From positions 310,001 through 374,000 of the forward strand of contig CALSPF010000002.1 of the NCBI GenBank assembly GCA_943788165.1: 64,000 nucleotides of DNA, read 5' to 3'. Made by a program: the position numbers and the translations under genes. This document shows, piece after piece, positions 1 to 64,000 of this stretch (position 1 is its first letter; each line of letters begins with the position of its first letter). The stretch is from an uncultured Flavobacteriaceae bacterium (lineage in GTDB: Bacteria; Bacteroidota; Bacteroidia; Flavobacteriales; Flavobacteriaceae). The notes under the pieces were generated by a model. It had not been told where the DNA came from and did no database searches. It saw only the letters and a list, made by a program, of their open reading frames with translations.

Positions 1-495
1 ACCAAGCTTATTTCTGGGATTTATGAAATACAAGTAAACAGAACGGGAGCAGAGGTCATGCAAAAAAATATGGAAGCTTTAGGTGAAATCACCTATTCGG
101 AGGAAGAAGTAACTTACGCCAATACCATTCTAAAAGAAGCCGGAAAACCACAACTGAGCATTGACGGAAGCATCCATCCGCTCAAAGAAACACTACCTGC
201 TCAAGGCGGATCGACCGATGTGGGTGATGTGAGTCAAATTGTTCCTACCATTCGCATGTCGGCTACCGTTGCTTCGAGCGGAGGGCCATGGCACTCATGG
301 GCTGTTGTGGCCTGTACGGGCATGTCCATTGGTCATAAAGGAATGATCTATGCGGCCAAAGCATTGGCCATGACCATGGCAGATTTATACAAAAACCCAA
401 AACTGGTCGAAGCAGTGAAAAAAGACTTCAAAGACAATAAAGTCAATAAAACCTATGATCCTCGGATTTTACCTGGACCACCAAGCTTAAATTAA
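1..495 (+). CDS. C-terminal part of M20-family amidohydrolase (AbgB / aminobenzoyl-glutamate utilisation-like), truncated by window start
   Basis: Frame is open from base 1 (TKLISGIYEIQVNRTGAEVMQ...). Motifs GGSTDVGDVSQIVPT and GGPWHSWAVVACTGMSIGHKGM are typical of the AbgB-like M20 C-terminus. Confidence 0.8.
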   Translation, partial: TKLISGIYEIQVNRTGAEVMQKNMEALGEITYSEEEVTYANTILKEAGKPQLSIDGSIHPLKETLPAQGGSTDVGDVSQIVPTIRMSATVASSGGPWHSWAVVACTGMSIGHKGMIYAAKALAMTMADLYKNPKLVEAVKKDFKDNKVNKTYDPRILPGPPSLN

Positions 496-496
496 T

Positions 497-1807
497 ATGC
501 GCACTTTACTATTTTTATTTACAACACTGTTTAGTCTTTCCATAACAGCACAAGCGATTCTACCCCTTAAGGAACGCGCAATAGTAATGGAAGAAATTCA
601 ACACGATCGATTTACAGAACTGCTTCCGGCCTTGATGAAAGAACATCACATCGATGCCTGGGTTTTAATTACGCGAGAATATAACGAAGATCCAGTGGTG
701 AAAACCATGCTGCCTCCCACTTGGTTAAATGCACGAAGACGAACGATTTTAGTTTTTACCTTGGATCCCAAAACAGGAGTAGTAAGCCGTGCAGCGATCA
801 CACGTTACCCGTTCGGAAAACTCATTCCCTCGGTTTGGAAGAAAGAAGAACAACCCAATCAAATGAAAGCATTGGTTGATTATCTAAGGCAGAAAAACCC
901 CAAGAAGATTGGTATCAATACCTCCGAAAATTATGGGATTGTAGATGGTTTGGCGCAAACAGATTACCGTCTTTTTGAAGAAGCACTTTCGTCTACTTTA
1001 AAAAAGCGCTTGGTGAGTGCTGAGCCTCTAGCTACTGCTTGGATTGAAATCAGAACAGCACGTGAAATGATGGTCTACAATCAATTGGTGGAAATTACCC
1101 ACAACATTATTGCGGAAGCCTTTTCCACTAAAGTTATTACACCGGGAGTAACCACCACAGATGATGTAGTTTGGTGGCTGCGTGAAAAAGTTAGTGCTCT
1201 TGGACTTAAAACTTGGTTTCACCCAACCATTGATGTTCAACGAACGGGCAACAGTGATTTATATGCCTTTGACGGAAAATCGAAATTTGACGTCATTCAA
1301 CCCGGAGATTTAGTTCATTGTGATTTTGGGATTACCTATTTAGGCCTAAATACTGATTGTCAAGAGCTCGCCTATGTTTTGCGACGCGAAGAAACAAAAG
1401 CGCCGAAAGAACTGGAAGATGCCCTTGCCGAAGGTAACCGTGTTCAAGATTTATTTACGGATCGTTTCAAAACAGGGCGCACTGGAAATGAAACCTTGGC
1501 CATGGCACTTGAAGCAGGAAGGGCAGAAGGGCTTCGACCACAAATTTATACACATCCTTTGGGCTTGTACGGGCACTCGGCTGGAACTACTTTTGGGATG
1601 TGGGATTCTCAAGAAGGTGTCCCTGGATCTGGCGATTGGCCGCTTCACGAAAACACGGTCTATGCGATTGAATTGAATACCAAAGTATATCTTGAAGCTT
1701 GGGAAAAAGATATCCGCATCATGCTAGAAGAAGCCGGGTATTTTGGCCCAAATGGTTTTGCTTACGTCAAAAAACGTCAAACAAAGTTGTATTTGATTGG
1801 AGAGTAG
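497..1807 (+). CDS. Secreted M24-family metallopeptidase (Xaa-Pro aminopeptidase-like)
   Basis: 436 aa ORF with signal peptide; GDLVHCDFGITYLGLNTDCQELAYVLR and HPLGLYGHSAGTTFGMWD resemble M24 metal-binding motifs. Confidence 0.8.
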   Translation: MRTLLFLFTTLFSLSITAQAILPLKERAIVMEEIQHDRFTELLPALMKEHHIDAWVLITREYNEDPVVKTMLPPTWLNARRRTILVFTLDPKTGVVSRAAITRYPFGKLIPSVWKKEEQPNQMKALVDYLRQKNPKKIGINTSENYGIVDGLAQTDYRLFEEALSSTLKKRLVSAEPLATAWIEIRTAREMMVYNQLVEITHNIIAEAFSTKVITPGVTTTDDVVWWLREKVSALGLKTWFHPTIDVQRTGNSDLYAFDGKSKFDVIQPGDLVHCDFGITYLGLNTDCQELAYVLRREETKAPKELEDALAEGNRVQDLFTDRFKTGRTGNETLAMALEAGRAEGLRPQIYTHPLGLYGHSAGTTFGMWDSQEGVPGSGDWPLHENTVYAIELNTKVYLEAWEKDIRIMLEEAGYFGPNGFAYVKKRQTKLYLIGE

Positions 1808-1888
1808 TGCGTTAAAATTGAAGGCTTAGTTCGCCGTTGATCTTAAACGCATAAGGCCAAATAAAGAAATTAAGTTACAATTATTCTT

Positions 1889-2035
1889 TTATTGATAAGG
1901 AAGCACCTCGGTGTTTTTAGACTTTTTGTTGAGTCTAAAAGAGCTGCTTTTCGTGAGCATATTTCGATTTAAATACAAAACCAAAACGGCTAACAGTAAA
2001 AAGAAAAACTGCAAGAGAAAAAGTTCAAGCACCAT
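1889..2035 (-). CDS. Possible 48-aa small membrane protein
   Basis: My own translation: MVLELFLLQFFFLLLAVLVLYLNRNMLTKSSSFRLNKKSKNTEVLPYQ*; hydrophobic N-terminus. Not in the ORF track. Confidence 0.3.
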   Translation of the reverse strand: MVLELFLLQFFFLLLAVLVLYLNRNMLTKSSSFRLNKKSKNTEVLPYQ

Positions 2036-2131
2036 AATTTATTTACAACTGTTCCACTACAAATATAGGCTTATCTACCCCTTGTATAACAATTGTAGGA
2101 TTCAAGTTGTGAACAAGTTACTAAGAATGAA

Positions 2132-3133
2132 CTAGTTAACTTTTAGCATGAGTTTTCCGTTCTTATCCCCTGAGAATAATCGTAAAAATGTTTCTCTGAA
2201 ATTTTCAATGCCTTCGTAAATGTCTTCGCGGCTCTTTAACTTACCTTCTTGCATCCATCCAGCCATTTCTTTCATGGCAACCCCATAATTTGGTGCATAA
2301 TCGAGCACCACAATTCCTTTCATAGAAGCACGATTAACCAAAAGAGAAAGATAATTCTTAGGACCACTTACTGCTTCCGTAGCGTTGTATTGAGAAATGG
2401 CGCCACAAATAATAACGCGTGCATTTTTACGCAAGAAAACCAAGGCAGCATCTAAAATATCCCCTCCAACATTATCGAAATAAACATCGATTCCTTTGGG
2501 ACAATGCTGTTTGATACCTTTTAAGACACTTTCGTTTTTGTAGTCGATAGCACCATCAAAACCTAGTTCGTTGATGAGGTAATCACATTTTTCTTTGCCA
2601 CCAGCGATTCCCACCACACGACAACCTTTGATTTTCGCTATTTGTCCAACAATGCTTCCAACAGCTCCTGCCGCTCCAGAAACCAAGACGGTTTCACCTT
2701 CTTTGATTTGCCCTTCTTGTAAAATCCCAAAATAGGCTGTCATCCCAGGCATACCCAGTGTGCCAATATAAGCGGGCAGTGGTGCTTGATTTGGATCAAC
2801 TTGATAGTACTGCTCACCTTTAGTGATGAGATGCGTTTGTACACCTCCCCAACCCGTGATAAAGTCTCCTTCTTGAAAGAGTGATTTTCCTTGGGTTTGA
2901 ATAACTTTTCCGACTGTTCCTGCTCGCATAACTTCTCCCAACTGAACGGGGGGGATATAGGAACGCGATTCATTCATCCATCCACGCATGGCTGGATCTA
3001 GTGATATATAGTGTTGCTCAACAAGCATTTCGCCTTCTTCCAAGGGACGAATTGGGGTTGATTTGAATGACCAAGTGTCTTCTCCCGGAACACCAACGGG
3101 TCGTTTTACTAAGAGTTGTTGTTTATTTTCCAT
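2132..3133 (-). CDS. NADP-dependent MDR-family oxidoreductase (CurA/prostaglandin-reductase-like)
   Basis: 333 aa; LGMPGMTAYFGILQEGQIKEGETVLVSGAAGAVGSIVGQIAKIKGCRVVGIAGG is a typical MDR Rossmann signature. Confidence 0.9.
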   Translation of the reverse strand: MENKQQLLVKRPVGVPGEDTWSFKSTPIRPLEEGEMLVEQHYISLDPAMRGWMNESRSYIPPVQLGEVMRAGTVGKVIQTQGKSLFQEGDFITGWGGVQTHLITKGEQYYQVDPNQAPLPAYIGTLGMPGMTAYFGILQEGQIKEGETVLVSGAAGAVGSIVGQIAKIKGCRVVGIAGGKEKCDYLINELGFDGAIDYKNESVLKGIKQHCPKGIDVYFDNVGGDILDAALVFLRKNARVIICGAISQYNATEAVSGPKNYLSLLVNRASMKGIVVLDYAPNYGVAMKEMAGWMQEGKLKSREDIYEGIENFRETFLRLFSGDKNGKLMLKVN

Positions 3134-3214
3134 AGGTTAAAGCTATTAAAAAGCTTTCATTAAAACGAATTCATATGTTAATTTTAGCTTCTTTTTTTGT
3201 GTATCGAATAAAAA

Positions 3215-4093
3215 ATGTACCTTTTTAAAAATGAGCTCATGGATATTCAAAGCTGGAATAAGAAAGGAAAGATATTTAAGCATCATCAAGCATCGCTTCG
3301 TTTTATTCGTGAAGGGAAGGGTGAAACCTTAGTATTGATCCACGGATTTCCAACTTCCTCTTGGGATTATGCATGGATTTTTCCTGAACTCATTCAGCAA
3401 TTTGATTGCTTTTGTGCAGATCTAATAGGTCTTGGATATTCTTCTACAACCGCTAAAAGCATTTCAATTTCCGATCAAGCACAAGCTTTAGAAGCCTTAC
3501 TTATTGCCAACGGAGTTACTAGCGCACATATCTTAGCCCACGATCTAGGAGATACGGTAGCTTTAGAATTGTTGTCGAGAAGAACTGCTGGGAAAGGCGC
3601 GATAGAATGGCTGTCTTGCACTTTAATGAATGGAGGAATCTTTCAAGAGACCAATCGGCCTCGTTTGATTCAGAAATTATTGAATTCTCCGCTGGGACCT
3701 TTGATTGGCCAGCTGAGTTCAAAAAGAACTTATGTAAAAACGATGCGTCGTATTTTTGGTAAAGCAACGCAACCCACCAAATTATTTTTAGACACTTCTT
3801 GGACCATTTTACTCAATAACAACGGGCGGAGAATGATTCCAGTAATCAGTAATTATCTCACAGAACGCAAACGCCACAAATCTCGTTGGGAAGTACCGAT
3901 GTTTAACCCTACAATTCCCATGGCAATGATCAATGGTGTTGAAGACCCCATCTCTGGAAGAACAACTGCAGAACGTTTTCAAGCAAAAGTTCCCAATAGC
4001 ATTACTGTTAAATTACCCCTTGGGCATTATCCTCATGTAGAAGATCCTGCAGCAGTATTGAACGCTTTCAATAACTTTCATAAAAGTCCTTAA
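3215..4093 (+). CDS. Alpha/beta-hydrolase
   Basis: LVLIHGFPTSSWDYAW and HILAHDLGDTVALELL; start may be the downstream ATG at 3239. Confidence 0.85.
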   Translation: MYLFKNELMDIQSWNKKGKIFKHHQASLRFIREGKGETLVLIHGFPTSSWDYAWIFPELIQQFDCFCADLIGLGYSSTTAKSISISDQAQALEALLIANGVTSAHILAHDLGDTVALELLSRRTAGKGAIEWLSCTLMNGGIFQETNRPRLIQKLLNSPLGPLIGQLSSKRTYVKTMRRIFGKATQPTKLFLDTSWTILLNNNGRRMIPVISNYLTERKRHKSRWEVPMFNPTIPMAMINGVEDPISGRTTAERFQAKVPNSITVKLPLGHYPHVEDPAAVLNAFNNFHKSP

Positions 4094-4152
4094 AAAGAGA
4101 GGAAAGACGAGCGTTCAATTATTTGTGATTATCTTCTCCTTTTAAACCTTAG

Positions 4153-4458
4153 ATGAGCAAAAAACTTCACCACATAGTTCTTATTCAATTCAAAGAAACC
4201 ATTCGTTCTAAAGAGTTTAAACGCATTGAAGATGGGGCAGTTACTCTCAGAGATATTGAAGGAGTCAACGATCTTATCTTTCGAGAAAATGTATCGCCCG
4301 AAAAGTTAAACAAAGAATATTCTTATTGTTTAAGCTTGTGGTTTGCAAATGAACAGTATAGAGATGAGGTCTATTTGCCACATCCGATCCATCAAAAGTT
4401 CGTAGGTCTTTTTGTCCCTTTTACAGAAAACGTCCTTGTATTCGATTACTGGGACTAA
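4153..4458 (+). CDS. Dabb (stress-responsive A/B barrel) family protein
   Basis: 101 aa; LHHIVLIQFKETIRSKEF...LPHPIHQKFVGLF pattern. Confidence 0.75.
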   Translation: MSKKLHHIVLIQFKETIRSKEFKRIEDGAVTLRDIEGVNDLIFRENVSPEKLNKEYSYCLSLWFANEQYRDEVYLPHPIHQKFVGLFVPFTENVLVFDYWD

Positions 4459-4470
4459 GTTTTCCCAGCC

Positions 4471-6771
4471 TTATAGTTCAAGCGAAATATGTTTGACGAA
4501 CACATGTGTTGTTCCTTCAACAATTAGGGTCTTTTCTGTAGCAGAATCTACTTCGCAGTAAAAACTATTTTGCAGCATTACCAGACTGTAAATGTGCCAC
4601 CTGAAATTAATTTTAAAGGAAAGTTTATCCCAAGCCTTTGGAAGTCGAGGTGAAAAAGAGAGCGAATTGTTTTGAACGCGCATTCCAGCAAATCCTTCTA
4701 CAATGCTCATCCATGTTCCAGCCATTGAAGTAATGTGTAAACCTTCTTCAACTTCAGCATTATAGTCGTCTAAATCTAGACGTGCAGTTTGTAAATAAAA
4801 GGTATAAGCGGCTTCGTCTTCTCCCAGCTTAGAGGCAATGATAGAATGAACACAGGGAGAGAGCGATGATTCATGTACTGTAAAGGGCTCGTAAAAAGCG
4901 TAATTTCTACGGAGCGTGGCCTCATCAAATTTGTCCTCAAAGAGGTACATGCCCTGTAAAACATCGGCTTGTTTTATATAGGGAGAACGCAAAATTCTGT
5001 CCCAAGACCAATGCTGATTAATGGGGCGTTCAGCTGGATTTAAATCTGCGGCTTTCACCAATTCTTTATCCAAGAAACCGTCTTGTTGAAGCACAACATT
5101 AAGTGTATCGTCTTTTGGCAAGTACATGTTCTCTGCCGTCTCTTTCCACTGCGCTAACTCTTCATTTTGGAAATTTGTTTTTTGTTCAATACGCGTCGCA
5201 TCCTTAGGAGAAGATAAGCGCAATGCAGCTAATTGATCAGCTGCATAGGACATGCACCATTGGGCGCTGTAGTTAGTATACCAATTATTATTAACGTTAT
5301 TTTCGTATTCGTTAGGCCCGGTTACTCCGAGGATTACATACTTATTTTTGGCGGAAGAAAAGCTTGCACGTTGACGCCAAAATCGAGCAATACCAATAAG
5401 TACTTCCATGCCCATTACTGGAATATATGACAGGTCGCCTGTATAGCGAGTGTAATTAAAAATGGCAAAAGCAATGGCACTGTTTCGGTGAATTTCCTCA
5501 AAGGTAATTTCCCATTCATTGTGGCATTCTTCGCCATTCATGGTAACCATTGGGTAGAGCGCAGCTCCTTTTGAAAAACCAAGCTTTTCAGCATTTTCTA
5601 TGGCGCGATCCAATTGGTTGTAGCGATAGGTCAATAGATTTCGAGCAACCGTTTGATTTTTAGTGGCCATGTAAAACGGAATACAATAAGCTTCGGTATC
5701 CCAATAGGTACTACCGCCATATTTCTCTCCTGTAAAACCTTTGGGTCCAATGTTCAGTCCAGCATCTTCTCCCGTATAGGTCTGGTTGAGCTGAAAGATA
5801 TTGAATCGAATCGCTTGCTGTGCTTTTGTGTCGCCTTCGATATGTATGTCAGCACTTTTCCATACGTTTGACCAAGCTTTTTTTTGTTCCTCAAAAAGAG
5901 TAGAGAATGTTAGCTTAGACGCTTCATCCAAAACATCATTTGCCTCTTTTTCAAGAGTAGCTTTAGGAAAATTTCTACTACTCACATAGCCGCCCAGCTT
6001 TACTAGAGTTAAGGGTGTGTTCGCTTTGAGTTTATGGAAAAACACCTGCCCTATTTTTTGATCCCCTTCTTTTTGGGTAGCTGGAGAATCAAGTTCAACA
6101 CCTGCTTCAAAAAGTTGGGCTGCCATAAAGGTACCGACACTAAAGTTGGTTTTGAGTGTATGAGCTTCTATGTAAGCGCGATTGCCTGACCCTACTTTTT
6201 GATCGATGGCCCAGAATTGGTCATCCCAATTGCTATCATGATTTGTAATTCCAGCATCGATATAGGGCTGTAATTCTATTGTGACTGCTTGATCTGTTGT
6301 AATGCTGTATTCGAGAACACCAAGCTTTGGTCGTGCCAAAGACAGGAAGCGCTTGCTTTCTACAGAAACAGTTATGTCATTGAATAGCGCCTTGAATCGA
6401 CGAGTATACAGACCAGTCTCCATGTCGAGTTCTCGGTAAAAACCCTCTATTTTAGTGGCCTTGTTCAGGTCAAACAGTTCACCATTAATTTGCAGGTGTA
6501 ATCCAATCCAATTGGGAGCATTCAAAACCTTTGCAAAATATTCAGGATAACCGTTTTTCCACCATCCAACACGCGTTTTATCAGGGTAATAAACTCCACC
6601 AACATAGCTTCCTTGAAAACTAGATCCGCTATAATCTTCTTCAAAATTAGCTCGCTGCCCCATGACTCCGTTGCCAAGACTGAAAAGGCTTTCAGAAGCT
6701 TTTGTGTTCTCTTTATTCCATCCTTCTTCTATAATCTTCCATGGATGTTGCGGATAATTGTCTAAATTCAT
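4471..6771 (-). CDS. GH65 family glycoside phosphorylase (maltose/kojibiose/trehalose phosphorylase-like)
   Basis: 766 aa; ESLFSLGNGVMGQRANFEE N-terminus, YWDTEAYCIPFY, VTGPNEYENNVNNNWYTN. Overlaps the next gene by 4 nt. Confidence 0.9.
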   Translation of the reverse strand: MNLDNYPQHPWKIIEEGWNKENTKASESLFSLGNGVMGQRANFEEDYSGSSFQGSYVGGVYYPDKTRVGWWKNGYPEYFAKVLNAPNWIGLHLQINGELFDLNKATKIEGFYRELDMETGLYTRRFKALFNDITVSVESKRFLSLARPKLGVLEYSITTDQAVTIELQPYIDAGITNHDSNWDDQFWAIDQKVGSGNRAYIEAHTLKTNFSVGTFMAAQLFEAGVELDSPATQKEGDQKIGQVFFHKLKANTPLTLVKLGGYVSSRNFPKATLEKEANDVLDEASKLTFSTLFEEQKKAWSNVWKSADIHIEGDTKAQQAIRFNIFQLNQTYTGEDAGLNIGPKGFTGEKYGGSTYWDTEAYCIPFYMATKNQTVARNLLTYRYNQLDRAIENAEKLGFSKGAALYPMVTMNGEECHNEWEITFEEIHRNSAIAFAIFNYTRYTGDLSYIPVMGMEVLIGIARFWRQRASFSSAKNKYVILGVTGPNEYENNVNNNWYTNYSAQWCMSYAADQLAALRLSSPKDATRIEQKTNFQNEELAQWKETAENMYLPKDDTLNVVLQQDGFLDKELVKAADLNPAERPINQHWSWDRILRSPYIKQADVLQGMYLFEDKFDEATLRRNYAFYEPFTVHESSLSPCVHSIIASKLGEDEAAYTFYLQTARLDLDDYNAEVEEGLHITSMAGTWMSIVEGFAGMRVQNNSLSFSPRLPKAWDKLSFKINFRWHIYSLVMLQNSFYCEVDSATEKTLIVEGTTHVFVKHISLEL

Positions 6772-7418
6772 GGTGCTTGTAGTGTGGTGATAAATTCTTT
6801 TGTAACCTCGGTCATCTTAGTAAAACAGTGGTCAGCTGTTTTCACTTCGTCTGTACCTCCCATCCCAATAGAAATCATTCCAGCGGCTTTTGCGGCTTGA
6901 ATTCCAGCGGCAGCATCTTCAAAAACAATACAATTGTTGGGTTCTTGTTGGAGCAACTCTGCTCCTTTTAAAAAGACTTCTGGATTGGGTTTTGAAGCAG
7001 TGACACTATTCCCGTCGACAATGGCATCGAATAGATGATCAATAGCGAGCTTTTTGAGAATCCGCGTAGCATTTTTACTGGCAGAACCCAAAGAAACGGG
7101 AACCTTATTTTTTTGCGCAAAGTCGAGTAAATCAAGAACACCAGGGAGAATTTCTTCTTGCCCCATTCCTTCAATTTGTTGCAGGTAATCCTTGTTTTTT
7201 TCAATCAAAAGAGCCTCTTTTTCTTCCTTGGAAAAACGCACCTCTGCCCAACCCAAAATGCGCTCCAAGGACTCAGTACGGCTAATGCCTTTAAGGGATT
7301 CATTTTGTTCATTAGTGAGAGAAAAACCAACTTTTTCACCAATGCGTTTCCAGGCTAAAAAATGGTATTTTGCGGTGTCCACAATTACACCGTCAAGGTC
7401 AAAAATAAAAGCTTTCAT
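6768..7418 (-). CDS. pgmB: Beta-phosphoglucomutase (HAD family)
   Basis: FDLDGVIVDTAKYHFLAWKRIG, GISRTESLERIL, SLGSASKNA, VFEDAAAGIQAAKAAGM. Confidence 0.92.
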   Translation of the reverse strand: MKAFIFDLDGVIVDTAKYHFLAWKRIGEKVGFSLTNEQNESLKGISRTESLERILGWAEVRFSKEEKEALLIEKNKDYLQQIEGMGQEEILPGVLDLLDFAQKNKVPVSLGSASKNATRILKKLAIDHLFDAIVDGNSVTASKPNPEVFLKGAELLQQEPNNCIVFEDAAAGIQAAKAAGMISIGMGGTDEVKTADHCFTKMTEVTKEFITTLQAP

Positions 7419-7432
7419 TCAATAAGAGTGGT

Positions 7433-7894
7433 TTATTTGCAGTGATAGTCTGCAGCTCTTGTGGCAATCTGCCCATGCGGTTTAATGTTTACTTTATAGC
7501 CCAACGAATTGGCCCAACCGCGTGAAGCATTTACAAGTTTATTTGATTTAAAATTCTCATCTTCGTTATAATCCATGTCGATTTCAGCGCGTATATTTAG
7601 TGTTTGATTAATCCATTCGGCGACATCGATGCTCATTTCTGTTTCCTTCCATAAACGTGTCCACAAATCTTTGATCTTCGGCATTCCGCTTTTTTTCAAT
7701 ATGTAGTGAACACCTCTATTTCCATAGCGATAAGCAATTACGGTAGTATAACGGGTGTGTTTAGCGATACTTTGAGAATCAGTTCCTACATGTATGTCTA
7801 CAGTAGGATTATCCGCTAAAATTTTTCGGGTATGATCAATAGGATCAATTTGATTTCCTTTTATGTCTCTAAAACCCATTGTTTGGTTCATCAT
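7433..7894 (-). CDS. RNase H-like / DUF458 (YkuK-type) family protein
   Basis: 153 aa; VDIHVGTDSQSIAKHTRYTTVIAYRYGNRG. Confidence 0.7.
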   Translation of the reverse strand: MMNQTMGFRDIKGNQIDPIDHTRKILADNPTVDIHVGTDSQSIAKHTRYTTVIAYRYGNRGVHYILKKSGMPKIKDLWTRLWKETEMSIDVAEWINQTLNIRAEIDMDYNEDENFKSNKLVNASRGWANSLGYKVNIKPHGQIATRAADYHCK

Positions 7895-7972
7895 CTAAAG
7901 ATAAAATTTTTCTCTTGAAAACAAGAAAATGTAATCGGAAAGAATTTACGAAGAACATTCAACGAGATTAAT

Positions 7973-8092
7973 TTATTTTTTTGGCCGAATTAACCAAAGT
8001 GGAAGAACGAGAAATAAAGCAAATACTTTAAAATATATTCCAACCAAAGGAACGAGAATCATTACCAAAAACACCCATTTTTTTTGCGTCAT
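7973..8092 (-). CDS. Possible 39-aa small membrane protein
   Basis: My own translation: MTQKKWVFLVMILVPLVGIYFKVFALFLVLPLWLIRPKK*; start lies 2 nt from the stop of the upstream AGCS gene. Not in the ORF track. Confidence 0.45.
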   Translation of the reverse strand: MTQKKWVFLVMILVPLVGIYFKVFALFLVLPLWLIRPKK

Positions 8093-8093
8093 A

Positions 8094-9431
8094 CTAGACT
8101 GCTTTTTTCAGACGAAGAATACGTTCTTTCACTTTTGAAGAAAGGTAAATAATGGCAATCATGTTGGGAATAACCATTAGAGAAAACGACAAATCAATGA
8201 GGCCAATGACAACATCTACTGTGGCTACAGCAGAAAACACTATACTTCCTAGGTAAACATAATTGTAAACGTATCCCCATTTTTTATTGGTTAAAAAGTC
8301 GAGACATTTCACACCATAATAGGAATAGGTCAAGAGCGTAGAAACACCAAAAACTAAGACCATGAGCAACAATAATTTATCCCCAATGCCAAAGAAAAGT
8401 CGACTGAAAGCTTCTAAGGTCAGCGATATTCCGTTGAGGTCGTTCCCTAAATAGGCGCCACTAATAATGATGATGACACCGGTAATTGAACAGACCAAAA
8501 CAGTATCCAACAAAGGGCCCAATGCAGCGACAAGTCCTTCGTGTATTGGTTCTTTAGTTTCGGACTGGCCGTGGTACATGGGCGCATTTCCCACGCCACT
8601 TTCGTTGGAAAAAACCGCACGTCGAACCCCTAAGAGAACCAAGCCCCAGAAGCCACCGGTTACAGCAGAATGTAAATTAAAGGCTTCAGAAAATATAGAG
8701 GACAAGGCCGGCAGGACAAGAGAATAATTATCTAATAAAATAAAAACACCCATGCTGAAATAGAGCAAGACCATGAGAGGGACTAGCTTAGCGGTAACGG
8801 TTACAATTTTTTTTAATCCACCCAAAATTACCCAGCCACTAATGAGGACAAAGAGTATTCCAAGCAGTATTTTCCAGTAAAAATCACCAAGTGAAATATA
8901 TTGATTGGGTTGCACAACAGTCATGACAGTTTGCGTCAATTGATTTGCGGTAAAAGCAGGTAATACTCCAAATAACCCTGCAATCGAAAACCAAATCGCC
9001 AAGGGTTTTCCCCAGCCAGGAATACCTAAGGACATATAATACATTGGCCCACCCAGAGGACTTCCATCAGCTTCTTTTTCGCGCAATAAAACGGCCAAAG
9101 AACTGCTGTAAAACTTGATTACTGCGCCCAGGGCTGCCGTTATCCACATCCAGACCAGTACGCCTGGCCCTCCCATATAAATAGCAATGGCTACACCTGA
9201 AATATTTCCTAGACCAACGGTCGAGGCTAAAACAGCCGACAGTGCTTCGAAGCGAGAAATTCCTTTGTCGTTTTCTTTTTTAAAAAGCAATCCCCATGCT
9301 TGTTTAAGGTGGAGTAGAGCATAGCCTCTTGATTGAAGTAGTAGAAAAAAGCCTCCCCCAAGAATAAGGGTTAGCATAACCCACTCTAATGAACCAATAA
9401 GCGACTGAAGGAGTGATGAGAATGCTTCCAT
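8094..9431 (-). CDS. AGCS family sodium:alanine/glycine symporter
   Basis: 445 aa polytopic; ASTVGLGNISGVAIAIYMGGPG and AVFSNESGVGNAPMYHG signatures. Confidence 0.92.
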   Translation of the reverse strand: MEAFSSLLQSLIGSLEWVMLTLILGGGFFLLLQSRGYALLHLKQAWGLLFKKENDKGISRFEALSAVLASTVGLGNISGVAIAIYMGGPGVLVWMWITAALGAVIKFYSSSLAVLLREKEADGSPLGGPMYYMSLGIPGWGKPLAIWFSIAGLFGVLPAFTANQLTQTVMTVVQPNQYISLGDFYWKILLGILFVLISGWVILGGLKKIVTVTAKLVPLMVLLYFSMGVFILLDNYSLVLPALSSIFSEAFNLHSAVTGGFWGLVLLGVRRAVFSNESGVGNAPMYHGQSETKEPIHEGLVAALGPLLDTVLVCSITGVIIIISGAYLGNDLNGISLTLEAFSRLFFGIGDKLLLLMVLVFGVSTLLTYSYYGVKCLDFLTNKKWGYVYNYVYLGSIVFSAVATVDVVIGLIDLSFSLMVIPNMIAIIYLSSKVKERILRLKKAV

Positions 9432-9444
9432 TGAGCTAAAGTAA

Positions 9445-9472
9445 AAAAGCCAAGGGGATTCCCTTGGCTTTT
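9445..9472 (-). terminator. Intrinsic terminator-like hairpin downstream of M13 pseudogene
   Basis: Perfect 12-bp stem AAAAGCCAAGGG / CCCTTGGCTTTT, loop GATT. Confidence 0.75.
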
Positions 9473-9493
9473 ATTAAAGAATTCATGATTGTT

Positions 9494-10311
9494 TTACCAA
9501 ATATATACCCGCTCTTCTTTGGGTAGGTAAATTTGGTCACCTTCCTGTACATTAAAAGTGGCATAGAAAGCATCCATGTTTTTAAGGGGTTGATTGGCAC
9601 GATTGTATCCAGTAGAGTGTGGATCGGTGCGGACTTGATTTTTCAAGGCTTCATTGCGAATTTTTCCGCGCCAAATGGTTCCCCAAGAAAGGAAAAAGCG
9701 TTCTTCGGAAGAGAATCCGTCAATGGGTGCTGGTTTTCCGTTTTCTTCATGATGAATGGCCAACGCATCAAAGGCAGCATGAATCCCACCAACATCACCG
9801 ATATTTTCTCCGAGGGTAAATTTTCCATTGATGAAAGTTTCGGGTAACACCTCCAGGGCACTGTATTGATCGGCTAGTTTTTCTTCCAAGGAATTGAATT
9901 CATTCAAGTCTTTTTCCGTCCACCAGTTCACCAGATTTCCATAGGCAACATAATCGGCCCCAGAATCACCAAAACCGTGCGATATTTCGTATCCAATTAC
10001 TCCGCCAATTCCACCGTAATTCACAGCAGCATTGGCCGCTTTTTTTAGAATGGCCAATACATCAGCATCAGTGTTTTCGCGTAGTTCATTGAAACTTCCC
10101 CACGGGTTTTATCGTCGGGTATTTCTGTATTCTTCATCCATGTCCCGTTGACATAGTTGTAAAAGTCGTCTTACGGACGAACTTCAGTGTCCATTAAGCT
10201 AAGGTCAATTCCTCCGGCTTTCTTTGTTGTTTCACAGGCAACAAGGCCAAGAAAGAGACTGCCAAGGAGAAATGCAGATTGTATTTTTTTGTTAATGATA
10301 TTGAGATTCAC
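9494..10311 (-). pseudogene. M13-family metallopeptidase (PepO/neprilysin-like) lipoprotein pseudogene
   Basis: N-terminal remnant MNLNIINKKIQSAFLLGSLFLGLVACETTKKAGGIDLSLMDTEVRP*DDFYNYVNGTWMKNTEIPDDKTR(frameshift)SFNELRENTDADVLAILKKAAN runs directly into the C-terminal catalytic region AAVNYGGIGGVIGYEISHGFGDSG (large internal deletion). The zinc motif HEISH is mutated to YEISH. Confidence 0.9.
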
Positions 10312-10362
10312 GGTTTTTAATTTACAACTTTACCTATTTGAGATAAAAATTTTAGTACAATT

Positions 10363-11019
10363 TTATTCTTCTCGCACTACAATAAAGGTGGCTTTGGAGC
10401 CAGTGGCTAGGTTCCACTGGTTAGCCATCATCAATTTCCCTTGTTCATCATAGACCCTAACCTCGGCCGTGTTTGGCCCAGAATCGCCTTGATTTAAGGC
10501 AACAAAATCAATTTTATTGAAGCCCAGACTAAGATCAACATCGAGCTTTTTATAGCTTTCAACCAACAAGATATTGGGAGAAAACACATTGTCATTTAAG
10601 CGAACCTGAATTCGATCTCCATCGGGTTGCGAGTGATCGCGAAAGACAATCCGTACCCGTTCTGCATTGCTTTTAAAATCGCCTAAATACTGATCGACTT
10701 TAAAATCGCCCGGGTTTTGTTCTGCCTCGGGAGATTGCAGGCGCTTGAGGTAATCCTCTCCGGGATCCAAAAATTCTTCTTTTAGCCCCATTTGAATGTC
10801 TTGTTCAAAGCTTTTTGGTGCAGCGGTAGGGTTGGGGGTTTTGGATAAAAAGTCTTTTTTGAGAAAGTTGGGTAAGGGGTTTTTTTCGGGCAGTTTAAGC
10901 AAGGATTTTGACGCTGGATCTACCTCAAATTTTTTCTGAACGGGCTTGTTCTCGTTTTGCGCCAAAGCGACAAAAGAGGGCAACAAAGCAGTTAATAAAA
11001 AGAACTTCCGTAGTTTCAT
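10363..11019 (-). CDS. Secreted hypothetical protein
   Basis: 218 aa with signal peptide MKLRKFFLLTALLPSFVALAQ; C-terminal beta-rich region. Confidence 0.7.
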   Translation of the reverse strand: MKLRKFFLLTALLPSFVALAQNENKPVQKKFEVDPASKSLLKLPEKNPLPNFLKKDFLSKTPNPTAAPKSFEQDIQMGLKEEFLDPGEDYLKRLQSPEAEQNPGDFKVDQYLGDFKSNAERVRIVFRDHSQPDGDRIQVRLNDNVFSPNILLVESYKKLDVDLSLGFNKIDFVALNQGDSGPNTAEVRVYDEQGKLMMANQWNLATGSKATFIVVREE

Positions 11020-11128
11020 TTGTCAAACCTATGAAATATATACGTTTTCCCTGAATTTTTAACAGGGATTTAATGTCTGGAGCAACTCAGTAAAATTGCT
11101 GTATTTTCGATTGTAAAAGAGCGCAAAT

Positions 11129-11760
11129 ATGCAACTCACATCACTCGACTGGGGAATCACTCTCCTCTTTTTCATTTTAACCTTAGGGGTTGGCCTATGG
11201 GTGGCTCGTTCAGCGGGTAAATCGACCACCGACTTTTTCTTATCGGGACGTAATATGCCTTGGTGGCTAATGGGTATTTCGATGGTGGCAACGACTTTCT
11301 CAGCTGATACACCTAATCTAGTGACCGATATTGTCCGTACAAATGGAATAGCCGTGAACTGGGTTTGGTGGGCCTTTTTATTGATGGGAATGTTGACTGT
11401 TTTTGTCTACGCCCGTTTGTGGCGAAAGTCAGGGTGGTTACCGATTTAGAATTTTGTGAACTGTGGTATAGCGGCAAGGAGGCCGCTTTTTTGCGCGGTT
11501 TCCGTGCACTTTATCTATGTGTTTTTTTCAATATAATGATCATGGCAAGTGTCTGTTTGGCCGCCATTAAAATTGGTGTGGTAATGCTTGGTTTCAGCCC
11601 AGTAGAAACCGTATTGGTCGCTTTCGTAATCACCGTAATTTACTCCTCCATGGGAGGCTTAAAAGGGGTGATCATCACCGACTTTTTTCAGTTTATATTG
11701 GCCATGGGAGCAACTTTTTGGGCGGCACATTACTTAATTGACCTTCCACAAATTGGTAGA
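11129..11760 (+). pseudogene. Sodium:solute symporter (SSS family), frameshifted and 3'-truncated
   Basis: Frame 1 MQLTSLDWGITLLFFILTLGVGLWVARSAGKSTTDFFLSGRNMPWWLMG...RLWRKSG continues in another frame as VVTDLEFCELWYSGKEAAFLRGFRALYL...IYSSMGGLKGVIITDFFQF. Homology stops at about 11,757, less than half of an expected ~500-600 aa transporter. Confidence 0.9.
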
Positions 11761-11767
11761 TTAAAAC

Positions 11768-12556
11768 TTATTGATACACTCGAATGTAATCCACTATAAA
11801 TTCTTGTGGAAAGATAGAGTCGTCCACACCTGGACCGCCAAAGTGCCCGCCAATGGCTAAATTAAGCAATAAATAAAAGGGTTGGTCAAAAGGCCATATT
11901 GTCGCTGTTCTTTCCTTTGGTGCAAAGGTGTACACATTGATACCATCCACAAAAAAGGCGATGCGTTCTGCGTTCCACTCGGCAGCATAAACATGAAAAC
12001 CTTCCTCAATATTTAGAATAGCGGTCGTTTTACTATTGGCAAAATCCCCGTTTTTATCTTGGGTATGTAGGGTGGTAAAAATCTCTTGAGGTGTTCGGCC
12101 CACATATTCTAGAATGTCAATTTCTCCACTCAATGGCCAACCTACTTCATCAATGTTGCTACCCAGGAGCCAAAAAGCCGGCCAAACACCTAGGCCAATA
12201 GCCAATTTTGCACGGATTTCAAAACGGCCATATTGGAACTGTTTTTTCCCTTTAGTCGAAATTCGTGTTGAGGTATAGCGATCGTTTTCTTTTTTTGCTT
12301 TGAGGTAGAGCATTCCATTTTCTAAGCGGTGATTACTTTTGGTGTAGATTTGTCTCTCTTTATTTCCCCATCCACAGATATCAGGGCATCCGTCACCAAG
12401 TTGAAAAGACCAATCGTTTTCGTTTAGCTCAGTTCCGTTGAATTCCTCTGCCCAGATCAAACTTCGTTCTTGAGCATTAAGTGTAATAAGACTAAAGAGT
12501 AGTCCTATAAGCACAACGGAGTGTTTCATTCGCATTGATAAATTACTTCCCTGCAC
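11768..12556 (-). CDS. GH16 family endo-beta-glucanase (laminarinase-like), secreted
   Basis: GH16 catalytic motif GEIDILEYVGR; LIWAEEFNGTELNENDWSFQLG; WPFDQPFYLLLNLAIGG. Confidence 0.92.
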   Translation of the reverse strand: MQGSNLSMRMKHSVVLIGLLFSLITLNAQERSLIWAEEFNGTELNENDWSFQLGDGCPDICGWGNKERQIYTKSNHRLENGMLYLKAKKENDRYTSTRISTKGKKQFQYGRFEIRAKLAIGLGVWPAFWLLGSNIDEVGWPLSGEIDILEYVGRTPQEIFTTLHTQDKNGDFANSKTTAILNIEEGFHVYAAEWNAERIAFFVDGINVYTFAPKERTATIWPFDQPFYLLLNLAIGGHFGGPGVDDSIFPQEFIVDYIRVYQ

Positions 12557-13961
12557 GTATAATTTTTAACTGGGCAGAAATTTCTTTTGCTCGTTCTTCA
12601 GTTATCTCATAATTACGCATAATGTACATTGCCGTCAAGGTGCCTAAAATAGGCAAACCAGAAAAGAATATGCGAAGTCCAGTAATGGCTGTTTCTGGTT
12701 GTGTTTCTAAACTAGTGTCAAATCCAATCATGGAAAAAATAGCACCACTTAGACCACCCGCAATAGCAAAGCCAAATTTTACCATCCACCAGTAGATGGC
12801 ACCAAAAATCCCTTCACGACGTTTTCCAGAGATCAATTCGTCCAAATCAATAACATCGGCGGTCATTGACATCATTATGGTAAAGAGGCTTCCAATTCCG
12901 AAAGAGAAAAAGGGAAGTGCAATTAAAAATAAATAAGGTTTGCTGGGGATAAATAAGAACCAAAGCAAGATGTATCCGAAAACTGAAATGGATTGAGAGA
13001 TCAAGAAAGCTTTCTTTTTCCCCATCAGTTTTGACATGCGTGCAACAATGGGAATGACCAAAAAAGTCGTTGATAAGGATCCGATACTTCCAAAAAGCGT
13101 TGGCCATATTCCTGCTGCACCTGCATCCCCGTTAAACAAATAATAGACAATGATAAAAAAGGTAAAAGCGGCTACGGTATTGAAGGCATTGAAAATTAAA
13201 AAGGTAGCAAAACAAAGCTTTCTAAAAGGAGAAGATTTAAAGGCTTCTACAAAGCTGAACCAGATTTCGGTGAGACTACCTCCTACATTTTTTAGGTTAA
13301 GCGGCGAGTAATTTTCATTTAAGGTAGATTTGCTTTTTATAAAGATTGCAGGCACCATGGCAAACAAGCCGCAAATGATACCGACCCAGACGGCCAAATC
13401 TCTTACAGCAATATCTGCCGTAGCATACCATTCGGTGTCGTACATAATTACCCAAAACCAAGGAGCGATTACCCATGCCCATTGACCGATCCATTGTGAA
13501 ACAGCCATTATGCTCGTTCGTTCATGAAAATCATCACTCATTTCGTAACCCATGGCCACATAAGGGACACTGAAAACGGTTAAGCCAAGGTAAAAAACAA
13601 AGGACCAAAAAAGGAAATAGACAAAGTTATAGTCAATAGGATTACCTCTAAAGAGTTGCCACATAATAATAAATGAAATTCCCATGATGATTGCACCAAT
13701 GAAAACATACTGTCTTCTTCTCCCCCATTTGGACTTTGTATTGTCTGAGATATACCCCATAATAGGATCTGTGATGGAGTCAAAAATCCGAGGAGCTAAG
13801 GATACCACCCCCCACATCCAGCCTGGAAATCCCAGGTCTTGGACAAGTACCACAATAAAGATACTTATGGCTGCTGGAAACATTTGATTGGCCAGCATCC
13901 CTAAACCAAAAGCAATTTTTTGGCCCATGGGGATTTTTGAAGTGGGTGATTGAATTGACAT
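12543..13961 (-). CDS. GPH/MFS family sugar:cation symporter
   Basis: 472 aa polytopic; DSITDPIMGYISDNTKSKWGRRRQYVFIGAI is the classic GPH signature. Confidence 0.9.
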   Translation of the reverse strand: MSIQSPTSKIPMGQKIAFGLGMLANQMFPAAISIFIVVLVQDLGFPGWMWGVVSLAPRIFDSITDPIMGYISDNTKSKWGRRRQYVFIGAIIMGISFIIMWQLFRGNPIDYNFVYFLFWSFVFYLGLTVFSVPYVAMGYEMSDDFHERTSIMAVSQWIGQWAWVIAPWFWVIMYDTEWYATADIAVRDLAVWVGIICGLFAMVPAIFIKSKSTLNENYSPLNLKNVGGSLTEIWFSFVEAFKSSPFRKLCFATFLIFNAFNTVAAFTFFIIVYYLFNGDAGAAGIWPTLFGSIGSLSTTFLVIPIVARMSKLMGKKKAFLISQSISVFGYILLWFLFIPSKPYLFLIALPFFSFGIGSLFTIMMSMTADVIDLDELISGKRREGIFGAIYWWMVKFGFAIAGGLSGAIFSMIGFDTSLETQPETAITGLRIFFSGLPILGTLTAMYIMRNYEITEERAKEISAQLKIIRAGK

Positions 13962-13971
13962 ATAATACGTT

Positions 13972-15453
13972 TTAATTAATGACTACTGTTTGAAGGGCTT
14001 GTGGGCCAATAGAAATGGTTTTCTTAAGTTGACCGAGTTCAAGCGTATAACTTTTTTCGTTTTCTCCTTCGTTAAAAACAACAACAGAGAAAGAGGTATC
14101 AGGATTTTTGGCAGCTGTAACCATGAGTTCTGGGTCAGTGTTATTGACGTCAATAACCGATGCTCCTGGGCGGATAAATTTACTGAAGTGCGCCATGACA
14201 TAGTAAAGCGGTGTAAAATAGACTTCGTCTTTTTCGGGGTCTACAATTACTGGAGCGATACACCAATTTTTTTTCCAATTGGGACCTCCTTGTTTATCAA
14301 GCACCATATTCCAGTCTACCCAGCCGTCAACCCAATTATTTAGACAGCCAATGATATCTCGAGCATAACGGTTGACAGGAGCATATTTTGGATGTAGGTA
14401 TTTTTTCTCCTCCTCGCGCCATTTATAGCCCCAGTCGGTCGCTTCTTTTTTCCAGTACCAGGCATCGTTTTTCCACACAGGAATTTCGTCATCAACACAG
14501 GCCTCGGTTTGGATTAAATATTTATTGGGTGCCTTTTCATGTGCATATTGTAACGCTTTTGGGAAGAAGTCATAGGTGCTTTCGTACCAGTGAATGGCCG
14601 TACCATCAAAGTGTTTTGCAGTGGATTCATTTTTATACATCGCATCAACCCATTCATTTAGTCCCTCCCGGTTTTGATCGTAACCTAAAATAACCAAATC
14701 TTCTTTCCCATCTTCTTCTAGTTTTGGGCTCAGGTGTTTTTGGACAAAATTGGTCATCTCCTCGGGGCTGAAGATCATACTTTCCCAATTATTACCATTT
14801 CCGTGGGGCTCGTTTTCAACGGTAAATCCCCAAATGTTAATACCCTCTGCTTTGTATGCATCAACATATTTCGAAAAGAATAAAGCCCAAGTATCGTAAT
14901 ATTTTGGCAATAATTTACCGCCCACCCAACTGTTGTTGTCCTTCATCCATGGAGCCGCTGTCCAGGGAGAAGCAAACAAACGAAATCCATCTTCAGAGAT
15001 GGCAATGGCCTCTTTGATCATGGGGATGAGATCATCTTTGTCTTCTTTAATCGAGAAGTGTTCCAAATTGATATCGTTTTCTACGGGCGAATACGAATAG
15101 TTGCTAAGTGAAAAATCACAGGAATTCATGTGGGTACGTGCAAGGGAATAATTGGCACCTTCTTTGGCAAAATAGGCCCGAAGAATTTTCTCCCGATTCT
15201 CCCCCCCAAGTTGATTGAGTAAAGAGGCACTTGCTTCAGTAAAAGCTCCACCAAAACCGCTAATTGTTTGTAAGTGTTTGTTTTGATTGATCTGAAGGGA
15301 AGACGGATGGGTAGATGTTGAGAACGAACTAATTTCAGTGAGTTGATGTCCACTTTCAGAGGTCTCATATACAGTTATATTCATTTTGTTCTCTTGTGCG
15401 AACAAGCCAAAAATTCCTAAAAAGGACAGTAAACTAAGGCTGATTTTTTTCAA
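13972..15453 (-). CDS. GH30 family glycosidase (beta-1,6-glucanase / glucosylceramidase-like), secreted
   Basis: QTISGFGGAFTEASASLLNQL, ASPWTAAPWMKDN, IWGFTVENEPHGNGNNWESM. Confidence 0.92.
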   Translation of the reverse strand: MKKISLSLLSFLGIFGLFAQENKMNITVYETSESGHQLTEISSFSTSTHPSSLQINQNKHLQTISGFGGAFTEASASLLNQLGGENREKILRAYFAKEGANYSLARTHMNSCDFSLSNYSYSPVENDINLEHFSIKEDKDDLIPMIKEAIAISEDGFRLFASPWTAAPWMKDNNSWVGGKLLPKYYDTWALFFSKYVDAYKAEGINIWGFTVENEPHGNGNNWESMIFSPEEMTNFVQKHLSPKLEEDGKEDLVILGYDQNREGLNEWVDAMYKNESTAKHFDGTAIHWYESTYDFFPKALQYAHEKAPNKYLIQTEACVDDEIPVWKNDAWYWKKEATDWGYKWREEEKKYLHPKYAPVNRYARDIIGCLNNWVDGWVDWNMVLDKQGGPNWKKNWCIAPVIVDPEKDEVYFTPLYYVMAHFSKFIRPGASVIDVNNTDPELMVTAAKNPDTSFSVVVFNEGENEKSYTLELGQLKKTISIGPQALQTVVIN

Positions 15454-15457
15454 AATA

Positions 15458-16471
15458 TTATTGTTTTTGATTTAATGAGTTATATTTTTCTTTAACAATA
15501 GAAAAGGCTTTTTTTTTGTTTCGTTCTATATCAACGATTCCCCAGTATTCTTCGTTTGGCGCACCATCATAAGGGACTCCAGAGCTGTTTGGCGCCCAAC
15601 CGCCAATGTCTTGTTGGTTGGGGTTTCCGGCTTTCCACCAACCATCTGTAAAAGAGAAAAGCGTTAGACCATTTACAATGTCTTGTCGTTCGAAAAGTTG
15701 GTTTAATACATTTGCTGTAGCGTCTGCCTGTGCTTTTTGGTTTTCTCCTGCTGTATATCCGTCTTTTTCGATGGCCATATAGCTGTCGGCACCTGCTTCA
15801 GAAAAATACAATGGTTTGGATGAGCGTTTTTCCCATTCAGAAATTAGGCTCCCGGGCAGATCCCAGCGGTATACGTTTACCCCCCAAACGTCTATGGAAG
15901 GGTTTTTTCTCAGCACCTCTTCCGTTGGGATTTCTCCATGGGCTGTAGTTACCGGATGATTTAAATCCAAGGCCTGGATCATCTTTGTGGTTTTCTCTAA
16001 AGCGGTATACCAGTTGTTTACATCTCCATCAAACCATTCGGGATGATAGTTATATTCGTTTCCTAACTCCCAAAATAAAATTGCGGGGTGTGCTTTATAT
16101 TTCCTCACATAATCCAACAAGCTACCCGAGGCTATATCAAAAACGCCCCCTTGATTATAGCCAAAACCAACAATTATTTTTAAATCTGCCGCATGAATCT
16201 TATCAAGAACAATAGAATCATCAATGGGTGCATAAACCCGAATCGTGTTGATGCCGGCTTCTACCATTAGGGCTAAATCTTGGTCAATTGTATCAAAATT
16301 TCGTTTGGTTGATCCTTTTGGAACAGGATGATAACAGATTCCTTTAATTAAATAGGGATTATCATTCACGACTAATTTCCGTCCTTCAATGCGAATAATA
16401 TCGGTGGTGTTCTTTTCACAAGCGAAAAGCAAAATAGTAACGAGAAGGAGGATGGTTGAATACTGCTTCAT
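15458..16471 (-). CDS. Clan-A TIM-barrel glycosidase lipoprotein (GH2-TIM/GH5-like)
   Basis: Lipobox LLFAC; KLVVNDNPYLIKGICYHPVPKG, GINTIRVYAPID, ILFWELGNEYNYHPEWF, PLYFSEAGADSY. Confidence 0.75.
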   Translation of the reverse strand: MKQYSTILLLVTILLFACEKNTTDIIRIEGRKLVVNDNPYLIKGICYHPVPKGSTKRNFDTIDQDLALMVEAGINTIRVYAPIDDSIVLDKIHAADLKIIVGFGYNQGGVFDIASGSLLDYVRKYKAHPAILFWELGNEYNYHPEWFDGDVNNWYTALEKTTKMIQALDLNHPVTTAHGEIPTEEVLRKNPSIDVWGVNVYRWDLPGSLISEWEKRSSKPLYFSEAGADSYMAIEKDGYTAGENQKAQADATANVLNQLFERQDIVNGLTLFSFTDGWWKAGNPNQQDIGGWAPNSSGVPYDGAPNEEYWGIVDIERNKKKAFSIVKEKYNSLNQKQ

Positions 16472-16473
16472 GG

Positions 16474-17754
16474 CTAATAATTAATTTCGCTGATTGTTGC
16501 CCAAATGGCTGATTTATTTCCATCATAGGTTTTCCCCACAGGCATTCCATTTTCTTCTCGACTTAAACCATCAAAAACACCTCGACCCACTAGTGGCCAA
16601 AGGGCGAATTTTGCTTTCCCGTCCACCGTAAATAAACCAAAATTATTTTCGGAAGCCTTAGGTTCATTTGGGTCTTTCCAAGGTTCATCAAACGCAGAAA
16701 AATAGACACAGCTAATGTTTTTTTCTTTTGCCCAATCGCGCATCTTAGTGAAATATAATGCTTGTTTGTATTCATCGGCAGCACGAGTTCCCTTATCACC
16801 AAAAAGATCAGGAGAAGAGGTAGACCAACCAGTCTCACCTATATGAATGGGTTTGTCAATGCCCAATGATTGCATATGGGTTTTCACTTGTGCGTATTGC
16901 ATCTTAGCATAATTAGTCGCTTGCTCCATGGTAAAGTCAATGCGTTCTTCTTTTGTTTTTAAATTGTTCTCCGGCGCTTTTTTCCAAAAGTTTGGATTGT
17001 GATGGGTATCATGGAAAGGATAGGTATGAACAGAAAGATAATCTACGGCTTGCATTAAACTAGTCAGATCATTGTTGTGGTAAGACGTATCGCCTCCACC
17101 CCAAGAAGCAAAATTATCTGAACTTGTAATCCACAATTCTTTTGGTAGTTTTCTTTCTGCTTTCAGTTGCTGTAAATGATTCACCCACTTAAGAATAACC
17201 TTTGGAGCTACATGGTAGTTCCATGCCCAATGTACCATGGCCTCATTCCCCACAGAAATAATTTTGATGATTTCGGGGTATTGGTTGGCTAGATCGACGG
17301 CCTTTTCAATCTCACTGCTGTTGTTGGCTAAACTTTCCTGGCTATGATCTGGTTTGTCGGTCCATGCATCTTTGCAATCAATCCATGTTCCTAACATGAC
17401 ATACATTTCAAAACTAGGGTCTTCGACTTGTATTGCATGAATTGCTTTTACAACATTATGGCTGTGGTCAAACTGAAGATTGTAGGTGCGCAGCAAGCGA
17501 ATGCCCATGGCATGTAGTATCCTTACATCAGCTTTGATTTGCGTAAGGCTGGGTTGGATTTTCCGCGAAGTTGATCGATAGCCACCATAGGAGATGGCTG
17601 GGAAGGCGGGATTCCCCAAAATTTCTGCCGCTGTGTAGTTTTTTTGTACTCTATCGTTAGTTGAACCAGTACAGCTAAGCACAAATAAACTAAGCAACAG
17701 CACTATGTTAAGTACTAACTTATTTGTTCTTCGATAAACGACAAATCTTCTCAT
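16474..17754 (-). CDS. GH17-family-like beta-1,3-glucanase/transglycosylase lipoprotein
   Basis: Lipobox FVLSC; ISYGGYRSTSRKIQPSLTQIKADVRILHAMGIRLLRTY, IISVGNEAMVHW, HIGETGWSTSSP. Confidence 0.85.
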   Translation of the reverse strand: MRRFVVYRRTNKLVLNIVLLLSLFVLSCTGSTNDRVQKNYTAAEILGNPAFPAISYGGYRSTSRKIQPSLTQIKADVRILHAMGIRLLRTYNLQFDHSHNVVKAIHAIQVEDPSFEMYVMLGTWIDCKDAWTDKPDHSQESLANNSSEIEKAVDLANQYPEIIKIISVGNEAMVHWAWNYHVAPKVILKWVNHLQQLKAERKLPKELWITSSDNFASWGGGDTSYHNNDLTSLMQAVDYLSVHTYPFHDTHHNPNFWKKAPENNLKTKEERIDFTMEQATNYAKMQYAQVKTHMQSLGIDKPIHIGETGWSTSSPDLFGDKGTRAADEYKQALYFTKMRDWAKEKNISCVYFSAFDEPWKDPNEPKASENNFGLFTVDGKAKFALWPLVGRGVFDGLSREENGMPVGKTYDGNKSAIWATISEINY

Positions 17755-17757
17755 TTC

Positions 17758-20700
17758 TTAGCCAATGGTTACCTCTATTTGTTGCACTTCGTTTGTTCGG
17801 TTAAAAAGCTGTGAACTTATTTCTGGTGTCAAACTACTTCCTTCTATGGTTAAAGATTCTTCACTGGTGAAGCCAATATTGATGGAAGAATTCGCCCCTT
17901 TTTTATACAGAACAGGTACCTGACAATAGGTAAAGGCGAGAGTGCCTTTATCCAATGGAATGTTGTTCTTTTTGCCTAAAACAGTATAGTAGTTAAATTC
18001 GGCTTCACTATTTAAAAATTCATCTGCCTTAAGAAGTGATGGCTTGAAATGGATAGCTCCCTTTTCGACCTGCACGCCTAATTCACCAAATCGACTTAAA
18101 ATATCTTCTTTTACCTGTCCAGTCATTCCGGGTTGTTGTGCTCCTTTTCCACCTGGTGTGTGCGAATAAGGATCACTTGGGAATGCACCATAATCCTCAG
18201 GCGTTTTGTGAGCGCCAATTCCTGCAACTATTTCATTGTAATGTTTGCTAAGGGAGTTAAAAGCTGGGGTATCTTTTGCTGCTAGGGTTACCTCATAGGC
18301 GGCAACAGATAGCTTGGAAACCATGTGCCAATAAATTGACCCTAGGCCTTCATAACCAAAGAATGTCCCAGAACGCCCAGTAAAGGCTTTGTGGTTAAAG
18401 ACCTGCTCAAAAATGTTGAGGACCTGTTGTCTTTCTTTTTTTGCAAGAGCAGCAAATTGATGAGGCAATTGCCCTAAGGCTGTAGCTAAATCATCCGCAT
18501 TTTTGAAGTTGCCATTGAAATGGAAAACGCCATTGAGATCTTTCGAAACAAGCTGTTGGTTGTTTTTGATAACCAATGCTTTGATGAGTTCAGAACTGTT
18601 TACAGCAGCTTCAGGAATAGTGTTTTTTGAGGCAAAAGTTCCCAAGTCTTTATTGGGGTAAAGGACATAACTTTGTTGATCTTTTCGGTATAATTTACTG
18701 TTGCGTAGAGCGTCAAGAACCGATAAACTTTCGTCTGTATCTAAATAGCCAGAACTCAAAACGGCTACTTGCCCTTCAAGCATTTCGTCGAGATAATCCA
18801 CACTTACATCATGCTCACTGTCAATGGAGATTAGATTGTAGGCATGGTATAAACCATCTTCTCTTTTATTTTTTCGAATAGAATCGTCCATGAAAAGGAG
18901 GGCCGTTTCAACAAAAGAAAGCAGTTGATATTTCGACAGATTTGTTTTCTCTCCAGTAAAACCCTTGTTATAAACACCTTCTCTATAACTACTGGCTGCT
19001 TGCCCCAGAACATCCATGAGTGTTTTTCGTTGCTCATCAGAAATTGTTCCTTGGACAAGTACACTGTGTTGGGTAAATGCCTGGTTTAATGCGCTAAAAA
19101 AGAGGTACATTTCGTTAGAAAGCGCAAATGAAGACGTTGAGGTAGCCGCTAGCGTTTCTTTAAAAAAAGATAAAAATCGGCGTAAATAGTAAAGCGTAAC
19201 CATGGAAACTCCGTTGCCCACCAAAGCATTGTTGGCGTCGTTCCATTCTGGACGTTGGGTATTCATCCAAATTCCTGCCTCTGGGACAAAGTTGGATAGT
19301 TTGGCCATCAAGACAGCCAAGATTTTCTCTATAAAATTAACTTTATAAACCTTGTTGTCTGCTGTGGCTAATAAGGCGCCATCGGCACCAAGTATTTTCT
19401 TTCTCTCTTCGATCTTTTCCTCATTGGCATAGTCATATGCAATGGTATTTTTAGGATCTTTTAGAATGGAATTATAGGGCTTTATGCGGTAGGGAACATT
19501 GGCATAGACAAAGCATTCTTGTGAAAAGAAACGGGTTAATCTTCCCGGATAGTGTTTTTGGGTAAACTCTAAGAATTTCAGCAAATAAATTACTTGATGG
19601 TCACCCCAGTAGCCAATATAGGCCCAAGGATTATTGGGTTCAATTGTTTCCCAGTCAAAACCGTCTTTGGTTACACGATAGGGATTGTATCCGTCAAAGG
19701 TTGTTGCATTCAGGAATTTATGGATCATGCCTAGGATAAAGGCAGGATAAGCATGGGCTAAGGCTTCCCAGTTTTGAAAAATATCTCTCCAGTTTCCTTG
19801 ATAATCCAATATTTTAGACCCATCTATTTCATCTTTGGTGTTTATGGAAAACTTATTCCATGGGCGACTTGGGTCTCCGTGTCGACGGCTAAATTTAAGG
19901 GGCAAGTATTCATAGCAAAGTCGGCTAAAGTCCATATTTTGATCTTGATCTCCCAAGGAAATTAAATCATGTAGTGTAAAGGTTTCTTTTAAGGCCGATA
20001 GCACAACCTCTTTCTCGCCAAAGACATCTTTATTGGCTTTTTGAAAATAGACCAGGAAATCGCTTTTATCGATGGTGTAGTTGTCATCAAAGATTCCTCC
20101 TCGCATGATATTAAACATGGTATTTGCAAAATGGCGCACATTTCTACGACGGTCATTGGTCAATTGAAGTCCGTCTGCTGCACCAACAAGTTGAAGTAGC
20201 TCTTGTGTACCCGCTTCAACATCTTGGTTGATTTGCTTATCTATCTCCCCCTTTTTAAGGACGTCCTCTAGGGCAACTATATCTGTAATACTTTTGTTCA
20301 CTTCGGCAATGATTCTCCAACGTTCACTTTTAGCTGCCGCTAACTCAAAAGAAGAAGACACAAAATAAGCCCCTCTTTCGGCTTTCATTTCCAGTTCTTC
20401 TATAACTCCATTACCTTGCCTGAAACTGTTCAACTGTTTAGACGATAAAAGGTGTGTAGGATTGTTTAATCCACTAGACCAAACAAGGTTTGTTTTTAAT
20501 GCCTCACTGGGCTCTGCACGGTCAACAATTATGGCACTTAAAGAAAAAATCCCAACACCAGATTCGCGATGTAATTCTGATTTTTTATAGGCATCGACCA
20601 GGTTACTACTTGCTTTTTGTAAGTCTTCTCCAACGCCATAAGGAAGAATGTTTTGAAGTCCGTCGAGCAGTTCTATTTGAGTTGCTTCTGTTGAGGTGTT

Positions 20701-21195
20701 GCTCAAACACGCACTTCTTACAAAACCAAATCGGTTGCTAGAATTCCATTCATAGGAAAATTGTAGGTCTAGGTCATGGTTGATTTCCTCAAAAATGACT
20801 TTATTTCCAAATTCGTTTTTATACAGGTTCCGTTCAATGTTGTAGAGTCCACTTTGTCGATCGGCAAAAGGCTCCCACAAATAGGTCTTATCTTCCTTCG
20901 TTGCTAGGAGTAGGGTTTTACACCCAGTATTATCAATTGATTCTGTAATCTTATCGTCAGTATAATAGGGAAAAAGAGCATTATTGCTATTGGTTCTTCC
21001 TGCGGAAAGACCACCATTACTAGAAATAAACATCCAGTGATTGGAATTGCTTACAATGCTCATAAAGAATGGACGCATTTGGTCTATGTTCAATATTTTA
21101 TAAAAGGTTTCATTGTTGACTTCTATCTGTGTCAGATCACTATTTCCCTCTGGAAAATTTACTTTTCCATTCCCTAAGTATATGTTTTTGTTCAT
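17758..21195 (-). CDS. Very large cytosolic glycoside phosphorylase; candidate GH149 (or GH161/GH94-related) beta-1,3-glucan phosphorylase
   Basis: 1145 aa without signal peptide; DYQGNWRDIFQNWEALAHAYPAF, NNPWAYIGYWGDHQVIYLLKFLEF, NSSNRFGFVRSACLSN. PUL context with GH16/17/30. Exact family not verified. Confidence 0.65.
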   Translation of the reverse strand: MNKNIYLGNGKVNFPEGNSDLTQIEVNNETFYKILNIDQMRPFFMSIVSNSNHWMFISSNGGLSAGRTNSNNALFPYYTDDKITESIDNTGCKTLLLATKEDKTYLWEPFADRQSGLYNIERNLYKNEFGNKVIFEEINHDLDLQFSYEWNSSNRFGFVRSACLSNTSTEATQIELLDGLQNILPYGVGEDLQKASSNLVDAYKKSELHRESGVGIFSLSAIIVDRAEPSEALKTNLVWSSGLNNPTHLLSSKQLNSFRQGNGVIEELEMKAERGAYFVSSSFELAAAKSERWRIIAEVNKSITDIVALEDVLKKGEIDKQINQDVEAGTQELLQLVGAADGLQLTNDRRRNVRHFANTMFNIMRGGIFDDNYTIDKSDFLVYFQKANKDVFGEKEVVLSALKETFTLHDLISLGDQDQNMDFSRLCYEYLPLKFSRRHGDPSRPWNKFSINTKDEIDGSKILDYQGNWRDIFQNWEALAHAYPAFILGMIHKFLNATTFDGYNPYRVTKDGFDWETIEPNNPWAYIGYWGDHQVIYLLKFLEFTQKHYPGRLTRFFSQECFVYANVPYRIKPYNSILKDPKNTIAYDYANEEKIEERKKILGADGALLATADNKVYKVNFIEKILAVLMAKLSNFVPEAGIWMNTQRPEWNDANNALVGNGVSMVTLYYLRRFLSFFKETLAATSTSSFALSNEMYLFFSALNQAFTQHSVLVQGTISDEQRKTLMDVLGQAASSYREGVYNKGFTGEKTNLSKYQLLSFVETALLFMDDSIRKNKREDGLYHAYNLISIDSEHDVSVDYLDEMLEGQVAVLSSGYLDTDESLSVLDALRNSKLYRKDQQSYVLYPNKDLGTFASKNTIPEAAVNSSELIKALVIKNNQQLVSKDLNGVFHFNGNFKNADDLATALGQLPHQFAALAKKERQQVLNIFEQVFNHKAFTGRSGTFFGYEGLGSIYWHMVSKLSVAAYEVTLAAKDTPAFNSLSKHYNEIVAGIGAHKTPEDYGAFPSDPYSHTPGGKGAQQPGMTGQVKEDILSRFGELGVQVEKGAIHFKPSLLKADEFLNSEAEFNYYTVLGKKNNIPLDKGTLAFTYCQVPVLYKKGANSSINIGFTSEESLTIEGSSLTPEISSQLFNRTNEVQQIEVTIG

Positions 21196-21293
21196 TATTT
21201 ATTATGTCAACTTTACCGCTTATAGTTATTTATTAGTCGTAAAGGATTGATCTTTATTAACAAAGACGTTGTGTTACATGTTAATTTTTACTT

Positions 21294-22367
21294 CTATTGG
21301 TATACTCGTATATAATCGATTTCCATGGCAGAAGAGACAAAGTTTGGATCGATGTTATTGGATGTAAATGTTCCTCCCATTGCTACATTAAGAAGAATGA
21401 AGAAGGGTTGATTAAAGGGCATCCCTGCGGTAATGGTAAAGTCATGATGTTTATTACTATCCACATAAAACTCTATTTTTGATGCTGTCCAATACATTTC
21501 ATACAGATGAAATTCTGAAGCTTCATTTTGAATAAGTTGTTCACCCCGCAAAAAATAATGTTCTCCATCCGAGTTGGGTAGGTGTACAGCTGAAGAAACT
21601 AATCCCGGTTCTCCGTCGCCATGTTCCATCAAATCGATTTCACCACATCTTGGCCAATCCACTACATCTATATTTGATCCAAGAAACCATAGAGCAGGCC
21701 ATGTCCCTTGTCCTTCTGGCAATTTTGCTCTAATTTCTACTTTCCCATAACGAAATTCAAATAAATTTTGAGTTGTCATTCGTGCTGAGGTGTAGTTTTT
21801 GCCTTTGTAATTTTCTTTTTTGGCAATAATTTTTAGCACCCCATCTTCTACAATTGAGTTTTCTCTTCGATCAGTATAATATTGTTGTTCATTGTTCCAC
21901 CAGTTTCCATTATTTGGTGGGATTGTTTCCAGATTCCAGTTACTACTACATGGAGTACTACTATAATTAAATTCATCTCTCCAAACTAGCGTATAACCAG
22001 GAATTGGTTCGACACCTTCATAGATATCATTACATCCATTTGTTGAAGAATCTAAAGTATTGTTTAATGCATTTGTAATTACAACTTCAATGGTTTGATA
22101 GGTGTATCGATTATTTTGGGAATCAAAAAATGCCCATACTCCAATAGTATATGAGCCATTGTTTGCATATGTATAATCGTATCTTCCTGAAGTGTTTTCA
22201 TCTACTGCGTTATCGTTAAAAGAAAAACGATAATTCAAAGCACCATCTGCGGAAGCAGTGATAGTTACTAAGCCGTTTAAGCCCTTTAGAACTTGAACAT
22301 CAAGCTTAGAGACTGAATCACTAGAACACCCAATCATGATAGATGAAATGCATATAAAAAATAACAC
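21294..22367 (-). CDS. GH16 laminarinase-like lipoprotein with N-terminal PKD-like domain
   Basis: Lipobox-like MIGCSS; PKD-like N-terminus; catalytic motif GEIDLMEHGDGE; GTWPALWFLGSNIDVVDWP. Confidence 0.9.
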   Translation of the reverse strand: MLFFICISSIMIGCSSDSVSKLDVQVLKGLNGLVTITASADGALNYRFSFNDNAVDENTSGRYDYTYANNGSYTIGVWAFFDSQNNRYTYQTIEVVITNALNNTLDSSTNGCNDIYEGVEPIPGYTLVWRDEFNYSSTPCSSNWNLETIPPNNGNWWNNEQQYYTDRRENSIVEDGVLKIIAKKENYKGKNYTSARMTTQNLFEFRYGKVEIRAKLPEGQGTWPALWFLGSNIDVVDWPRCGEIDLMEHGDGEPGLVSSAVHLPNSDGEHYFLRGEQLIQNEASEFHLYEMYWTASKIEFYVDSNKHHDFTITAGMPFNQPFFILLNVAMGGTFTSNNIDPNFVSSAMEIDYIRVYQ

Positions 22368-22401
22368 GAATCTATATTTGATTACTTTCTCTTTTTTTAT
22401 T

Positions 22402-22433
22402 AAAAGCTATCTCGAGTTAACGAGATAGCTTTT
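22402..22433 (-). terminator. Perfect 13-bp hairpin between glycan-binding lipoprotein and GH16 genes (terminator/attenuator or mRNA-processing site)
   Basis: AAAAGCTATCTCG-AGTTAA-CGAGATAGCTTTT; intra-operonic, T-rich tails on both sides. Confidence 0.7.
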
Positions 22434-22457
22434 TAAAAGTACAATGATTTATTTAAC

Positions 22458-24485
22458 TTAATCCAAAGAAGTTATTACAACATCTGTTATGGTTACGTTA
22501 GCATCCTGTGTTACCAAGTAGAGCAACGCTGAGCTGAAAGTATTCGCCGCATCCTGGGCAGGAATTTCAATTGTATATGCGGTTGAATCTGTACCACTAA
22601 TTGTAGTTTCAGCTGTAAAAAAACTTGGGTCAACGTCAGGGTGAGGTAGTCTTTCAAATTTAAATTTGATGACAACATCTGTTCCTTCTGTAGCTGCATT
22701 TAAGGTAATTCTACCACCATTTTCAAATGAAAGCGGATACATGCCTGCATTTTCATTTGCAAATCCAGCCCAAGCTTCAGTTCCAGTAGGGAAGTTATAA
22801 ACACCATCAGCGCTAACTGTAGCCCCACCAAATGTTCCAGTATATGCTGCAGAATAGTTCGTTCCAGTGGGAAGCGCATCATATTCTCTGATTACAAAAT
22901 CAGATAAAGTAACATCAGCATCTTGAGTAACTAAGTAAAGTAATGCAGAACTAAAAGTATTCTCAGCACTTTGAGGGGGAATATTTACTGTATACTCAGT
23001 AGCATCAGAACCACTAATGGTCACATTATTTGTAGAAAAACTTGGCTCAGTATCAGGATGAGGAAGTCTTTCAAATCTAAAGTTTACTAATACATCTGTT
23101 GTAGCAGCAGAACCGGTAAAAGTAATTTTTCCACCAAAAGGGAATGCTAATGGGAAAATGCTTGCATTTTCATTTGCAAACCCAGCCCATGTTTCACTTC
23201 CAGTAGGGAAGTTATAAACACCATCAGCGCTTACTGTAGCCCCACCAAATGTCCCGGTGTATGCAGCTGCACTATCCGTACCTGAACCTGAACCACCTCC
23301 ATAGAAGAAAATGTTATCAAAATATACAGTACCATTACCAGCTACTTTGAATTGAATGATTTCGCCTGTATCAACAACACCAGAGAAATGTGTTAAATCA
23401 ATATCAACACTATTCCATTCACCGGGAGAAGCAGTAACATCTAAAGAGTAAGCAACTTCTTCCGGATTATCGTCTCCGTTAGCATCAGGGCTAATTAAAA
23501 AGAAATCTAAGGTGGTTGCATTACCTGAGAAGAAATCAAGGTGTAACTTAGTTTTTTGCGAAGCATTGATAGCTGTTGCGAATGTAGTTCCTTGATAATT
23601 TAGGTTATCATATTTAAGAACGTCATTACCTGCAATTGTTTCAGTAGATACAACAGTTGATTGACCCCAATCAGGGTTAAAGTTTATTCCATCAATAGCT
23701 GTATAAACGTCGCTAAAAATAGAAATCACCTCTGCTTGAGTATAGGTTGGCTCTAATGGAGCTGTGGTAGGAGCGCTAGGAATAACAACTTCTACAGGTG
23801 TAGCGAAGGTGAAGTTGTCAACATAATAAATAGCTTCTGCTTCATTTGTAACACCGTAACCTAAAATCATGGTAACTGTATTATAGATTCCAGAACGTTC
23901 ACCTGCTAATTCAGGAATATTGAAGACTACGGTTTCCCATCCTGTTCCAGTCGTTACAGCAAATAAATCACCTGTTGATTTTTTGCCATCAGTTCCGTTT
24001 GCTAATCCATCTTCTAATTTAAGTAGTACGTTATGTCCTGGTGCTGGAGAATGAAAGTGAAAAGAAATTGCTTCTTTACCAGCGGGAAATGTAATATTTT
24101 CCTCAAGCATGAAATAAAATCCAGCCCAAGATTGTACGCCTACTGGTTCAGTAACTTTAATGACATTAGCAGAATCGTTAACATCATCTACAGATGGATT
24201 CGCAGAATAGGCAACTGTTATAGCAAGATCTCCAACTTCACCGAAATTACTCCAGTTACCTGGTCCTCTAGTTTCATCTTGTTTGTTTTCAGCAGCAAAA
24301 CTTGGTCCTGACTCTTCAAATGTAATTAAACCGTCATTGATATTTGGATCCACTTCAATAAATACGGGTTCTTCCGGTTCCGGTTGTGTAATGTCGATTA
24401 CTGGAGCTGGGTCATCTTCTTTTCCACATGAAGCGAAAAGAATAAATGCAGACAGCATTAATAAAGATAAATGTTTGATTTTCAT
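22458..24485 (-). CDS. SusE/SGBP-like surface glycan-binding lipoprotein with tandem duplicated C-terminal domain
   Basis: Lipobox FASC immediately downstream of SusD; two copies of AAYTGTFGGATVSADGVYNFPTG(S/T)E(T/A)WAGFANENA... Confidence 0.8.
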   Translation of the reverse strand: MKIKHLSLLMLSAFILFASCGKEDDPAPVIDITQPEPEEPVFIEVDPNINDGLITFEESGPSFAAENKQDETRGPGNWSNFGEVGDLAITVAYSANPSVDDVNDSANVIKVTEPVGVQSWAGFYFMLEENITFPAGKEAISFHFHSPAPGHNVLLKLEDGLANGTDGKKSTGDLFAVTTGTGWETVVFNIPELAGERSGIYNTVTMILGYGVTNEAEAIYYVDNFTFATPVEVVIPSAPTTAPLEPTYTQAEVISIFSDVYTAIDGINFNPDWGQSTVVSTETIAGNDVLKYDNLNYQGTTFATAINASQKTKLHLDFFSGNATTLDFFLISPDANGDDNPEEVAYSLDVTASPGEWNSVDIDLTHFSGVVDTGEIIQFKVAGNGTVYFDNIFFYGGGSGSGTDSAAAYTGTFGGATVSADGVYNFPTGSETWAGFANENASIFPLAFPFGGKITFTGSAATTDVLVNFRFERLPHPDTEPSFSTNNVTISGSDATEYTVNIPPQSAENTFSSALLYLVTQDADVTLSDFVIREYDALPTGTNYSAAYTGTFGGATVSADGVYNFPTGTEAWAGFANENAGMYPLSFENGGRITLNAATEGTDVVIKFKFERLPHPDVDPSFFTAETTISGTDSTAYTIEIPAQDAANTFSSALLYLVTQDANVTITDVVITSLD

Positions 24486-24509
24486 AATAGTTAATTTAGT
24501 TAGTGTTTT

Positions 24510-26114
24510 TTAGTTAAAGTAGCCCTCGTTTTGAGGATATCCAGCACCTAATAAATCTAATACACCTTGTGGTATAGGTAGATTTACCATGTGTGGTTCG
24601 TAAACCTCAATTGGGTTTACATGGTTCCGTCCGTAGTATTCATTTAGAAGAGGAGAATTCATATGGTCTAGAAGATAGTCATAAAGCAACCCCTTTCTTT
24701 TCAGACTATACCAACGTTGCCCCTCGAAAGCAAGTTCTCTTGCTCTTTCTTCAAATATATTTTCAATTGATGCTGATCCAGCTGGCGCAATCCCAGCACG
24801 TGTTCTGACAGCATTTAAATATTGAAGCGACTTAGAGGAGTTTCCAGCTTCAAGATGCGCTTCAGCTCCCATCAAATAAGTTTCAGCTAATCGATACACC
24901 ATTATATTTTTGAAATGCATTCTATCAGTTGGCTCTGCGGTAGTATCCATAAACTTTATCACTCCAGGATTTTGACGTTTGAAATACAAGAAAAACTCAT
25001 CATCATTTGCAACATTTCTGTACAAATCTAAGGGATCTCCTATGCTTTTCCCGGCAGGTAAAGTTTTCACATCATTGTATTTATAATCAAAAACGTAGTA
25101 GTTTTCTTTTCGTAAATCTCCAGGATTCTCGTTTAGAAGATCAGTAGCATAAGGGTTTAGTGTAAGGAAACCAAAACCATCTCCCCCATTTTCAGCTGAT
25201 TGTAATAATCCAGGTACTGCAGAATAATGAGAAACTGTTTGCCAATTCATTTGATGCCATGCACCACCACCAATAGCAGCTCTCTCGAAATTAATAGCAA
25301 ACAAAGTTTCACTGTGTGTCAGTTCACCATCAAACACTTTGTCAACATCTACTAGTGCATAAGGGCCTTCGTTGATAATTTCATCAATAATTCCAGCAGC
25401 TGCAGAATAATTCTCTTCCCAAAGTTCAACTTTGGCCCTAAGGTGATCAACAGCACCCTTGTTCCATCGACCGAATTGATTTACTGTGTAAGACAAATTT
25501 GCACTTGCAAAATTAAGATCATCTCTAATCAGTTGAAATATTTCAGCTTCAGAGGATTTTTCAGAAACTCTGTCAAAAGCAGAATCTGGTGTTGTAGGTT
25601 CAGTGCTTAAATAAATATTTTTGAACATTCTATAAAGTGTAAAATATGCATGAGCTCTAAAGGTTCTTGCTTCTGCAACATCTTTGAGTAATTCCTCGCT
25701 GGTGTTTCCGGATTCAATGAGTGCATCTCCTCCTTTAACGATATTATTGGTAATATCGATTATTTTATAGTTGTGCCCCCAAAAGTAGCCATAGCCAGCT
25801 TCAGTACCATAATCTCCTCCCAAACCACATCCCCAGAAGCAATTACTAAAAAGAGATATTTCACCGTCAACACCAGCTGCAATGTCACTTTTTGCTTGAA
25901 GAATTAGCGGAATTGCTCCATTAAACCAATCGCGCTGATAGGGCTCTCTATTTAGGGAATATAATCCAACTACTGCGTTGCCTATTCCATCTGGACTTGA
26001 ATAAAGAAAATCAACAGAGTTTTTTGAAAGTAGTTGATCCTTTAAAAAATCATCTTGGTAGCAGGAAGTAAATAGAGCCAAGACCAATGTTAAGACTGTT
26101 ATTTTATTTTTCAT
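24510..26114 (-). CDS. SusD/RagB-family nutrient-binding outer-membrane lipoprotein
   Basis: Lipobox LFTSC; AEARTFRAHAYFTLYRMF, YRLAETYLMGAEAHLEAGN, RARELAFEGQRWYSLKRKG. Confidence 0.95.
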   Translation of the reverse strand: MKNKITVLTLVLALFTSCYQDDFLKDQLLSKNSVDFLYSSPDGIGNAVVGLYSLNREPYQRDWFNGAIPLILQAKSDIAAGVDGEISLFSNCFWGCGLGGDYGTEAGYGYFWGHNYKIIDITNNIVKGGDALIESGNTSEELLKDVAEARTFRAHAYFTLYRMFKNIYLSTEPTTPDSAFDRVSEKSSEAEIFQLIRDDLNFASANLSYTVNQFGRWNKGAVDHLRAKVELWEENYSAAAGIIDEIINEGPYALVDVDKVFDGELTHSETLFAINFERAAIGGGAWHQMNWQTVSHYSAVPGLLQSAENGGDGFGFLTLNPYATDLLNENPGDLRKENYYVFDYKYNDVKTLPAGKSIGDPLDLYRNVANDDEFFLYFKRQNPGVIKFMDTTAEPTDRMHFKNIMVYRLAETYLMGAEAHLEAGNSSKSLQYLNAVRTRAGIAPAGSASIENIFEERARELAFEGQRWYSLKRKGLLYDYLLDHMNSPLLNEYYGRNHVNPIEVYEPHMVNLPIPQGVLDLLGAGYPQNEGYFN

Positions 26115-26125
26115 TAATGGTGACT

Positions 26126-29104
26126 TTAAAAATTTAATTTGAAACCTAAGGTTATATTTTGTGTTTCTGGAAACACTCCTGCAGCAAGATCTTGCTCGGG
26201 TGAATATGACAAGAAATCTGTGAAAGTAAATAAATTTGTTCCTGTAAAGTAGATACGTCCAGATTTAGTGTTTAAAATGCTATTAATGCTTTGCCCAAAA
26301 TTGTACCCAATTGATAAGGTCCTTAATCGTATATAAGAGGCATCTTGCGCAGCAAACGAGTTAAGGTGTTTCAGCCATGCTGCAGTAGCATTTGCCTTTG
26401 GATAAATTGTAGAAGGGGCAGTATCGGTATAATAAGGGACTACAGGTCCATTTAGGCTGGCTTTCCAGAACTCGCCATTGGCTAACACTGAATTGACTCT
26501 TGTAGATCCCTGTAAAAAGTACCAATCCATAAAAAGATCAAATTTTTTATATCTAATCGTTCCATTTACTGAACCATACCAGTCAGGATTAGTATCTACG
26601 AAGATATTATCTTCAATATCAATTAAGCCATCTCTATTTTGATCGATTACCCTGATGTGTCCGGGTTTAGCTCCAATTTCTGGGGTGATTGGGCTACCAG
26701 CAAGAAAGTCTACTTCTTGATATATTCCGGCATACTGTGGGATCCATAAACTGTTCGATGCTTCTCCGATAGATAATCTTCCTACAGAAGAATTGATATC
26801 GATAAAATATTCCTCACCAGTGTTAGGATCAACCTGAGTTTCTCCTGTTAAAGAAATTATTTCATTATTGTTGGTGGACCAAATCAATCCTAGATCAAAG
26901 GAGAAATCTTTGGTGCTAATGATTGAGTTGTTTAATGTGATCTCAACCCCAGTATTTTGCAATTCTCCTACATTAAAACGTGTGTTCGTAAATCCAGTTG
27001 AAGAAGCTAATTGACGATCTAGCAATAAATCAGATGTGTTTGTTTTGTAATATTCGACAGTACCTCTAAATCTGTTTGAAAATAAACCAAAATCTACACC
27101 AGCATTAAGTGTAGTGGTCCTTTCCCATTTAAGGCCAGGATTTCTTAATCGAGAGGAAGCGGATGAGCCGCTTACAACAGTATTGCCAAAGATATGTGGA
27201 TTATATTCTGCTACACCCAAAGATTCCTCAGACCTGATTCCTTGGTTTCCGGTTGATCCAAAACTTAAACGAAGTTTTAATTGATCAATCGCATCAATAT
27301 TTAAATCTTTTTCAGCTTTGTAAGCAACAGATACAGCTGGAAAAAACCCCCATTTATTGTTTTCTGCAAACACAGAACTACCATCGGCACGGGTAGTAAG
27401 TTCCATAAGGTATTTGTCCTTGTAGGAGTAACGTGCTCTACCCAGATAGGACAGTAATCGTCTTTTTCTTACATCTCTATTATTACTTAGCAGTTCACTA
27501 GCCAAACCGTTGTATCCCAATGCATCATTAACAAAATCTGATTTATCAAGTTGATTGTATTTAAAGTTTATTTCATCATAAGCGTGAACACCAGTAAAAT
27601 CAAGTTTATGAGTGTTATTATCAATGATGTTGTAGTTTAGAATGTGTTCTACAAGCAGCTGCTTGTATTGTGTATCAATTAATACTCCAACACCATTATT
27701 ACCTTCATCTCCTGAAGAATGTCTGGATGATCTATAGGTACCTTGGTCAGTATTACGATTTCTATAAAAGGTTTTCAAAGAATAAGAGATATCATCTGTA
27801 ATTTGATAATTAAAACGCAAACTGATATCAGTCAAATTAGTTTCCGTTTCATCTACAGATTCATTTTGATCCCACAAAGGATTAACTGCATTAGAATTTT
27901 CTTGTCCAAAATAATATTTAACAACATTTCCATTGTCATCATAAGGCCTAGCTATTGGGCTAAGACTAGAAAGGAAAATTCCACCACTTTCTCTATTTTG
28001 TTTCGCATTTTGAACATTGATGATTGCATCTAAACTTAATTTATCTGTTAACTGATGAGTATAATTCAGTTTATATTGCAACCGATCAAAGCCAGAATTT
28101 GGAATGATTCCGTCTTGCGTAAAGTAATTCAAACTAGAGTAAACGCTAGTCTTGTCAGTACCTTTAGAATAACTAACGGAATGGCTGGTTAGTAGAGCAT
28201 CATTTAGCGCAAGATCCTCCCAGTCAACAAAGTTTTGATTATTAATAAGATCAAGTTCAAATTCATCCCACACAAATGATAAAGGAGGGTTAGCGACTCC
28301 TGTTCGAGCCCTCCAAGAATCCATTCTATAATTAAAAAACCCTGGCGCATCATACATATCAAAATTTCTTGTTAATGACTGCGAGGTCACATAACCAGCA
28401 TAATTAAAACTTGAATAGCCGTTACGTGCTTTTTTGGTAGTAACTAAAACAACCCCATTAGATCCACGAGCACCGTAGATGGATGTTGAGGCAGCGTCTT
28501 TAAGGATCTCAACACTTGAAATATCATCGGGGGAAATATCATTCAAACTATCATAGGGCAATCCATCCACAATAATAAGTGGACCGTTACCAGCATTAAT
28601 TGATACATTTCCTCTAATAACAATATTGGAAGATCCTCCAGGTCTTGCATCACCTAGATTGACCTGTACACCAGCAGCTCTACCACGAAGTAATTCAGAC
28701 ACATTGGTCGTTGGTATTTGAGACGCTTTTTTTACATCCACACTTGAAACAGACCCTACAAGATTACTTCTTTTCTGCGAACCGTAACCAACAACCACAA
28801 TCTCATCAAGTTCATTTTCGGTCAACAATTCAACATTAACTGTACTGTTTTGACCAACGGTTATATTTTGCGCCTGATACCCCACATAAGTAAAAACAAT
28901 TACTGCACCTTGTGGAGCGACTATCGCATAATTTCCGTCAAAGTCAGTTGTTGTTCCGCTTGTGGTACCATCCACATAAACTGTAGCTCCAGGTAATGGC
29001 TGTCTTGTGTCAGCACCGATAACAACACCTGTTATGGTTGCATTTTGCGCATAACTTAAACCGCTAATTAGTAGCGTTATTAAAAGCTTGAAAGTTATTT
29101 TCAT
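26126..29104 (-). CDS. SusC/RagA-family TonB-dependent outer-membrane transporter
   Basis: 992 aa; ATITGVVIGADTRQPLPGATVYVDGTTSGTTTDFDGNYAI, DEIVVVGYGSQKRSNLVGSVSSV, LRGRAAGVQVN. Confidence 0.97.
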   Translation of the reverse strand: MKITFKLLITLLISGLSYAQNATITGVVIGADTRQPLPGATVYVDGTTSGTTTDFDGNYAIVAPQGAVIVFTYVGYQAQNITVGQNSTVNVELLTENELDEIVVVGYGSQKRSNLVGSVSSVDVKKASQIPTTNVSELLRGRAAGVQVNLGDARPGGSSNIVIRGNVSINAGNGPLIIVDGLPYDSLNDISPDDISSVEILKDAASTSIYGARGSNGVVLVTTKKARNGYSSFNYAGYVTSQSLTRNFDMYDAPGFFNYRMDSWRARTGVANPPLSFVWDEFELDLINNQNFVDWEDLALNDALLTSHSVSYSKGTDKTSVYSSLNYFTQDGIIPNSGFDRLQYKLNYTHQLTDKLSLDAIINVQNAKQNRESGGIFLSSLSPIARPYDDNGNVVKYYFGQENSNAVNPLWDQNESVDETETNLTDISLRFNYQITDDISYSLKTFYRNRNTDQGTYRSSRHSSGDEGNNGVGVLIDTQYKQLLVEHILNYNIIDNNTHKLDFTGVHAYDEINFKYNQLDKSDFVNDALGYNGLASELLSNNRDVRKRRLLSYLGRARYSYKDKYLMELTTRADGSSVFAENNKWGFFPAVSVAYKAEKDLNIDAIDQLKLRLSFGSTGNQGIRSEESLGVAEYNPHIFGNTVVSGSSASSRLRNPGLKWERTTTLNAGVDFGLFSNRFRGTVEYYKTNTSDLLLDRQLASSTGFTNTRFNVGELQNTGVEITLNNSIISTKDFSFDLGLIWSTNNNEIISLTGETQVDPNTGEEYFIDINSSVGRLSIGEASNSLWIPQYAGIYQEVDFLAGSPITPEIGAKPGHIRVIDQNRDGLIDIEDNIFVDTNPDWYGSVNGTIRYKKFDLFMDWYFLQGSTRVNSVLANGEFWKASLNGPVVPYYTDTAPSTIYPKANATAAWLKHLNSFAAQDASYIRLRTLSIGYNFGQSINSILNTKSGRIYFTGTNLFTFTDFLSYSPEQDLAAGVFPETQNITLGFKLNF

Positions 29105-29160
29105 GGTTGATTTTAAAATTAATTCCCAATATTAAAGATAATTAACCCAGTAACCTAAAA

Positions 29161-29307
29161 AAAAAACTATACAAAAATTCATCATCTAGTATTTTTAGAT
29201 TTAAAAAATAAAAAAAATCATAAAATCACACTAGATGTTAAAAAATTGGTTTGCAGCACTATGCGAGTTAATTAACTTTTAATATTATCGCTTTTGTATA
29301 GTTTTTT
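29161..29307. promoter_or_regulatory. Nested inverted repeats in the susC upstream region, candidate operator/regulatory element
   Basis: Outer arms AAAAAACTATACAAAA (29161-29176) and TTTTGTATAGTTTTTT (29292-29307), perfect 16 bp; inner arms CATCTAGT (29183-29190) and ACTAGATG (29230-29237). Confidence 0.55.
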
Positions 29308-29324
29308 AATAAAACAAAAAAAAA

Positions 29325-32135
29325 TTATATTGTCATAATATACGCTACAATACCTTGTTTCCGAGTGAGCTCCATTTTCTTTCGCAGGCGGTATCTTTTG
29401 ATTTCAACACTGTGGACAGAGATGTTCAATAATGGAGCAATTTCCTTAGAAGAAAGGTTTAAACGAAGATAAGCACACAATTTTAAGTCATTATTGGTCA
29501 AACTAGGATGCACTGTTTTTAGTTTTTTGAAGAAATCCGGATCTGAATTTTCAAAAGCTTTTTCAAAGTATTCCCAGTCATCGTTACTGTTCAGTTTCTT
29601 GTTAATGGTCTTGATTAATTTTGCCGCTTTAGGCTCATCTTCAATTACTGTTAACTCTTTTTTTATGGTATTGAGAAACTCATTCCGTTTGAGTGTACTC
29701 AGGGTAGCCACAGCCAGTTCTCTGTTTTTGCTCTCAATATCGTTCTGTAATTGTTCATTTTTTAAGCGACTCAATTTCTCTTGATTTTCTAACGTACTCA
29801 GTTCCATGGCGAGCATGTTTTTTTTAATGAGCTTTTTTTGTTGTTTTTTCAGTATTCGTTGATAATAGCGATTGTATAAAAACAAACCAAGTATTAAGAT
29901 CAGCGTATAGATTACACCCGACCAAACCGACAAATGCCATGGCGGTTTAATCTCAATTATGGGAGAGGAGATAACGGCAGACACAGATTCTCCCTGACGT
30001 GCTCTTACCTTTAGTTGGTATTTCCCAAATGCTAGGTTGGCAAAGCTTACATTCGCTTTCTCGGTCCACGCATTCCACATTTGGTCATAACCCACCATTT
30101 GTGTTTGGTACTCTATTCGTTCATACTTTTGATAATCATAAGCCGTGAAGCTAAATGAAAGGCTGTTGAAGTCATAGGGTATTTTAGCGTCCGCTTTAAA
30201 CGGCAGTTTTTCTTCTTTTTGCTGATTTTTTGACTCAATGTATTGAAAACTTATACGTGGAATTTTGTTTTTTATTGCACTAACATCCAAAGTAAAATAT
30301 CCTTTGCTTCCTCCAATAGTATATGAGGAAGGGGAATTAGCGGCGATATGTTCAAATCCAGAAAGACTTTTCTTGTTTTTTTGATCAAATGATATAGACG
30401 TGCTTTGCAGCGAGTCATTAAAAATGTTTTTCGTAAAAAAATAGAGTTGATCCTTGGTAAAAAACCACAGCTTCCCTTGACCATCATTGATCATTTTACC
30501 GGTCACATAGCTTTTTTTCGGGAAATAGGCCGTGAGCTCAGCATCTATCTTAAATTCGCTTAGATCACGGTTATAGCGATATATGCCCTCACTATTGCGG
30601 TAATAGATTTCATTGTCAAATTCTTCTAGTGAAGAATTATATCCTTTTTCAACAGATGTTTCTAATAAGGATTTAGTTGCAACCGTTAAACTTTCATTTA
30701 GCCATAGTTGAAAGACCCCTTTGTATTCATGACTGATCAATACAGTCGAATTAGATGAAAAGGCAAAAAAACGAGAGGAGATATCAAATCCTTTAATTTT
30801 ATTTCGGTAGTGCCAGTCATTGCCTTTCTTTTCAAGCACATGTAGGCCATCGTAATTCCCTTGAATTATTAGGTTTTTTTTGGTGGGATGTTGTCTAAAA
30901 ACCCAACTCCCATCTACAGCACTAATGCGTTGTGCACGCTTATCCTTAATCAAAAATGTTCCTTTATCATGCCCGCAAAAAAGCTGATCATCAAGGATTG
31001 TTAGGTTCCAGACTTGTCCTTCGGTATTTTGAATAAGTTCAAATGCTTGGGGTTTATTTGCTGTCTTTTTGAACAAGCCTTGATTGGTTCCTAGGTATAG
31101 TTCTCCGTTGTGTTGTGCAGATGTATAAACCGTTCCTAATTCCCCAAAGGTGTCTTGGTATTCCTTAAAGGGAGAGGTCGAATTGATTACATTAATTCCG
31201 TTGTCCAAGCCCAACCAAATATTTTCTTCAACATCTTCCTGAAGTGACAGTACTGTGTTATTGCTAAGTCCATTGATTTGTTGGATAGTGTTCTCAATAG
31301 CACCTGCTTCATTGAGTAAGACCAGCCCTTTGGCAATAGATCCAAGTGCAAAGCCACCATTTTTGCGTCCAATGGCCGTGTAAAGGGTAATGTCTTTGAG
31401 TAAGGTCTGCGCTGGAATTTCCCAAGGAGTTAGTTTTTCCTTGTCCATCCAAAAAAAGCCATTTTCTTTTGTCAACAGCAAGAAACGTTGATCACGTTTT
31501 AAAAACTGAACGATGTCTTGAGAACGAGCAATTGGATGATCACTCAACAAAACGGGCTTCCCTTTTTCTACGTAAAATAAGCCTTTGTTCTGTTCCTGAA
31601 AATAAAGCTGATCTTCTACCTTAAATGACTTTAACAAGGTGTTTTCTAGGGAAATATAATCTACTTTATTGGATTCTAAATCCACAAAAAGTAAGCGACT
31701 AAGCGATTGAAAAACAATTAATTTTTCAAAATCGATGATGTTCCAAAATTGTTCGTCTTCTTCTACTTTAACATCAAGTTGATCGATGAGCGAAGTGTAG
31801 GTTAGACCACCTTTATCTGTTTTTGACCAATAGCCAAAATCCATGTAACTCCCACTATAAACACGATCTCCAATCGCCTTTACAGAACGCATGATGGAAT
31901 TATCGGGGGTTGGAAATTGATCCCATTGAGCCCCGTTGTAACGCAACAAACCTTTGTTATTGGCCAGGTAAATTATCTGTTCGTTGTCTTGGGTAATTCC
32001 CCAGTTTTGACTGCCTGCTGACGTAATTTCAGCAGGAAAGGTTTGTATAGGTGAGGTTTCTTGGCTGTACAGATTAATGCAGCAAAGCAGCAAGAATGCC
32101 TTTGTTGAAATAAGTGCTTTAAATAATTGATTCAC
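29325..32135 (-). CDS. One-component PUL regulator: beta-propeller + Y_Y_Y domain + TM + coiled coil + LuxR-type HTH
   Basis: 936 aa; propeller-like N-terminus, FSFTAYDYQKYERIEYQTQMVGYDQMWNAW (Y_Y_Y), TM, LTNNDLKLCAYLRLNLSSKEIAPLLNISVHSVEIKRYRLRKKM (HTH). Confidence 0.9.
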   Translation of the reverse strand: MNQLFKALISTKAFLLLCCINLYSQETSPIQTFPAEITSAGSQNWGITQDNEQIIYLANNKGLLRYNGAQWDQFPTPDNSIMRSVKAIGDRVYSGSYMDFGYWSKTDKGGLTYTSLIDQLDVKVEEDEQFWNIIDFEKLIVFQSLSRLLFVDLESNKVDYISLENTLLKSFKVEDQLYFQEQNKGLFYVEKGKPVLLSDHPIARSQDIVQFLKRDQRFLLLTKENGFFWMDKEKLTPWEIPAQTLLKDITLYTAIGRKNGGFALGSIAKGLVLLNEAGAIENTIQQINGLSNNTVLSLQEDVEENIWLGLDNGINVINSTSPFKEYQDTFGELGTVYTSAQHNGELYLGTNQGLFKKTANKPQAFELIQNTEGQVWNLTILDDQLFCGHDKGTFLIKDKRAQRISAVDGSWVFRQHPTKKNLIIQGNYDGLHVLEKKGNDWHYRNKIKGFDISSRFFAFSSNSTVLISHEYKGVFQLWLNESLTVATKSLLETSVEKGYNSSLEEFDNEIYYRNSEGIYRYNRDLSEFKIDAELTAYFPKKSYVTGKMINDGQGKLWFFTKDQLYFFTKNIFNDSLQSTSISFDQKNKKSLSGFEHIAANSPSSYTIGGSKGYFTLDVSAIKNKIPRISFQYIESKNQQKEEKLPFKADAKIPYDFNSLSFSFTAYDYQKYERIEYQTQMVGYDQMWNAWTEKANVSFANLAFGKYQLKVRARQGESVSAVISSPIIEIKPPWHLSVWSGVIYTLILILGLFLYNRYYQRILKKQQKKLIKKNMLAMELSTLENQEKLSRLKNEQLQNDIESKNRELAVATLSTLKRNEFLNTIKKELTVIEDEPKAAKLIKTINKKLNSNDDWEYFEKAFENSDPDFFKKLKTVHPSLTNNDLKLCAYLRLNLSSKEIAPLLNISVHSVEIKRYRLRKKMELTRKQGIVAYIMTI

Positions 32136-32208
32136 ATGGTACTATTTTCAGCCTAAATGTAATTTAAGTTTTTAATAGTACAAAGAAGAATGACAGATGT
32201 ATGGTTTT

Positions 32209-32346
32209 TTAGCCCCTAAGAAGCTCTTTAATGATGTCTCTTGCTGTCATGAATTTTATCTTGTGTACGGCATCTTTGACTTGGTTGTCTGCAATGCGTT
32301 GTTCAATTAAAGCAAGTAATTCTTTGGTAGAGGTATTTTCTGTCAT
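32209..32346 (-). CDS. 45-aa small hypothetical protein
   Basis: My own translation: MTENTSTKELLALIEQRIADNQVKDAVHKIKFMTARDIIKELLRG*. Not in the ORF track. Confidence 0.5.
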   Translation of the reverse strand: MTENTSTKELLALIEQRIADNQVKDAVHKIKFMTARDIIKELLRG

Positions 32347-32355
32347 GGGTACTGT

Positions 32356-33069
32356 TTAAAATTGTAGTGGTACGTCGATTAATAAAACGCGTGAATTTTT
32401 TTCGATGCTAAAGGCAATATTTTCTGTATCCCAAACGCCCAAGGCATCTCTTTTGCTGAGTTTTTGCTCTCCTATGGTGACACTTCCGTCGATCACAAAA
32501 ACATAAACGCCATTGCCTTTTGCGGGTAGGGTGTAGGAAGTTTGTGTGGGTTGTGTAAAATCACCCAAATGCATCCAGGCATTTTGATATATCCAAGACC
32601 CATTGTCATCTTCTTTTGGTGAAAGTATCTGATAGAATTCATTTTCTTTCTTCAAATCCCGAATTGAAATTTGATCGTATCGCGGTGTAACGTCATTTTG
32701 ATTGGGAAAAATCCATAGTTGAAGTAATTCAACCTGTTTGTCTTCCCGCGGATTTCGTTCACTGTGGTGTATGCCCGTACCAGCACTAATGACTTGGATG
32801 TCGCCTTCACAAATTACAGCTCCATGCCCCATGCTGTCCTGGTGTTCTAAGTCACCTACCAACGGAATGGTGATGATTTCCATATTGTCATGCGGATGCG
32901 TTCCAAAACCCATGGAAGGAGCAATATAGTCGTCATTTAAAACCCTTAGTGCGCCAAAATGTACACGTTCTGGATTGTTCCAATTGGCAAAACTAAACGA
33001 ATGATTGGCCTTTAGCCAACCGTGATCTTGATGGCCTCGTGTATTGGCAGCATGATAGGCTGTTTTCAT
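32356..33069 (-). CDS. Pirin-family protein
   Basis: HGWLKANHSFSFANWNNPERVHFGALRVLNDDYIAPSMGFGTHPHDNMEIITIPLVGDLEHQDSMGH. Confidence 0.95.
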   Translation of the reverse strand: MKTAYHAANTRGHQDHGWLKANHSFSFANWNNPERVHFGALRVLNDDYIAPSMGFGTHPHDNMEIITIPLVGDLEHQDSMGHGAVICEGDIQVISAGTGIHHSERNPREDKQVELLQLWIFPNQNDVTPRYDQISIRDLKKENEFYQILSPKEDDNGSWIYQNAWMHLGDFTQPTQTSYTLPAKGNGVYVFVIDGSVTIGEQKLSKRDALGVWDTENIAFSIEKNSRVLLIDVPLQF

Positions 33070-33143
33070 ACAATTGCTTAATTGTTGTAGGTACAAATGT
33101 ATGTCAATTTATTTGTGATCAATATTTTTTTAATAAGATTTTC

Positions 33144-33371
33144 CTATGCTTTCTTTTGTTTCTTAAGTTCTTTTTGGAGTGCCTCGTTCTTTTGGTCCAC
33201 AATTTCCTTAAGTTTTCGCACATAGTTTTCGTCACGCTCTTTTTGGGCTACCTTGTGTTTGGCGTCTCTGCTCATACTGCGGTAATCTTTTAATACATTT
33301 CCCAGCATGGCCATAATGATTACGGCTCCTCCAATAATAACCAATATTTCTTCAGCGTCAGATAAAATCAT
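33144..33371 (-). CDS. 75-aa small membrane/coiled-coil hypothetical protein
   Basis: N-terminal hydrophobic segment, charged C-terminal helix; ATG overlaps the stop of the upstream small ORF (ATGA). Confidence 0.6.
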   Translation of the reverse strand: MILSDAEEILVIIGGAVIIMAMLGNVLKDYRSMSRDAKHKVAQKERDENYVRKLKEIVDQKNEALQKELKKQKKA

Positions 33372-33532
33372 TTTTTTCGTGCTAAATATAAAAGTAGAAC
33401 AAAAAGCGCCAAAGAAAAAAGCCCTACATATAAAAAAGGATAATCAATAAAACTTAATTGTGAATGTAAATAGAACACTTCAAAAAAACACACCAGCGCT
33501 AGAACCAACAAAAGATATTTTAAGTATTTCAT
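33368..33532 (-). CDS. 54-aa small membrane protein
   Basis: My own translation: MKYLKYLLLVLALVCFFEVFYLHSQLSFIDYPFLYVGLFSLALFVLLLYLARKK*; ATGA overlap with the following gene. Not in the ORF track. Confidence 0.55.
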   Translation of the reverse strand: MKYLKYLLLVLALVCFFEVFYLHSQLSFIDYPFLYVGLFSLALFVLLLYLARKK

Positions 33533-33608
33533 TTTTTCAAGTTAGCATTTTTTGAGACTAAATTCCTTTTTGAGAATTGCAAATCTTTCTTTACTTTTAA
33601 AATAAAAA

Positions 33609-34019
33609 ATGTTTAAACTATTATTCTCTTTTCTAGTTGCACTGCAAACGCCAACGGTAGAAGGCACCTGGTTCAATATTGACGATGAAACAGGAATTAA
33701 AAAATCTGAAATCACCTTATTTATTGAAGAGGGAAAACTTTATGGTCGTATTGACCGTTTGTTGTTGCCAGAAGATCAAGGAAAAACCTGTAGCAATTGC
33801 AGTGGTAAAGACAAAGATCAGCCCATTGAAGGACTTATCATTGTTAAGGGACTCAATAAAAACGGATCAGACTGGACCGACGGTGACATCACAGATCCTG
33901 GAAATGGAAAATCATATGATTGTATCATAAAGTTGGATGATGCAAACACACTTAACGTACGTGGCTATTTAGGTTTTTCTTTCTTGGGAAGAACACAAAT
34001 TTGGCAAAGAAAAAGGTAG
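33609..34019 (+). CDS. DUF2147-family secreted protein
   Basis: EGTWFNIDDETGIKKSEITLFIEEGKLYGRI...NGSDWTDGDITDPGNGKSYDCIIKLDDANTLNVRGYLGFSFLGRTQIWQR. Confidence 0.88.
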   Translation: MFKLLFSFLVALQTPTVEGTWFNIDDETGIKKSEITLFIEEGKLYGRIDRLLLPEDQGKTCSNCSGKDKDQPIEGLIIVKGLNKNGSDWTDGDITDPGNGKSYDCIIKLDDANTLNVRGYLGFSFLGRTQIWQRKR

Positions 34020-34026
34020 ATTTTAT

Positions 34027-34145
34027 TCATATCTGACTCACGCCTTTCATGAAATCATCGGCAAATTCATTTCGTTTTGTCCATTCTAATGTGCGGCATA
34101 AAGCTTGGTTTCTTGTGTAGATCCGGTCATGATCATTAAAATTGG
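34027..34145 (-). pseudogene. Unidentified gene 3' remnant
   Basis: Reverse-strand reading gives NDHDRIYTRNQALCRTLEWTKRNEFADDFMKGVSQI* with protein-like composition but no intact start or upstream coding. Confidence 0.4.
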
Positions 34146-34219
34146 GGTTAGTTTAAAGTTTCTAGTAAGGCTTCATACAAGAGTAGTTGTACACTTTTGG
34201 TTAGGTTATTAGATTATTA

Positions 34220-34640
34220 ACAACAATATTTTACTTGAGTAGATCTAGAACATCAGCTTGATCTTGTCCAAGAATAATAGAAATGGTTGCTAAGTCCTCT
34301 TCGGTAATTACATCTTTAACAGTTGCGTTTAATAAATAAAAGCCGTTTGTGCTATGAGCAGTCAAGAAGCAAGATCAGCTAGTTCGTGTCTTTAGTCTGG
34401 GGGGTCTTGCAAATTATCAATGCAGTTTTCCAAGCCTATTGTAGCAGAGTTTGATATGGAAATAGAATCGTCAATACCATTAACAGTTGTTTCAATTGTT
34501 CCAACAGAACTTTGGATTGCATCTAGCGAACCTATTAAACCATTAACAGCAAGTTCAAGACTTTCTTATCAACTTATCAATTTTAGACAAGCAAAGCAAA
34601 TCATGAGTTGTCACCAATTAAAAGTCAATTGTTGATAAGT
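34220..34640 (-). pseudogene. Decayed paralogue of the Ala-rich coiled-coil lipoprotein encoded at 34906-37221
   Basis: Reverse strand reads ...SLELAVNGLIGSLDAIQSSVGTIETTVNGIDDSISISNSATIGLENCIDNLQDPPD* and LNATVKDVITEEDLATISIILGQDQADVLDLLK*. The latter matches VATAADLNTISATLAIVQGDVKELLAG of the downstream protein. Confidence 0.65.
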
Positions 34641-34689
34641 AGAGGGGGTAAGTTTCCATGTTCTTGTATAAAGCTGTACATTTGTGGAG

Positions 34690-34755
34690 AATACCGTAAG
34701 TGCTTTGTTGAAAGTCTTAAGAATCTTTAACCCTCATTTCGATGAGGGTTTTTTT
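34690..34755 (+). ncRNA. Candidate short transcript (sRNA or leader) ending at the 34729-34755 terminator
   Basis: TACATTTG (34677-34684, matches TAnnTTTG -7 element) followed about 45 nt later by a strong terminator, with no ORF between. Speculative. Confidence 0.25.
34729..34755 (+). terminator. Intrinsic terminator with UUCG tetraloop
   Basis: AACCCTCAT-TTCG-ATGAGGGTT followed by a T run. Confidence 0.85.
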
Positions 34756-34814
34756 ATTCCCCGTATTCGTTGAGAAAAAATCTTTCAAAAAAGGCGTTTT
34801 TTTTCGTAAAACAG

Positions 34815-34844
34815 TTTGAAGTTTGGTTTAAATACTTATATTTG
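34815..34844 (+). promoter_or_regulatory. Bacteroidota sigma-ABfr-type promoter of the Ala-rich lipoprotein gene
   Basis: TTTG (34815-34818), N18, TATATTTG (34837-34844), matching the TTTG/TAnnTTTG consensus. Confidence 0.75.
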
Positions 34845-34905
34845 CAAACAAATGTTAATCTAAATTTTACAAAGCATTATTAATTTTAATTTAATTTTAT
34901 CACAA

Positions 34906-37221
34906 ATGAAAAAAGGTTTATTAAGTCTTTTGGCGGTTGCACTAACGGTTGTTAGCTGTCAAAACTATGATGATCAGTTTCAGTCTTTGACTGATCAAAT
35001 CACAACGTTGTCCACTACTGTTGCTGGGTTGACTGCTCTTACTGATCAAGTAACAGCTTTACAACAAACTGTTAACGGTCTAGCAACTACCAGCGCTCTT
35101 TCTGCTTTAGCCGGTCAAGTATCAGATAATGCTGCTACTGCTTCAACTGATACTGCTGCTGCAGTTGCTGCTGCTGATGCTGCTGCTGACGCTGCTGCCC
35201 AAGCTGGTACTGATGCCGCTTCTGCTACTGCTGCCGCTGCTACTGCTGCTGCTGCTACTGCTGCTGCTAATGCTGCAACCGCTGCTAACGCTACTGCTGC
35301 AGTTGCTGGAACTGTCCAATCGATCCAAGCATCTATTACTGCGATATTAGCCGATTTGGCAAATGTTGCCACTGCTGCTGATCTAAATACAATTAGTGCA
35401 ACTTTAGCAATTGTCCAAGGAGATGTTAAAGAACTTCTTGCTGGGAATGCAACAATCAATCAGTCTGTAACAATTAGAAATGAGGCAACTTTAAAGTATG
35501 CTGAAACATTGGTTGCAACTGGTAGTCTTGATCCTGACGTAATTGTTAACGGAAGTGTAACGATTGACACTTCTGAATTTTCTCAGGCTCAAGTTGACAG
35601 AACACAGACTGTTTTGGATAAATTAGCTACAATATTAGGAAACGGCGCTACTGCTGGTGGTTTATCAATCACGACTACTTTTTCTTTGTCTCTACCTAAA
35701 CTTACATTTCTTGATGATGACTATATAATTTCTGGTGGTGTTGACATCTCTGATGATGCAATTACAACTATATCTGGAAACCTTACATCTGATCAACTTG
35801 GAATTATAGATTACTCTAACCTTACTTCTGTTGGAAATGTAGTTATCACTCCTTCAAATACAGATAGTATTACCTCTATCAATTTTTCTAATGCAACTGT
35901 TGGTTCATTGAAAATTAGTGAAGGCGCCACTGATACAAATATTGTTGACGCACCTTTAGCTACTTCTATCGATTTAGGTACTGCTCAAGTTGGTTATATA
36001 AACGGTGATGCTGCTTCCTCAATAACAAATGGTTATGCAGGAACTGCTGTTGCTTCACTAACAATTACAAGTTTAGCAGCTAATGGTCAAATCAATGTTT
36101 CACACACAGGATTAACGAATCTTAGTGTTACTGGAACAGGTACAACTGATTTATTCGCTACTTCATTGGCAGGCACTACAACATTTACAATGCCCAACCA
36201 AATTGCAGAAGCTCATTTGACTGCTGCCGTTGCTGGTGCAGGTGCTATCAACGCAACTGTTGCTGATCTTACTGGCTTAGCTCGTTCTTCAGGTCCTCTT
36301 GATATATCTGCTTCAACTGTAGATCTTACTGGTTATGACACAACTTCTGGCACAGGTAGTACAACTTTTAGTGGTACAGATGCCGTTGTTACTTTGGATA
36401 ATACTAGCGCAACGACAATGAATGGTAGTTTGGGTTCTCTTACAATCTTAGCGCAAGATGCAAGTATAAATTTCGCAGCTGGTTTGGCTCGATTAGCTAC
36501 ATTAAATATAACTTCTGTAGCTGATGCTGCTGTTAATCCTTCAACACAGAGCAATGATGTTGTAGTTTCTGCTTTAGCATCCCTAACAGGCTTAACCGTT
36601 GCTGGTGCTCACAGAAGTGTCACTTCTACTGGTAATACTATTTTAACTTCTTTAACTACATCTGGTGGTATAGTTGATCTTGCAGTTACAGGTGCTACTC
36701 TTTTAGCAACTGCCAACATAGGTCACAACTACATACTTAATCACAACACTCCAGTATCGATTGATTTCCAGGGGACAGCATTAGGTTCACTCGATTTATC
36801 AGCTCTTGAAAAAGTTCAAGAACTAACAATTACTGGTAACACAGCTCTTACGTCACTTACAGCTCCGAGTGCTACAGTTATAGCCGAAGCAGCTGCGACT
36901 ATCACTGCAAACATAGGTGTTAACTCTATCACTTCTGTGTGGACACCATATAGCCCAGCTACAGCCGCTACTTTAGTTAGCCCTGCTGTTCCTGCAGCAC
37001 CCGCTTCGCTTGCTAATAACTCCTTATTGTCAGTAGCAAACTGGGTTAAAGCTCACTATGCTTTTACTGCTTCACCAACATGGAGTTTAGATTCATACGT
37101 TTCTTCAGGTACATCAAACTATGTTAACTTTCAAGCAGCAACATTAGCTGATGCTTATTCATCTACTGGTTCAGGTACAATTAACAACACTGCAGAATTA
37201 GCTATCATTATTGCTGAATAA
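34906..37221 (+). CDS. Large surface lipoprotein with N-terminal coiled coil, Ala-rich helix and long repetitive (beta-solenoid-like) domain
   Basis: 771 aa; lipobox LTVVSC; QSLTDQITTLSTTVAGLTALTDQVTALQQTVNGL; Ala-rich segment; repeated ..LTSLT../..VTIS.. units. Own promoter and terminator. Confidence 0.85.
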   Translation: MKKGLLSLLAVALTVVSCQNYDDQFQSLTDQITTLSTTVAGLTALTDQVTALQQTVNGLATTSALSALAGQVSDNAATASTDTAAAVAAADAAADAAAQAGTDAASATAAAATAAAATAAANAATAANATAAVAGTVQSIQASITAILADLANVATAADLNTISATLAIVQGDVKELLAGNATINQSVTIRNEATLKYAETLVATGSLDPDVIVNGSVTIDTSEFSQAQVDRTQTVLDKLATILGNGATAGGLSITTTFSLSLPKLTFLDDDYIISGGVDISDDAITTISGNLTSDQLGIIDYSNLTSVGNVVITPSNTDSITSINFSNATVGSLKISEGATDTNIVDAPLATSIDLGTAQVGYINGDAASSITNGYAGTAVASLTITSLAANGQINVSHTGLTNLSVTGTGTTDLFATSLAGTTTFTMPNQIAEAHLTAAVAGAGAINATVADLTGLARSSGPLDISASTVDLTGYDTTSGTGSTTFSGTDAVVTLDNTSATTMNGSLGSLTILAQDASINFAAGLARLATLNITSVADAAVNPSTQSNDVVVSALASLTGLTVAGAHRSVTSTGNTILTSLTTSGGIVDLAVTGATLLATANIGHNYILNHNTPVSIDFQGTALGSLDLSALEKVQELTITGNTALTSLTAPSATVIAEAAATITANIGVNSITSVWTPYSPATAATLVSPAVPAAPASLANNSLLSVANWVKAHYAFTASPTWSLDSYVSSGTSNYVNFQAATLADAYSSTGSGTINNTAELAIIIAE
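35129..35330 (+). repeat. GCT-rich trinucleotide low-complexity tract (Ala/Thr/Asp codons) inside the lipoprotein gene
   Basis: Visible runs such as gctgctgctgatgctgctgctgacgctgctgcc; long spurious ORFs appear in several other frames. Confidence 0.85.
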
Positions 37222-37246
37222 TTTAGTGATATCTTATTTTATGCTT

Positions 37247-37274
37247 AACCCCCGCATTGCGGGGGTTTTTTTTT
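37247..37274 (+). terminator. Intrinsic terminator after the Ala-rich lipoprotein gene
   Basis: AACCCCCGC-ATT-GCGGGGGTT followed by a T tract. Confidence 0.92.
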
Positions 37275-37297
37275 ACCTTTAATCCAAAATAAAATGT

Positions 37298-39640
37298 ATG
37301 AGCACAGTTGCCCTTGATTCAAATGATTTCCCCAAGTATCTTTTACTTATTCTTTATATAATAACAGGTTCATTATCCAATTTTGGGGCTATTGACATTT
37401 TGGCTCCGCAATGGATCTATCTGGGTGCAATAAATATAATAGCTTGTCTATACTTTCTTTTTTTTTCCCCTAAAGTCCTTGACACTGCATTTAGATCCCT
37501 TTTTAAGAGTGCCTTTATATACATTTACCTTTTTTACTTTATTTGGAATGCCTTATCTTATTTTTATGCGATTAATCCAGTTGAAACAATAATTAACCTC
37601 CCGCGTCTAGGTAACACTTTTTTTGCTATAGTTTTCTGTTTCTTTCTCATTTATAACTTACCTAATAAGTTCTATTTTATTAGCCGTCTTCTTCTCCTTT
37701 TTCTGGTTGCCGAGTTGGTTGCCTATTATAATGATTTTGCCAATGTATATCCTAAAGAGGGCCTTCGTGTAATTGCTATTAAAGGTTTTGCAGGAAATAA
37801 AAATATTACTGCTGCCTCAATTGCTTTTAAATTGCCTTTCGTTCTTTATTTACTTCACACTATACAGAAAAAATTTATTCGTTTTGGCCTAGTCCTTGTT
37901 CTTTTTTGTGGAGTATTGTCGGTATCTCTTATCGAAGCTAGAGCTGCCGTTTTAAGTTCACTACTTGTATTAGTTTCTTTCCTAGCTTTTCAGATATACC
38001 TAATAGTCTCTAAACAACTAACAACCAAAAGAGGACTATTAAGTATTGGGTTAACAGTTTTGCCCTATATGCTCGCTCTTTTCGTTAATGTTGGTATAAC
38101 CACCTCAGCAAAAAAAGGAGCGATCACAGATACTGTAGCTAGGATCTCATTTACGGAAGAATCTTCCAATGGTCGTTTTGATTATTGGGGAGATGCGCTG
38201 AACTATGTTAAAAAAAACCCATTGCTTGCGAGTGGTTTAGGAAATTGGAAAATTGCTTCTATATCTGAGGGAAAAGAACATATTAGCGGATATACTGTTC
38301 CTTATCACGCGCACAATGATTTTATTCATGTTTTTACCGAAACCGGAATATTAGGTGGATTGGCCTATTTAGCGATTTTTGGTACATTAACCTTTTATCT
38401 CATTTTGCTTCTTTATAAAAAATACAAATCGCAAGGGATACTCGAGCTACAATATTTCTTCTTATTACTACCTTTAGTTGTTTATGGTATAGATGCAGGA
38501 CTTAATTTTCCGGTGGCCAGACCATTAATGCAGTCCTCTTTTGCCATTTTTGCTGGTCTAGTATTAGGCCTTTATTTAGATACAAAATATCAAAATGAAA
38601 AAACAGCTAAGATTAATACTAAGAAACAGCGTTTTGTACTTTCCGTCATTCTTTTATTTTTAATTCCTGGTATATTCATACATGTCCTTTCTTTCAATTC
38701 TTTAAAGAAGCAAGGACCACTATTATATGAATTTAATAACGCTAAATTTAACCTCACCCGCGCACAGTTAGACGAGATATCTCATGATTTCCCCAATCTT
38801 ACTGAAACAGCCATGCCCATCAAGGCTATGAAAGCTCGCTATTACTATCTAAGTGGGAATAAACAAGAGGCCTATGAGATGATTGATGAAAGTATTAAAG
38901 ACAACCCACAAATATTTTTCAGCGAGAACTTAAAAGCTCAATACCTACTTCAGGATCAACAAATCGATAGCGCTTATGTGTTTGCTAAAAGAGCCTTTGA
39001 AGGTTTACCAAACAATATGCCACATTATGATATTTATATGCGGACACTGGTCATAAAAAAAGACTATCAAGGTATAGATGCTGCCTTTAACAGGGTTCAG
39101 CCCATTGCTGGCGATACCAAAACAGTATGGTTGATTTATATCCGTTCGTTGGCTCAAACCCGTTCTCTCGGAGATGCATTTGCCATGGATAAAGCAGCTC
39201 AAGCTTATGGTTTGTTCCCAGAGGACGAAACGATTTTCCTTCTGTATCGTATTTTGACTTATGGTCAACCTCGTATTGTTGAAGCAGAACAAATATATAA
39301 TCAGGCAAATCAGGCATACACAGCACTTGATTTTAGTCAAGCTGCTCAATTATTCAAACAAGCCTTTGATCTGGATCCACTTCAGCCAAACTATTGTCTG
39401 AATACAGGTTTGGCCTTTTATGAAGCAAAACAATTTGACAAAGCAATCAAATATTTTGATCTGTCAATAGCCTTAAAGAAAAATGATATTGTTGAGCGTG
39501 CACTACGTTATAAAGGGCTTTCATTGTATCAAAACGGTAGAGGACCTGAAGCATGCGCCGTATTTTTAAATCTAAAAAACAACTATCCGAAGCGCATGTA
39601 TCAGCAGGAATTTCAAAAATATTGTTTACGACAAAATTAA
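37298..39640 (+). CDS. O-antigen ligase/polymerase (Wzy_C) family membrane protein with C-terminal TPR region
   Basis: 780 aa polytopic; RFDYWGDALNYVKKNPLLASGLGNWKI...YHAHNDFIHVFTETGILGGLAYLAIFG; TPR-like C-terminus. Confidence 0.9.
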   Translation: MSTVALDSNDFPKYLLLILYIITGSLSNFGAIDILAPQWIYLGAINIIACLYFLFFSPKVLDTAFRSLFKSAFIYIYLFYFIWNALSYFYAINPVETIINLPRLGNTFFAIVFCFFLIYNLPNKFYFISRLLLLFLVAELVAYYNDFANVYPKEGLRVIAIKGFAGNKNITAASIAFKLPFVLYLLHTIQKKFIRFGLVLVLFCGVLSVSLIEARAAVLSSLLVLVSFLAFQIYLIVSKQLTTKRGLLSIGLTVLPYMLALFVNVGITTSAKKGAITDTVARISFTEESSNGRFDYWGDALNYVKKNPLLASGLGNWKIASISEGKEHISGYTVPYHAHNDFIHVFTETGILGGLAYLAIFGTLTFYLILLLYKKYKSQGILELQYFFLLLPLVVYGIDAGLNFPVARPLMQSSFAIFAGLVLGLYLDTKYQNEKTAKINTKKQRFVLSVILLFLIPGIFIHVLSFNSLKKQGPLLYEFNNAKFNLTRAQLDEISHDFPNLTETAMPIKAMKARYYYLSGNKQEAYEMIDESIKDNPQIFFSENLKAQYLLQDQQIDSAYVFAKRAFEGLPNNMPHYDIYMRTLVIKKDYQGIDAAFNRVQPIAGDTKTVWLIYIRSLAQTRSLGDAFAMDKAAQAYGLFPEDETIFLLYRILTYGQPRIVEAEQIYNQANQAYTALDFSQAAQLFKQAFDLDPLQPNYCLNTGLAFYEAKQFDKAIKYFDLSIALKKNDIVERALRYKGLSLYQNGRGPEACAVFLNLKNNYPKRMYQQEFQKYCLRQN

Positions 39641-39651
39641 GGAAGCGATAA

Positions 39652-41052
39652 ATGAGGGTTGATACTATATGTTGTATTGGTGCAGGCTATGTTGGCGGGC
39701 CTACTATGGCTGTAATTGCTCAGAAATGTCCATCAATAAAGGTTATTGTTGTTGATCAAAACCCTGAACGAATTGCCTCATGGAATAGTGAAGACTTAGA
39801 TTTACTTCCTGTGTATGAGCCAGGTTTAAAAGGGATAATTGCCAATACACGAAATAAAAATCTCTTTTTTTCATCTCAGATTGATGAAGCCATCAATGCG
39901 TCACAAATGATTTTCATGGCCGTTAACACTCCCACCAAAACAACTGGTGAAGGAGCTGGGATGGAAGCTGATCTTATCCATTTAGAAAGTTGTGCCAGAA
40001 GGATAGCTAAGGTAGCAACAACGAATAAAATAGTAATTGAAAAATCAACTCTTCCTGTTCGTACTGCGGAAAAAATAAAAGAAGTCTTAGCAGAAAATAA
40101 GAATGATGTTCAATTCGAAGTACTGTCTAATCCAGAATTTTTAGCCGAAGGAACCGCCATTCAAGACCTTTTTAAGTCGGATCGCGTACTTGTAGGGGGA
40201 GATGCTACAGAATCTGGTAAAGCGGCAGTAGCGGCCTTGGTTTCGATTTATGAGAACTGGATTCCACGGGAAAAAATATTGACCACCAATGTTTGGTCAG
40301 CAGAATTATCAAAGCTAGCTTCTAATGCAATGTTGGCTCAACGCATTTCATCTATTAATAGTTTTTCTGCCTTGTGTGAACAAACAGGGGCTTCTATTCA
40401 AGAAGTGGCCAAAGCAATTGGGATGGATCACCGCATAGGTGATAAATTTTTAAATGCCTCTGTAGGTTTTGGAGGAAGCTGTTTCCAAAAAGACTTACTG
40501 AACTTGATTTATTTATGTAAAAAGTTTGATTTACCAGAAGTTGCTGATTATTGGCATCAAGTTGTAAAAATCAATGATTACCAAAAAAATCGATTTGCGA
40601 CAAAAATCAGTACACATTTTGGCGATTACTTGTTGGAAAAATCCATAACCATGCTTGGCTGGGCTTTTAAGAAAAACACCAATGACAGTAGAGAGTCAGC
40701 GGCAATTTACATTGCTGCTAAATTACTAGAGCAAGGAGCTCAGCTTCATTTGTTCGATCCAATGGTCACTGAAGAGCGAATCATAAGAGATCTAAGCACC
40801 CTTTTTGAAAACAAAGGCAATAATAAAGAAGAAGTAACAAAATTACTTGATAAAATAAAGGTACATACGACTATTGATGCAGCCCTAAATACTTCAGACG
40901 CAACTGCGATTGTAACAGAGTGGGAGGAATTTAAGGCATTTGATTGGACTTTGTTTTTAAAAACAAAGTCTATCGACTATCCAATATTTGATGGAAGAAA
41001 CCTTTTAAACAAAGGGGTTTGTGCGAATTATTATGCAGTAGGAAACGCCTAA
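39652..41052 (+). CDS. ugd: UDP-glucose 6-dehydrogenase (nucleotide-sugar dehydrogenase)
   Basis: CCIGAGYVGGPTMAVIAQKCP, VNTPTKTTGEGAGMEADL, SNPEFLAEGTAIQDLFKSDRVLVGG, ASVGFGGSCFQKDLLNL. Confidence 0.95.
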   Translation: MRVDTICCIGAGYVGGPTMAVIAQKCPSIKVIVVDQNPERIASWNSEDLDLLPVYEPGLKGIIANTRNKNLFFSSQIDEAINASQMIFMAVNTPTKTTGEGAGMEADLIHLESCARRIAKVATTNKIVIEKSTLPVRTAEKIKEVLAENKNDVQFEVLSNPEFLAEGTAIQDLFKSDRVLVGGDATESGKAAVAALVSIYENWIPREKILTTNVWSAELSKLASNAMLAQRISSINSFSALCEQTGASIQEVAKAIGMDHRIGDKFLNASVGFGGSCFQKDLLNLIYLCKKFDLPEVADYWHQVVKINDYQKNRFATKISTHFGDYLLEKSITMLGWAFKKNTNDSRESAAIYIAAKLLEQGAQLHLFDPMVTEERIIRDLSTLFENKGNNKEEVTKLLDKIKVHTTIDAALNTSDATAIVTEWEEFKAFDWTLFLKTKSIDYPIFDGRNLLNKGVCANYYAVGNA

Positions 41053-41129
41053 TACTTAAAATAAAGTAATAAAAGTGCTCGTTATTGAAAATTATTAAGT
41101 ACTTTTGGTACTAGATAAAATTAATAATA

Positions 41130-41639
41130 GTGCTTAACCAGTTGATAACCTCGAAAACCCGTTTACGCCTGCTGATAAAATTTTTTATCAGTCAGGCGAA
41201 TCGAGGCTATTTAAACGGTCTAGCAACCGAGTTCAATGAATCCACCAATTCGATTCGAAAAGAACTCAACCATCTTTCAGAAGCAGGTTATTTAGAAAAA
41301 TATAAAGACAACAATAAAGTTGGATACAAAGCCAATATTAATCACCCTATGTTTGAGATACTACAAAAGGTAGTATTTAAGCATTTAGGGTTAGAAGATA
41401 TAGTAGAACACGTTTTAGCGCAAATTGGCGATGTTCAACAAATCCATCTAATTGGCGATTATGCCAAAGGATTGGATTCTGGAAACATTGAAGTAATGTT
41501 AATTGGAGACCAACTCAATACTACTTACATTACTAATTTAGAAGAAAAAATAGAATCACTAATCGACCGAAAGGTTCAATTTATTATCAGTAATCGTAAA
41601 TCGACTGGACAAGAATCAATTTTATTGTTTCAGCGTTAA
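41130..41639 (+). CDS. Winged-helix (ArsR-like) regulator with C-terminal nucleotidyltransferase-like domain
   Basis: NGLATEFNESTNSIRKELNHLSEAGYLEKY wHTH; IHLIGDYAKGLDSGNIEVMLIGD nucleotidyltransferase-like segment. Confidence 0.7.
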   Translation: MLNQLITSKTRLRLLIKFFISQANRGYLNGLATEFNESTNSIRKELNHLSEAGYLEKYKDNNKVGYKANINHPMFEILQKVVFKHLGLEDIVEHVLAQIGDVQQIHLIGDYAKGLDSGNIEVMLIGDQLNTTYITNLEEKIESLIDRKVQFIISNRKSTGQESILLFQR

Positions 41640-41647
41640 TCTATCTT

Positions 41648-42646
41648 ATGTTATCAAATAGTACCATACTTATCACAGGGGGAACAGGTTCTTTTGGAAA
41701 GAAGTTTGTTCGCATGACACTTGATCGTTACAATCCAAAAGCCATTATTATTTATTCGAGAGATGAAATGAAACAATGGGATATGGCGGAGAAATATCGT
41801 GATGATCAACGTGTAAAATTCATCATTGGAGATGTTCGCGACCGTGATCGTTTATCTCGCTCTCTCGATGGAGTGGATTATGTTGTTCATGCTGCAGCTA
41901 CGAAAATCGTCCCTACAGCAGAATACAATCCATTTGAATGCGTGAAGACAAATATAAACGGTGCGATGAATGTCATTGATGCCTGTACAGATAAGAAAAT
42001 CAAAAAAGCTGTAGCGCTTTCAACGGACAAAGCAAGCAATCCGATTAATCTTTATGGAGCAACCAAGTTAGCTTCCGACAAATTATTTGTTGCAGGAAGC
42101 TCGCACCTTAATTTAGATAAAACACAATTTTCTGTTGTACGCTATGGGAATGTAATGGGATCAAGAGGGTCGGTAATTCCTTTCTTCCTAACCAAAAAAA
42201 ATGAAGGGGTTTTACCCATTACAGATGATCGCATGACCCGTTTTATGATTTCTTTAGAAGAAGGAGTGAAATTGGTATGGCATGCTTTTGAAGACATGCT
42301 TGGAGGAGAGATTTATGTAAAAAAAATCCCTTCAATGAATATTACTGATATAGCAAAAGCTGTAGCTCCAGAAGCTGAGCAAAAAATTATTGGTATCCGC
42401 CCTGGAGAAAAATTACACGAGCAGATGATTGGGGTTGAAGATGCACCCCATACTTTCGAATATAAAGAACATTTTAAAATCCTTCCTGCAATCCATAATT
42501 GGTCGAAAGACCCTAACCGTATTAAAGATGGGGAAAAAGTCCCAGAAAACTTTCTATATAGTTCTGACAACAATAAAGAATGGATGAATGCTGATGAACT
42601 GGCCGAATGGATTGAGAAAAATAAAGATAAAATTGGATTGATTTAG
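41648..42646 (+). CDS. pseB: UDP-N-acetylglucosamine 4,6-dehydratase (inverting)
   Basis: ILITGGTGSFGKKFVRMTLDRYNPKAIIIYSRDEMKQWDMAEKY, AATKIVPTAEYNPFECVKTNINGA. Confidence 0.95.
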   Translation: MLSNSTILITGGTGSFGKKFVRMTLDRYNPKAIIIYSRDEMKQWDMAEKYRDDQRVKFIIGDVRDRDRLSRSLDGVDYVVHAAATKIVPTAEYNPFECVKTNINGAMNVIDACTDKKIKKAVALSTDKASNPINLYGATKLASDKLFVAGSSHLNLDKTQFSVVRYGNVMGSRGSVIPFFLTKKNEGVLPITDDRMTRFMISLEEGVKLVWHAFEDMLGGEIYVKKIPSMNITDIAKAVAPEAEQKIIGIRPGEKLHEQMIGVEDAPHTFEYKEHFKILPAIHNWSKDPNRIKDGEKVPENFLYSSDNNKEWMNADELAEWIEKNKDKIGLI

Positions 42647-42647
42647 A

Positions 42648-44714
42648 ATGAAAACTATTGTATTTACTGGTGGATCAAGTTTACTAGCACAAAGTTGGAT
42701 TAGACAGGAACAACCCCATTACAATTATATTCTCGGATTACATGAAAGGCAGCTTGACCAAAAACGATTCAACACGATTGTTTTTGATTATGAGAATCCC
42801 GACCAATTATCGTCACAACTACGAAAGATAAAAGCCGATATTGTCATAAATTGTATTGGTTTAACAAGTGTCGAAGCTTGTGAAGAGCAACCTGAATTAG
42901 CGGCTAAAATAAACGTTGAATTATCCAAAAACATTGCTTTGGCATGTGCTGAAAGCAGTGTAAAATTAGTTCATATTTCTACAGATCATCTGTTTGATGG
43001 AACACACCCATTTGCTGCTGAAACTGAACCTAAGTCTCCTGTAAACTTATACGGAAAGACAAAAGGCGAAGGCGAAGATGTCGTCTTAAAAAACAATCCA
43101 TCGGCATTATTGATTCGCACGAATTTTTTTGGCTGGGGACCGGAATATAAAGCCTCTTTTTCAGACAAAATTTTAAGAAATTTAGAAAGTGGACAAATCT
43201 CGAAACTATTTCAAGACGTCTATTATACTCCAATCTCAGTTGGAACAATGCGTAATGCAATTGAAATCCTCTTAGAACAAAACGCTAAAGGAATGTTCAA
43301 TGTTGTGTCAAATGAACGCATTTCAAAGTATCAGTTTGGGATCATGTTAGCCACTGTTTTTGGCTACCCTACTCAGTTAATTGAGCCCATAAGTATAGAT
43401 GAAATGACGGATTTAACAGCTCGTCCAAAAGACATGAGCCTGAGTAATCATAAGTTAAGTGTTCACCTCAATGAACCTGTTTCTTCGCTAGAACGTCAAC
43501 TAAACGATCTGAAAGCCGAAGGTAGACAATTGCAACAACGTTTGGTTATTCCCTACGGTAGGCAAGATGTATCTGAAAAAGACATCCAAGCTGTGGTCAA
43601 TGTATTGCGATCAGATTATATAACGCAAGGACCAACCATACAGAAATTTGAGCGACGTGTTGCAGAATATAGCGGAGCAAAGCATGCTTATGCTTGCAAT
43701 AGCGCAACAAGTGCTTTACATATTGCTTGTCTTGCTTTAGGGGTGACAAAAGGAGATTTAGTATGGACCAGTCCAATCTCTTTTGTAGCCTCTTCAAACT
43801 GTGCGCTGTATTGTAATTCCGATGTTGATTTTGTAGACATAGACCCCATTAGCTATAATATGTCGCCGCAGGCTTTGGAGAAGAAATTAATCGAAGCTAA
43901 AGGTAAAGGGAAATTACCCAAAGTGGTTATTCCTGTGCATTTATCTGGGCAAAGTTGCGAGATGGACAAAATTCATGCATTGAGTAAAATCTATGGATTT
44001 AAGATTATCGAAGATGCCTCACATGCAATTGGAGGAACATATAAAGGAAAGCCGGTCGGTAATTGTGAATACAGCGATATAGCTGTTTTTAGTTTCCACC
44101 CAGTCAAAATAATTACAACCTGTGAAGGTGGGATGTGTCTCACGAACGACTCCGAACTATCAAATCTTTTAGGAAGATATCGAAGTCATGGAATTACACG
44201 CCAGGCTTCTGAAATGAGTAAGACACCCGATGGGCCGTGGTATTACGAACAATTAAACCTTGGGTTAAATTACCGTATGAATGATGTACAAGCAGCTCTA
44301 GGCCTGAGTCAAATGGATCGTTTAGATGAATTTATTGAAAAGCGCAGAGCGATCGTAAAACGCTATGATGAATTATTGAGTAACTCAATTGTACAAACTC
44401 CTAAACAACATAAAGACACTAATTCTTCTTGGCATTTATACATTATACGTTTAAAGAAAAACACCCACGTTACACATCGACAATTGTTTGAACAATTTAG
44501 GGCTGCTGGGGTATTGGTCAATATTCATTATATCCCGATTTATCGACAACCCTATTACCAAGAATTGGGCTTTACAAGCAAAGGCTTTGAAGAAGCAGAA
44601 AAATATTACGAAGAAGCAATCAGTATTCCAATTTTTCCAGGCCTCACAATTGAAGAACAAGACAAGGTAGTTTCATTGATTGAACAACCTGTAGGATTTC
44701 AAAATTTGTTTTAG
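42648..44714 (+). CDS. pseC: Fusion: RmlD-like sugar reductase domain + PseC-type UDP-4-keto-6-deoxy-AltNAc aminotransferase
   Basis: 688 aa; residues 1-~290 GGSSLLAQSWIRQ...CIGLTSVEACEEQPELAAKIN...STDHLFDGTHPF; then IPYGRQDVSEKDIQAVVNVLRSDYITQGPTIQKFE...FSFHPVKIITTCEGGM...LNYRMNDVQAALGLSQM. Confidence 0.9.
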   Translation: MKTIVFTGGSSLLAQSWIRQEQPHYNYILGLHERQLDQKRFNTIVFDYENPDQLSSQLRKIKADIVINCIGLTSVEACEEQPELAAKINVELSKNIALACAESSVKLVHISTDHLFDGTHPFAAETEPKSPVNLYGKTKGEGEDVVLKNNPSALLIRTNFFGWGPEYKASFSDKILRNLESGQISKLFQDVYYTPISVGTMRNAIEILLEQNAKGMFNVVSNERISKYQFGIMLATVFGYPTQLIEPISIDEMTDLTARPKDMSLSNHKLSVHLNEPVSSLERQLNDLKAEGRQLQQRLVIPYGRQDVSEKDIQAVVNVLRSDYITQGPTIQKFERRVAEYSGAKHAYACNSATSALHIACLALGVTKGDLVWTSPISFVASSNCALYCNSDVDFVDIDPISYNMSPQALEKKLIEAKGKGKLPKVVIPVHLSGQSCEMDKIHALSKIYGFKIIEDASHAIGGTYKGKPVGNCEYSDIAVFSFHPVKIITTCEGGMCLTNDSELSNLLGRYRSHGITRQASEMSKTPDGPWYYEQLNLGLNYRMNDVQAALGLSQMDRLDEFIEKRRAIVKRYDELLSNSIVQTPKQHKDTNSSWHLYIIRLKKNTHVTHRQLFEQFRAAGVLVNIHYIPIYRQPYYQELGFTSKGFEEAEKYYEEAISIPIFPGLTIEEQDKVVSLIEQPVGFQNLF

Positions 44715-45272
44715 ATGAGAGAATTGTTAAAACAGTACAGTGATTTACCCATTTTAGAATCAGAGCGATTGATTTTAAAGCCATTGTCGTTAAAATTCTT
44801 ATCGGAAAAATATGTAAGCTGGATGAATGACGAAGAAGTAATTCGTTATCTGGAATCAGGAGGGAATTACACCAAAGCTAAACTGGAACACTATCTATCT
44901 GAAGTAGAAATGAACCCCAAATATTTCTGGGCTATTGTAGTAAAAGAGTCGGGTGAACATATTGGAAACATCAAAATTGATCCTATTGATCCCATTCATC
45001 AACATGGAGAATATGGGATTATGATTGGAGATCGAAACGCATGGGGAAAAGGTATTGCAAGGGAGGCTTCTTCTTTGGTGATTGATTTTTGTTTTATGGA
45101 ATTAAATCTTCGAAAAATAAACCTTGGCTTACTAGCAACCAATAGTGCCGCAATTAAATTATACGAAAAATTAGGTTTCGAACAAGAGGCCTATTTTAAA
45201 GCACATGTTGATCACAAGGGTGAATTTGTGGATACTCTTCGGATGGCAATTTTTAATACCGCTATAAAATGA
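44715..45272 (+). CDS. GNAT N-acetyltransferase (RimJ/RimL-like; candidate sugar N-acyltransferase)
   Basis: ILESERLILKPLS, GEYGIMIGDRNAWGKGIAREASSLVIDFCF, NSAAIKLYEKLGFEQEAYFKAH. Confidence 0.88.
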   Translation: MRELLKQYSDLPILESERLILKPLSLKFLSEKYVSWMNDEEVIRYLESGGNYTKAKLEHYLSEVEMNPKYFWAIVVKESGEHIGNIKIDPIDPIHQHGEYGIMIGDRNAWGKGIAREASSLVIDFCFMELNLRKINLGLLATNSAAIKLYEKLGFEQEAYFKAHVDHKGEFVDTLRMAIFNTAIK

Positions 45273-46105
45273 AAATTGCTCTAGGTACTGTTCAGTGGGG
45301 TTTGAATTATGGGATTTCTAATAAAAGAGGAATTCCATCCGAACTGGAGCTTGATAAAATATTTGCTACGGCCAGTGCTAACGGGATCAATTTATTAGAT
45401 ACTGCTACATCCTATGGGGAAGCAGAAAGTAGAATTGGCAATCGATCAAGCGGTAAATTTAGAATTGTAACAAAAATAGGATCGATCAGTAAAGATAATT
45501 CTGTTGAACAACAAGTGAAAAAGTCACTGGAGAATTTAAAAACAACCTCTCTTTATGGTTGTCTTTTTCACAATGTAAATGAACTGCTAGAAACGCCCTC
45601 TATGTGGGGAGAAATGCAGGGTCAAAAAAAAGAAGGACGTATTGAAAAAGTAGGTTATTCATTATATCACACAGAAGAATTAGAAAGGTTACTTCAGTTA
45701 AATTTTATACCCGATTTGATTCAAATTCCTTTTAACCTCATTGATCAAAGATTTGAACCTTACTTCAAACAATTAAGTGAAATGAAGATTGAAATTCATG
45801 TTCGGTCCATTTTTTTACAAGGACTACTTCTGAATTTTGAAATGATGGAACAAGATAAATTCCTGGAATGGAGCCCAATTTGGAAGAAATATAAAGATTG
45901 GTTGAATGAGACAAATTTAACTCCCCTTGAGGCATGTATATGCCATGCTGAACACCATAAAGAAATTACAAATATTATCTTAGGTGTTGAGCAACTATCT
46001 CAATTAAAAGAAATCATTTTAGCTAGTAAAAAGAAAAGTATTGAGGCTCCAAAAGCATTTATTTCTACAGATCAAAAATTAATAAATCCCTTATCATGGC
46101 TTTAA
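45269..46105 (+). CDS. Aldo/keto reductase
   Basis: LGTVQWGLNYGISN...GINLLDTATSYGEAESRIG...GCLFHN...KVGYSLYH. Confidence 0.88.
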   Translation: MKIALGTVQWGLNYGISNKRGIPSELELDKIFATASANGINLLDTATSYGEAESRIGNRSSGKFRIVTKIGSISKDNSVEQQVKKSLENLKTTSLYGCLFHNVNELLETPSMWGEMQGQKKEGRIEKVGYSLYHTEELERLLQLNFIPDLIQIPFNLIDQRFEPYFKQLSEMKIEIHVRSIFLQGLLLNFEMMEQDKFLEWSPIWKKYKDWLNETNLTPLEACICHAEHHKEITNIILGVEQLSQLKEIILASKKKSIEAPKAFISTDQKLINPLSWL

Positions 46106-46764
46106 TTAAAGAAAACTGTTTCAATCATTATATAGATGAAATTAATACCGAACGAAAACGTAGATTACTTGGGACAAAAATAGTTGACACAAGAGCCAGT
46201 TATTTATGGGAAGAAGCATTAAAAATCGTTAATGAAAATGAAAAGCAGCAACTGATTGATGCATTTAATTTTGCAAAAACGGTAGAGTATGACCACCCTG
46301 GGTTATCATCAGAAATATATTTTGCACATCCTCTTCGAGTGGCAGCACTTGCAATTTTATTTTCAAATGAGAATCCAGTAGAAGCAGGAATAGTAGGTTT
46401 ATTACACAATGTTTTTGAAGTTTCCACAATATCTTCAGAGGTTATAGATCAACGGTTTGGTAAAGAGGTAACATTTATGATTACTACTCTAACAGTTGAT
46501 AGGGCTATTCAATGGGATTTGTTTTACAAAAAAAAATACTACACAAGTATTAATAACTTATCTGAAAATGCTAGAAAAGTCAAAGTAATTGACAAGTTTG
46601 ATAATCTATTTGTTTTAGGATTAAATCCAGATGCTGCAGTTAGGTCAAAATACCTTGATGAAATAAAAGTACATATTGTGCCTATTGTAATTAAAGACCT
46701 GCCCTTTATGTCAGATTATTTTTTAAGTTTAATTGATAATTGTGAAAAAATAGGAAAATTATAA
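46096..46764 (+). CDS. SpoT/RelA-like HD-domain protein lacking canonical HD/ED residues
   Basis: AHPLRVAALAILFSNENPVEAGIVGLLHNVFEVS...FGKEVTFMITTLTVDRA...KVKVIDKFDNLFVL aligns with the SpoT HD fold (HPLxVA...LLHDVVEDT...LVKLADRLHNMRTL). Confidence 0.75.
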   Translation: MALIKENCFNHYIDEINTERKRRLLGTKIVDTRASYLWEEALKIVNENEKQQLIDAFNFAKTVEYDHPGLSSEIYFAHPLRVAALAILFSNENPVEAGIVGLLHNVFEVSTISSEVIDQRFGKEVTFMITTLTVDRAIQWDLFYKKKYYTSINNLSENARKVKVIDKFDNLFVLGLNPDAAVRSKYLDEIKVHIVPIVIKDLPFMSDYFLSLIDNCEKIGKL

Positions 46765-46766
46765 AG

Positions 46767-47552
46767 ATGAATTTAGAATTAAAAGATAAAGTAGCGATCG
46801 TTACTGGCGCATCAAAAGGGATGGGGCTTGCAATTTGTGAGACCATGCTTAATGAAGGTGTAAAGGTCATGATGGTGTCACGCAACGAAAAACTTTTGAA
46901 GGAACTGAAAGAAAAATACACTGACCAAAAATTCCATGTAGATTTTTGTGCTGGAGATGTTTCCTCACCTGATTTGCATGAAACAGTAATTGAAAGGACA
47001 ATGAGTAGATGGGGATCTATTCATATTCTGATAAATAATGCTGGAGGTCCCCCTATGGGTTCGTTTTTAGAACAGAATGACAGTAGTTGGGATGGGGCAT
47101 TTCAAACTAACTTGATGAGTGTAATTCGTTTTTCTAAAGCTGTAACCCCTCATATGAAAAAAAACAAATGGGGGAGAATAGTGTCAATAACCTCGTCTTT
47201 AGCAATTGAACCTAGTCCAGTAATGGTTTTATCATCCACAATCCGGGCAGGGGTTAGCTCTTTTACAAAAGCCATTTCGACAGAACTAGCAGCAGATAAC
47301 ATAACAGTTAACGTTATATGTCCTGGAGGTGTTTTAACGGAGAGGTTGAAAAGTCTTATTGAAGATCGTACTATTCGAGAAAACAGGAGCTATGAGGAAA
47401 TTTTGAATGAAAGCCAAGCGAGTATTCCCGCCAATAGATTCGCATCTTCAAAAGAAATAGCAGATACCATTTTATTTCTTACCTCTGAAAATGGATCTTA
47501 TATTACTGGCGTAAGTCTTGCTGTTGACGGTGGCTTATTAAGGTCATATTAG
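46767..47552 (+). CDS. SDR-family oxidoreductase (atypical, lacks YxxxK)
   Basis: KVAIVTGASKGMGLAICE, INNAGGPPMG; active-site segment is VLSSTIRAGVSSFTKA instead of YxxxK. Confidence 0.85.
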   Translation: MNLELKDKVAIVTGASKGMGLAICETMLNEGVKVMMVSRNEKLLKELKEKYTDQKFHVDFCAGDVSSPDLHETVIERTMSRWGSIHILINNAGGPPMGSFLEQNDSSWDGAFQTNLMSVIRFSKAVTPHMKKNKWGRIVSITSSLAIEPSPVMVLSSTIRAGVSSFTKAISTELAADNITVNVICPGGVLTERLKSLIEDRTIRENRSYEEILNESQASIPANRFASSKEIADTILFLTSENGSYITGVSLAVDGGLLRSY

Positions 47553-47559
47553 TTCGATT

Positions 47560-48609
47560 ATGGATCTTTTCAAACCAGATATTTTTTCTCAATCAACGCC
47601 AAATTGGATAAAAGCCACACCCTATTTAGAAAACGAATTAGCACCGATAATTTCACAAATAGTTCCTTCATCTAGTTTGAATGAACTTGTAATTGAGTTT
47701 TCGGGTTCCATGGAAATTAATAGCTCAAATTTTAGATTATCTTTTTTGAACAAAAGGCACATTTTAAAAAAATGGCCATCTACGCAAGCTTACGCATGTC
47801 TTGTCAATATAGTGAAGACAAATTTGTTTTTAATAGACAATAAAATTCCAGTACCTGATGTGATTCCATTTAAAAATGGTCAAACAATTTTGGAGTGGAA
47901 TACTAATTTATGGACTTGTAGCGAATTTATAGATGGTGAATATTTTTCTGGAAGAAAAAATCAACTAAAAGAAGCATCCTTTATTACCGCAAAAACCGCC
48001 AATGCATTATACAATTTACCCGAGGAAATACACCCGACAAGAAAAATAAATCATAAAATAGATAAAACACTAGCATTGGTTAAAAAGACTGACCTTTTAA
48101 ATGTTAATTGGGAACAAATTTTCGGACATGATATCTCACTTTTGCTAGAAAAGAATTGGAGTAAGATTAAGCGGACGTGTATTGATTTAAAACAGGTAGA
48201 AATAGATGGTGGGCCAGTATTCCCAAATCATTATGATATGCATCCTCACAATCTACTGTTTATTGAAAATAAACCACTTTTTTTACTTGATTTTGATTCA
48301 ATTGTAGGAATTCCTGTAGGCTATTCAATCGCCTATTCAGCGCTCAAACAGTGCCGTCAATCAATTGCCTATAACCAAGATTTTAATGCTGTATCTCAAA
48401 TTGGAAAAAACTATATCGATTCTTTACATGAGAATTTAGATATAGGCGATATGAAATGGATAAATAATTTCAAGGCTTTGGCTCAAATGGAAACCTTAAG
48501 AAGGATAGGTATTGTACTTGAACTTAACCTTGATGGAAACAATGCTTGGAATAAAGTATTATACTTACTTATTTCTAATTTGTATGAAGCGGAAGAATTA
48601 TTTGATTAG
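47560..48609 (+). CDS. Aminoglycoside-phosphotransferase/choline-kinase-like protein
   Basis: FPNHYDMHPHNLLFIENKPLFLLDFDSIVGIPVGY: HxDxxxxN and DFD motifs of the APH kinase fold. Confidence 0.75.
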   Translation: MDLFKPDIFSQSTPNWIKATPYLENELAPIISQIVPSSSLNELVIEFSGSMEINSSNFRLSFLNKRHILKKWPSTQAYACLVNIVKTNLFLIDNKIPVPDVIPFKNGQTILEWNTNLWTCSEFIDGEYFSGRKNQLKEASFITAKTANALYNLPEEIHPTRKINHKIDKTLALVKKTDLLNVNWEQIFGHDISLLLEKNWSKIKRTCIDLKQVEIDGGPVFPNHYDMHPHNLLFIENKPLFLLDFDSIVGIPVGYSIAYSALKQCRQSIAYNQDFNAVSQIGKNYIDSLHENLDIGDMKWINNFKALAQMETLRRIGIVLELNLDGNNAWNKVLYLLISNLYEAEELFD

Positions 48610-48621
48610 AAAGGTAAAAAA

Positions 48622-49311
48622 ATGAAAAGAATTGCAATCATACCAGCTAGGGGTGGATCAAAAAGAATTCCACAGAAGAATATCAAAAGTTTCTGTGGAA
48701 AACCAATGATTAGTTACCCCATTCAAGCACTACTTGAAACCAATCTGTTTGATAAAATTCATGTATCAACAGATGAAAAAAAAGTAGTTGAGATGACAGA
48801 ACAGCAAGGCGTAAAAGTGGATTTTTATCGTCCTAAAAACTTGTCAGATGATTATACTCCGATAATGCCGGTGTTGAAATATGTGGTTAAAGAATATAAA
48901 AAAAGGGGTCAAACTTTTGATGAAGTGTGGGTCATACTTCCCTGTTCTCCGATGTTAAATGCTAAAGATTTAATAAAGGCTTCCATACGCTTTAAAGAAT
49001 CTCCTTCTTCAAATTCGTTAATGTCAGTGACAGAATACCCTGTTCCAATTGAATGGGCTTTTGAAACCAATGATAAGGGAGTTTTACAATCTTTAAATAA
49101 TGGTCATTTTGCAACAAGATCTCAAGACCTAAAGAAAAGATATTATGATGCAGGAATGTTTTATATTTATACTGAGAAGGTAGTTTCGAATGCTGAATAT
49201 GATGTGACTGATGAAAGGATTATCCCGTATTTCATTCCAAAAGGGAAAGCCATTGATATCGATGATATTGAAGATTGGGAGTACGCAGAAAAACTATTCA
49301 AAGTAAATTAA
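48622..49311 (+). CDS. pseF: Pseudaminic acid cytidylyltransferase (acylneuraminate CTP transferase family)
   Basis: AIIPARGGSKRIPQKNIKSFCGKPMISYPIQALLE, STDEKKVVEM, MLNAKDLIKA, EDWEYAEKLF. Confidence 0.93.
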   Translation: MKRIAIIPARGGSKRIPQKNIKSFCGKPMISYPIQALLETNLFDKIHVSTDEKKVVEMTEQQGVKVDFYRPKNLSDDYTPIMPVLKYVVKEYKKRGQTFDEVWVILPCSPMLNAKDLIKASIRFKESPSSNSLMSVTEYPVPIEWAFETNDKGVLQSLNNGHFATRSQDLKKRYYDAGMFYIYTEKVVSNAEYDVTDERIIPYFIPKGKAIDIDDIEDWEYAEKLFKVN

Positions 49312-49314
49312 AAC

Positions 49315-50649
49315 ATGAAAAGAGAAAGCACAATTAGGTATAAAAAGCAAATACATCAATTAATCCCTGGTGGTGCGCATACCTATTCTAAAGGAGATGA
49401 TCAATTTCCAGAAAACGCTCCAGCCGCTATTTCACACGGAAAAGGAGCCTATGTTTGGGACATCGATGGAAATCGTTTCTTAGATTGCTCCATGGGATTA
49501 TCGAGTGTTTCTCTGGGCCATGCTTTTGAACCTGTATTAAATGAAGTAAAAGCTGAATTAGATTTAGGAGTTAATTTTCAACGTCCTTCCTATATTGAAA
49601 AAGAAATGGCTGAAACTTTTTTGGCTTTAATTCCACAACATGACCGAATAAAATTTTCTAAAAATGGTTCTGCCGTTACAACAGCAGCAGTAAAATTAGC
49701 AAGGGCAAAAACAGGAAGAAAACTAATTGCCTTTCCAATTGATCACCCTTTTTATTCGTATGATGATTGGTTCATTGGAAAAACGCCTTGTGATAAGGGA
49801 GTGCCTGAAGAAATAAGTGCATTAACCGTTACTTTTGATTCGTGTAATGTGGCGTCTTTAGAAGCTCTTTTTGATAAATATCCTGATCAAATAGCAGCTG
49901 TGATTACAGAACCAGAAAAACCGCATTGTTCCAATTGTAAATGTTCAATATCGTCACAAAGTTATTTAGAAAAAGCGATTGCTTTAACTCAAGAAAAGGG
50001 GGCACTATTTATTTTAGATGAAATGGTTACAGGATTTAAAGTTGGCTTTCCAGGTGCAGTATCAAAATATAATTTGTCGCCAGATTTGGCTACTTGGGGA
50101 AAGGGAATTGCCAATGGCTTTTCTTTTTGTGCCCTTACGGGTAAAAAAGAAATAATGGATCAAGGCGGAATAATGAATGAAGGCCAAGAGAAAGTGTTTT
50201 TGATTTCCACCACACACGGGGGTGAAACTCATGCTATTCGTGCTGGATTAAAAACGATAGATGTGTTTAAAAGAGAAAATGTTCTAAAACATAATCATGA
50301 CATTGGAGAACAATTGATTCAAGAAACAAAAAAACTAATTCAAAAAAACGAATTACAAAATTATATTGATGTTATTCCGTGTTCGTGGGCTGTATCATTT
50401 ATCTTTAAAGATGATAAGTTGAATGTTTGTAATGTTCACAGGACTTATTTTTTACAAGAAATGATTGCTCAAAACATTTTGTTTCAAGGGTATTTCATTC
50501 CATGCTTTAGTCATAAAAACGAGGAAGTATATTTTTTCTTAACAGCATTCGATCATGCTTTAAAACAATATAAATCGGTTATTTTAAATGGATACCAGGG
50601 TGAACTCGTAGGAGAGCAAACAAAAGCGGTATTTAGAAAGTACATTTAA
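49315..50649 (+). CDS. Class-III aminotransferase / glutamate-1-semialdehyde aminomutase-like
   Basis: LIPGGAHTYSKGDDQFPENAPAAISHGKGAYVWDIDGNRFLDCSMGLSSVSLGH, FILDEMVTGFKVG, LATWGKGIANGFSFCALTGKKEIM. Confidence 0.9.
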   Translation: MKRESTIRYKKQIHQLIPGGAHTYSKGDDQFPENAPAAISHGKGAYVWDIDGNRFLDCSMGLSSVSLGHAFEPVLNEVKAELDLGVNFQRPSYIEKEMAETFLALIPQHDRIKFSKNGSAVTTAAVKLARAKTGRKLIAFPIDHPFYSYDDWFIGKTPCDKGVPEEISALTVTFDSCNVASLEALFDKYPDQIAAVITEPEKPHCSNCKCSISSQSYLEKAIALTQEKGALFILDEMVTGFKVGFPGAVSKYNLSPDLATWGKGIANGFSFCALTGKKEIMDQGGIMNEGQEKVFLISTTHGGETHAIRAGLKTIDVFKRENVLKHNHDIGEQLIQETKKLIQKNELQNYIDVIPCSWAVSFIFKDDKLNVCNVHRTYFLQEMIAQNILFQGYFIPCFSHKNEEVYFFLTAFDHALKQYKSVILNGYQGELVGEQTKAVFRKYI

Positions 50650-50650
50650 A

Positions 50651-51691
50651 ATGAAGAAAAAAGTGATTTTAATTAGAGTAAATCTATCACCTAAATTAGG
50701 CGCAGGTCACTTTATACGAATGATTGCTTTTGCAGATCTTTTAAAGAATAGTGGGTATAATATTAATTTTATTTCTTCTTCAGAAAACAAAGAATCAATC
50801 AACAGTATACTCAATGACAAGTATCCAATAATTTTCACTGACAAAAGTGATGCGCTTGAAGATGCAAAATTTATTATTGACGTGGCAACAAAATATACGG
50901 CTAAACTTGTCATTTTTGATGGAGCAGATTTCACAGAAGAATATGATATAATCTTAAGAGAAGCGAAATTAAAAACACTACACGTTGTAGATGTTCCAAA
51001 ACGAGTATATTCATCTGATTTTGTGCTTAATCAAAATCATAGAGCTAATGATTTTGATCATTTGATAGGACCAAATACAACCCTTTTAACAGGATTAAAA
51101 TATTTACTTCTTAGGGATCAATTTAAAGTGGCTAAAAAAACGAAATTAAATTCACTTAGAACCGAAAAAATTCATTTACTGATATGTTTAAGTGGTGGAT
51201 CTTTGATTACTGACAAAATGAATGAGACGCTTTTGCAAGCATTAATTACATCAAAAGATTTAGTAGATTCGGTCACAATTATATTTGGTAAAATGGGACT
51301 TATTACTGAAAAAGTAAAAAATATGGCATTAAAAGCTCCCATCGAAGTGAACCTGATGAATCATTTAGATGATATTTCACAAGAAATGAGGAAGGCCAGT
51401 TTTGCAATAACCTCTGGAGGAACAACGATGTGGGAGTTAATGTTTATGCAAATTCCTTTTATTGCATTAGCACTTAATACAGATCAAGAAAATTATTTAA
51501 AACTACTGAAGCGTGATAATATCTGTGAGATAATGGGAGATTTTGATCAAATGACGGTTTCACAAGTTAAAGAGAACTTAAAAAAATTCATGAAAAACAA
51601 ACCACTACACCAGCAATTTCTTAAAAAAACAGAATTACTGATGGACTCTGCAAAAACAAAAAATCAAATTTTAACTGCATTAAATCTATAA
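50651..51691 (+). CDS. pseG: UDP-2,4-diacetamido-2,4,6-trideoxy-altropyranose hydrolase
   Basis: GAGHFIRMIAFADLLKNSGYNINFISS, VIFDGADF, LHVVDVPKR, SFAITSGGTTMWELMFMQIPFIAL. Confidence 0.9.
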   Translation: MKKKVILIRVNLSPKLGAGHFIRMIAFADLLKNSGYNINFISSSENKESINSILNDKYPIIFTDKSDALEDAKFIIDVATKYTAKLVIFDGADFTEEYDIILREAKLKTLHVVDVPKRVYSSDFVLNQNHRANDFDHLIGPNTTLLTGLKYLLLRDQFKVAKKTKLNSLRTEKIHLLICLSGGSLITDKMNETLLQALITSKDLVDSVTIIFGKMGLITEKVKNMALKAPIEVNLMNHLDDISQEMRKASFAITSGGTTMWELMFMQIPFIALALNTDQENYLKLLKRDNICEIMGDFDQMTVSQVKENLKKFMKNKPLHQQFLKKTELLMDSAKTKNQILTALNL

Positions 51692-51694
51692 AAA

Positions 51695-52627
51695 ATGAGC
51701 ACGAATAATAACCCTCTTTTAAATTCCAACTTAGCCAAAATAATAGATCTTGTCTCTAAGGCTAATCCTCTTCAAAAAAAGAAAATACTCTCTTACGTTT
51801 CTAATCAAGATGAAAAGTACTTCTTGTTTGCAGAAAATTTAAGTAAAACAATAATTGAAGATTTTTTGACAACAGAAAAGGAACAAATCGATGCCGCCGC
51901 CGCCTACAATAAAATGTGTATGGACTTTCTGAAAGAGCAAATTAGATTTAAAAAAACTGGTGTTTATCGAATTGATGATGCAGCTATTGCAAATGAAGAA
52001 GTATATAGCGATCCTCTCGTAATGCGATATTATATGGTCGGCCTACTAATTTCTTATATGTTTTGGCCAAATCACTACCAATTATTTCAATTTTTCAAAA
52101 CACATTTACCCGTAAATGAACCTAAATCATATCTTGAAGTTGGTGTTGGACATGGCCTTTTTAGTTCGACAATGTTAAAAACATATCCTAATATTCAAGC
52201 CACATGTGTTGATATTAGTGAAACGTCAATTAAAACCGCCAAGGAAGTATTACAATCGTTTTATGTAAACACAAAAAACATAGACTATGTTCTTGGAGAT
52301 TTTTTCACAGTAGATATAAACAAGAAATTTGATTTCATTATAATGGGAGAAGTTTTAGAGCATGTTAATGATGCTTATGGGTTTATGCGACGAGCAAAAG
52401 AATTTTTAAAAGAAGATGGTAGAATATACATGTCTACCGCAGCAAATTCTCCGGCTTTAGATCATGTATATCATTTTCACAATGAAAAAGAAATTACTGA
52501 TTTACTTGATCAAACAGGTTTCCTTGTTGAAGATGATTTAGTTTTACCAGCTGATGACATTCCAAAAGAATTATGGGAACAAGAACTAGTTACGCTTAAT
52601 TATTGCTGCATTCTTAAACACAAATAA
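51695..52627 (+). CDS. Class I SAM-dependent methyltransferase
   Basis: YLEVGVGHGLFSSTMLKTYPNIQATCVDISETSIKTAKEVL, FDFIIMGEVLEHVNDAYGFMRRAKEFLKEDG. Confidence 0.88.
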   Translation: MSTNNNPLLNSNLAKIIDLVSKANPLQKKKILSYVSNQDEKYFLFAENLSKTIIEDFLTTEKEQIDAAAAYNKMCMDFLKEQIRFKKTGVYRIDDAAIANEEVYSDPLVMRYYMVGLLISYMFWPNHYQLFQFFKTHLPVNEPKSYLEVGVGHGLFSSTMLKTYPNIQATCVDISETSIKTAKEVLQSFYVNTKNIDYVLGDFFTVDINKKFDFIIMGEVLEHVNDAYGFMRRAKEFLKEDGRIYMSTAANSPALDHVYHFHNEKEITDLLDQTGFLVEDDLVLPADDIPKELWEQELVTLNYCCILKHK

Positions 52628-52629
52628 TT

Positions 52630-52932
52630 ATGTCAAGAGTTTTAATTATTGCAGCTCATCCAGATGATGAAAATATAGCCTTTGGAGCGACCATAAGAAA
52701 TTTTGTTGATCAAGGTCGTCAAGTTGAATTATCAACCTTTACATATATTGAAGGAGCAAGGAATGAGATGAGTATTAACAGGAATTGCCTATTGGAAAAA
52801 ACAGCAAAAACACTCCGGATGAGTAATTACATAGTTGGTAATTTCCTCTACAATGCATTGGATGGGATTCTATCTTTAGGTGTTGTCAAATTTATTGAAG
52901 AAAGAATTCATCATGACGTAAAGATTTTTTAA
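52630..52932 (+). pseudogene. PIG-L/LmbE deacetylase, C-terminally truncated
   Basis: VLIIAAHPDDENIAFGATIRNFVDQGRQVELSTFT (AHPDDE motif), but the ORF ends after ~100 aa at FIEERIHHDVKIF*. The region carrying the later His motif is missing. Confidence 0.75.
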
Positions 52933-52949
52933 AAATAAAACTAAAAATC

Positions 52950-54770
52950 ATGGATAGTGAATTACGCTCAAAATTTAAAGATATTGGAAAGGTTCCAAGT
53001 TATATGAGTTACCTGGGGTTAAACAATGAAATTGAAAAGCTCAAACCTTCGATTGAAAAGGAAAGGATTAAAATTTCCTTTTTAAGGAACTATACTGTTG
53101 AACCTATTCTTCCTATACTGAAATGCGAATTATTTAAGTCAGGCTTTTTAGCCGAATTTTATCTGAGTGATTTTGACACCATTGCTTCTGAGACACTAAA
53201 TACAGAGAATGATTTTTATGATTTTAATTCAGACTTAATCATTCTTACCCAATGGCTTAGGTTATTATCTGAAAAAATCACTTCTTCATTATTTAAAATG
53301 TCTGAAAAAGAAAGAGAAGATGAAACATTAAGAATAATAAATCAGTTTAGATTATTCTTAAATGGAATTCGCGCCAATTGTGATACCCCCATAATAATCA
53401 ATAATTTTCCCTTACCCAAGCATGTCGTTTTGGGTATTTTAGATCATCAAACAGATTATTCAGAACGTAAATGGTACAATAAATTAAATGAATCATTAAT
53501 TGAATTATGCCAAGAAATACCAAATGTTTATTGTTTAAATTTAGAAGCTATTTTTAATTCTGTGGGGATTGAAAATGCTTTTGAATCAAGAAAATGGGAA
53601 TCGTCCAAATCACCGTTCACTTTTTCTGCTTTATTGCCATTGGCCAAAGAATACGATAAATACATGCGAGCAATTTTTGGAAAAACAAAAAAATGCTTGA
53701 TTCTAGATTGTGATAACACATTATGGGGAGGCGTTATTGGAGAGGATGGAATTGATGGAATTAAAATTGGCGGAACCTACCCGGGCAGCTCGTTTCAATT
53801 CTTCCAGCAACAAATCTTAAACCTGAATCATAGAGGGATAATATTAGCAGTATGTAGTAAAAATAATGAACAAGATGTTATTGATGTTTTTGAAAATCAC
53901 GAGCAAATGAAATTACGTCTTTCTGATTTTATTAGTTTTAAGGTTAACTGGGAAGATAAAGCAACAAATATTCAATCAATTGCGAACGAACTTAATATAG
54001 GATTGGATAGTATCGTTTTTATGGACGATAGCGAATTTGAATGTGATTGGGTTTCCACTCAGTTACCAGAAGTAACAGTTTTACATTTGGAAGGGGAACC
54101 AGTTAACTATTCTAGTAGATTATTTGAAGAGGGGTATTTTGATTCGTTATCTTATATAGAAGCAGATAAAAATAAAACGGACATGTATAAAGCGGAAGCC
54201 AAGCGGAAGCAACTCCATTCGAATGCAAATTCTTATGAAGAATATTTAAAAAGCTTAGATTTACATGTAAATATTGAAAAAGGGAATAAAAAAAATGTAG
54301 ATAGAATTTCCCAGCTAACGCAAAAAACGAATCAGTTCAATTTAACGACAAAAAGATATACACCTGGACAGATAGAGGAGTTAATTCACAATAACGACTA
54401 CGATATTTTCACAATGCAAGCTTATGACAAAGTAGCTGATTTAGGGATAATTGCCTCTTCAATCATTTTACATCAAGATGAATATTCAGTAATTGATTCA
54501 TTGATGATGTCATGCAGAGCTCTAGGTAGAGGTTTAGAAAATGCCTTTTTAACTTATATAATCGAATCATCGAAAAAGAGGAATAAAAAAAGAATAAGAG
54601 GTGTGTACATTCCAACAAATAAAAACAAACAAACAGAAGATTTTTATAAGAAAAATAACCTGAAAAGAGTAGATCAAATTGAAAAACAAATAATTTGGGA
54701 ATTAGACTTAACTGAAAACACTTCAAAAAATTATCCAAACTGGATAACTATAAACGCAAACAATAATTAA
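52950..54770 (+). CDS. FkbH-like HAD-IIIC protein
   Basis: 606 aa; KCLILDCDNTLWGGVIGEDGIDGIKIGGTYPGSSFQFFQQQILNLNHRGIILAVCSKNNEQDVIDVFENH, IVFMDDSEFECDWV. Confidence 0.93.
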   Translation: MDSELRSKFKDIGKVPSYMSYLGLNNEIEKLKPSIEKERIKISFLRNYTVEPILPILKCELFKSGFLAEFYLSDFDTIASETLNTENDFYDFNSDLIILTQWLRLLSEKITSSLFKMSEKEREDETLRIINQFRLFLNGIRANCDTPIIINNFPLPKHVVLGILDHQTDYSERKWYNKLNESLIELCQEIPNVYCLNLEAIFNSVGIENAFESRKWESSKSPFTFSALLPLAKEYDKYMRAIFGKTKKCLILDCDNTLWGGVIGEDGIDGIKIGGTYPGSSFQFFQQQILNLNHRGIILAVCSKNNEQDVIDVFENHEQMKLRLSDFISFKVNWEDKATNIQSIANELNIGLDSIVFMDDSEFECDWVSTQLPEVTVLHLEGEPVNYSSRLFEEGYFDSLSYIEADKNKTDMYKAEAKRKQLHSNANSYEEYLKSLDLHVNIEKGNKKNVDRISQLTQKTNQFNLTTKRYTPGQIEELIHNNDYDIFTMQAYDKVADLGIIASSIILHQDEYSVIDSLMMSCRALGRGLENAFLTYIIESSKKRNKKRIRGVYIPTNKNKQTEDFYKKNNLKRVDQIEKQIIWELDLTENTSKNYPNWITINANNN

Positions 54771-54771
54771 A

Positions 54772-55011
54772 ATGACAAATCAAGACAAATTAAAACAAAT
54801 TTTAGCCAGTGTATTTAATATAACGGTAGAAGAAATCACAAATGATTCCTCCCCTGATACGATCGAAAACTGGGATTCACTCAATCATTTAAATTTAGTT
54901 TTGGCTTTAGAAGAAGAATTCGAAATTAATTTCACCGAAGAACAAACAGTTGAAATTTTGAATTATGAACTTTTAGTCATCACGCTAAGGGAACAAGGAA
55001 TAGACATATAA
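54772..55011 (+). CDS. Acyl carrier protein #1
   Basis: 79 aa; IENWDSLNHLNLVLALEEEFEINFTEEQTVEILN: phosphopantetheine DSL motif. Confidence 0.92.
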   Translation: MTNQDKLKQILASVFNITVEEITNDSSPDTIENWDSLNHLNLVLALEEEFEINFTEEQTVEILNYELLVITLREQGIDI

Positions 55012-56390
55012 TGAGTAAAATTGAACTCTCTTTAGCTAAAACTCCATCCATCACCGAGGTTTTTTCCCGCATGGAAGCAAACAAAGATTTGATTGCTCTT
55101 TTTTGGGAAGGAAAAAAGTACAGTTATGCAACTCTCTTTGAAAAAATAGCATACTGGGACAAAGTTCTCCAGGAAAACCAAATTGAACAAGGAACAATAT
55201 GTGCTTTTCAAGGCGATTATTCCCCAATGGTTTGTGGCTTGATTTTTTCTCTAATTAAAAAAGGGGCAATATTAGTTCCTTTTACAGACGAAATTTCAAA
55301 TGAGATAGATTCTTTTTTAGAGATAAGTTGCGCAGAAATTTTTGTAAAATTTTCAAAAGACGATACTTATTCTATTTCAAAGGTTAATCCAGTAAGTACA
55401 AATCCCTTGATTTCTAAATTTTTAGAGACTAAGCATCCAGGTTTAATAGTTTTTACCTCTGGATCAACGGGAAAACCTAAAGGGATACTTCATGATTGTG
55501 AATATGTAATGAGCAAGTTTGTCGTTGAACGACAAGGTTGGAAAACAGTATTGTTTTTACTCATGGATCATTTTGGAGGATTCAATACCTTATTGAGTAC
55601 TTTCGCTTATTTAGGTACAGGTATCTGTGTTCCAAATAGAACACCTCATGATGTTGCAAAAGCGATTCAAGATGGTAAGGCAAATTTATTACCGACCACT
55701 CCAACCTTTCTCAATTTGATGATCGCCAATAAGATTGAAAAGTTTTATGATTTAAGTTCAATGGAGTTAATTTCTTATGGAACGGAACTTATGTCACAAA
55801 CCACACTTGAACAAGTGAATAAAATGTTTCCTAAGGTAAGAGTCAAACAAACCTACGGATTGTCAGAACAAGGCGTTTTACATTCAAAATCTGAAAAGAA
55901 TGACTCTACCTGGCTTAAAGTTGGAGGACCAGGATTTGAAACTAAAATCATAGACAATATACTTTGGATAAAGTCAAAATCAAATATGGTTGGTTATTTG
56001 AATGCTCCAAATCCATTTGATAAAGATGGTTGGCTTTGTACAGGAGATGAAGTTGAGGTAAATGGAGAATATATTAGATTCAAGGGTAGAAAAACAGAAA
56101 TAATTAATGTTGGAGGGAAAAAAGTGTATCCAATTGAAGTAGAAAATATTTTATTAAAAGTAGAAAATGTCAAAGATGCTTCAGTGTTTGCGAAATCACA
56201 TGAAATAATGGGACAAATTGTACACGCCAATATAACGACAAATAAAGAAACCGATAATATGAGTTTAATCCGTGAATTACGTGTTTTTTGCAATGCTAAT
56301 TTGCCTCGATATAAAGTCCCTGTTAAATTTAATATTTCAGTTAAAGATGATTTGCATAATGCTAGATTTAAAAAATCTAGAAACTTGTAA
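55011..56390 (+). CDS. AMP-binding acyl-CoA/acyl-ACP synthetase
   Basis: LIVFTSGSTGKPKGILHDCE, RVKQTYGLSEQG, GWLCTGDEVEVNGEYIRFKGRKTEIINVGGKKVYPIEVENILLKVENVKDASVF. Confidence 0.93.
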   Translation: MSKIELSLAKTPSITEVFSRMEANKDLIALFWEGKKYSYATLFEKIAYWDKVLQENQIEQGTICAFQGDYSPMVCGLIFSLIKKGAILVPFTDEISNEIDSFLEISCAEIFVKFSKDDTYSISKVNPVSTNPLISKFLETKHPGLIVFTSGSTGKPKGILHDCEYVMSKFVVERQGWKTVLFLLMDHFGGFNTLLSTFAYLGTGICVPNRTPHDVAKAIQDGKANLLPTTPTFLNLMIANKIEKFYDLSSMELISYGTELMSQTTLEQVNKMFPKVRVKQTYGLSEQGVLHSKSEKNDSTWLKVGGPGFETKIIDNILWIKSKSNMVGYLNAPNPFDKDGWLCTGDEVEVNGEYIRFKGRKTEIINVGGKKVYPIEVENILLKVENVKDASVFAKSHEIMGQIVHANITTNKETDNMSLIRELRVFCNANLPRYKVPVKFNISVKDDLHNARFKKSRNL

Positions 56391-56402
56391 AAAAAATAGG
56401 GT

Positions 56403-56936
56403 ATGATTAGAATGATTGCTTTAAAAAAAGATCACATGGAATTGCTTCTCAAGTGGAGAAAACAAGCCAGAGTCAAAGATGCAATGCTAACTGAGGTAAA
56501 TCATTCGCTTGAAAAACAATTTGAGTGGTACAATTCAATTCGTAATGATCCATCTAAAAAATATTGGCTAATTACCTTTGAAGAAAAACCTATTGGGGTA
56601 ATTAACTTAAGTGAAATAGATCAAGTAAATAATAAATGCTCGGCAGGCTTTTTAATAGGAGAAGAATCCTTTTCCTCCCTTGGAGCGATTGTTTTACCTG
56701 CTTTATACAATTATATTTTTAAGAAAAGAGGGTTTCTTAAAGTCTATGGATCTGTGGTTTCAAGCAATAAAACGATTTTAAAAATTCATGAAATACATGG
56801 GTATAGACAAATAGGGTATTATGAAAAGCACATTTTGAAAAACAATGAATATATTGATATTATTCTTGTGGAATTAATGGCTGAAAACTGGTTAAGTAAA
56901 AAGAAATTTGCTTCATATGAAGCAGAATGGGATTAA
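56403..56936 (+). CDS. GNAT acetyl/acyltransferase, PseH-like candidate
   Basis: KDHMELLLKWRKQARVKDAMLTEVNHSLEKQFEWYNSIRNDPSKKYWLITFEEKPIGVINLSEID resembles PseH-type GNATs. Confidence 0.8.
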   Translation: MIRMIALKKDHMELLLKWRKQARVKDAMLTEVNHSLEKQFEWYNSIRNDPSKKYWLITFEEKPIGVINLSEIDQVNNKCSAGFLIGEESFSSLGAIVLPALYNYIFKKRGFLKVYGSVVSSNKTILKIHEIHGYRQIGYYEKHILKNNEYIDIILVELMAENWLSKKKFASYEAEWD

Positions 56937-56952
56937 TTTTAAAAATATAAAA

Positions 56953-57246
56953 ATGAATAACAACGAAGCATACGAACTTATTGATGGTGTAGTGAAAAAT
57001 TTAGTAGCCTCTGATGCTATTAATACAATAGATGGATTTGACGAACAAACAATTGTTCTGGGAAATGGATCCGTTTTAGATTCAATTAGTTTTATTACGT
57101 TCATAACAGATATTGAGGATAAACTCCAAGAAGTGACGGGTAAAGAGCTTTATTTAGTATTAAATGAAATAAATAATTTTAACGTAGACAATCCAAACTT
57201 AACAGTTGGAGGATTAGCAACTTATTTAGCTACATTGAGTAAATAA
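56953..57246 (+). CDS. Acyl-carrier-protein-like protein #2
   Basis: 97 aa from ATG 56953; IVLGNGSVLDSISFITFITDIEDKLQEVTGKEL: DSI motif and ACP helix II pattern. Confidence 0.75.
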   Translation: MNNNEAYELIDGVVKNLVASDAINTIDGFDEQTIVLGNGSVLDSISFITFITDIEDKLQEVTGKELYLVLNEINNFNVDNPNLTVGGLATYLATLSK

Positions 57247-57257
57247 TTAAATTTCGA

Positions 57258-57959
57258 ATGGTAATATTAATTACAGGAACAAGTAAAGGATTAGGGAGGT
57301 ATTTAGCAGAATACTACTTGAAAAAAACGCACACCGTTATTGGTTGCAGTTTGTCAGCAAATGTCATTATGCACCCCTCTTATCATCACACTCAATTAGA
57401 TTTGAGCAATGAATCCAATGTGCGTTCTTGGGTCAATTCTGTTCGTAAAAAATTTCAGACTATAGATGTACTAATTTGTAACGCAGCAATTGTTAGTTCC
57501 GCTTTATTTTTAACCTTAACTCCAGGAAATTTAATGGAATCATTTTTAAAGACGAATGTTGCTGGAGTCTTTTATATTTTACGTGAAGTATCTAAACAAA
57601 TGATCAAGCAAAAAAGGGGAAGAATAATTGCAATATCTTCGATTACGACTGCAACACATCAAGAAGGAACATCTGTTTATTCAGCGACTAAATGTGCAGT
57701 CAATGAATTGATTAAAATACTTGCTAAAGAAGTTTCCTCCAGTAATATAACATGTAATGTTATTGCCCCGGGGATGATGAAAACAAATGCAAGCGAAGAA
57801 TTGGCTAAGAAACTTGAGTGGGAAAAAGAAATGTTACAAAAACAAACTATTCAAAGGGTTATTCTAAAAGAAGAAGTAGCCCATGTGTCAGATTTTTTAA
57901 TTTCTCCTAGAAGTTCAAGTATAACTGGGCAAGTCATTTATCTAGGATTATCAAATTAA
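57258..57959 (+). CDS. SDR-family oxidoreductase (FabG-like)
   Basis: VILITGTSKGLGRYLAEYYL, LICNAAIVSS, AISSITTATHQEGTSVYSATKCAVNEL. Confidence 0.9.
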   Translation: MVILITGTSKGLGRYLAEYYLKKTHTVIGCSLSANVIMHPSYHHTQLDLSNESNVRSWVNSVRKKFQTIDVLICNAAIVSSALFLTLTPGNLMESFLKTNVAGVFYILREVSKQMIKQKRGRIIAISSITTATHQEGTSVYSATKCAVNELIKILAKEVSSSNITCNVIAPGMMKTNASEELAKKLEWEKEMLQKQTIQRVILKEEVAHVSDFLISPRSSSITGQVIYLGLSN

Positions 57960-57966
57960 TTGTTTC

Positions 57967-58620
57967 ATGCAAAGAAGAGAAGTTTACATAAACGAAGATT
58001 TCAAAATTATCACCCTCATTACAGGAACGTTAAAGCAAAACTGTTTTATAATTAAACATTTAAATTCCTCTGAGATTATTTTAATTGATCCGGGTGATGA
58101 TGAGGACAGTATTCTTAAAATAATAAAAGAAGAAGGAAATCTTTTAAAACATGTATATCTTACCCATGCCCATTATGATCACGTGGGAGCCGTAAAAAAA
58201 ATTGTTGATCATTATAACATTCCCTATTATATTCATTCTGCTGATTTGAAGTTATTAAAAAGAGCTTCGCTTTATTCAATTAGCATGGAGAATAGAGACA
58301 TCCCTTTTTCAGACAACTATCAATTTTATGATACAGAAATGATTTTATGGGTTGATAAGAGAATTGAGATTATTCCTGTACCTGGTCACACACCTGGAAG
58401 TGTTGCAATTAAGATTGACGATTTAATTTTTTCTGGAGATTTAATTTTGATGAACTCAGATGACATAACTAAATTGCCTGGACATAACGTTGATCAGAGT
58501 AAAAAATCAATTGAATTTTTAGTTCAAAATGTCCAAGAAGATTCAATTTTTTTTTTGGGCCATGGGAAAAACGCTAAATTTTCTGTTATCACGAACCACT
58601 TAAGCAAACTAAATAAATAA
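57967..58620 (+). CDS. Metallo-beta-lactamase-fold hydrolase (glyoxalase II-like)
   Basis: THAHYDHVGAVKKI, VPGHTPGSVAIKIDDLIFSGD, FLGHG. Confidence 0.9.
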   Translation: MQRREVYINEDFKIITLITGTLKQNCFIIKHLNSSEIILIDPGDDEDSILKIIKEEGNLLKHVYLTHAHYDHVGAVKKIVDHYNIPYYIHSADLKLLKRASLYSISMENRDIPFSDNYQFYDTEMILWVDKRIEIIPVPGHTPGSVAIKIDDLIFSGDLILMNSDDITKLPGHNVDQSKKSIEFLVQNVQEDSIFFLGHGKNAKFSVITNHLSKLNK

Positions 58621-58621
58621 G

Positions 58622-59617
58622 ATGGAATTAGATTACGGGATTGGAATATTAGGGGTGGGTAAATATTTGCCGAAAGATGAGAAAACAAATGCTCAGCTGG
58701 AAAAATCTACTAAAATTCCAGCATCAGAAATAGAACAAAAAACAGGAATAATAACGAGGAGGATAGCTGCTGAAAATGAGGTTGCTTCCCAGATGTCTGC
58801 TACGGCGGCTAGGTTGGCAATTAAATCTGCCGGAATAGACTCCTCTCAAATTGGTTTAATTGTCACATGCACATTTACAGGTGATTATGTATATCCAGCG
58901 GTATCATGTAAGATACAAGAACTGATTGGTGCAAAAAATGCAGGAGCATTTGATATAATGGCAAATTGTACTGGCTTTCAAGTTGGTTTGGGAGTTGTTT
59001 CTGATAAAATGAAATTAGATTCTTCGATTAAATATTCATTATTAATTGGGAGTGCATTGCAGTCTCCTTTTATTGATTGGACGGATGGAGGTTCTTCCAT
59101 CTATTTTGGAGATGGAGTTGGGGCTGTCGTTCTAGGTCAGGTTGAAAAAGGATATGGTATTATATCAAATGAAATAAAGAGTAATGGTAGAGTTTTTGAT
59201 TCTGTTCGCCTCAGGGGTGGTGGATCAAGCTTTCCTTTAAGAGAAAAGAATATAAATCAAAACCTTCAGTATTATGAGTTAGACGGTTTAGAGGTATGGA
59301 AGCAAGTAATTCAGCACCAACCCAAGGTTATGAAAGACTCTTTGTCAAAAATAAATAAAACCTTAGATGATGTTGATTTTTTCATTTTTCACCAAGCAAA
59401 TCTTCGGCTAATTGAGTTTTTAATGAAGCGTATGAAGAAACCAATGTCTATGACATATACCAATATGGAAAAATATGGGAACACAGCAGACGCATCACAG
59501 GCAATTGCCTTGGCAGAAGCCTACGAACTTGGAAAGTTCAAGAAAAACGATTTGATATTAGTCACTGGTGTTGGAGCTGGTTTTATCTTTGGATCTACAA
59601 TAATAAAGTGGCATTAA
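58622..59617 (+). CDS. 3-oxoacyl-ACP synthase III (KASIII/FabH-like)
   Basis: Apparent Cys-His-Asn triad: MANCTGFQVGLG, FFIFHQANLRLIEF, KYGNTADASQAIAL. Confidence 0.93.
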   Translation: MELDYGIGILGVGKYLPKDEKTNAQLEKSTKIPASEIEQKTGIITRRIAAENEVASQMSATAARLAIKSAGIDSSQIGLIVTCTFTGDYVYPAVSCKIQELIGAKNAGAFDIMANCTGFQVGLGVVSDKMKLDSSIKYSLLIGSALQSPFIDWTDGGSSIYFGDGVGAVVLGQVEKGYGIISNEIKSNGRVFDSVRLRGGGSSFPLREKNINQNLQYYELDGLEVWKQVIQHQPKVMKDSLSKINKTLDDVDFFIFHQANLRLIEFLMKRMKKPMSMTYTNMEKYGNTADASQAIALAEAYELGKFKKNDLILVTGVGAGFIFGSTIIKWH

Positions 59618-59627
59618 ATAATACAAG

Positions 59628-60803
59628 ATGGAATTTGAAGACATTAAAGTAGGTAAGATTGAGCGATTTTCACATCAAATCACTAAAGGGGAGGTAGATA
59701 GATTTGCTGAGCTAACAGGCGACTTTAACCCTATTCATGTAGACACTGAATACGCATTAAAAACAAATTTTGGAAAAAGAGTTGTTCATGGAATGCTCAC
59801 TTCTTCTTTTATTTCTACAATGATTGGAATGCGTATACCTGGTAAAGGGTCACTCTGGTTGTCGCAGACATTAAACTTTATTAATCCAACATTTATTGGC
59901 GATACAATTGAGGTTAGTGCAGAAGTCATAAATGTATTTAAATCAACAAGGACTTTTAAACTTAAAATAGCAATAACGAATCAAGACAATAAGCAGCTGG
60001 TTCATGGAGAAGCTGTGGTTAAAATGTTAGAATTAAAAAAAACAAAAAAAAAACAGATGACAAATAATATCGTTTTAATTACAGGAGGTAATAGAGGAAT
60101 TGGAGCAGCTACAGCAAAACAATTGGTGAAGGAAGGTTATTTTGTCATTATAAATTACAAAAGTCAATCTGAATATGCAGACCAACTAGTAAAGGAATTA
60201 AATAAAGAAAACGTAAATTCTGTTGCTGTTCAAGCTGATATTTCACGTTTTCATGAAGTCAATGAGCTTTTTAATCATGTGGAAGAAACACATGGAAAAA
60301 TACTCAAAGTAGTCCATTGTGCCTCCCCACTGCCAGTTCCAACCCCTTTTTTAGAAACAGAATGGGAAGATTTTGAACTGCATCATAACACACAAGTACA
60401 TGGAGCATATAACTTATCAAAAAGAGCTCTTCCAAATATGATTCAAGAAAAACAAGGATCAATTGTTAATTTGGGTACAATATTTACAGACGGTACTCCT
60501 CCAGCGCAACAATCTCCTTACATTTCTTCAAAGGCTTCATTAACTTCATTAACCAAAACATTAGCCGTAGAATATGGTTCTAAAGGGATACGTTTTAATG
60601 TGGTCAATCCAGGAATGACGCATACTCAAATGTTGTCTGGAATTCCAGATAAAGTAAAACTAGTCACAAAAATGAATACACCATTAAAAAGTTTAGCAGA
60701 ACCTGAAGATATAGCGAATACCATAGCGTTTTTAATAAGCGATAAAGCGGGGCATATTACAGGAGAAACTATTCGAGTTTGTGGAGGAATATTTATGAGC
60801 TAA
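59628..60803 (+). CDS. Fused MaoC-like (R)-hydratase + SDR/FabG-like reductase
   Basis: N-terminus FAELTGDFNPIHVDTEYALKTNFGKRVVHGML (MaoC hot-dog); after KKTKKKQM linker, NNIVLITGGNRGIGAATAKQL...SPYISSKASLTSLTKTL (SDR). Confidence 0.88.
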   Translation: MEFEDIKVGKIERFSHQITKGEVDRFAELTGDFNPIHVDTEYALKTNFGKRVVHGMLTSSFISTMIGMRIPGKGSLWLSQTLNFINPTFIGDTIEVSAEVINVFKSTRTFKLKIAITNQDNKQLVHGEAVVKMLELKKTKKKQMTNNIVLITGGNRGIGAATAKQLVKEGYFVIINYKSQSEYADQLVKELNKENVNSVAVQADISRFHEVNELFNHVEETHGKILKVVHCASPLPVPTPFLETEWEDFELHHNTQVHGAYNLSKRALPNMIQEKQGSIVNLGTIFTDGTPPAQQSPYISSKASLTSLTKTLAVEYGSKGIRFNVVNPGMTHTQMLSGIPDKVKLVTKMNTPLKSLAEPEDIANTIAFLISDKAGHITGETIRVCGGIFMS

Positions 60804-60830
60804 ATAGAGTTAGCATTTGAAAATATAAAA

Positions 60831-61865
60831 ATGAAAAAATTATCAACATTTCTGGAAAACAGCGTTTTCATAATTGCTGAGCTTTCAGCGAATCATGCTG
60901 GCAAAAAAGAAGTAGCCATTGAGACCATTAAGGCGGCTAAACGAGCTGGAGCAAACGCAATAAAACTGCAAACATATACAGCTGATACCATGACTCTAAA
61001 ATCTGACGCAAAAGATTTTTTAATTGATCATGAAACAGTTTGGGATGGTCGTTACCTTCATGATTTATATAAAGAGGCTTCAACACCATGGGAGTGGCAC
61101 AAAGAATTATTTAATATTGCCAATGAAGAAGGTTTAATTTGTTTCTCGTCTCCTTTCGATTTTACAGCAGTTGATTTTTTAGAATCGTTAGACAATCCAA
61201 TTTATAAGATTGCTTCTTTAGAGATTACGGATATTCCACTAATAGAGTATATCGCTCAAAAAGAGAAACCCATGATTATTTCAACAGGAATAGCTACTCT
61301 TGAGGATATTGAACTTGCACTTGATGCCTGTAAACGTATGGGTAATAATCAAGTCTCATTACTTAAATGTACATCAAGTTATCCAGCTCCTATGGAGGAA
61401 GCCAACTTGAGTATGATAGCCGATCTAGCAAATCGATTCAAGGTATTTTCAGGACTTTCTGACCATACGCTTGGAATTACTGCCCCGGTAATAGCCGTAA
61501 CTCAAGGAGCAAAAATTATTGAAAAACATTTTATATTGGACAGATCTATAGGTGGACCTGATGCTAGCTTTTCATTAAACGAACAAGAATTCACACAAAT
61601 GGTTGCTGCAGTTAGAGAAGCAGAAGTTGCTTTGGGTAAAGTCGATTATAATTTAACGAGCAAACAACGTCTAGGGCGAAACTTTTCAAGATCTTTATAT
61701 ATTGTAAAAGATGTAAAAAAAGGAGATGTGGTAACCTCCAAAAATGTGCGATCTATTCGACCAGGTTTTGGTATGCACCCTAAACATTTACCTATTATCA
61801 TAGGGAAAACCTTCGTTAAAGATTTCACCTCAGGGACACGAATGGAACAAACACTAATACAATAA
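60831..61865 (+). CDS. pseI: Pseudaminic acid synthase (NeuB family)
   Basis: VFIIAELSANHAGKKEVAIETIKAAKRAGANAIKLQTYTADTMTL, YKIASLEITDIPLIEYIA, LSDHTLGITAPVIAVTQGAKIIEKHFILDRSIGGPDASFSL; SAF-like C-terminus. Confidence 0.95.
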   Translation: MKKLSTFLENSVFIIAELSANHAGKKEVAIETIKAAKRAGANAIKLQTYTADTMTLKSDAKDFLIDHETVWDGRYLHDLYKEASTPWEWHKELFNIANEEGLICFSSPFDFTAVDFLESLDNPIYKIASLEITDIPLIEYIAQKEKPMIISTGIATLEDIELALDACKRMGNNQVSLLKCTSSYPAPMEEANLSMIADLANRFKVFSGLSDHTLGITAPVIAVTQGAKIIEKHFILDRSIGGPDASFSLNEQEFTQMVAAVREAEVALGKVDYNLTSKQRLGRNFSRSLYIVKDVKKGDVVTSKNVRSIRPGFGMHPKHLPIIIGKTFVKDFTSGTRMEQTLIQ

Positions 61866-63308
61866 ATGCTTAATATAAAACAGCAACTTAACACTTTTTT
61901 ACTCTATTTACTTCCTTTTTTAATGCGAAGTGTCCTACCCATATTAACACTCCCTGTATTTACTCGCTTTTTAACGCCAAATGATTATGGTGTTTTGGCA
62001 CTTGTAACCATTTATGTAACACTCATTGTTGGTCTTTCTAATTTGGGTATGATAGTCATTTTTGAAAGGAACTATTTTGAGGAAAAAACAATTATTGAAA
62101 GGATTCAATTAATGTGGAGTCTAATCTCCATAGTCTCCATACTGCTGCTTGCATTCACTATTTTCTCACTAATATTTGAAGATACTATCATTGAATTTCT
62201 TTTTAATAGAAACCTCCCTTCCAGGCTATTGCTTTTTACTTTTCTTCATTTAGGAGTAAAAAGTTTATTGCAATATTTTTATATGTTTTATAGGAATTCA
62301 GAAACGCCAAAAAAATTCACCACGCTAGCTATCATCGAATCCATACTGAGTACAAGTATATCATTAATATTGGTTGTTTTTTATGAGCAGGGAATAGTTG
62401 GTTTTATAAAAGGACAATCGATCGGTGTATGTTTAGTTTTTGCATATCTCCTAATTGTTGCTTTTTTCAAACGTGAATTTTCTTTTAATTTTTTTAAGAT
62501 TAAAAGCACAATTAAATTGAGCGCACCGTTAACGCCTCGAATTTTGTTTGGAGTAATTAACAGTCAGTTTGATCGATATATGTTAGGTGGTTTAAACACT
62601 GTAAATGGTGTTGGAATATATGATATTGGTCAAAAAATAGCGAACTTAGGATTTGTTTTTATGACTACATTACAACAGATTTTTGCACCTAGATTGTATG
62701 CTGTTTATTTTGAAGACAAGGAGAATTTCAGAATTGAATCTGGAAAGTTACTTGCTCCTTTTTATTTTTTAAGCACTTTTTTTTGTTTTCTGTTAGGCTT
62801 GTTTTCAGAAGAAGCTATTTATTTGTTAACCACTCCTGAATTTAATGATTCTACACCGATCGTATTGATATTGACAATGCTTTACGCATCTTATTTTTTC
62901 GGAAAACAGCCTCAATTGTTGTTAGTTAAAAAAACAGCTTTAATCTCATTCTTATCCATCTTTACGGTTGGTTTGAATGTGCTATTGAATATACCACTGA
63001 TTCATTTTTATGGAATCTATGGTGCTGCTTGGGGCACCTTTGTTTCAGGTATTATATCAGCTGGAATTGCCTTCTTTTTTGCACAAAAACATTTGCCAAT
63101 CCAGTATAAAAAAGAAACAATTACGTTTCATTTAATTTTTTTAGTGGGGATGTTCACGCTAATTGTTATGTGGTTTCTTAAGATTCAGTATTCCATTAGA
63201 CTTGTCTCAAAAGCTCTTATCTTGGTTTCTTTTTTGGTTACTGGTAACTTATATGGCTATATGACCCTACATTATTTTAGGGCTATCATTAATTCATCTA
63301 AAAATTAA
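61866..63308 (+). CDS. Wzx-like oligosaccharide flippase (MATE/MOP superfamily)
   Basis: 480 aa polytopic; LPILTLPVFTRFLTPNDYGVLALVTIYV, LSAPLTPRILFGVINSQFDRYMLG. Confidence 0.9.
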   Translation: MLNIKQQLNTFLLYLLPFLMRSVLPILTLPVFTRFLTPNDYGVLALVTIYVTLIVGLSNLGMIVIFERNYFEEKTIIERIQLMWSLISIVSILLLAFTIFSLIFEDTIIEFLFNRNLPSRLLLFTFLHLGVKSLLQYFYMFYRNSETPKKFTTLAIIESILSTSISLILVVFYEQGIVGFIKGQSIGVCLVFAYLLIVAFFKREFSFNFFKIKSTIKLSAPLTPRILFGVINSQFDRYMLGGLNTVNGVGIYDIGQKIANLGFVFMTTLQQIFAPRLYAVYFEDKENFRIESGKLLAPFYFLSTFFCFLLGLFSEEAIYLLTTPEFNDSTPIVLILTMLYASYFFGKQPQLLLVKKTALISFLSIFTVGLNVLLNIPLIHFYGIYGAAWGTFVSGIISAGIAFFFAQKHLPIQYKKETITFHLIFLVGMFTLIVMWFLKIQYSIRLVSKALILVSFLVTGNLYGYMTLHYFRAIINSSKN

Positions 63309-63309
63309 A

Positions 63310-64000
63310 ATGTATAGTTGGTTATTAAATAGAATTAAATTACATAAAAGGGCTCAGATTAGATCATATATGCGTGGTTATAATTTTTTGAGCAAAAATG
63401 ATAATCTTGAATTTATTGCGCGAGTCAAAAACAGTATGGCTAATAGTCCTATTTCAAAGACTGATCTTAATGCACTTTTTTCTAATCCTGAATCTATTTG
63501 TCTACATCAGTTTTTAGTGTACCGTTTGCTAAATACTGAATTTAACAAAGCTCTTCAATCTGCATTAGTTCACCCCAAAAAAGAAATTTTTTATCCTTTG
63601 CCCCACAACTGGAGGCTTATTTTATCAGAAGAAGGAATTAAATCAAATACTACCTACAATTCTTTTTTATGGCATCTATTTCAGTTTAAATGGTATTTGT
63701 TTGGGGTAGCTACACTTTTAATTGAATGCTGGCGAATGATTAAACCACTTCGCTTACCTAAAGGGGATTATGTTTATTTTGAGAATCTAACAAAAAACAA
63801 CCTCCCTCCAAAAAAGGGTTGGTCTTCACAAAACAATATAATTGAATGGTTTCTTGCAAGACCCGAGGCAAAAAAAATTATTTCTATTCGTCATAGTGCA
63901 AAGGGGGTGTCTTCATTTGTGTTTAAAAATAAAAATATCGATTGTGTAGCTACTGCTCTCCCCCCAGTAAGTGGTTTCATTTCGAGTATTAAATTTGTTT
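63310..64000 (+). CDS. Hypothetical protein, possibly glycan-related, truncated by window end
   Basis: Open frame from ATG 63310 (MYSWLLNRIKLHKRAQIRSYMRGYNFLSKNDNLEF...) to the window end; follows wzx within 2 nt. Not in the ORF track. Confidence 0.7.
   Translation, partial: MYSWLLNRIKLHKRAQIRSYMRGYNFLSKNDNLEFIARVKNSMANSPISKTDLNALFSNPESICLHQFLVYRLLNTEFNKALQSALVHPKKEIFYPLPHNWRLILSEEGIKSNTTYNSFLWHLFQFKWYLFGVATLLIECWRMIKPLRLPKGDYVYFENLTKNNLPPKKGWSSQNNIIEWFLARPEAKKIISIRHSAKGVSSFVFKNKNIDCVATALPPVSGFISSIKFV

Follow-up and report, generated by a model that had tools for sequence, protein, structure and literature searches.

A portable ten-gene kit among the pseudaminic acid (Pse) genes of a marine-type flavobacterium: proposed assembly of an unusual hydroxylated acyl group by means of two carrier proteins

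Results

The window, a stretch of 64,000 nucleotides from an uncultured Flavobacteriaceae bacterium, carries on its forward strand (+), to which all coordinates given here refer, a complete operon for the sialic-acid-like sugar pseudaminic acid (Pse). PseB (41648..42646), PseC, which is fused to an RmlD-like domain (42648..44714), PseF (48622..49311), PseI (60831..61865) and a PseH-like N-acyltransferase, GNAT2 (56403..56936; TIGR03585, 98.2 vs 93.1), all exceed their NCBIfam cut-offs, which bears out the description of the locus as sialic-acid-like in an earlier sequence-only reading. Together with a PseG-like protein (50651..51691), which scores slightly under its cut-off (139.1 vs 153.55), representatives of PseB, C, H, G, I and F are all present. 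A second PseH-like acyltransferase, GNAT1 (44715..45272), stays under the cut-off (61.7 vs 93.1). From PseB to the flippase, 22 of 22 gene junctions measure -10 to +27 nt, and the cassette described below is flanked by PseG and PseI within this one tight operon. The earlier reading was correct in noting tight spacing and the contact between the ACP1 stop and the ligase ATG, which overlap by 1 nt (TAATG), while the distance from the FkbH stop to the ACP1 ATG is 1 nt instead of the reported 2 nt. Its suggestion that the spacing indicates stoichiometric function was not borne out: tight junctions are common to the whole operon, and are therefore evidence of an operon, not of stoichiometry.

The cassette comprises ten genes, coding for a methyltransferase, FkbH, ACP1, an adenylating ligase, GNAT2, ACP2, SDR2, a metallo-beta-lactamase-fold (MBL) hydrolase, FabH and MaoC-FabG. 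The FkbH, ACP1 and ligase reading frames are intact at the positions first assigned to them, and this part of the earlier unit stands; ACP2, FabH, MaoC-FabG, the MBL enzyme and the methyltransferase were missing from that account. FkbH (52950..54770) consists of an N-terminal domain (FkbH_N), a HAD-IIIC phosphatase domain and an acyltransferase domain with Cys522, and scores 288.7 bits against TIGR01686 (cut-off 146.65). Its DCDNTLWGGV motif was confirmed, and D253, D255, S303, K337, D359, D360 and C522, covering the HAD motifs (DxDxT, S, K, DD) and the acyltransferase cysteine, are invariant among ten FkbH proteins, as required of a member of this family; the protein is a predicted glyceryl-S-ACP synthase. 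The adjoining ACP1 (54772..55011) matches the PP-binding family just above the cut-off (21.7 vs 20.8 bits) and carries Ser36 in a DSL motif starting at residue 35. Since a carrier protein gene lies within 600 bp downstream of FkbH in 61 of the 94 FkbH loci with sufficient room, the assumption that FkbH works with its own carrier protein is supported, and the two are predicted to be the usual glyceryl-loading pair.

The ligase (55011..56390) contains the AMP-binding N- and C-terminal domains and has kept the TSGSTGKPKG, YGLSE and TGD motifs and the C-terminal lysine region. It is 34% identical to an enzyme encoded on the thiomarinol plasmid pTML1, which from its gene position we take to be the tmlQ product, and both form a MupQ/TmlQ-like clade (98/98) apart from generic ligases, as expected of a priming-cassette ligase. 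A structure model (pLDDT 80) confirmed the adenylating superfamily and gave no indication of the substrate. Relatives of the ligase are adjoined by an SDR and an ACP in pTML1, Burkholderia and Bradyrhizobium, and the ligase-SDR-ACP trio occurs without FkbH in three genomes (G600, G612 and G522). The proposed partners in the present operon are SDR2 (57258..57959) and ACP2 (56953..57246), which carries Ser44 in a DSI motif. ACP2 has no Pfam or NCBIfam match, and aligns with ACPs by hhalign (83%, E-value 8.6e-6). The top query TM-score in a fold search was 0.62, obtained for MacpD (6tg5), but the E-value of 2.1 is not significant alone; the alignment behind the structure model comprised sequences of the window and of genome loci. 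SDR2 shares 26% identity with the pTML1 reductase, and BLAST gives it no stronger relation to that enzyme than to FabG. It is separated from the FabGs of its genome at a tree split of 99/96, yet stands on its own branch, and this split is the only feature grouping it with the pTML1 reductase. As judged from these sequence relations, the ligase and, more tentatively, SDR2 and ACP2 resemble the MupQ/MupS/MacpD priming cassette of mupirocin.

The remaining cassette genes code for the SAM methyltransferase (51695..52627; motif EVGVGHG), the MBL hydrolase, a possible thioesterase (57967..58620), the FabH-like KAS III with intact Cys-His-Asn motifs (58622..59617), and the MaoC dehydratase fused to a FabG-like reductase (59628..60803). 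The nearest solved structure to GNAT2 is PseH (4xpk), and the presence of two GNATs in the operon could mean that two separate acyl groups are transferred.

A search for the cassette elsewhere retrieved the same ten genes in a different order from an unrelated member of the Bacteroidota belonging to another family (genome G509, locus L161), where they adjoin FdtA and a DegT aminotransferase, i.e., 3-amino-sugar genes. The full set was seen only in these two loci, and five of the genes stand in one row in a metagenome-assembled genome labelled Acidovorax (L046). Identities to the L046 and L161 proteins are 63% and 41% for FabH, 50% and 39% for MaoC-FabG, and 51% and 33% for the methyltransferase, which adjoins FkbH (41%) in L046; the MBL gene completes the L046 row. 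The cassette is absent from three congeners that have the Pse locus, and the congener G014 shows the order PseC (85%)-MaoC/FabG-FkbH (33%). FkbH-ACP pairs lie inside Pse operons of three lineages, the present one and two others with the orders MTase-PseH-VOC-FkbH-ACP-PseI (L072) and PseB-PseC-AKR-FkbH-ACP-GNAT-HemL-PseG-PseI (L063). In a sample of 396 Bacteroidota genomes, a single one of the 25 other FkbH loci has PseI no more than 10 kb away, compared to about 0.02 expected, and this locus has the same sequence as L072; genome G740 (L156) and L072, identical in sequence, were counted as one. Weak FkbH-like proteins beside PseB in G575 and G764 (21% identity) were excluded from the FkbH count. 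Viral contigs searched with FkbH contained no relative, and the plasmid matches in Rhodobacteraceae and Niveispirillum belong to other loci with no annotated Pse genes nearby. An FkbH region is also present on pSymB of S. meliloti, in a record without annotation.

Discussion

The best reading of the cassette is that of a mobile N-acyl unit for a sugar. On balance, the FkbH-ACP1-ligase triplet probably belongs to a portable set of ten genes which assembles a short, hydroxylated acyl group of an unusual type on carrier proteins before moving it to an amino group of the Pse precursor. This proposal is directly based on which genes are present, on their intact catalytic residues, on the repeated occurrence of the unit and on the FkbH-ACP pairs that lie in the Pse operons of three lineages. 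Judging from what is known of the families, FkbH would use 1,3-bisphosphoglycerate as the source of a C3 unit to form D-glyceryl-ACP1, and the MupQ-like ligase would separately place a dicarboxylic unit on ACP2 (malonyl-CoA serves in mupirocin), the far end of which would be reduced by SDR2 to yield an omega-hydroxyacyl-ACP. Priming of the MupQ/MupS/MacpD type also includes a case in which succinyl-CoA is converted to a hydroxyacyl-ACP. FabH, MaoC-FabG and the methyltransferase may then extend, dehydrate or reduce, and O-methylate the acyl chains, and the MBL enzyme may edit or release them. Finally, again judging from its family, GNAT2 would take the acyl group off its carrier and attach it to the 4-amino sugar, whose nitrogen later becomes N-7 of Pse, on the assumption that GNAT2 accepts acyl-ACP in place of acetyl-CoA. 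A tentative and rather doubtful extension regards all ten genes as one assembly line, a miniature dissociated PKS for a sialic-like sugar, in which FabH would join the glyceryl unit from FkbH/ACP1 to the omega-hydroxyacyl or malonyl unit on ACP2, and the reduced and O-methylated product would be transferred by the GNAT. The result would be Pse that is N-acylated with a short, polyhydroxylated polyketide, made by a kit that would be exchanged from one sugar to another, serving Pse here and a 3-amino-deoxyhexose in L161.

Two independent acyl pathways may instead adjoin each other, which we consider unlikely: FkbH, ACP1 and the methyltransferase would provide (O-methyl)glyceroyl for one amine via one GNAT, while ligase, SDR2 and ACP2 with FabH and MaoC-FabG would provide a hydroxyacyl group of the 3-hydroxypropionyl, 4-hydroxybutyryl or 3-hydroxybutyryl type for the other. 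Such a division is consistent with the trio occurring without FkbH, the FkbH-ACP pairs without the trio in the Pse operons of L072 and L063, and the two GNATs of the operon, but in L161 the ten genes come with just one GNAT and one sugar aminotransferase, and FabH, MaoC-FabG, methyltransferase and FkbH stay together in L046. It is still less probable that, in line with the earlier reading, a free acid is activated by the ligase and passed to ACP1 as a second starter or in a relay with glyceryl. Although the ligase reading frame overlaps the ACP1 stop and ACP1 and ligase are also adjacent in L161, members of the ligase family usually neighbour an SDR and a different kind of carrier, ACP2 is a putative carrier of that kind, and such a ligase is found near only two of about 100 FkbH loci, one of them a bare search match. 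The ligase is therefore not evidently a partner of ACP1, and the idea of two loading routes to one ACP gives way to two routes to two carriers. That the product is instead a small secondary metabolite, such as a tetronate-like or methoxymalonyl-containing polyketide, whose genes lie in a capsule locus by chance, is very improbable: FkbH, ACP and FabH also constitute a tetronate glycerate set, and FkbH and a methyltransferase part of a methoxymalonyl set (PMC7489565), but both assignments were rejected because genes are missing from the operon, namely the two FkbK- and FkbI-type dehydrogenases of the methoxymalonyl-ACP pathway (FkbG-K) and the Agg4 acyltransferase, Agg5 dehydratase and PKS of the tetronate glycerate-utilisation operon, and PseG and PseI flank the cassette in one tight operon, while its relatives adjoin amino-sugar genes.

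Non-acetyl N-acyl groups on bacterial sialic-like sugars affect the recognition of surface sugars, and for many of these groups we know of no genes. Among the glyceryl-ACP systems of FK520 and the tetronates (e.g., Mad7/Mad8 and Mad14/Mad12 of tetromadurin), FkbH is likewise found beside a stand-alone ACP with conserved HAD and acyltransferase residues, and FabH-like and methyltransferase partners occur in both, whereas the present locus has no PKS and no dehydrogenases leading to hydroxymalonyl-ACP and is a Pse operon, in which the pathway probably ends at a GNAT (PMC7489565). MupQ/MupS/MacpD of mupirocin convert malonyl-CoA to 3-hydroxypropionyl-ACP (PMC10098928). The mupirocin and thiomarinol systems share with the cassette a ligase of the pTML1 clade together with an SDR and a small putative ACP, and MacpD has the top query TM-score with ACP2; in contrast, SDR2 and ACP2 stand on a separate branch, an MmpF-type KS is absent, the context is that of an amino sugar, and the substrate is putative. 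The viosamine island of P. syringae (vioA, B, M, S, R and acp) produces an N-hydroxyacyl amino sugar, as supported for part of the set by mutants and mass spectrometry, and also combines an ACP, a FabH-like KAS III, a FabG-like ketoreductase, an N-acyltransferase and a methyltransferase, but it acts on dTDP-viosamine with a 3-hydroxybutyryl group and contains no FkbH, ligase, MaoC or MBL protein (PMC3927599).

In Aeromonas group II and Enterobacteriaceae, flagellin glycosylation islands (ACP, FabG, AMP-synthetase/CaiC, LuxE, LuxC) combine Pse or other glycan genes with an ACP-reductase-ligase set, with LuxE/LuxC in place of FkbH/FabH (PMC7874193, PMC4875605). Likened by description rather than by sequence comparison, this set is possibly of the same kind as ACP2-SDR2-ligase, and because of the ligase clade, these sets, labelled as fatty acid synthesis there, may represent mupirocin-type priming cassettes making omega-hydroxyacyl groups. 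Tannerella forsythia produces N-glyceroyl Pse and Campylobacter jejuni 11168 di-O-methylglyceric Pse, and the flagellin glycan locus of the latter includes a gene with an fkbH domain, cj1302 (PMC6120980, PMC6388019, PMC3068675, PMC7099621). The candidate gene for the glyceroyl group (Gra) of T. forsythia has been called elusive and its genetic basis a major challenge (PMC6120980, PMC6388019), and among the four cited studies, cj1295 is the only gene tied by mutation to the dimethylglyceric group. Both groups are of the kind that FkbH, an ACP and a methyltransferase would give, which suggests that the cassette offers candidate genes for N-glyceroyl-Pse in Tannerella and dimethylglyceric-Pse in Campylobacter; FkbH-ACP, as found in Pse operons of three lineages, constitutes a concrete and testable candidate for the Tannerella glyceroyl gene.

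Setting of the cassette

The most economical account of the FkbH region is that of a mobile N-acyl cassette, comprising MTase, FkbH, ACP1, ligase, GNAT2, ACP2, SDR2, MBL (a metallo-beta-lactamase-fold hydrolase), FabH and MaoC-FabG. The ORFs of FkbH (52950-54770), ACP1 (54772-55011) and the ligase (55011-56390), previously described as a unit in a sialic-acid-like cluster, are intact and belong to a run of 23 plus-strand genes (41648-63308) with every junction between -10 and +27 nt, which also encodes PseB, an RmlD-PseC fusion, PseF, a PseG-like protein, PseI and two PseH-like GNATs of the pseudaminic acid (Pse) pathway. The fusion protein (42648-44714) carries an in-frame RmlD-like reductase domain at the PseC N-terminus (RmlD 3-285, PseC 301-679), and an HD-domain protein, SDR1 and an APH-like kinase are encoded between the AKR and PseF genes (46096-48609). 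A shortened PIG-L deacetylase of 100 aa (52630-52932; Pfam positions 1-48 of 129, HPDDE retained) ends 17 nt before FkbH and is probably a remnant at the edge of the cassette. The genome (2.18 Mb, 94.6% complete) also contains, on the minus strand of the window at 4471-29104, a run that, as judged from sequence, resembles a polysaccharide utilisation locus of the SusC/SusD type and includes glycoside hydrolases.

The Pse loci of the congeners G008, G010 and G016 lack the cassette, which is therefore probably an accessory gain in the window; two of them adjoin the same HTH gene (72-74%). A contig end of another congener, G014, carries PseC (85%), MaoC-FabG and a divergent FkbH (33%).

FkbH and ACP1

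With 288.7 bits, FkbH lies above the TIGR01686 cut-off of 146.65. When it is aligned with nine relatives sharing 26-34% identity, its HAD residues D253, D255, S303, K337, D359 and D360 and its acyltransferase residue C522 show no variation; among solved structures, BF1531 (3slr) is its best relative. Glyceryl loading from 1,3-bisphosphoglycerate is established for this family (PMC7489565) and is predicted for the window protein. FkbH is single in the genome, which encodes a phosphopantetheinyl transferase elsewhere (C2:399661), and a same-strand ACP follows FkbH within 600 bp in 61 of the 94 loci with room downstream. VOC/glyoxalase-fold proteins recur near FkbH or its ACP, recognized by Pfam or annotation in L072 (9630-10034) and L185 (11909-12337) and by sequence look in L032 (7353-7730) and L035 (12010-12390), and might epimerise the C3 unit.

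FkbH also occurs beside Pse genes elsewhere. Locus L072 (Melioribacter-labelled MAG) encodes PseB, PseC, a PseG-like ORF, an MTase, a PseH-like GNAT, a VOC protein, FkbH, an ACP and PseI, and L063 (Acidobacteria) encodes PseB, PseC, an AKR, another ORF, FkbH, an ACP, a GNAT, a HemL-type aminotransferase, PseG and PseI. In a draw of 396 Bacteroidota genomes, PseI above the cut-off lies within 10 kb of FkbH in one of 25 loci besides that of the window, with about 0.02 expected; this locus has the same sequence as L072. A 615-620 aa protein with distant FkbH likeness (21%) adjoins PseB in divergent transcription in G575 and G764 (L157, L158).

The ligase, SDR2 and ACP2

Good matches to the ligase are confined to five proteins in 396 Bacteroidota genomes (37-57%, at least 346 bits), the sixth-best falling to 122 bits. 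The best plasmid matches come from Burkholderia, Bradyrhizobium and the thiomarinol plasmid pTML1, and the genes downstream of the ligase there encode an SDR, a small carrier protein and a PKS; the order carrier-SDR-ligase is found without FkbH in genomes G600, G612 and G522. In a tree, the window ligase groups with these Bacteroidota and plasmid relatives (98/98), leaving generic ligases outside. In the Burkholderia stagnalis and Bradyrhizobium plasmids (L187, L188), ligase-SDR-ACP directly precede a large PKS and an alpha/beta hydrolase, and in a Rhizobium plasmid (L190, 7037-13249) an ACP2-type carrier, SDR and MupQ-type ligase adjoin a CmlS-like halogenase and an alpha/beta hydrolase.

The putative window counterparts of the associated SDR and carrier are SDR2 (57258-57959) and ACP2 (56953-57246), a short way downstream, past GNAT2 (56403-56936). 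ACP2 gives no match in Pfam and NCBIfam profile scans; its Asp-Ser is invariant, its profile aligns to ACPs (hhalign probability 83%, E 8.6e-6), and its predicted fold has ACP-type helices (pLDDT 81.9). Carrier proteins are many of the upper PDB matches of the model, with mupirocin MacpD (6tg5) giving the top query TM-score of 0.62, the E-values alone not being significant. SDR2 is weaker evidence than ACP2 for a mupirocin-like trio: it forms its own branch (100/99), which is split together with the reductases of pTML1, Burkholderia and Bradyrhizobium and G676 from the FabG-type enzymes of the genome (99/96), and shares only 26% pairwise identity with the pTML1 reductase. The thiomarinol version of MupQ, MupS and MacpD converts succinyl-CoA to 4-hydroxybutyryl. 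The mupirocin proteins convert malonyl-CoA to 3-hydroxypropionyl-ACP (PMC10098928).

The kit in other genomes

Locus L161 of G509, from another family, contains the same ten genes in changed order (ACP2, SDR2, MBL, FabH, MTase, MaoC-FabG, FkbH, ACP1, ligase, GNAT), followed by a DegT aminotransferase and preceded by FdtA, which together indicate a 3-amino-deoxyhexose rather than Pse. An Acidovorax-labelled contig (L046) encodes consecutively MBL (37% identity), FabH (63%), MaoC-FabG (50%), MTase (51%) and FkbH (41%), and the closest ligase (57%, G654) adjoins a methyltransferase, a GNAT, an FdtA-like ORF named by sequence alone and an aminotransferase. As judged from these gene contents, the cassette appears transferable from one sugar to another, and an N-acyltransferase is a repeated neighbour where the ligase or the entire kit accompanies sugar genes.

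Proposed function and relation to known systems

In the proposed pathway, FkbH would load glyceryl onto ACP1, the ligase and SDR2 would generate an omega-hydroxyacyl-ACP2, FabH, MaoC-FabG, MTase and MBL would modify or extend the acyl unit, and GNAT2 would transfer it to the amino sugar. The observation of the sequence-only reading is confirmed and its interpretation partly supported: a glyceryl route to ACP1 fits the data, whereas an adenylating route to that same ACP is not supported, the second route probably leading to ACP2. One combined product of the ten genes seems favoured, because L161 pairs them with one GNAT and one sugar aminotransferase; two separate acyl products are a less favoured but still plausible outcome.

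Acylated Pse of a fitting kind is known. Tannerella forsythia carries N-glyceroyl at C-7 of Pse, the gene being termed elusive (PMC6120980) and the genetic basis a major challenge (PMC6388019). C. jejuni 11168 forms di-O-methylglyceric Pse, for which cj1295 is required (PMC3068675), and cj1302 is an fkbH-domain gene of the flagellin glycan locus (PMC7099621). In strain 12664 cj1302 is a pseudogene and dimethylglyceric derivatives were not seen; the group is also absent from strain 12661, reported without cj1301 rather than cj1302, and in the available text of that report the authors draw no link to cj1302 (PMC7099621), so that these data are only consistent with cj1302 as a link to the dimethylglyceric group. 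The proposed mobile N-acyl cassette consists of modules each already known, namely glyceryl loading, a mupirocin-like priming trio, and KAS III/KR/MTase/GNAT sugar acylation, brought together in one transferable kit.
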